Source of the DNA: a virus
Virus record (IMG/VR): IMGVR_UViG_3300029264_000290
Coordinates: 1-23,805 of that record
Reading direction: 5' to 3' (one strand)
DNA length: 23,805 nt
Each line of letters begins with the position of its first letter. Within the stretch, counting starts at the first letter, position 1. Positions 1-23,805 of the stretch are shown one piece after another. A program made the position numbers and the translations under genes. The notes below the pieces were generated by a model. That model was not told where the DNA came from. It made no database searches and worked only from the letters and a program-made list of their open reading frames with translations.

Positions 1-297
1 GCTAGAGAAGGCGCTGAGAAGACTATAAATGAATTAGGACGTAGTAAGACATCTCAGTTAAAAGATGACAGGATACCTTCTGGTTTAGCTAAAGGATTTA
101 AAGTTCGCATGGAAGATGGTCGTGAATTTACTGTATCACTTAATCAATACAACAATACAGAAAAGACACAACTATTAATAGATAAGTCTGACTTTATTGG
201 ACAATGGATTAGGTTTACAGCAATGCATCCAACTAAACCTGGAGGAATGCCAAGACAAGCTAGGTACACTAAAGGAAATATTAGAGACGCTAAGTAA
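1..297 (+). CDS. ATP-dependent DNA ligase, C-terminal fragment
   Basis: The frame is open from the first base, so the gene begins outside the window and only its last 98 residues are seen. The fragment looks like the OB-fold domain that closes ATP-dependent DNA ligases. It has a KVRMEDGREFTV strand near residues 34-45, a hydrophilic loop, IGQWIRFTAM near residues 66-75 and a closing basic segment ending NIRDAK, which corresponds to ligase motif VI. Such enzymes seal nicks during phage replication and repair, and crAss-like phages commonly carry one. The catalytic lysine and adenylation domain lie upstream and cannot be checked. The stop overlaps the next start in TAATG, so the two genes are probably co-translated. 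Another OB-fold protein remains possible because only the end is visible. Confidence 0.6.
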   Translation, partial: AREGAEKTINELGRSKTSQLKDDRIPSGLAKGFKVRMEDGREFTVSLNQYNNTEKTQLLIDKSDFIGQWIRFTAMHPTKPGGMPRQARYTKGNIRDAK

Positions 298-713
298 TGG
301 CAGGAGATAGATTTAACACAGGAAAGCTCAGATGGGGTCTTGTATCATGGAAAGCTTTGGCTCCCATGGTTCAAGTTCTTGAATTTGGAGCTAAAAAGTA
401 TGATGATTGGAACTGGACTAAAGGACTTAAGTACACTGAGGTGTGTGAAAGTTTGTTACGTCATGTTCATGCATTTATGCAAGGAGAAAACAATGATCCT
501 GAGAGTAAGCTAACGCACGTTGGACATATTCTCTGTAACGCAATGTTTTTGTCTTATATGTTCTTATTTAAGAAAGTTATGGATGATAGATTTAAGGATA
601 AAAACATTGAAGAAATTGTTGATTATAGAAGTAAAGAAGAGTTTGATAAGCATTTGCTAAGTCAAAGTTCTCAACCTAATATTAATCATAAACCAAATAA
701 AGAGATGATATGA
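297..713 (+). CDS. dATP/dGTP diphosphohydrolase-like protein (MazZ/DUF5664 family)
   Basis: This 138-residue protein closely fits the phage dATP/dGTP diphosphohydrolase N-terminal family, of which MazZ of cyanophage S-2L is the studied member. The family belongs to the all-alpha NTP pyrophosphatase group and cleaves purine dNTPs to dNMP and pyrophosphate. Visible signatures are RFNTGKLRWGLV at residues 5-16, EFGAKKYDDWNW at 29-40, ESLLRHVHAF at 51-60, GENNDPES at 63-70 and HVGHILCNAMFL at 74-85. The Glu, Asp and His residues are the likely metal ligands. The last 40 residues are charged and not part of the core. The start overlaps the ligase stop (TAATG) and the end overlaps the next gene (ATGA). 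A role in shaping the nucleotide pool is likely; the exact substrate cannot be read from the sequence. Confidence 0.8.
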   Translation: MAGDRFNTGKLRWGLVSWKALAPMVQVLEFGAKKYDDWNWTKGLKYTEVCESLLRHVHAFMQGENNDPESKLTHVGHILCNAMFLSYMFLFKKVMDDRFKDKNIEEIVDYRSKEEFDKHLLSQSSQPNINHKPNKEMI

Positions 714-1105
714 GTCAAATTAGAAAGTACACGCTACCATTCAAAGCTATCATAGCAATTGATTTTGATCTTACAATATGTATGAGCAATTATCCTGAGT
801 TAGGTATGCAAAGAAATGGAGCTTCTTTGGTAATGAACTCTTTAATAAAAGAGGGATACGGTATTGTTGTAAACACATGCCGAGAAATGCTTCCTTTAGC
901 TGACGCTATTAAATGGATGGAAGCAAATGATATTCCTTATCATTATTTGAACTGTAATTTTCCTCATTTAATTGAGTTTTATGGCTCAGATTCTCGTAAA
1001 ATATCAGCAGACTTGTATGTTGATGACAAATGTATAGGTGGTCTACCAGAGTGGTTAGACATACATAAATTAATAAAACAAAAATTCAAAAATGGCAGTA
1101 GTTAA
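710..1105 (+). CDS. HAD-superfamily hydrolase
   Basis: This 131-residue protein has the motifs of a small cap-less HAD phosphatase. Motif I is AIDFDLTI with nucleophile Asp18 and acid/base Asp20. Motif II is VVNTCRE with Thr56. The motif III lysine is probably Lys97, and motif IV is LYVDDK with Asp105 and Asp106. The family includes nucleotidases and polynucleotide phosphatases. The neighbouring dNTP diphosphohydrolase makes dephosphorylation of a deoxynucleoside monophosphate an attractive but unproven role; repair of DNA 3' or 5' ends beside the ligase is an alternative. It overlaps the preceding gene by 4 bases (ATGA) and the following gene by 14 bases, so it sits in a tightly coupled operon. 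Confidence 0.75.
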   Translation: MSQIRKYTLPFKAIIAIDFDLTICMSNYPELGMQRNGASLVMNSLIKEGYGIVVNTCREMLPLADAIKWMEANDIPYHYLNCNFPHLIEFYGSDSRKISADLYVDDKCIGGLPEWLDIHKLIKQKFKNGSS

Positions 1106-1964
1106 ATTAGAAATGAGCGAGTATGAGCTTATGAAGGAAAATACTAATCTTCTTAAAGAATCTCTATTTAGAGAGCAAGAGTTGGCTGATCAGTTGGCCG
1201 AGGCTAATGCAATTAATATTAAGGCTTTAGTTGCTAATGATAAAAATGTAACAATAATTACTAAGGTTACTACCGAGGAATTATATTCATCTTTAAGGAA
1301 ACAAAGTGATGTTAAAGATTATTTGCTTAATCATGTAAAAGCAGTTGTTTCTAAATCCATAGATGATTTAAAACGCGGATATATTTCTCATAGTAATTCA
1401 TTTATGACTGACAGACACATGTCTGATCCTCACATGAATGAGAGATACATGGGTAATCCTAATCAAAGATTTAATAAAGATGATGGATCACATGTTTACT
1501 ACTCTCTATCAAGGATTATTGAGAGAAGACTTGAAGAAGATATGTTTCGAGATCAAGATATAAGTAGTTTATTTTTTGCTAAAAAAAGAACCAAAATAAC
1601 TACTGCTCCAGACGTTATCACAACTAAAGGATTAGATCAAGTTGCTTTGGAAATGAAAAATGAAGTTTATGACTCTTTATCTAAAAAAGCTAAAAAAGCA
1701 CTTGAATCTAATCCTATTATTTTGGAAGAGAACCATGATTTACGGAAAGAGCTTAAGTTAGTTTCAGATAGATTAAAGGTTTCTAAATCTATAGAATCTC
1801 AAAGAGTTAAGGATATCGATCGTCTTTACAAGAAACAGGAATATCAACAAAAAATGTATTTAAAATTTGATGCAATTGATTTAATTGTTCCAGAAAAAAC
1901 CCCTATCTTTGGAAACAGAAAAATAGTAAAAGAAATTAATGAAATTATAAATAGAGAAATATGA
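1092..1964 (+). CDS. Unrecognised coiled-coil protein, 290 aa
   Basis: I do not recognise the family. The protein is highly charged and mostly predicted helical. Residues 5-45 and about 200-255 look like coiled coils rich in Leu, Glu and Lys. Between them, at about residues 104-125, is a methionine/histidine-rich stretch in which DRHM, DPHM and ERYM recur, followed by a polar loop. No catalytic motif, signal peptide or membrane segment is visible. The start overlaps the HAD gene by 14 bases and the stop overlaps the next start in ATGA, so it is co-translated with the nucleotide and DNA metabolism genes around it. A scaffolding or host-interaction role is possible but is only a guess. Confidence 0.7.
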   Translation: MAVVKLEMSEYELMKENTNLLKESLFREQELADQLAEANAINIKALVANDKNVTIITKVTTEELYSSLRKQSDVKDYLLNHVKAVVSKSIDDLKRGYISHSNSFMTDRHMSDPHMNERYMGNPNQRFNKDDGSHVYYSLSRIIERRLEEDMFRDQDISSLFFAKKRTKITTAPDVITTKGLDQVALEMKNEVYDSLSKKAKKALESNPIILEENHDLRKELKLVSDRLKVSKSIESQRVKDIDRLYKKQEYQQKMYLKFDAIDLIVPEKTPIFGNRKIVKEINEIINREI

Positions 1965-2266
1965 ATGACTTCTTTAAGAGAAAAGAATCGGTATCAGTAG
2001 ATTTACCTGTTCATGGTGATTACAAATTAGATGATTTTAGCAACGATTTGACTGCTTGCGGAATTACTGATATTGATGGGTTTCGTGAAAGACACGAAGC
2101 ATTATTTAATAATTTAATAATAGATTCTGATAAAGAAAATCCTGTTGCTACAATTGCATCTAAGATAGAGAAGAATTTTACTAAAAGAGAGCTTGCTTTT
2201 TTGCTATCAAAAGATATGCTACAAGCAGCTTATAACAAAAGTTTAAAAGACTTAAAAAAAGAATAA
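1961..2266 (+). CDS. Unrecognised small protein, 101 aa
   Basis: A 101-residue, mostly acidic protein that ends in a lysine-rich helix (residues about 85-101). It has no motif I recognise. The start overlaps the previous stop in ATGA, and one base separates it from the P-loop ATPase that follows. This strongly suggests it is translated as part of the same operon and may work with the ATPase, but nothing in the sequence fixes a function. Confidence 0.65.
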   Translation: MNDFFKRKESVSVDLPVHGDYKLDDFSNDLTACGITDIDGFRERHEALFNNLIIDSDKENPVATIASKIEKNFTKRELAFLLSKDMLQAAYNKSLKDLKKE

Positions 2267-2267
2267 T

Positions 2268-2963
2268 ATGGCAAACAAAGTATTAGTAACCGGTTATAGT
2301 GGAACAGGAAAGACCTATTCACTTAAAGATTTAGACCCTAAAGAAACTTTCATTATTTGTCCTGATGAGAAAGCTCTACCTTTTAGAGGTTGGAAGAAAA
2401 ATTACAAAGACAGAAATGAAGCAGGTATCTTTGACCCTATGACATGTAACTTTATGAAGACTACTAGTTGGGAGAAGATTAAGGCGGGTATGAATTATGT
2501 ATCTAAAAGTAGACCTGATATCAAAGTTGTTGTGATTGATACAATAACTTACGCTATGATTGGTGAGTTTATGTCAAAAGCTAAAACAGTAGGTTTCGCT
2601 AAATTTACAGAGATGGGTGATAATGTCTACAAGACATTAAAATCTATTGATGGATTACGTGATGACTTAACTGTTATTGTTATGGCTCATACTGAAGTAA
2701 AGAGTTTCAATGGTGTAGACAAGACTGTATTTGGTGTTCCAGGTGGAAAACTAGTTCAAGATGTAGTTAAGCCAGAAGGAATGTTTGCTACAATATTGGA
2801 GACTATTGTTGAAAAGAAAGGTGATGATATAACTTATGGTTTCATGACTCAAAACAACACAACTAACATGGCTAAAAGTCCAGCCGAAATGTTTCCTAGT
2901 AAAATAATTCCAAATAACATGAAACTAGTCTTAGAGGCTATGCGTGAGTACGAGGAAGGATAG
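2268..2963 (+). CDS. Sak4-like P-loop ATPase (AAA_24 family), probable recombination protein
   Basis: This 231-residue protein matches the phage AAA_24/Sak4 group, RecA-fold ATPases that help single-strand annealing and recombination, usually together with the phage SSB. Walker A is GYSGTGKTY at residues 9-17. Walker B is KVVVIDTI with Asp91 near the end of the strand. A sensor-like VIVMAHTE lies at about residues 136-143, which is typical of this group. The length is normal for the family. A candidate SSB lies two genes downstream, and a RusA-like resolvase and a PD-(D/E)XK nuclease are in the same block, which supports a recombination module. The gene ends in TAG, followed by a folded intergenic region. 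It could instead be a more generic phage nucleotide-binding protein. Confidence 0.75.
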   Translation: MANKVLVTGYSGTGKTYSLKDLDPKETFIICPDEKALPFRGWKKNYKDRNEAGIFDPMTCNFMKTTSWEKIKAGMNYVSKSRPDIKVVVIDTITYAMIGEFMSKAKTVGFAKFTEMGDNVYKTLKSIDGLRDDLTVIVMAHTEVKSFNGVDKTVFGVPGGKLVQDVVKPEGMFATILETIVEKKGDDITYGFMTQNNTTNMAKSPAEMFPSKIIPNNMKLVLEAMREYEEG

Positions 2964-2978
2964 TATTTAAAATAGTAT

Positions 2979-3033
2979 GTAAGGAACGGTATGAACCGCG
3001 AGGGAGTTTAGATTCTAAACTCTCTTCCCTTAC
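2979..3033 (+). promoter_or_regulatory. Structured intergenic RNA, possible three-way junction or attenuator
   Basis: Complementary arms suggest a compact fold between the Sak4-like gene and the gene at 3093. The outer stem pairs GTAAGG (2979-2984) with CCTTAC (3028-3033). Inside are hairpin one, CGGT (2987-2990) with ACCG (2995-2998) and loop ATGA, and hairpin two, GAGTTTAG (3004-3011) with CTAAACTC (3015-3022) and a three-base loop. There is no T tract immediately downstream, so it is not a classic intrinsic terminator. It could mark an RNA processing site, an attenuator or a binding site for a regulator. The pairing is seen directly; the function is inferred. Confidence 0.5.
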
Positions 3034-3092
3034 ACTTATCACAGACATAAAAACAAACAAACAAAAATTACAAATTTAAAAACACAAAAATT

Positions 3093-3806
3093 ATGAACAT
3101 TGTATTCGGAACAAAAAAATTAGATCAATCAGCAGCAAGAAAAGCTGGATCAAAAGAAAAATACCCAGAATTAGCAGTTATTACTGTTGAAGGAGTAAAA
3201 GAGGCTAAGAAGTCTCGTAGAATTTTAGTAAATGCAAAAGCTGCAGAATTATTAAGCTTAATTGCTGGTGATGTTCAAGAAATTATTTTTGCTTCAGTAG
3301 AAACAGGAGATGTTTCTGAGCGTTCAGTATTAGTTGCAAACAAAGCTACTGTTGAAGGAGATTCATCTGAAATGGTTTGCTATAAAACTTCAAAGAACGC
3401 AGTTTCTTACGAAGGTGGTAAAGCAAAAGCTATTACTTCATCTCATGTTTGTAATGAGATACTTACATTCTTATCTAAAGATGATTCAACTAACCAAGAG
3501 TTTATGCTAGTTGCATTTGATTCTGATCAAGTTGATTCATTCACATTATCTCCAGTAGTAATGCCAGAACAAGTAACAATGGAAGATATGAATGGTAATG
3601 AAGTTACTGGAGAAGATCTTCAAAACTCTATTTCTGATGAAATAGCTAAAGCAGAAGCTTCAAATCCAGTTTTACAAGTTGAATTACGTGAAGTTACAAA
3701 CAGCTCTAATGATCAAGATTTATCTGAAAGTGATGATTCAACATTGATATTGAAAAGATCAATTTCATTAGAAGAGAAAGCTCCAACAGAATGGATGGAG
3801 AACTAG
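3093..3806 (+). CDS. Unrecognised acidic-tailed protein, 237 aa
   Basis: I do not recognise the family. Residues 1-150 look like a compact alpha/beta domain that begins MNIVFGTKKLDQ and has a Lys/Arg-rich segment at about residues 35-45 (KEAKKSRRIL). From about residue 165 the protein becomes acidic and low in structure, ending in EEKAPTEWMEN. A basic N-terminal part with an acidic flexible tail is seen in many phage DNA-binding or replication accessory proteins, and the next gene has the same layout. The leader from 3034 to 3092 is very A-rich with no Shine-Dalgarno sequence, which usually marks a well-expressed Bacteroidetes phage gene. The gene has its own leader with a strong fold upstream, so it may form a separate transcript from the Sak4-like gene. 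Confidence 0.7.
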   Translation: MNIVFGTKKLDQSAARKAGSKEKYPELAVITVEGVKEAKKSRRILVNAKAAELLSLIAGDVQEIIFASVETGDVSERSVLVANKATVEGDSSEMVCYKTSKNAVSYEGGKAKAITSSHVCNEILTFLSKDDSTNQEFMLVAFDSDQVDSFTLSPVVMPEQVTMEDMNGNEVTGEDLQNSISDEIAKAEASNPVLQVELREVTNSSNDQDLSESDDSTLILKRSISLEEKAPTEWMEN

Positions 3807-3845
3807 TATTAAGAAAATTAAAATTTAGAATTTAAACAAAACAGG

Positions 3846-3875
3846 TTAAGGGACACACCTTAAGTGTCCCATTAA
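3846..3875 (+). promoter_or_regulatory. Strong hairpin with an alternative pairing, upstream of the 3890 gene
   Basis: GGGACAC (3850-3856) pairs perfectly with GTGTCCC (3864-3870) around a seven-base loop, and TTAA (3846-3849) can extend it with TTAA (3872-3875) past a single-base bulge. A competing hairpin is also possible: TTAAGG (3846-3851) with CCTTAA (3858-3863). No T tract follows, so this is more likely an attenuator, processing site or protective 5' structure than a terminator. Confidence 0.5.
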
Positions 3876-3889
3876 ATTAAAATTATATT

Positions 3890-4816
3890 ATGAGTGCATT
3901 TGGTAAAGAAGTAGAAGCAAAAAGTAATGGTGGTGCAGTTAAATTGTACACTGGAGCTGAAAATTTTAAAGTAATAGCTGTAAATCCTACTAAAGAGGAA
4001 TTAGAGGCTATTTATGATCGTGAATTAAATTTTACGCCTGAGTATATTGGAGAAACAGACGTTAAAGATGGCGATGGTGATCGTACAGTACCTCAAATTA
4101 GATTAGATTTTCTTCTAGCTAATGAAGATGAGAGCATTACTACAAAGATTCAATTTTACGTAGCTAATACGCATCACAAATCTGCAACAGGTAAATTCAA
4201 AGTTATCAATTCATTTGGTAAAGATGCTTGGTTGTTACAAGAAGCTGTTCAAAACAAAACTGTTCCAGATAACATGGCTTGGTATTCTGTTGATGGTATG
4301 AAAGTTGCAAAAAGAGGAGAGGTAGAATTAATATCTTTCTTAGTGAACCTTTTAAACCTTCCTTATAATTTAGACAAAGTTGAAGATGTTTCTGAAGCTT
4401 ATGCTAGAATTGATAAAGAAGAGTGGGCTAAGATTTTTGCAGGTGATGTAACGTTATTGCGTACTATCTTAGATGGTACTAACAACAAGATTGGTACTCT
4501 TTTAGGTGTTAAAACTAAAGGTGACGGTAAAATGGTTCAAACAGTTATGAACAAGCACACTTTACGTCAGTATTCAATCTCGAGTAACAAAGCTAACAAG
4601 TTTCAATATATCCTTAAGGATTTAGATGAGGCAGTTGCTGCTGGTTCTTTTGGTAATGTAAACTTTGGTCCTAGAGATTTAGCTTTACGTGAATTTCAAG
4701 TTGTTCCTACTGTTATTACAACAGAAAACACAAATCAGACAGACGTTTTTGGAACAGGCGTTACTGGTCAGCAAGAAGAAGCTGAAGGAAATACTGATTG
4801 GTTGAATGAAGATTAA
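3890..4816 (+). CDS. Candidate single-stranded DNA-binding protein, 308 aa
   Basis: The protein has a folded body of about 270 residues rich in beta strands (for example TVPQIRLDFLL near 64-74 and TKIQFYVANT near 84-93), then an acidic polar tail ending NTDWLNED. An acidic C-terminal tail behind a beta-rich core is the layout of phage ssDNA-binding proteins such as T4 gp32 and T7 gp2.5, where the tail recruits polymerase and recombination partners. Its position between a Sak4-like ATPase and a primase, its own hairpin leader and the terminator after it fit a highly expressed SSB. I see no motif that proves the assignment, so this is a contextual call. It ends in TAA 24 bases before an intrinsic terminator. 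Confidence 0.5.
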   Translation: MSAFGKEVEAKSNGGAVKLYTGAENFKVIAVNPTKEELEAIYDRELNFTPEYIGETDVKDGDGDRTVPQIRLDFLLANEDESITTKIQFYVANTHHKSATGKFKVINSFGKDAWLLQEAVQNKTVPDNMAWYSVDGMKVAKRGEVELISFLVNLLNLPYNLDKVEDVSEAYARIDKEEWAKIFAGDVTLLRTILDGTNNKIGTLLGVKTKGDGKMVQTVMNKHTLRQYSISSNKANKFQYILKDLDEAVAAGSFGNVNFGPRDLALREFQVVPTVITTENTNQTDVFGTGVTGQQEEAEGNTDWLNED

Positions 4817-4840
4817 TAATCTTAATTAACTAAAACTTAT

Positions 4841-4870
4841 AGAGGGCTATCATTTGATGGTCCTCTTTTT
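4841..4870 (+). terminator. Intrinsic terminator after the candidate SSB gene
   Basis: AGAGGGCTATCA (4841-4852) can pair with TGATGGTCCTCT (4855-4866), including two G-U pairs, around a tiny T-rich loop, and five T residues follow (4866-4870). This is a standard rho-independent terminator shape. It would separate the candidate SSB transcript from the primase gene. Confidence 0.75.
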
Positions 4871-4893
4871 ATTTAACTTAATACACAGATAAT

Positions 4894-5946
4894 ATGGCTT
4901 TTGGTAAAGGTAAAGAAATTAAAAGATTACCCAATTCTGAAGATATACTTAGACATATATCTGATTTAGAAATTTTTGAGATGTATCTTGGTGGTCTTCC
5001 TAGGAAACCAATTAGCAGTCCGTTAAGAGAGGATATTGATCCATCATTTAGCTTGTTTCATAGTCAAAAACATGGAAAGGTTTTATATAAAGATTTTGCA
5101 TCAGGTGATGTAGGTGATTGTTTTGTATTTGTAATGAAGCTATTTAATTTAGCTTCAAAAATAGATGCATTTAATAAAATTGCAAGTGATTTTGCTTTAG
5201 ATGAGTTTGAATTAAATTCCAGTTCTTTTTCTACTTCCCCAAAAAAGGTTTATGTAAAAAAAAAGAAAAAATCTCTACCCACTGGTAGATTAAAAGTTAG
5301 TGTAAGAACTAGACCCTGGAAAATAAGAGATAAGAATTACTGGCAAGGAAAATATGAGCTAAATATAAATCAGCTTGAGTACTGCAAAATATTTCCTATT
5401 TCACATTATTTCATTAACGGTTACTGTACAGTAGCCCTAAGTCTATCATACGCTTATGTAGAAGAAAAAGATGGTATCCAAACATTTAAAATATATCAGC
5501 CACAAGGCGATAAAAATGAAAAGTGGATTAACAACAATGATTTTTCAACATGGGAGTTATGGACTCAATTACCTGATAAAGGTGAAACATTAATAGTAAC
5601 AAGTAGCAGAAAAGATGCTGCTGTAATTAAAAGTCTTTTCCCTTCGGAAATTATAACATCTTGCTCTTTGCAGAGTGAAGGAGTAAATCCTAAAAAAGTT
5701 GTTGTAGATGAACTTAAGAGAAGATTTAAAAAGATATTTGTCATGTATGACAATGATTTTGCAAGTAGTAAAAATAGAGGAAGATTAGCTGGCGAGAAAC
5801 TCTCAGAAGCTACAGGTTTTCTTCAAATAGAAATTCCATATAAATATAAAATTAAGGATCCTTCTGATTTCACAGATGTATATGGAGGAGAAGCTCTTAA
5901 TGATCTTATACTTATGTTAATAGAAAATAAATTAAAATTAGAGTAG
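4894..5946 (+). CDS. Divergent DnaG-type primase with Toprim domain
   Basis: The 350-residue protein has the two-part layout of phage DnaG-like primases. Residues about 38-85 follow the CHC2 zinc-finger pattern (SPLREDIDPSFS, then YKDFASGDVGDCFVFVM), but the zinc ligands are gone: Ser stands where the first Cys is expected, and DFASG replaces the usual CxxC core. A Lys-rich linker (120-135) follows. Residues about 230-325 form a Toprim domain with VTSSRKDAAVI (235-245), VMYDNDF with Asp286 and Asp288, and RLAGEKLS. The usual Toprim Glu is replaced in the SSRKD segment. Related Bacteroidetes phage primases show similar losses, so it is probably active in priming or helicase loading, though this is inference. 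The separate leader with a terminator before it suggests a new transcript. Confidence 0.75.
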   Translation: MAFGKGKEIKRLPNSEDILRHISDLEIFEMYLGGLPRKPISSPLREDIDPSFSLFHSQKHGKVLYKDFASGDVGDCFVFVMKLFNLASKIDAFNKIASDFALDEFELNSSSFSTSPKKVYVKKKKKSLPTGRLKVSVRTRPWKIRDKNYWQGKYELNINQLEYCKIFPISHYFINGYCTVALSLSYAYVEEKDGIQTFKIYQPQGDKNEKWINNNDFSTWELWTQLPDKGETLIVTSSRKDAAVIKSLFPSEIITSCSLQSEGVNPKKVVVDELKRRFKKIFVMYDNDFASSKNRGRLAGEKLSEATGFLQIEIPYKYKIKDPSDFTDVYGGEALNDLILMLIENKLKLE

Positions 5947-5985
5947 CTTAAAAAAAAATAATGTAACATTTTAAATAATTAAATC

Positions 5986-7032
5986 ATGATAAAAAAAACA
6001 ATCAACACAAATTTAATGAAAAAACAAGAGACATTTAAAGTAATGGCTCTAGGCGAAGCAATGAGAACACCAATATTATTAATTGGACCTCCTGGAGTAG
6101 CTAAAACTGCTGCTGTAATTGATTTTGCAACAGCATCATTAGGAGCATTAGCAGATAATGATTTGTTTCTATTGGAAACAGATGAAGGCACTAGATCTAA
6201 CGCTGTAAAAGGTAATATAGATTTAGCTGCTTTGACTACAACTAATGTTTACAAGGTAGACTCTCCTATTACGAGAGCAAAAGTAGTTGTTATTAATGAG
6301 ATAGATAAAGCATCTCCTTCATTAAGAAACAGTTTACTTGGTATTATGAATGAGAGAATCTTGTTTAACGGTACTGAAAAGATAGATTGTGTTTGGAATA
6401 ACTTCATTGCAACCTGTAATGAAATTCCAGATGATGAAAAAGATTCTCCATTTTGGGATAGATTTTTAATCACTCACAAAGTAAATAGATTATCTCAATC
6501 AGATATGTTAAATTACTATTCTAAAGGCGGTAAGTCTTTTAGACAAAATCATAACATAAATTTACCTGAAGAAGCTGATATAGTTTCAATCACACTTAAC
6601 CCTGATAAGTTAAAAAAAGTTCTTGATGTATGTCACAAAGATTTATCTGACAGAGCTTTATCATTTTTACCTTTATTGGTTAAGAATGTAATGTGTGTTT
6701 GGGGAATGAATGAAGACAGAGGTTTAGTTAAAACTACTGAGCTTTTAATTGACAAGTCAACAGCTAATAAATTAGCTAAAACACTTGTTCCTAAAGAAGT
6801 TCGCGATCTTTATGATATTATTGATGGTATTGGCCAATGTGTTTCTGATTCAGAATACAATAAGCAATATGATAGATTAGAGATTGCTTATGCAAACGCT
6901 AGCAAATCTGGTCATATAAGTAAAAATGATGCTGCTGATCTTCAAGAGAAAATTGCACAAGAAGAATCTAAATTAGAGTTCTTAAAAACTGCTGACGATG
7001 ACGCAGAAGTATTAAATACAATTAATAATTAA
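5986..7032 (+). CDS. MoxR/CobS-like AAA+ ATPase
   Basis: A 348-residue AAA+ ATPase of the MoxR/CobS kind. Walker A is GPPGVAKT at residues 34-41. The Walker B region is VVINEIDKASP at about 101-111, with Asn104 where Asp is usual before Glu105. Sensor 1 is ATCNEIP with Asn145, and the arginine finger is probably Arg159 in FWDRF. The segment ETDEGTRSNAVKGNIDL matches the family's insert that lines the ring. These ATPases pair with VWA-domain proteins to remodel partners or insert metals, and the VWA gene follows directly in a TAATG overlap. The start at 5986 gives 10 residues before a second Met at 6016; either could be used. The target in this phage is unknown. Confidence 0.8.
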   Translation: MIKKTINTNLMKKQETFKVMALGEAMRTPILLIGPPGVAKTAAVIDFATASLGALADNDLFLLETDEGTRSNAVKGNIDLAALTTTNVYKVDSPITRAKVVVINEIDKASPSLRNSLLGIMNERILFNGTEKIDCVWNNFIATCNEIPDDEKDSPFWDRFLITHKVNRLSQSDMLNYYSKGGKSFRQNHNINLPEEADIVSITLNPDKLKKVLDVCHKDLSDRALSFLPLLVKNVMCVWGMNEDRGLVKTTELLIDKSTANKLAKTLVPKEVRDLYDIIDGIGQCVSDSEYNKQYDRLEIAYANASKSGHISKNDAADLQEKIAQEESKLEFLKTADDDAEVLNTINN

Positions 7033-8483
7033 TGAGTTTTTTCTCTAGAAAAAATGGTTCAAAAGGCAAGGGTGTAGAAACTCCTGCCTATGATCCTTAT
7101 GGAAGATACAAGAATACCGGCGAAGGTGTTTTTGGATTCAGAAAAGACAAGAATGTAATAATACCTGGAGTAACTTCTTACGAACAAAAACAGCTTGTAA
7201 GAGTTCAAGAGTACGTAGCTAAAGAAACCGGTAAAGAATGCACTCTAAGTCAAGACTTGATTAATGACGTATATAGTATTTACGTTAATGGAGATGTTAA
7301 GAGAAGACCTTCTAATGATGATAATGAAATTAGACACAAGGTTCTTGACAAAGTTTATGATTCACTTACAAAAGTTGTAACTGTTGATTCACCCTTATTT
7401 ACTCAAGTATTAACTAGAGAACTTGCATTAGTATTGCAGAAAGTTGATGATGATGTTAAACAGGAGCAAGAGAATCAAAAAGACAATGGAGAAGGAGGAG
7501 GAGAAGGAGAAGGTGAAGGATTAGAAAGCTCTATGGGCGAAGGTGATAGCGGAGATGACAAAGAAGATGATGATAAGTCTAAAGATCAGTCTGAAAATAA
7601 TGGCTCTAAAGGAGCTACTAAAGATTCAGGAAGCTCTAACAGGCAAAACCTTGAAAGTATTGTCGATAATGCATTGAATAATGCTACTGATGCTATTGAA
7701 AAAGCCAAAGAAACTGCTGATGAGAAGATTAAAGACTTAGAAAATCAGATTGGTAAAGAAGCAATAAAAGATTTAATGGGTAATGATCCAGAATTTCTTG
7801 AAAAAATTGATGAGCTTAAATATCAATTGGAAGCTGTTACAATCAACAAAGATAGCATTAGGAAAGTTATGGAAAAGATTCTTAATGAGTCTATGAACTA
7901 TTTTTCTTCTAAATTTAAGCGCGTTGAAGAGAGTTTATTTGATTGTGAAGACTGTGAAGACTTATTTGGTTTAGAGTTTCTTAATCCAGTATTTAGGAAT
8001 GCTGAGTTAATGAGTATTGGTAATGAATCTCGTATCTATAAAGGTAAGATGGATTTATTTATTGATTGTTCAGGATCAATGTCTAGTAACGCTCAATTTG
8101 AAGGGAATAATCTAAGAATGATTGATTTAGCAAAAGGTATTGCTATGGTTTTATTTAGAATGGGTATGATTGAGAACTTATATTTTTTTGATGGTCGGTT
8201 GCACCAGATTAACAATGTAAATGAACTAACCATATTAAGCTTTTCTAAAAGTGGTGGTACTAATTTTGAAAATGTTATAGCTAAGATTAAGGAAAATGGT
8301 AACAATTCTGTTATTATCACTGATGGTTATGATCAATGTGAAAGTTACACTAAGAAAGCATTCTGGATTGGTATTGGAGGGACAACTTTTAGTAACAATG
8401 ATGGAGCATTTCCAACATATAAAGCAACAAAACAATGTGTTGCTTATAATCCTCATTCTAGTAGATTTGATTACTGTAATTAA
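7032..8483 (+). CDS. CobT-like protein with VWA domain, partner of the AAA+ ATPase
   Basis: This 483-residue protein has a basic N-terminus, a helical N-terminal domain (about 45-145), a long Glu/Gly/Asp-rich disordered stretch (about 150-205), a coiled coil (about 210-300) and a C-terminal VWA domain. The metal-dependent adhesion site is complete: DCSGS with Asp345, Ser347 and Ser349, then Thr410 in SGGTNF, then ITDG with Asp431. This order (helical part, acidic middle, VWA at the end) is that of CobT, the partner of CobS in cobaltochelatase; similar pairs occur in other phages and in MoxR-VWA chaperone systems. The start shares TAATG with the ATPase stop, so the two are co-translated and probably form one complex. 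Cobalamin synthesis itself is unlikely, because no other pathway gene is present. Confidence 0.8.
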   Translation: MSFFSRKNGSKGKGVETPAYDPYGRYKNTGEGVFGFRKDKNVIIPGVTSYEQKQLVRVQEYVAKETGKECTLSQDLINDVYSIYVNGDVKRRPSNDDNEIRHKVLDKVYDSLTKVVTVDSPLFTQVLTRELALVLQKVDDDVKQEQENQKDNGEGGGEGEGEGLESSMGEGDSGDDKEDDDKSKDQSENNGSKGATKDSGSSNRQNLESIVDNALNNATDAIEKAKETADEKIKDLENQIGKEAIKDLMGNDPEFLEKIDELKYQLEAVTINKDSIRKVMEKILNESMNYFSSKFKRVEESLFDCEDCEDLFGLEFLNPVFRNAELMSIGNESRIYKGKMDLFIDCSGSMSSNAQFEGNNLRMIDLAKGIAMVLFRMGMIENLYFFDGRLHQINNVNELTILSFSKSGGTNFENVIAKIKENGNNSVIITDGYDQCESYTKKAFWIGIGGTTFSNNDGAFPTYKATKQCVAYNPHSSRFDYCN

Positions 8484-8503
8484 TTTAAAAAAAGAACAAT
8501 AAA

Positions 8504-8836
8504 ATGGCTCTAAAAGAAAGAGAAATGGGAAGGTTTGCTAACAAATTTTGCAAAGTTGTTGAAAAATTAATAACTCTTCAAGACTTAGGATTTGTAGAAG
8601 ATGGTTACCATAGATGGAACTATGTTATTTATCAATCTGAATGTGGTAATTTTTGTAAATCAATTATTGGTTCTGGAGATTATTTGTATCTTAGAGATCA
8701 GTTAGGAGACAAATATACTGATGTATCTTTGTGTGTTTTATGGAATAGAGATATTGCTGGTCCAATTAAGAAGAAAGAAATTGAAAATTTTATTAACATA
8801 TTAAAACAAGGAAATGTTAGACAGAAAAAGAGCTAA
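8504..8836 (+). CDS. Unrecognised small protein, 110 aa
   Basis: I do not recognise this 110-residue protein. It starts with a helical, charged segment (about 1-25), then has an aromatic-rich region (YHRWNYVIYQSE near 35-46) and ends in a basic tail. It contains four cysteines, but they do not form a clear zinc-binding pattern. It lies 20 bases after the VWA gene and overlaps the start of the resolvase frame by 23 bases if the longer start of that gene is used. No function can be given. Confidence 0.65.
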   Translation: MALKEREMGRFANKFCKVVEKLITLQDLGFVEDGYHRWNYVIYQSECGNFCKSIIGSGDYLYLRDQLGDKYTDVSLCVLWNRDIAGPIKKKEIENFINILKQGNVRQKKS

Positions 8837-9314
8837 ACCCGTGGATATGATATTTATTCCCGGAAACATTCCTTCATTAAAGAACAGTAAGGTAAAGACG
8901 AGTAGAGGAATCTTCTCGTCACCTACTGTTTCTAAATTTCTTAGATCAATAGGTATACAAGGATTTAACTCTCGTAAAAAGACAGTTAAGGGATATGTAG
9001 ATCCATTAAGACCTAATCAATTTGAGGCTTTAAGATCAAGATTTTTGAGCATGAAGGCAGGTAAAGATGATCCATTAATAATAGGATATCATCAAGTGAG
9101 AAATAGCAAAAGGCTATTTGATTTCAGCAACAGCGTTGAGATTATACAGGATTTAATGACAGCACATGATTTCATCGAAGATGATAATGTGAAGCATGTA
9201 TTTCCCGTACCAATGAGTATAAAAGGAGAATTAATCAATCCAGATAATCCAAGAGCATTCCCACTATATAGTGTGGATAAAAATGCTGCTGGTGTATGGA
9301 TAAAATTATTTTAA
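8814..9314 (+). CDS. RusA-like Holliday junction resolvase
   Basis: The 166-residue frame resembles RusA-type endonucleases, which cut four-way DNA junctions. An N-terminal FIPGNIPSLKNSK (14-26) matches the substrate-binding start of the family. The acidic cluster FDFSNSVEIIQDLM (102-115) followed by FIEDDNVKHV (120-129) matches the metal-binding region; Asp103, Asp113, Asp123 and Asp124 are the likely ligands, with Lys127 nearby. The usual DxDN is changed here to DFSN. Two starts are possible: ATG at 8814 overlaps the previous gene by 23 bases, and ATG at 8847 avoids overlap and begins just before the conserved region. I slightly prefer 8847, but the longer frame is reported. Its role would be resolving replication or recombination intermediates before packaging. 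Confidence 0.7.
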   Translation: MLDRKRAKPVDMIFIPGNIPSLKNSKVKTSRGIFSSPTVSKFLRSIGIQGFNSRKKTVKGYVDPLRPNQFEALRSRFLSMKAGKDDPLIIGYHQVRNSKRLFDFSNSVEIIQDLMTAHDFIEDDNVKHVFPVPMSIKGELINPDNPRAFPLYSVDKNAAGVWIKLF

Positions 9315-9347
9315 TATGATAAATAAAATAATTAAATTAAGTTTATA

Positions 9348-9509
9348 ATGAAAAAAAAAGCAAAAAAAGTAATGGCTAGATTAAGCTTTACGGATATTAT
9401 TGTCCCTATTGAAGATGCTGGTAAAATATTTTATAATTCAGATGCATTAGTAGTAAATTACGAAGATGAAGATGGAGAAGAATGTGATGAAGATGGAGAA
9501 TATGATTAA
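9348..9509 (+). CDS. Small lysine-rich/acidic protein, 53 aa
   Basis: A 53-residue frame starting at ATG 9348, after the A/T-rich leader typical of this block. The N-terminus is strongly basic (six Lys in the first seven residues). The middle (about 12-37) could form a small beta unit, and the last 17 residues are almost all Glu, Asp, Gly and Tyr. It fills the gap between the resolvase and the nuclease gene, and its codon choice looks like its neighbours. I do not recognise a family. The split charge suggests binding to nucleic acid or to a partner protein, but this is a guess. Confidence 0.5.
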   Translation: MKKKAKKVMARLSFTDIIVPIEDAGKIFYNSDALVVNYEDEDGEECDEDGEYD

Positions 9510-9541
9510 TAACAATTAAATTTAAAACAAAAAAATAATAT

Positions 9542-10645
9542 ATGGCAATACAAGATCATAATCTTAAAATCCCTGAACAACAGTATAGGGATTTACCGCT
9601 ACCATCTTATTCAATGCTTGCTAGTATAGATAAGCAAGGATTAGATGTCGTAGGGGGTGTCAAACAAAGCTTCAATTTAAAATTCGGAAGCCTTGTTGAC
9701 ATGATGTGTTTTGAGCCTCATTTAGTAGATGATAATTTCTACAAAGGAGGAGCTTCAAAACCACCAACAACAAATGTTAAAAATATTTGTGATTTAGTTT
9801 TACAAGGACTCAAAGGTAGAGCAGGTCAAACTGTTGAAATTGTAACTGATTTGGGGAGAAGGAAATCAAGAAAGTTATCCAATAATCTCGAAAACTATAA
9901 AGCAGATTTTGTTGCTCACGCTAGAGCATTGAAAGTTTATGCTAATTACTCTGAAGATAAGCTAATAAGCACAGTTCTTGATGGTGGCTCTGTCACGGGA
10001 AGAGAGTATTTTAAAGACAAAATGTCTTCAAGAGGCAAGAATCTTATCAAGCCTGAAATGTGGGCTCACGCAGCTCACACAGCCAATACCCTAATTACAC
10101 ATCCATTTACAGCTAAATACTTTACTACTGGCGTAAAAGGTATTGAAATCATCTATCAATATAAATTTGATACCATGGTTAACGGCAGAAGGTGTAAAGG
10201 AATGCTTGATTGTCTGGTTATTAACCATCTCGCTAAAGTAATTATTCCAGTAGATTTAAAAACAGGAGAATCAGCCTGTAAAGACTTTCCAATGCTATAT
10301 ACCATGCATAGATATTACATTCAAGGTGCATTGTACAGGGAAGCCTTAAAGACTATTTGTTCTAATGATTTTGAATTAATGAATTATGCCGTTAAGCCAT
10401 TTGAATTTGTGTACATATCTAAGTTAAATCCAAATAAACCCTTAAGGTTTGTTGTTGCAGAAGACATGCATCAATTAGCTTTACATGGATTTACTGATAG
10501 ATATGGTTATGAATACAAAGGTGTTCATGAGCTTATGGAGGATTACTATTATAGTATTGAAAACAATAAAGCAGAATATTCTTTAGAAGAGGTGAATAAT
10601 AAGGGTCTTGTTAATATGAACGCTTTATCAATACTAGGTAAATGA
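9542..10645 (+). CDS. PD-(D/E)XK superfamily nuclease
   Basis: A 367-residue protein with the active-site layout of Cas4/RecB-like PD-(D/E)XK nucleases. An FGSLVDMM segment (48-55) fits the first conserved helix. Glu202 lies in the strand GIEIIYQ. Asp223 lies in KGMLDCLVI, and the core DLK (Asp238, Lys240) lies in IPVDLKTG. The helix RYYIQGALYREAL (257-269) gives the usual Tyr and Gln after the core. The middle region (about 70-190) is an insertion that I cannot assign. Such phage enzymes act as exonucleases in recombination and host DNA breakdown, and related genes are common in crAss-like phages. It ends in an ATGA overlap with the next gene, which may be its partner. Confidence 0.75.
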   Translation: MAIQDHNLKIPEQQYRDLPLPSYSMLASIDKQGLDVVGGVKQSFNLKFGSLVDMMCFEPHLVDDNFYKGGASKPPTTNVKNICDLVLQGLKGRAGQTVEIVTDLGRRKSRKLSNNLENYKADFVAHARALKVYANYSEDKLISTVLDGGSVTGREYFKDKMSSRGKNLIKPEMWAHAAHTANTLITHPFTAKYFTTGVKGIEIIYQYKFDTMVNGRRCKGMLDCLVINHLAKVIIPVDLKTGESACKDFPMLYTMHRYYIQGALYREALKTICSNDFELMNYAVKPFEFVYISKLNPNKPLRFVVAEDMHQLALHGFTDRYGYEYKGVHELMEDYYYSIENNKAEYSLEEVNNKGLVNMNALSILGK

Positions 10646-11148
10646 ATCAAGGATATAAGATAACAATAGTCAAAAACAAGAGCACAACTTACTTGTTACC
10701 ATTAATTGCTAAACAAATAGATTTTGATGACAAATATAAATTATTAAATTCTTATCTGTCTTTTGAAGAAGGAGATGATGTGTTTTCTGTTATTTACAAG
10801 TGGAGTAGTAGCCCTGAATACCTTAAGTTTGAAGGAAAATTAATGAAAAATCATTTATTTATTGGACATCAAGATTACGGTAACCATACTGTTTATAAAT
10901 TTAGATTATCAATAGCGATGAAAGCTGGTAGAGATAAGTTTATCAAAGGTAACATTAAAGGATTTTCCGACGATCATAAAGAAGCTGTAATAGAATATTT
11001 AAAAAAGATAAATGCAAAGAACATTGAGAGAATCAAGCTAATGCTGACTCCTGGTTCACAATTGTATTCTACTGCTCCAGATATGGAAAAAGAAACATTA
11101 GTTAATTCCGTAAAGGAAATTAAATTAGAATCAGATACCTTTCAATAG
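10642..11148 (+). CDS. Unrecognised protein, 168 aa, coupled to the nuclease
   Basis: I do not recognise this 168-residue protein. The first 100 residues look beta-rich (for example KITIVKNKS at 6-14 and LFIGHQDYGNHTVYKFRLS at about 71-89), then there is a basic helical segment (about 100-140) and a polar tail. The start overlaps the nuclease stop in ATGA, so the two are translated together and may act as partners. It is the last gene before an intrinsic terminator, which closes this transcript. No catalytic motif is visible. Confidence 0.65.
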   Translation: MNQGYKITIVKNKSTTYLLPLIAKQIDFDDKYKLLNSYLSFEEGDDVFSVIYKWSSSPEYLKFEGKLMKNHLFIGHQDYGNHTVYKFRLSIAMKAGRDKFIKGNIKGFSDDHKEAVIEYLKKINAKNIERIKLMLTPGSQLYSTAPDMEKETLVNSVKEIKLESDTFQ

Positions 11149-11157
11149 GTGTTAAGT

Positions 11158-11192
11158 AGAGGGGTGTAAGTTCGCAAGAAGCCCCTCTTTTT
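11158..11192 (+). terminator. Intrinsic terminator
   Basis: AGAGGGG (11158-11164) pairs perfectly with CCCCTCT (11182-11188), and a run of five T residues (11188-11192) follows. The 17-base loop can itself form a short TTC/GAA hairpin closed by a GCAA tetraloop, which is a stable GNRA type. This is the clearest rho-independent terminator on the plus strand, and it ends the nuclease transcript. Confidence 0.85.
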
Positions 11193-11212
11193 ATTAATTA
11201 AAAAAGAATATA

Positions 11213-11329
11213 ATGATATATTTAAAATTACTCCTAATTGGAGCATGTATTGGTGCGGGAGCTGAAATATCAACGGCAATAATGTCATTAACATTTAAAA
11301 TCATAAAAAAATGGAAAAGAAATTCATAG
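11213..11329 (+). CDS. Predicted small membrane protein, 38 aa
   Basis: A 38-residue frame whose first two-thirds form one likely membrane helix (residues about 3-28, including LLLIGACIGAGAE), followed by a basic end (KIIKKWKRNS). The positive tail after the helix suggests the C-terminus stays in the cytoplasm. It starts right after the terminator, with an A-rich leader suited to this phage. Small single-helix proteins of this kind in phages can affect lysis, superinfection exclusion or host membrane enzymes; which applies here is unknown. Confidence 0.5.
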   Translation: MIYLKLLLIGACIGAGAEISTAIMSLTFKIIKKWKRNS

Positions 11330-11361
11330 ACATACATGGTAAAACTAAAGAAATAGAGTAA
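11311..11361 (+). CDS. Possible 16-aa leader peptide
   Basis: A very short frame (MEKKFIDIHGKTKEIE) that begins inside the end of the membrane-protein gene and ends in TAATG, sharing its last base with the next start. The overlap on both sides and the preceding A-rich stretch would suit translational coupling. At this length chance cannot be excluded, so this is a weak call. Confidence 0.25.
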   Translation: MEKKFIDIHGKTKEIE

Positions 11362-11702
11362 TGGCAGTTTCTAAAGACTACATAGGTCAACCAATTATAA
11401 TTGGTGACTGGTGTGCCATAACACAGAATAATCGTATTCATGTTGGTGTGGTAGTTAGTATAAGCAAATCAGGAGCCCCAACAATAACTAGAAATAGTGT
11501 TGAAGAGTTTGCATTTAATAGTAAGGAGTGGAGAAAGTTAAATAATAATTGGAAAACCAATCATTTAGCAAGAGAGCTTATTATTAATAAGTTTCCAAAT
11601 ACGGCAGTTAGTCCATTTATAAATTTATTGTCTTATTGTAGAGATCTTAAATTTGTAAGAATAATTCCGTCATCAGAGATGATCATAAAGTATGACATCT
11701 AA
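11361..11702 (+). CDS. Unrecognised small protein, 113 aa
   Basis: I do not recognise this 113-residue protein. The first half (about 8-50) looks like a small beta barrel (QPIIIGDWCAIT, then IHVGVVVSISKS), reminiscent of SH3- or Tudor-like folds, and the second half is helical. Phage genes of this size with a small barrel often bind proteins or nucleic acid, but there is no motif to settle it. The start is in TAATG with the possible leader peptide before it. The first of a run of three to five small genes that reaches the end of the plus-strand block. Confidence 0.6.
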   Translation: MAVSKDYIGQPIIIGDWCAITQNNRIHVGVVVSISKSGAPTITRNSVEEFAFNSKEWRKLNNNWKTNHLARELIINKFPNTAVSPFINLLSYCRDLKFVRIIPSSEMIIKYDI

Positions 11703-11721
11703 ACTTTAAAAAACAAAAAAA

Positions 11722-12207
11722 ATGATATTAAAAAGAAAGACAGTACGATTAGCTAAAATTGGTGAAATCGGTGTCATAAAGCCATCTATTATAGAGGCAA
11801 TGAAATCCACCGAGTATTATTCTAAACATTCGGTGGTTGCAAATATTGGTGATAAAACTATCGAAAAAAGAATGTTAAGTTCTAATTTAAAAAAAGCTAA
11901 TAGTAAAGTATTATTAGCTGATGCTGAATTAGTTTATATATTAAAAAGCCCTATTTTTGACGGGTTATTGGAAGTTGTGCCATTATGTTTTAATAATGAC
12001 GCTTTTACTGCATTAGCAGTTCAGCGTGTTTTTTACGGCAAAAAAAATACATTTTATATACCTGAAGGCTCGATACAATCAATTTCTTCAGAAGGTATCA
12101 CTAATGTAATTAGTCGTTATGGAGACGTAGCACAATCTTTGATTTCAAGGCTTATGAAAGAGGAATATTTCTTTAATCAACCAAATTTCTCATGGGTAAA
12201 CAACTAG
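11722..12207 (+). CDS. Unrecognised protein, 161 aa
   Basis: A 161-residue protein of unknown family. It has a basic N-terminus (MILKRKTVRLAK), a probable mixed alpha/beta body and a C-terminal helix, ending in an aromatic-rich tail. Its leader is an almost pure A run without a Shine-Dalgarno sequence. No catalytic, membrane or zinc motif is visible. It overlaps by 16 bases a short frame starting at 12192. Confidence 0.6.
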   Translation: MILKRKTVRLAKIGEIGVIKPSIIEAMKSTEYYSKHSVVANIGDKTIEKRMLSSNLKKANSKVLLADAELVYILKSPIFDGLLEVVPLCFNNDAFTALAVQRVFYGKKNTFYIPEGSIQSISSEGITNVISRYGDVAQSLISRLMKEEYFFNQPNFSWVNN

Positions 12208-12305
12208 ATTTATACGAAGTAATTAAAGACTGTGAAGATGAAGAAAATAATAAGCTTAACGCAAAAGAAACTATTAGAATCAGAGAAGAAGAAAGATGTA
12301 AATAG
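12192..12305 (+). CDS. Possible small acidic protein, 37 aa
   Basis: A 37-residue frame beginning inside the end of the preceding gene. It is hydrophilic and helical (DLYEVIKDCEDEENN at residues 5-19, then a charged segment ending EEERCK). It conflicts over 74 bases with the GTG-initiated frame at 12232; if that gene instead starts at ATG 12334 the conflict vanishes and the two would lie 28 bases apart. I cannot decide which reading is right from composition alone. Confidence 0.4.
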   Translation: MGKQLDLYEVIKDCEDEENNKLNAKETIRIREEERCK

Positions 12306-12552
12306 AAGATTCTTTAACAGAAACATAGAAGCCATGAGGTTTTGTAATAACAATGGGTTTACCATATATGCAACAGCACAAGCAGGCAGTATTTCTATGG
12401 TTAAGATATTTAAACAAAAAGGGGAGAAATTCCTCCCCTTAACTGAAACTTTGTTTGATCAAAGTAAACCAGAAGATGTTGAAAATTATATTGCTCTAAT
12501 TGATATAGAGTATGAGAGAATATACAATAAGATGAAAAACAAAGTATTATGA
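12232..12552 (+). CDS. Unrecognised small protein, 106 aa (start uncertain)
   Basis: The frame opens with GTG at 12232, with ATG alternatives at 12238 and 12334. The N-terminal 34 residues are very basic and of doubtful coding status; from Met35 (12334) the protein looks folded, with strands such as GFTIYATAQAG and SMVKIFKQ and a C-terminal helix (about 80-103). The shorter version would have 72 residues. The stop overlaps the next start in ATGA, so the gene's end is well supported. The family is not recognised. Confidence 0.55.
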   Translation: MKMKKIISLTQKKLLESEKKKDVNRRFFNRNIEAMRFCNNNGFTIYATAQAGSISMVKIFKQKGEKFLPLTETLFDQSKPEDVENYIALIDIEYERIYNKMKNKVL

Positions 12553-12737
12553 AAAAAAATGATATAAAAGTACAGTTATATTTGAAAGACTGGAGCAAGG
12601 TGCCTTTTGCTTTTGAGTATCCACAATATATTGCATACGTCTACAAAAAAACAAAAAGTGGTCATGTAATAATGATATACGAAACCCACGCATCACCAAT
12701 AGTAGCCAAAAATAGGCTTTTAGTACTACTGGGATAA
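12549..12737 (+). CDS. Unrecognised small protein, 62 aa
   Basis: A 62-residue protein starting in ATGA with the previous stop. It looks like a small beta-rich domain with many aromatic residues (FAFEYPQYIAYVYKK at about 18-32). It is the last gene of the plus-strand block, 42 bases before the convergent terminator. No function can be given; the overlap supports that it is translated. Confidence 0.55.
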   Translation: MKKNDIKVQLYLKDWSKVPFAFEYPQYIAYVYKKTKSGHVIMIYETHASPIVAKNRLLVLLG

Positions 12738-12779
12738 AGAAATTAATTTGTGATTTAATTAATGTGTTTAACAAGAAAG

Positions 12780-12807
12780 CCCGATAAAAAGTGATTGTTT
12801 TATCGGG
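12780..12807. terminator. Bidirectional terminator between converging blocks
   Basis: CCCGATAAAA (12780-12789) and TTTTATCGGG (12798-12807) form a perfect ten-base-pair hairpin with an eight-base loop. On the plus strand it is followed by a T-rich stretch (TATTTCTATT); on the minus strand by CTTTCTTGTT. It lies between the ends of the plus-strand small genes and the minus-strand giant-protein gene, so it can stop transcription from both sides. The rest of 12738-12858 holds no gene that I can see. Confidence 0.8.
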
Positions 12808-12858
12808 TATTTCTATTGATTCCTAAGTGGATGCTTTTTTTTACTTAACTTGAACAGA

Positions 12859-15800
12859 TTAATGAAATCCTGCAGCAGACTCTATGTAATCTAAAGATCC
12901 TTGTAGATCCTTTTGAGTTTGTGATAGACCCGGAAGTGTTTTCAGGGCTTTTACTTCAAATTTATTTCTACCTATATTACTACCATTCTCATACTCCTCA
13001 GTAATATCTCCAGCTTGGTATATTGCAGAAATAATATTTTTTAACGTACCTGAAGATGCTGTTGGTGACATAACAATCTTCATTGCTTCACCTGGCTGTA
13101 CAAAGAAAAGTAATTCAGACATTTGTCTTCTTAAAGCATATCGTATTAATAGAGTTTCATCATCATCATCATCCATTGCCGCGTAAGCTAACATAGTTGC
13201 GGCAATCATCATTAATTCTGCTGTAATCTTTTTAAAATTAGCTTTTTCATGACCTGATAAATCACTAGTACCTTTTTTTATCATCTCCATGTTTAGAGTT
13301 TTGATAGCAGGAACTAAAACTTTAGACATGAATCTCCAAGCAGTAATATAATACCCTTCTCTAATACCTTTTGCGTCTTGAGAATAAAATTGGTCAGCTC
13401 TAGTTAAGTCTTTACGACTCTTACTTCCAGTCTTAATACCTCTCCATCTACGGAAATAACCTTCTTCAATCCATTTACGTAAGAAGAAAGCTAATTTACC
13501 AATAAAGTTACGTTGAGCTGCAGCTTGTAGATCTGAATCATAATTACCGTGTAATTCGCGTACTTTGTATTTAATTAGATTCCTTGTTTCAAGCATTATC
13601 TGATTCCTGTCACCAGTTTTTGAAAATGTAGTTGCGGAAACCTTTTCATTTAATCTCATTTCTACCCCTCCCGTTATCTTGTTAGGTACAAATTCTATCA
13701 TTTCATTAATAGATGCAGCTTGCTTTTTATCAGCAACTACATTCCCGTCTTTATCTAAATACTTTCCTTCAGAATTAAGTACTTTAATGTGATTCATTGT
13801 AGCGTACATTACGTGAGATTGCATCATGTGTTCGCCACCTTTTGCAATTGGACGTAAATTATTCATTTTCATTAAAGCTTGACCTCTAGTACTTTCTTCA
13901 AATGGGTTATCAAGATATTCTTTACCTCCCATTACGTTAAACGCACTAAGAAACATGTTGGTCCTAGATTTGTCCACATTTGTTCCCATGTCATTCATTA
14001 CGTTACCCATATCTTTTAGGTAAATGTACTCAGCTTTCATTAAATCTTTATTGTTAAAATGCTCACCTCCAAATGCCTCTATCCTGTTATTGATACGAGC
14101 CATACTTGCGTTCACAATACTGTTAGGTAAATTAAATAACAAAGCAGTCATACCTGAAAACTTTAACCAAGTTTTAGTAAGTTGATTTATATCTTTTTCC
14201 TTACCTAATACTTTAATAGTACCAGCATCTACACTTTTTATGTCGTACATTCTACTTACAAGTACATCTAAAGCTCTTGCCGCGTCATTAGATAATCCAT
14301 TTCTTGGATCTTTATAAAGTGCAACTTCATCTTTTCCTTCTGGAGTCATGTGTATTTTGCGTAATTTTCCCATATTTGCGGTATCTGGAACTTTTCTAGT
14401 TTTCATTACCTCTAATATAATCTTGAATGTAAGCTCAGCCTCTTTCTTTTTAGCATAGTTTTCTGACGCAACAGCATTCATTAGTGTTATTGTGTGCAAA
14501 TCAAAAGATTGTTCATTAGATTTAATCTTTTTCCTAAACGGAATAGCAACACTTAACTTTTCTTGATTAGCAACATCTGCGTAAACTCTTTTAAAAGAAT
14601 CAGACAAACCTGAATCAGTAGCATCTTGAGTTTCAAAATCATCTTTTTGCTTTTGACTAATTTCAGAAAGTTTTTGCTTGGCAGCGCTAACAAAATTACC
14701 TTCAAGAACTCTCTGTGTATCAGTTTTTAATATTCCTGGCAGTCTTATCCATTCTTGACTAAATGACTGAGAAACTAAAGAGTTATGTCCTTTTGTCTTC
14801 TCATCACCTTTTTTAATTTTATCTTTTAACCACGTAAGATGATCTTTTTTCTTTTCAGATAAAGAATTGTAATCTTCATTAATCCACTTCTTTTCAGGTA
14901 AAACACTTGGTTCATTTCTTCCATCGACTTCAACCGTAGTAGTGTTAGCATCAATCCATACCTCATATTCAGATCTTGCAATAGCTTGAGATGTAGGCAT
15001 GTGTACTCTTTCTCCTTGCAACTCGTATGATATTTGAACAGAATTACCATCACTATCTGTCTCGACTCTGTATTTAATACCTTTACCAAATCTAAGTAGT
15101 CTTCTATGAGTCTTGCCATCTTCATCTTGTATCTCATAATTTAAAGCTTTTCCCGTAACCTTTATGTCTCCATAAACTTCATCTGCAGCTTCTCTATCGA
15201 ATGATCTTTTAATATACTTATCTTTCTCTTCTAAGAACTCCGGCATGTACTGTGAGGCATAATATGACTGTCCTGAAGCTGATACAGAAATCATACCTTC
15301 GTACTTGTTTTTTTGGTTTAAAGAATTAGTGTCTTTATCTGAAGAATCACTAAGATCTCTAAAGTTTTTGTTGTCAAAATCAAACTCTCTAGCTTCATTA
15401 AGTGCAAATTCAGATATTGCTCTTTCTACTTTATCAACCAATGTTGAAAGCACCTGTATATCTGCAGAATTTGCATTCTTTTCTGACCACATCACGGCAG
15501 CCATCTTGCTTATATCAGAAATAGATTCTTCAGCATTCTTAAGTGCCTCTCTATATCCTTCATCTTTAATTATATCTTTGTATTCTAGAAGTTTCTCCAT
15601 AACATATTGATCCACACTAACTCCTGATGCTGATAATTCAAGATCATTGTATTCTTTCTCAAACTTAGTAGTATACTCAAATGTTAATCTATTGTTATTC
15701 TCTGACATATACTCAGCGTAGCTTTCTCGAGCATAATTTAGTAGCTTAATTTCTAAATCAGATCTATTACCCTGTATCTTTTTTATTTTTGCTGAAAATA

Positions 15801-16932
15801 ATTTAGCTTCTGCAGGAGTAATTTCACCATCATCTTCAAGACTCATTACTAATGACTGAATATCATTAATAGTGCTAAAACTTTGATTCCACTCAATACT
15901 AGCTAAAACTTTTTTGTCACTAAGTTCATTTAATGCTTTCTTCTTGTCGTAATTAATTCTTACTTGATCAACTTCTCCTCCTACCCATTCAATATATTTA
16001 GCAAGACCTAGTTTTCTGTCAGCTTTATCAAGCTTCTCTAACTCTTTCTTTAGCTCAGAAATAGACTCAAATCTAGTTGTTCTATCCTCGCTACTTAAAG
16101 CTTCTTTAATTTTTTTCTGAACAGTGTCGGGTCTGTACTCATTATGTACATTATTTACTCTCGCTAATACCTCATTATAAATACGCTGCAAAGACTGTAC
16201 TGATGTGGATTCATCAGTAGAACTCTTAGTTTCTTTTTCGCCCCGTAACTCTTGGGACTCAATACTAGCATTGGCCATTAAATTATTCTTTCTAACAGAA
16301 TTATTTAATAGTTCTTTTGTTAACTCAGTTACTTCATCTCTATTTAAACCTAAAGATCTTTGAATAAAGCTAAAAAACCAACTTTTAATAGAAGCCCATG
16401 TTGATGCATCGCTAGGATTATCCCATATTTCTGCACCTTTTCTACCTATTGCCGTTGTAATAAGTTCTTTTGCAAACATCTCTTCACTTAGATCTGGATA
16501 CAAAGCTTTTATCTCAGCTTCCAATTCAGTACCTTGGAGTTGCTCTAAAGCTCTCTTTAGTCTAGGATTTTCAATTCCATTGGGGAAGGAATCAATAAAA
16601 ATATGTCCGAACTCATGGATTGCAGTTGTCGAGAATAATTGCTTAGGATTAATTAATATTACAGGCTTACCTGCTTTTTTAACTCTAGGATCACCTTTAC
16701 CAAGTACCCTAGAACTATTTACCGTTGAATCCATGATTACTTCTACATTCATAGATTCCTGAAGTCTCTTGACTTTGGCTTTGAATACACTTAATTCTTC
16801 TATTGTATAATTTCCTGAAGGTCTTTCTTCTTGAACACCATACTTTTCTCTAATTGCAGAATCATTAGACAGAACTTTAATAAGTCCTGCCTCTGAATAA
16901 TCCTTGCCTTTGTAATTAAATTTACAGCTCAT
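12859..16932 (-). CDS. Giant virion protein with N-terminal zinc-protease motif, 1,357 aa
   Basis: This huge protein lies directly downstream of the virion RNA polymerase gene, with a 12-base gap, as in crAss-like phages where such proteins are carried in the virion and enter the cell with the DNA. Near the N-terminus is TTAIHEFGHIFID, with HEFGH at residues 106-110 and a candidate third ligand Glu156 in FAKELI; this is a gluzincin-like metalloprotease signature. Residues about 200-700 are mostly charged helices and coiled coils. Towards the end there is a hydrophobic segment (about 1236-1252, ending LAYAA) followed by five Asp, and further amphipathic helices, possibly for membrane contact. 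Residues 1-20 (CKFNYKGKDYSEAG) look like a small leading domain. A role in processing virion proteins or opening the host envelope is inferred. Confidence 0.75.
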   Translation of the reverse strand: MSCKFNYKGKDYSEAGLIKVLSNDSAIREKYGVQEERPSGNYTIEELSVFKAKVKRLQESMNVEVIMDSTVNSSRVLGKGDPRVKKAGKPVILINPKQLFSTTAIHEFGHIFIDSFPNGIENPRLKRALEQLQGTELEAEIKALYPDLSEEMFAKELITTAIGRKGAEIWDNPSDASTWASIKSWFFSFIQRSLGLNRDEVTELTKELLNNSVRKNNLMANASIESQELRGEKETKSSTDESTSVQSLQRIYNEVLARVNNVHNEYRPDTVQKKIKEALSSEDRTTRFESISELKKELEKLDKADRKLGLAKYIEWVGGEVDQVRINYDKKKALNELSDKKVLASIEWNQSFSTINDIQSLVMSLEDDGEITPAEAKLFSAKIKKIQGNRSDLEIKLLNYARESYAEYMSENNNRLTFEYTTKFEKEYNDLELSASGVSVDQYVMEKLLEYKDIIKDEGYREALKNAEESISDISKMAAVMWSEKNANSADIQVLSTLVDKVERAISEFALNEAREFDFDNKNFRDLSDSSDKDTNSLNQKNKYEGMISVSASGQSYYASQYMPEFLEEKDKYIKRSFDREAADEVYGDIKVTGKALNYEIQDEDGKTHRRLLRFGKGIKYRVETDSDGNSVQISYELQGERVHMPTSQAIARSEYEVWIDANTTTVEVDGRNEPSVLPEKKWINEDYNSLSEKKKDHLTWLKDKIKKGDEKTKGHNSLVSQSFSQEWIRLPGILKTDTQRVLEGNFVSAAKQKLSEISQKQKDDFETQDATDSGLSDSFKRVYADVANQEKLSVAIPFRKKIKSNEQSFDLHTITLMNAVASENYAKKKEAELTFKIILEVMKTRKVPDTANMGKLRKIHMTPEGKDEVALYKDPRNGLSNDAARALDVLVSRMYDIKSVDAGTIKVLGKEKDINQLTKTWLKFSGMTALLFNLPNSIVNASMARINNRIEAFGGEHFNNKDLMKAEYIYLKDMGNVMNDMGTNVDKSRTNMFLSAFNVMGGKEYLDNPFEESTRGQALMKMNNLRPIAKGGEHMMQSHVMYATMNHIKVLNSEGKYLDKDGNVVADKKQAASINEMIEFVPNKITGGVEMRLNEKVSATTFSKTGDRNQIMLETRNLIKYKVRELHGNYDSDLQAAAQRNFIGKLAFFLRKWIEEGYFRRWRGIKTGSKSRKDLTRADQFYSQDAKGIREGYYITAWRFMSKVLVPAIKTLNMEMIKKGTSDLSGHEKANFKKITAELMMIAATMLAYAAMDDDDDETLLIRYALRRQMSELLFFVQPGEAMKIVMSPTASSGTLKNIISAIYQAGDITEEYENGSNIGRNKFEVKALKTLPGLSQTQKDLQGSLDYIESAAGFH

Positions 16933-16944
16933 TGTAATTTGTTT

Positions 16945-19900
16945 TTATTGCTTACCTGAAGGGCAATCTTTTTTAGTTATATTTTCTTCTTTGATAATAT
17001 TTTTCAACATGTCTGGGGTAATTTCAAATGATGGACCATCATACTCTTCTTCCTCAATATCAGAAATTTCATCCTCTGCATTTTCAATGTCTGAAAGAGT
17101 ATCTGGTAATTCCTGAGAATCATCAATAAACATCTCATTAGCTTTTAATTCTTTTCTAATTTTATTAATAGCCATAAGCTCAGCACCATTAAGATTATTA
17201 TCTTCTAATATAGAGCTTTCTATTTTCTTTTCATAAGAATATTCAAAAACTTTATTTTTACCTGCTTTAAGCCCAAGTCTAAATGTTCTTTCGTATGCTG
17301 GTAAATAATCATTATCAGCATCTTCTGTGAAGCTTTCTGATTTTTTAAAGAAACCAATTGTATCGTCATCAAGTTTAACTGTAACAAATTCAGGTGTATC
17401 TGGATAAGCAACACCCATTTTAAACTTTTGGTATTTATCAAGAAGTTTTTTAGTTCCAATAAATCCATAATGCATATCAGATCCTTCTGATATAGGCTCT
17501 ATGTCTGAGTCATTTAATCTAGGTACAACTTCAGTATTATTAGACTCATGTCTAGCGAATTGATCAAAGAAAACACTCCCAGGAATATCATCTATTCTTT
17601 GAAAAAATGAATTAGTTTCCGCGTTTATACCTTCATCTCTCAATATTTCATGAGGAATGTGAGTAAAAAATTGGTTTAAATTCTGTTGAAATCCTGATTG
17701 AGTATAAGAATATCTTACCAAATTAACGGCTAAATTTTTAGTTTTTTCATTCTTATAAAGATCTATCCAAGCTCTGTATATATCGTTTTGATATTCAGCA
17801 GGCTTGTCTTTACCATTAATTCCAATGAAATCAAATCCATTGACCATATTAATTTCTAATTCCTGAATAAGGAAATTAGGCTTATAGATTTTTTTATTAT
17901 CCGCTAATGCTTTAAGTCTTTGACTTTCTCTTAACTCAGAAACTTGTTTTGGTATTTTTTCAAATAGCTTTTCAAAGTTACTTCTATTCTTTTTTAGTAA
18001 CTCAGTTCTTGACATCAAGTAAGTATAAACACCTTTATCTACTGCTGCTCCAAGTTTTTTTGAAACAATATACTCTTCTTTAGTCATCATGTTAGACGCG
18101 TGATCCATAACATCTTGCATTGCACTAGTTGCTGATAACATTATATTGCTACTAGTCAATACTGAATTTGTGAAATCTAAAGCTTTAGCTTTGTATGTTC
18201 CTAACGCTGTACCATCGTATTTAGACATGTAGTTATTTACGAACCCAACATGCTCAACTTTGTTAATTTTATTAGAAGCTATATGCATTTCTATTGGAGA
18301 TCCACCAGCACCTCTTGTGTCAATCTTAGCAGAAAGCAAAGCGTCAGTCCATTGAGCTGATTTCTTTTCGTGAAATTCAAATGCATTTAATACCACGGAG
18401 TCTACAAAAGTTTTTCTAACTCCTTTTACACTTTGTTCCATGTCGCTTTTTGAAATTGTTCTTAGTTTTTTTTGAGATCCTTCAATATTTTTTATATCGT
18501 ATTTATTTCTAAGATATTCATAAGGATTTACATACTTAACTTTACCATCAACAACTATGGTTAATGGAGTTCCAGTAATACTGTCTACTCTTTTCTTTAA
18601 AGCAACAAGTTCTTTTAATATTGGTTGACCAATATATCTATTTATATCTTCCATAGAGCCACCTGCTCTAATAAGCATGAATGTAACATTAGCTGTAACA
18701 TCATTGTGGTTTCCTCTTGTAATGTATGGATCTTTTGCTATATCAACATACGCGTTCAAAAATGCTGACAATGTTGATACTACACTATGCTTGTTGCCGT
18801 TAGGCACATCCATTTTTGTAATGCTCTTATTCTTTCCTACTTTTATTGCTTCTCCAAATCCTAAGTCGCTATTAACTGATATTTCTAAAGATTGATTAGC
18901 TACGTGATCAACTAATTGATTAGCAGTTAATGCAACACCCATTTTACCAGACATGTAATTCATCTTAGTTTTTAACTGCGTAATAGGTGAGAATAAATCT
19001 AAATTCTTATCTTTTGGCTTAGGGTGCAAGTTTTCGATATCTTCTTTAAGAAATAATCCATCAATAGAAGTCATCATGTTATCATAAGTATGATCACTCT
19101 GAAGTACATCTGAATAAAGCTTTAATACGTTATTTTGAGCAATTAGTTTATCCGCTTTAGCTTTTTGCTTACTTGGAAGAAACTTCTTATTCTCATCACT
19201 AATCATTTCAAATTCCTTAGACTTTTTATTATACATAAGGTTTGGTGCCATTATGTACATCTTATCAATATCAAAATCTGATCCTGTCTTAGCTGGAATA
19301 CCATCGTATCCTATGATACTATCACCCATTGTAGAAGGTAATACTGCAACTATTTCAAGTGTATCATTTGATGACATACCTTGATTAGGTATTCTGTATC
19401 CAACAAGCTCTCTTACTTTAGGATCCTTGAATGCTTTCTTCCAATCTGCTGGAGTCATAGTATTTACATCTACACCTGCATCTCTACCTGCATCTCTAAG
19501 TAATTTAACAGCTAAAGTATGAGGTATCATTACTTGACCTGGAAGAGTCTGACCATCTGGCCCTTGCGTTGGAGGTTGTAATCCTTTACCATCATAGTTG
19601 TCTGAGATTATTTTAATACTAGAATCTTCTAGATCAGCCTTAAGCTTCTTTATAGCAACATTATCTTCCTTGCTTAAAGGATCTACACCTTGAGTATATA
19701 GCTCTGCTTTTTCTTTACCATACTTACCTACTAAGTAATCATACTCAGCGTCAAGTAGGTCAGATTCACTGACACCAACTTCCTCTAATCCAAATGGTGA
19801 TACTTGAATAAACGAGCCACCTTCAGTAGCAATTTTAGTCATGGCTCTGTTAAATACAGACATTAAGATGCTGTCAATTCTACCTTTAATCTGTGGTATT

Positions 19901-22900
19901 GCATCAATAGGAGTTCCTTTTTCAAGTGCTGTAATAATATTCTCATTAGCACCTCTTGATCTAAATTCTGCAATTAATACATCATAAATTGGATCCTTGT
20001 CAGTAATCTTGTTATCGACAATTCCTAATTTAGCAGAAACCTCATCAGCACCTATCTCAATTAATTTAGAAATTGCATCATGGATTCGTTGTAGTAACTC
20101 TGAACCATCTATCTTGTCTACTTCTCCCGATACTTTGTACTTTAAATCTAGTTTTAGATCTTCAAGAATATTTTTTTGTATTTGAGATCCTAAATTAGTT
20201 TCATGCATTGTCTTGATAGGAAGATCTTGTTGAAGCTTCCATCCCCTATTAGACAAAGTATTTGTATTTAGTTTAAAATTAGGATCCATATCAGTTGTAC
20301 CCTCTTTATTAATCCTAGTTGGTGCAATAGCTCCTACTTTGACTCCATCAATAGTAATTACCTCATGAACTTCATCAGAAGCTTTTTTTATGTAATTTCC
20401 ATCTCTGTCGTGAGTCATTCTTTTTAACAACTTTGCCATTGGAGTATTTTTTACCATGCTTGGAATAAGCACAGCTTGAGAGTACTTTAAGTATGTTGGA
20501 ATACCTTTGTTTATTTCAAAGTAAACACCTTTAAGTGGTTGGGCTGCAAGTTTCATTTCAGAATCTTTTAACTGATTTCCATTTTGCATCTTCTTAAATA
20601 CCTCTGCATGAGCGTCACTCCATTGACCTAATCTCTGTTTAATGAATTTCCATCTACGAGGAGTAATCCATGCTTGAGCATCAGTAGTGTTTACGTCACT
20701 AGTTCCTTTCTTTTTCTTGCCGTTCTTATCGTATCTAGCTCCGTAAGCATCAGCAATAGACTTATCAGTCAAAGAGTCTCTTATTTGTTGAAGATACTTA
20801 GAAGCAACCTCAACGCCCTCAACAACTGCAACATTGAATTTCATGTCATCAGCAGAATCTAAAGCTAATTGTAATCCATCAGTATATGTTGCTGGTATTC
20901 TTTTAATTAAATCCGCGTTATTTTTAAAGTAAGCTGGATCTCCAGAAAATAGCTTTGTATATTCAATAGAAGAAACAAGTCCATTAACTAAATAATCACC
21001 CGCAATAGCTGCTAATCCACCTTCATCTTTGTAATGAGCAATTAATTTGCTATTCATTTGAGATGTTTTAGAAAGCTCTTTAACTTCTTTATAAGTATCA
21101 TTTAATCTTTCTTTTAATGATGCTTCAACAGCTAATCTTACTTCATTCCTTTGACTATCACTGAATCCGTGCACACCATTGGAAGACAATGGCATATTAG
21201 TTTTAGGATCATATAGAATAGCTTTTAATGAATCTGAAGCTGTATCAAAACTAAATTCGGGAAAAAGTTGTGATTTTAATCCATTCTTTGCTCCAATATG
21301 ATAGTGTTGAACTTTTTTATGTTCCGGAAGAGTTTCTATATCATTGGCAACATCTTTCATTCTGTTGTATTCAGATTCAAAATACTTTACAAAAATATCA
21401 ACAGTTCTTTGCGGTATTAATAATTTTCCTTTCGAATCTTTATCACCAGATATTAAAGAATCTACAAATTCAAATCCTTTGAACTCTACTCTTCTTGATT
21501 TATCTGCAGCAATAATTGTAGGAAAGTACGAAGTCTGACCTATTTTTTTACCTAGTAATTTTGTTATATTATCATTTAATTGATCAGCTAATGAAATACT
21601 TACATTATCAACACCATCATCTTTACCTTTAGAAGTAAATGAACTGGCCAATCCATGCTCAAATGCATCTAGTCTTTCTTGAGATCTTTTTAATCTCTCT
21701 TTTTTGTTGTGCTCACTTTGTTCTTGCCCAAATACATCGCGAGTTTTGTAGCCAAGCAAATACTTTATCCACCTGGAACTACCATTTATTGGATCAGAAG
21801 CTAATGCCTCAAGCCCACTTAAATCTTTTTTCCATTCAGAAATTTTATTCGATATGAATGTAGGGTTTGCATACGCAAAGTAAGTCTTACCTCCAGACGC
21901 AAGTATGCTAGATTCTGCAATATCTAACTCCCTCATTGCAGATGCCTTAGCTAACATTTTAACCATAGACTGAGTTCTGAAAGGATTTAGAAACGCACCA
22001 TCTTTAATGAAGGGTTTACCTGCACCTTTTTTGTCAACTGCAGTTATATCTCCATTGATCATGTGTCCAATACCAACAAATAAATCTTTAATTGTGTTAA
22101 ATTCATTTTCAGTACCTCCACCTAGCATTATAAGAGCATTGATATCAGAATCCATTAATCCAAATACACCTAAGTTTCTTAACTGCTGGAATAATTTAGG
22201 AACAATCTCCTCATAAACTTCATTCTCTAAGCTCCTATCTCCATTGGCTTGGCCAATACCTTCTCTGAATTTTGTGTATAATACTGAAACTGCAGTTCCT
22301 ATGAAATTTATTTCTTTTAAATTTTCAATAGAAAGATTAGCTTGTCCCCCTCCTAACCATTTTCCTCTAAATCTGTATCCCCATCTGTCAAGTATCTGAC
22401 TTTCTCTACTATTTGTTGCAGTAGCATTTATAACTGTATATGCTGAAGAATCTTGATTGAACTCAGTAACATAAAAATTTACGTTAGTTTTATTAAATGC
22501 TTGTACAAATTCATATACTTTAAATCTACCAACACCATTGTCATTGTTCATTGTATCTAACTTCTCCGCAAGATCATAAGCCCAAGGTTTAACAGTCTTT
22601 AATTTTTCAATAACCTCCCTCATTTGCTTATACGTAGAAACCACTCCTCCTTCAGTACCGCCGGTTGTAACTATATCTGACAATAAAGGTTGTAGTGTTT
22701 GCCAAACTTGATTGAAATCTTCAAATACAGGTGTTTTTAAAAAACCTGATCTTTTTATTTTTAATACTTGATTTGAACTGTTTGGATCTGATGATTTTAC
22801 TAATCTCTTAGAAACTAATTGAGATAAGAATATTTTAGTGTTTATTGTGGCAGATTCTTTTGCATTCACAGTAATAGATTCAATCATGTTTAATCCACCA

Positions 22901-23568
22901 CCTTTCTCTTCTTCTTTTACTTCTCCCTTAACATTTCCCTCTGCATCAATAATTTTTTCTTGGTAGTTTTGGCCTAATGCAGCTAACTTAAAAACAAGTT
23001 CATCTTTGAACTCATGCTTGTATAACTCAACAAGTTCAATTCTTTTTGTACCAATTTTAGCTTTTTCTTTAGGTAAGGTTGATAACTGTTGCTTGTAACT
23101 TTCAATTGATCTTTCTATGCTAGATAATAAAGCTCTCTTTGATTTGTCTTTAGCATCTCCATCATTGAATGCCTGAGGGCCTCCTTCTTTATCGAATCTG
23201 TATAAGAAATGTTTAGATACATCTTTAATTTCTTGAGGCGAGAAAGCATCTCTAAGCGGCGTTAAAGAGTTGACAGGAATCTTAGTCCCATCAACATCTT
23301 TAAAGTACCACTTGTTAGAGTTTTTTTTGTTGTATAATTTTGGCTCACCTTTATCAGTGACTTCTCCAATTTTTGCTAATAAACCATTAGCATCTCTGAT
23401 ACCTTTATAGTTTTTTTTCCAATCACCGAAAACTTTTCCAAAATCATTACCCAAAACCTTACTATACAGTAAGTCCGCTTTGTGCTGATCATTGAAAATT
23501 TCTAGTAATTGAGCGTGTAGTACGGATTTTTCCCCAGCTACCTCGTTCATTACGTTGCAAACTTCCAT
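16945..23568 (-). CDS. Virion-packaged single-chain RNA polymerase, phi14:2 gp66-like, 2,207 aa
   Basis: The protein matches the crAss-like virion RNA polymerase in size (phi14:2 gp66 is about 2,180 residues) and motifs. The catalytic loop GSDFDIDKMYI has the three metal-binding Asp at 1431, 1433 and 1435, behind a conserved YRIPNQGMSS block. The second double-psi barrel region has GVKVGAIAP with Lys1077, then LPIKTMHE with Lys1119 and GSQIQKNI with Lys1132, like the lysines of the beta-type barrel. After the catalytic loop, VDIAKDPYI and IGQPILKEL are also family blocks. This is related to two-barrel polymerases such as eukaryotic RNA-dependent enzymes of the QDE-1 kind. In phi14:2 the enzyme is injected with the genome and transcribes early genes. 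The last 80 residues are very acidic and end KDCPSGKQ. The ATG at 23568 follows a stop by 17 bases; Met7 is another possible start. Confidence 0.9.
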   Translation of the reverse strand: MEVCNVMNEVAGEKSVLHAQLLEIFNDQHKADLLYSKVLGNDFGKVFGDWKKNYKGIRDANGLLAKIGEVTDKGEPKLYNKKNSNKWYFKDVDGTKIPVNSLTPLRDAFSPQEIKDVSKHFLYRFDKEGGPQAFNDGDAKDKSKRALLSSIERSIESYKQQLSTLPKEKAKIGTKRIELVELYKHEFKDELVFKLAALGQNYQEKIIDAEGNVKGEVKEEEKGGGLNMIESITVNAKESATINTKIFLSQLVSKRLVKSSDPNSSNQVLKIKRSGFLKTPVFEDFNQVWQTLQPLLSDIVTTGGTEGGVVSTYKQMREVIEKLKTVKPWAYDLAEKLDTMNNDNGVGRFKVYEFVQAFNKTNVNFYVTEFNQDSSAYTVINATATNSRESQILDRWGYRFRGKWLGGGQANLSIENLKEINFIGTAVSVLYTKFREGIGQANGDRSLENEVYEEIVPKLFQQLRNLGVFGLMDSDINALIMLGGGTENEFNTIKDLFVGIGHMINGDITAVDKKGAGKPFIKDGAFLNPFRTQSMVKMLAKASAMRELDIAESSILASGGKTYFAYANPTFISNKISEWKKDLSGLEALASDPINGSSRWIKYLLGYKTRDVFGQEQSEHNKKERLKRSQERLDAFEHGLASSFTSKGKDDGVDNVSISLADQLNDNITKLLGKKIGQTSYFPTIIAADKSRRVEFKGFEFVDSLISGDKDSKGKLLIPQRTVDIFVKYFESEYNRMKDVANDIETLPEHKKVQHYHIGAKNGLKSQLFPEFSFDTASDSLKAILYDPKTNMPLSSNGVHGFSDSQRNEVRLAVEASLKERLNDTYKEVKELSKTSQMNSKLIAHYKDEGGLAAIAGDYLVNGLVSSIEYTKLFSGDPAYFKNNADLIKRIPATYTDGLQLALDSADDMKFNVAVVEGVEVASKYLQQIRDSLTDKSIADAYGARYDKNGKKKKGTSDVNTTDAQAWITPRRWKFIKQRLGQWSDAHAEVFKKMQNGNQLKDSEMKLAAQPLKGVYFEINKGIPTYLKYSQAVLIPSMVKNTPMAKLLKRMTHDRDGNYIKKASDEVHEVITIDGVKVGAIAPTRINKEGTTDMDPNFKLNTNTLSNRGWKLQQDLPIKTMHETNLGSQIQKNILEDLKLDLKYKVSGEVDKIDGSELLQRIHDAISKLIEIGADEVSAKLGIVDNKITDKDPIYDVLIAEFRSRGANENIITALEKGTPIDAIPQIKGRIDSILMSVFNRAMTKIATEGGSFIQVSPFGLEEVGVSESDLLDAEYDYLVGKYGKEKAELYTQGVDPLSKEDNVAIKKLKADLEDSSIKIISDNYDGKGLQPPTQGPDGQTLPGQVMIPHTLAVKLLRDAGRDAGVDVNTMTPADWKKAFKDPKVRELVGYRIPNQGMSSNDTLEIVAVLPSTMGDSIIGYDGIPAKTGSDFDIDKMYIMAPNLMYNKKSKEFEMISDENKKFLPSKQKAKADKLIAQNNVLKLYSDVLQSDHTYDNMMTSIDGLFLKEDIENLHPKPKDKNLDLFSPITQLKTKMNYMSGKMGVALTANQLVDHVANQSLEISVNSDLGFGEAIKVGKNKSITKMDVPNGNKHSVVSTLSAFLNAYVDIAKDPYITRGNHNDVTANVTFMLIRAGGSMEDINRYIGQPILKELVALKKRVDSITGTPLTIVVDGKVKYVNPYEYLRNKYDIKNIEGSQKKLRTISKSDMEQSVKGVRKTFVDSVVLNAFEFHEKKSAQWTDALLSAKIDTRGAGGSPIEMHIASNKINKVEHVGFVNNYMSKYDGTALGTYKAKALDFTNSVLTSSNIMLSATSAMQDVMDHASNMMTKEEYIVSKKLGAAVDKGVYTYLMSRTELLKKNRSNFEKLFEKIPKQVSELRESQRLKALADNKKIYKPNFLIQELEINMVNGFDFIGINGKDKPAEYQNDIYRAWIDLYKNEKTKNLAVNLVRYSYTQSGFQQNLNQFFTHIPHEILRDEGINAETNSFFQRIDDIPGSVFFDQFARHESNNTEVVPRLNDSDIEPISEGSDMHYGFIGTKKLLDKYQKFKMGVAYPDTPEFVTVKLDDDTIGFFKKSESFTEDADNDYLPAYERTFRLGLKAGKNKVFEYSYEKKIESSILEDNNLNGAELMAINKIRKELKANEMFIDDSQELPDTLSDIENAEDEISDIEEEEYDGPSFEITPDMLKNIIKEENITKKDCPSGKQ

Positions 23569-23585
23569 TATGTATATTTATTTAT

Positions 23586-23805
23586 TTAATTGTTTTTACA
23601 TGGATTTTCCTGTTGTCCAGAATCCATGTTTGTTAAATCTTTATTCATTTCAAAATCTGAATCACCCATCTCAACATCTCCCCATTCGTCATCAATATCC
23701 TCAGTCAGACTAGACTTAAATACTAGTTGATTTGAGCTAAGTATTGTTTCAATAGGCTTCGAAGGTACTGATTTATTTTTAGGTTTACTAATTTGAGTGT
23801 CACTA
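23586..23805 (-). CDS. C-terminus of another virion protein, cut by the window edge
   Basis: The frame is open to the right edge and ends at TAA 23586-23588, giving the last 72 residues of a larger protein. This tail is polar and acidic (DIDDEWGDVEMGDSD at about residues 36-50) and ends ENPCKNN. It lies 17 bases upstream of the polymerase gene on the same strand, so it is co-transcribed with it. In crAss-like phages a further giant virion protein usually occupies this place. The fragment alone shows no domain, so its identity rests on position and the acidic tail shared with the polymerase. Confidence 0.7.
   Translation of the reverse strand, partial: SDTQISKPKNKSVPSKPIETILSSNQLVFKSSLTEDIDDEWGDVEMGDSDFEMNKDLTNMDSGQQENPCKNN

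Follow-up and report, generated by a model that had tools for sequence, protein, structure and literature searches.

The window analysed here, 23,805 nucleotides of viral DNA, encodes a 2,207-residue protein whose sequence, predicted core and synteny support its assignment as a single-chain crAss-like virion RNA polymerase (RNAP). As a polymerase it adds one more, unremarkable member to an established type of enzyme; what was not expected are the cysteines at the joints with its neighbors. When the RNAP and its partner proteins are encoded by separate genes, both facing ends of a joint carry a cysteine in nearly all relatives surveyed, and the cysteines track the splitting of the genes. We consider it reasonably probable that the protein is both a virion polymerase and the middle of a thiol-linked cargo train of three proteins.

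Identification of the RNA polymerase

The open reading frame starts with ATG and contains no internal stops. Comparison by phmmer with PDB entry 6VR4, the phi14:2 gp66 virion RNA polymerase, gave E=1.8e-207, a sequence match far beyond chance, and tblastn against phi14:2 indicated 29.5% identity across 91% of the protein. Drobysheva et al. (2021) reportedly described gp66 as the virion RNA polymerase of this phage. Pfam and PHROGs did not recognize the window RNAP; only the 6VR4 sequence and relatives match. The top PDB match of the core modelled by AlphaFold (pLDDT 76) was 6vr4_A (E=1.9e-48, TMq 0.75), with Arabidopsis RDR2 and then bacterial beta' chains ranking next. The model thus points to one polypeptide with both double-psi barrels, these being taken together as one match to the gp66 fold rather than inspected singly, and a fold lacking the two barrels was not obtained. 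The gene order of the window corresponds to g065-g066-g067 of phi14:2, and in the RNAP tree the protein falls beside phi14:2 (a weak fork, 82/64), within starred clades. The single-chain crAss-like RNAP proposed in the initial annotation is borne out by these results. The relevant features are as follows.

16945-23568, minus strand: crAss-like virion RNA polymerase, catalytic chain, phi14:2 gp66 homologue, 2,207 aa (assigned by sequence and predicted core)
19264-19278, minus strand: catalytic loop DFDID at residues 1431-1435, unchanged in 22/22 relatives
19378-19395, minus strand: RIPNQG block, residues 1392-1397, RIP part invariant across relatives
20338-20340, minus strand: K1077, invariant among 22 relatives
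20212-20214, minus strand: K1119, K/H/R among 22 relatives
20173-20175, minus strand: K1132, K/R/N/I among 22 relatives

The positions of the DFDID loop (Asp1431/1433/1435) and of RIPNQG in a single chain, as annotated initially, were verified; the DFDxD motif and the GYR(I/V)P block upstream of it both lie within the window RNAP, and residues 1361-1365 of gp66 align with DFDID. Three lysines had also been described as conserved. All three are indeed lysines in the window protein and align with lysines 1065, 1106 and 1119 of gp66, but conservation throughout the 22 relatives holds for K1077 only. Further lysines invariant in this set are K889, K1013, K1245 and K1436.

Gene neighborhood

The RNAP gene and a downstream gene of the g065 type form an operon that is convergent to a replication block.

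1-12737, plus strand: convergent replication/nucleotide block, possible early targets
12779-12808, no strand assigned: inverted repeat flanked on each strand by a T-rich stretch and lying between the two convergent blocks, a likely bidirectional terminator
12859-16932, minus strand: RNAP-associated protein, 1,357 aa, phi14:2 g065 homologue (26% identity, 1,297 alignment columns, E=1e-102)
16603-16617, minus strand: HEFGH, residues 106-110 of the g065-like protein; HExxH and the distal E168 are invariant in 8 sequences
23586-23804, minus strand: C-terminal tail of an upstream, presumably virion, protein, 72 aa present, truncated where the contig ends

The plus-strand block contains genes for a dATP/dGTP pyrophosphohydrolase, a Sak4-like protein, a primase, an AAA ATPase, HNH-like and RusA-like proteins and exonuclease VIII. 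HExxH and E168 mark the N-terminal region of the g065-like protein as a candidate metallopeptidase domain; its fold model was poor (pLDDT 53) and gave no significant fold matches. BLAST did not assign the 72-residue tail to g067; from its terminal cysteine and its position, it presumably belongs to a g067-like virion protein, the N-terminus of which lies outside the contig. A recognized structural block (MCP, TerL, portal) is absent from the window and from its 31.7-kb parent contig, and searches of the window for tRNAs and Rfam families were negative.

Virion location and early transcription

The phi14:2 annotations of g065-g067 cite virion MS/MS, and crAss001 virions contain gp47, gp49 and gp50 (PMC10172136, PMC6235969). 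By analogy with these homologues the window RNAP would be a virion component, packaged in the capsid and ejected with the DNA so as to transcribe early genes, an activity demonstrated for phi14:2 (PMC10136315). Resistance of such early transcription to rifampicin would likewise be expected from phi14:2 and crAss001. The plus-strand block is a plausible but contested early target, because a review assigns the regulatory and replication modules to the early genes transcribed by the phi14:2 virion RNAP (PMC10136315), whereas a study of crAss001 termed the replication genes "middle" and suggested transcription by the host RNAP (PMC8375218). There is no detectable promoter motif in the window: the Bacteroidetes -7 motif TANNTTTG occurs at chance level (43 found, 35.8 expected), the full TTTG-N17-22-TANNTTTG promoter is absent, sigma-70-like sites are at chance level, and a Gibbs search of eight upstream regions, of little power, performed no better than on shuffles.

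Cysteines at the joints of the three-protein set

The window RNAP contains two cysteines in 2,207 residues, one close to each end.

23557-23559, minus strand: Cys4, RNAP cysteine at the N-terminal joint
16963-16965, minus strand: Cys2202, RNAP cysteine at the C-terminal joint
16924-16926, minus strand: Cys3, the sole cysteine of the g065-like protein (start MSC)
23598-23600, minus strand: the sole cysteine of the upstream tail, fourth residue from its end (..NPCKNN*)

The joints read ..PCKNN* / MEVC..KDCPSGKQ* / MSC..AAGFH*, so that both facing ends of each joint carry a cysteine and the C-terminal outer end of the g065-like protein does not. The terminal cysteines of the set had not been mentioned in the initial annotation.

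The survey covered 59 RNAP clusters (80% identity) together with Steigviridae, Suoliviridae, Intestiviridae and Flavobacterium phages, a cysteine being scored as terminal when located within the last or first 8 residues. Separate g067-RNAP joints have cysteines at both facing ends in 37 of 38 cases, as compared to 0/9 when the joint is fused or another gene lies upstream. For RNAP-g065 joints the count is 52/55, the three exceptions being two mis-called starts and one broken open reading frame; the rule is kept even at ten joints separated by 356-6,169 nt. The outer ends of the set lack cysteines (0/36 and 0/53), and background open reading frames have terminal cysteines in 2/53 and 2/80 cases. 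The split or fused state changed at least seven times on the tree, and the N-terminal cysteine follows it (48/49 split, 0/12 fused); the number of terminal cysteines equals that of joints in 47/50.

Unusual arrangements also conform. The g067-type gene of crAss001 and DAC15 is located on the opposite strand, and the rule still holds. L091 has an extra protein of 1,168 aa between RNAP and g065, with cysteines at both ends, whereas RNAP breaks of the intron-like type are devoid of them. Rudgehvirus, with RNAP and g065 fused, fits, as does L019, whose all-fused cargo of 5,636 aa has no cysteine. Outside the joints the proteins are almost free of cysteine: gp66 of phi14:2 has two (residues 3 and 2179), g067 one (the last residue) and g065 one (residue 3), and in crAss001 gp47 has one (2339 of 2341), gp49 one (5) and gp50 three (5, 1334, 2404). 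Internal RNAP cysteines are found in L017, L024 and L025 (12-21 Cys) and in DAC15 (5), and L112, L113 and L077 are unexplained exceptions to the joint rule.

Two general causes of terminal cysteines were considered and rejected: genome-wide cysteine endings, since such proteins are near chance in phi14:2 and crAss001, and overlap of stop and start codons, since partners may be distant or on opposite strands.

A putative disulfide-hooked cargo train

Among the phages that are most abundant in the human gut, it is a puzzle how a podovirus-like particle moves proteins of 150-280 kDa in the right order along a channel narrower than about 50 Å; the tail constrictions of crAss001 are <50 Å. We propose that an upstream chain with a single cysteine at its end and a downstream chain with a single cysteine at its start, both otherwise almost cysteine-free, would be joined through the facing pair by a thiol link, probably a disulfide. 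The RNAP would be the middle link of the order g067-like protein, RNAP, g065-like protein, the giant proteins being packaged and threaded through the tail as one ordered strand that would come undone under the reducing conditions of the cytoplasm, setting the polymerase free. At a fused joint the peptide bond would take the place of the cysteine pair. The existence and timing of this link and the part it plays in ejection are inferred; that such a train, with fixed order, uncoupling by cytoplasmic reduction and interchangeable fusions and cysteine pairs, extends throughout Crassvirales seems to us slightly better than an even prospect. To our knowledge, a redox-released ejection train has no described precedent. 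An objection is that Bacteroides hosts are anaerobic and conditions in the cytoplasm are reducing, so that the oxidation would need to take place within the completed virion, follow release from the cell or be catalyzed by an enzyme.

Any pairwise contact dependent on cysteine would account for the joint rule just as well, and the residues beside the joint cysteines are small or charged, resembling flexible tails. An ordinary virion RNAP, whose terminal cysteines provide non-covalent docking or metal binding for subunit recognition rather than a disulfide, is nevertheless unlikely: there is mostly one cysteine per end, while a four-ligand zinc site requires more ligands, the interiors are strongly cysteine-poor, as expected if disulfide scrambling is avoided, and crAss001 virions do form structural disulfides (PMC10172136). 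The ejection proteins gp50-52 of N4 and gp15/gp16 of T7 are cysteine-free, so a low internal cysteine content is by itself not specific.

It is improbable that the cysteines are packaging or targeting signals that a scaffold, portal or ejection protein would recognize, instead of cargo links. They do sit on known or inferred virion cargo, but they mark joints and not proteins, as indicated by the bare outer ends and by the all-fused, cysteine-free L019. A cause at the nucleotide level, in which matched cysteine codons serve for translational coupling or for bypassing by the ribosome, with occasional fused products, was already disfavored and is very improbable. Most RNAP-g065 junctions lie within 30 nt, and many have TGT...TGT, but the codon identity (44/52) equals the expectation from marginal TGT frequencies, other adjacent gene pairs have both cysteines in just 2/170 cases, and the ten distant joints and the opposite-strand partners in crAss001 and DAC15 speak against it. 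Covalent ligation to a true single chain, by native chemical ligation or trans-splicing-like chemistry, would match the natural fusions at identical joints but is scarcely credible, as the N-terminal cysteine is usually residue 3-5 and not residue 1 after Met removal, and on a reducing gel crAss001 gp47, gp49 and gp50 were observed as distinct subunits of high mass (PMC6235969).

The proposed disulfide-hooked train is made concretely and cheaply testable by the cysteine rule, which predicts the cargo order g067/gp47, RNAP, g065/gp49 and suggests that the polymerase is freed upon meeting the reducing cytoplasm. The rule also provides a sequence signature to identify and order unannotated cargo proteins in metagenomic crassviruses.

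Comparison with known systems

The closest system is phi14:2, a phage of Cellulophaga baltica, with a gp66 homologous almost end to end, a shared catalytic loop, likewise exactly two cysteines, a downstream g065-type protein and a convergent replication block. The two polymerases share 29.5% identity. A segment of about 80 residues that follows the catalytic loop in gp66 (1402-1484) is nearly missing from the window RNAP, which is longer ahead of RIPNQG. The crAss001 set gp47/gp50/gp49 also consists of three proteins with joint cysteines (PMC10172136, PMC8375218), the termini being ..RCNS* in gp47, MSKRC..KICGANTLYEL* in gp50 and MAKKC in gp49. The masses given for the three crAss001 proteins are 262.5, 276.9 and 154.5 kDa, about 690 kDa in sum, in a study that examined crAss001 samples both with and without reduction (PMC10172136). 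Unlike in the window, gp47 is encoded on the opposite strand, and gp50 has DFDVD and one extra internal cysteine.

Phage N4 resembles the cargo set in its giant ejected RNAP (gp50) and its gp51/gp52, all cysteine-free, and the C-terminal region of its vRNAP has an HExxH domain (PMC12633501). However, the N4 enzyme is a single-subunit-type RNAP, one chain of 3,500 aa without terminal cysteine joints. The gp96 of P23-45 is, like the window RNAP, a virion-packaged two-barrel RNAP, and is fused to a large virion protein, but it has a clamp-less fold, belongs to another lineage and its fusion partner is the tape measure protein (PMC10770324). The eukaryotic RNA-interference polymerases QDE-1 and RDR2 (the latter a weak second match of the modelled core, E=9e-4, TM 0.23) share the two-barrel single-chain fold, but are cellular enzymes without a cargo train.

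RNA polymerase gene and its surroundings

Features of the window:
16945–23568, minus strand: RNA polymerase (RNAP) gene, 2,207 codons, free of internal stops
12859–16932, downstream of the RNAP gene: homologue of phi14:2 g065 (26% identity, E=1e-102)
16429–16617: residues 106–168 of this g065-like protein, containing an HExxH motif
4841–4866 and ~11160–11190, plus strand, within the replication block: strong hairpins followed by T runs

The RNAP gene lies on the side of the window with reversed GC skew, and its reading frame and motif positions are real, as the initial annotation had them. A phmmer search returned one strong match in the PDB, chain A of 6VR4, the phi14:2 enzyme gp66 (E=1.8e-207), and in a tblastn search of annotated phages phi14:2 ranked first (29.5% identity over 91%), with gut crassviruses next. 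The DFDID loop and the RIP block do not vary among 22 aligned relatives. Three lysines had been called conserved; K1077 is indeed invariant, but K1119 and K1132 vary among the relatives, even though all three pair with lysines of gp66 (1065, 1106 and 1119, respectively).

The core of the protein (residues 850–1780) was modelled from 21 sequences (window and IMG/VR) with a pLDDT of 76 and a pTM of 0.75. The PDB structure closest to the model was 6vr4_A (E=1.9e-48, TM 0.75 over the query), followed by Arabidopsis RDR2 (E=9e-4) and, with non-significant scores, bacterial beta' chains; matches in BFVD were crAss-like RNAPs under misleading names, e.g. “DNA helicase”. Superposition of the whole core on 6vr4_A indicates a predicted fold with the two double-psi barrels. 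Together with the database matches, this superposition bears out the assignment as a single-chain crAss-like RNAP, and the protein almost certainly adds a new member to a known family.

The plus-strand block codes for dATP/dGTP pyrophosphohydrolase, phosphoheptose-isomerase-family, Sak4-like, primase, AAA ATPase, HNH-like, RusA-like and exonuclease VIII-like proteins, a content resembling that of phi14:2. The strand blocks converge on an inverted repeat whose flanks resemble terminators on both strands. The hairpins with T runs suggest internal terminators, and hence several transcription units in the replication block. The 31.7-kb IMG/VR contig containing the window continues to genes which, judged by eye from their translations, are ligase-like, RecA-like helicase-like and SNF2-like; upstream of the window (contig positions 708–1869) are two plus-strand genes whose products, by eye, resemble secreted proteins or lipoproteins (MKKSILAITLLLSTLSFAQ.., ..LLLLVLAISTTFTSCQKD..).

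The plus-strand block had also been proposed as the target of the RNAP. In phi14:2, the early genes, whose transcription is rifampicin-resistant, are the regulatory and replication modules (review, PMC10136315), whereas the replication genes of crAss001 were termed “middle” and host RNAP was suggested for them (PMC8375218). Because these sources differ, the block is no more than a plausible target. A search of low power detected no promoter motif above chance in the window.

Cysteines at the joints of the cargo proteins

The RNAP is the middle member of a set comprising a g067-like (upstream; presumably so in the window) and a g065-like (downstream) protein, named after phi14:2 proteins whose annotation (g065, g066, g067) derives from virion MS/MS. 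Only two cysteines occur in the 2,207 residues of the window RNAP, at positions 4 and 2202; gp66 likewise has two (positions 3 and 2179), and the single cysteines of phi14:2 g067 and g065 are the last residue and residue 3, respectively. Almost every relative has a cysteine near the C-terminus of both the RNAP and the upstream protein, and a further one just past the start methionine of the RNAP and of the g065-like protein. We refer to the facing ends of two neighbours as a joint, and to cysteines in the first or last 8 residues as terminal.

Joints were counted after adding 80 further IMG/VR loci and reducing at 80% identity to 59 RNAP clusters. Since these share descent, the counts are not independent draws, and the weight rests on the tracking of splits described further below. 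Where the g067-like gene is separate, both sides of the g067–RNAP joint carry cysteine in 37 of 38 cases; in all 9 other cases neither side does. At the RNAP–g065 joint, both sides carry it in 52 of 55. The three exceptions are two wrong automatic starts (true start likely MSC or MVC) and one broken RNAP reading frame. The outer ends lack cysteine throughout (g067 N-terminus, 0/36; g065 C-terminus, 0/53). Terminal cysteines were present in 2/53 and 2/80 of the remaining large ORFs of the same loci. Among 170 further pairs of same-strand neighbours from these loci, phi14:2 and crAss001, two had cysteines at both facing ends. In 47 of 50 complete RNAPs there are as many terminal cysteines as joints.

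A tree of 68 RNAPs shows at least seven changes of the upstream joint between fused and split. The RNAP has its N-terminal cysteine in 48 of 49 split cases as against 0 of 12 fused ones, the sole split miss (locus L017) being a start-call artefact (MEEISIFAEKRKKNMASC). RNAP–g065 fusions (L045, L046, L055 and a distant Rudgehvirus) have no cysteine at the fused joint and retain it at the other, and the all-fused protein of L019 has none in 5,636 residues. Where intron-like breaks with a small intervening ORF split the RNAP at the catalytic-motif site (L011, L088, L092, L097, L116), the break is devoid of cysteine and the true ends carry it. Such interruptions, at or near the DFDID codons and with an intervening ORF of ~220 aa (MKTKFNKESR..), were seen in these five loci and in L089. 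In L112 and L113, RNAP ORFs without a C-terminal cysteine are followed by other large ORFs; these rule-breakers are possibly further splits, frameshifts or introns.

The rule acts at the protein, not the DNA, level. The g067-type genes of crAss001 (gp47) and DAC15 (gp078) are opposite in strand to the RNAP gene; despite this, their products end in ..RCNS* and ..KECLE*, and the RNAPs start with MSKRC and MSKTC, respectively. Ten clusters have 356 to 6,169 nt between the RNAP gene and g065, and the g065 product nonetheless keeps its N-terminal cysteine. Paired cysteine codons are identical in 44 of 52 cases, the expectation from marginal TGT frequencies. Examined joints obey the rule in Suoliviridae (cr1, cr52, cr109, cr114, cr118, cr130), Intestiviridae (Rudgehvirus), Steigviridae (crAss001, DAC15, phi14:2) and Flavobacterium phage FPSV-S29. 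As a pattern in the sequences, the rule is robust, and we hold it with very little doubt.

Proposed linkage and comparison with other phages

The presence of cysteines on joints and their absence from outer ends and fused joints argue for pairwise linkage of neighbours and against a packaging signal. Internal cysteines number 0.04 per 1,000 residues in g067-like proteins, 0.22 in g065-like proteins and 0.5 in RNAPs, as compared to 1.6 in other ORFs, and large virion proteins beyond the set are richer in cysteine (phi14:2 g071, 6; crAss001 gp44, 10; DAC15 gp081, 12). Since N4 gp50–52 (gp50: none in 3,500 aa) and T7 gp15 and gp16 are cysteine-free, avoidance of cysteine may be general among ejected virion proteins, the joint pairs having been added by Crassvirales.

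Particle disulfides are already known from the tail hubs and portal vertex protein of crAss001 (PMC10172136). In the accessible parts of that structure paper, disulfides are mentioned for tail and portal-vertex proteins only, and the cargo proteins have constrictions of <50 Å to traverse and are thought to unfold partially. The review and the genome paper do not mention cysteines or disulfides, and full-text literature searches outside the phi14:2 structure paper, which may mention them, turned up no account of cysteines at the ends of crassvirus cargo proteins. The explanation that best fits the joint, cysteine-content and particle data, and which we consider rather likely, is that the cargo proteins would be hooked by disulfides, a bond we infer, into a train that the reducing cytoplasm would release. 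A 1,168-aa protein encoded between RNAP and g065-like protein in locus L091 (14572–18075), with cysteines at both termini, is apparently a fourth car.

The HExxH motif and a distal glutamate are invariant in eight g065-like N-terminal regions; phi14:2 g065 has HEIMH, and HExxH also occurs in the N-terminal extension of some fused RNAP ORFs. An HExxH domain is present in N4 vRNAP (PMC12633501), and ejected polymerases may be accompanied by a candidate metallopeptidase-like domain. In crAss001, the DFDVD catalytic motif is located in gp50 (3103–10341), with gp49 (10344–14393) as the g065-type partner, whereas gp49 was the predicted catalytic subunit in PMC8375218.
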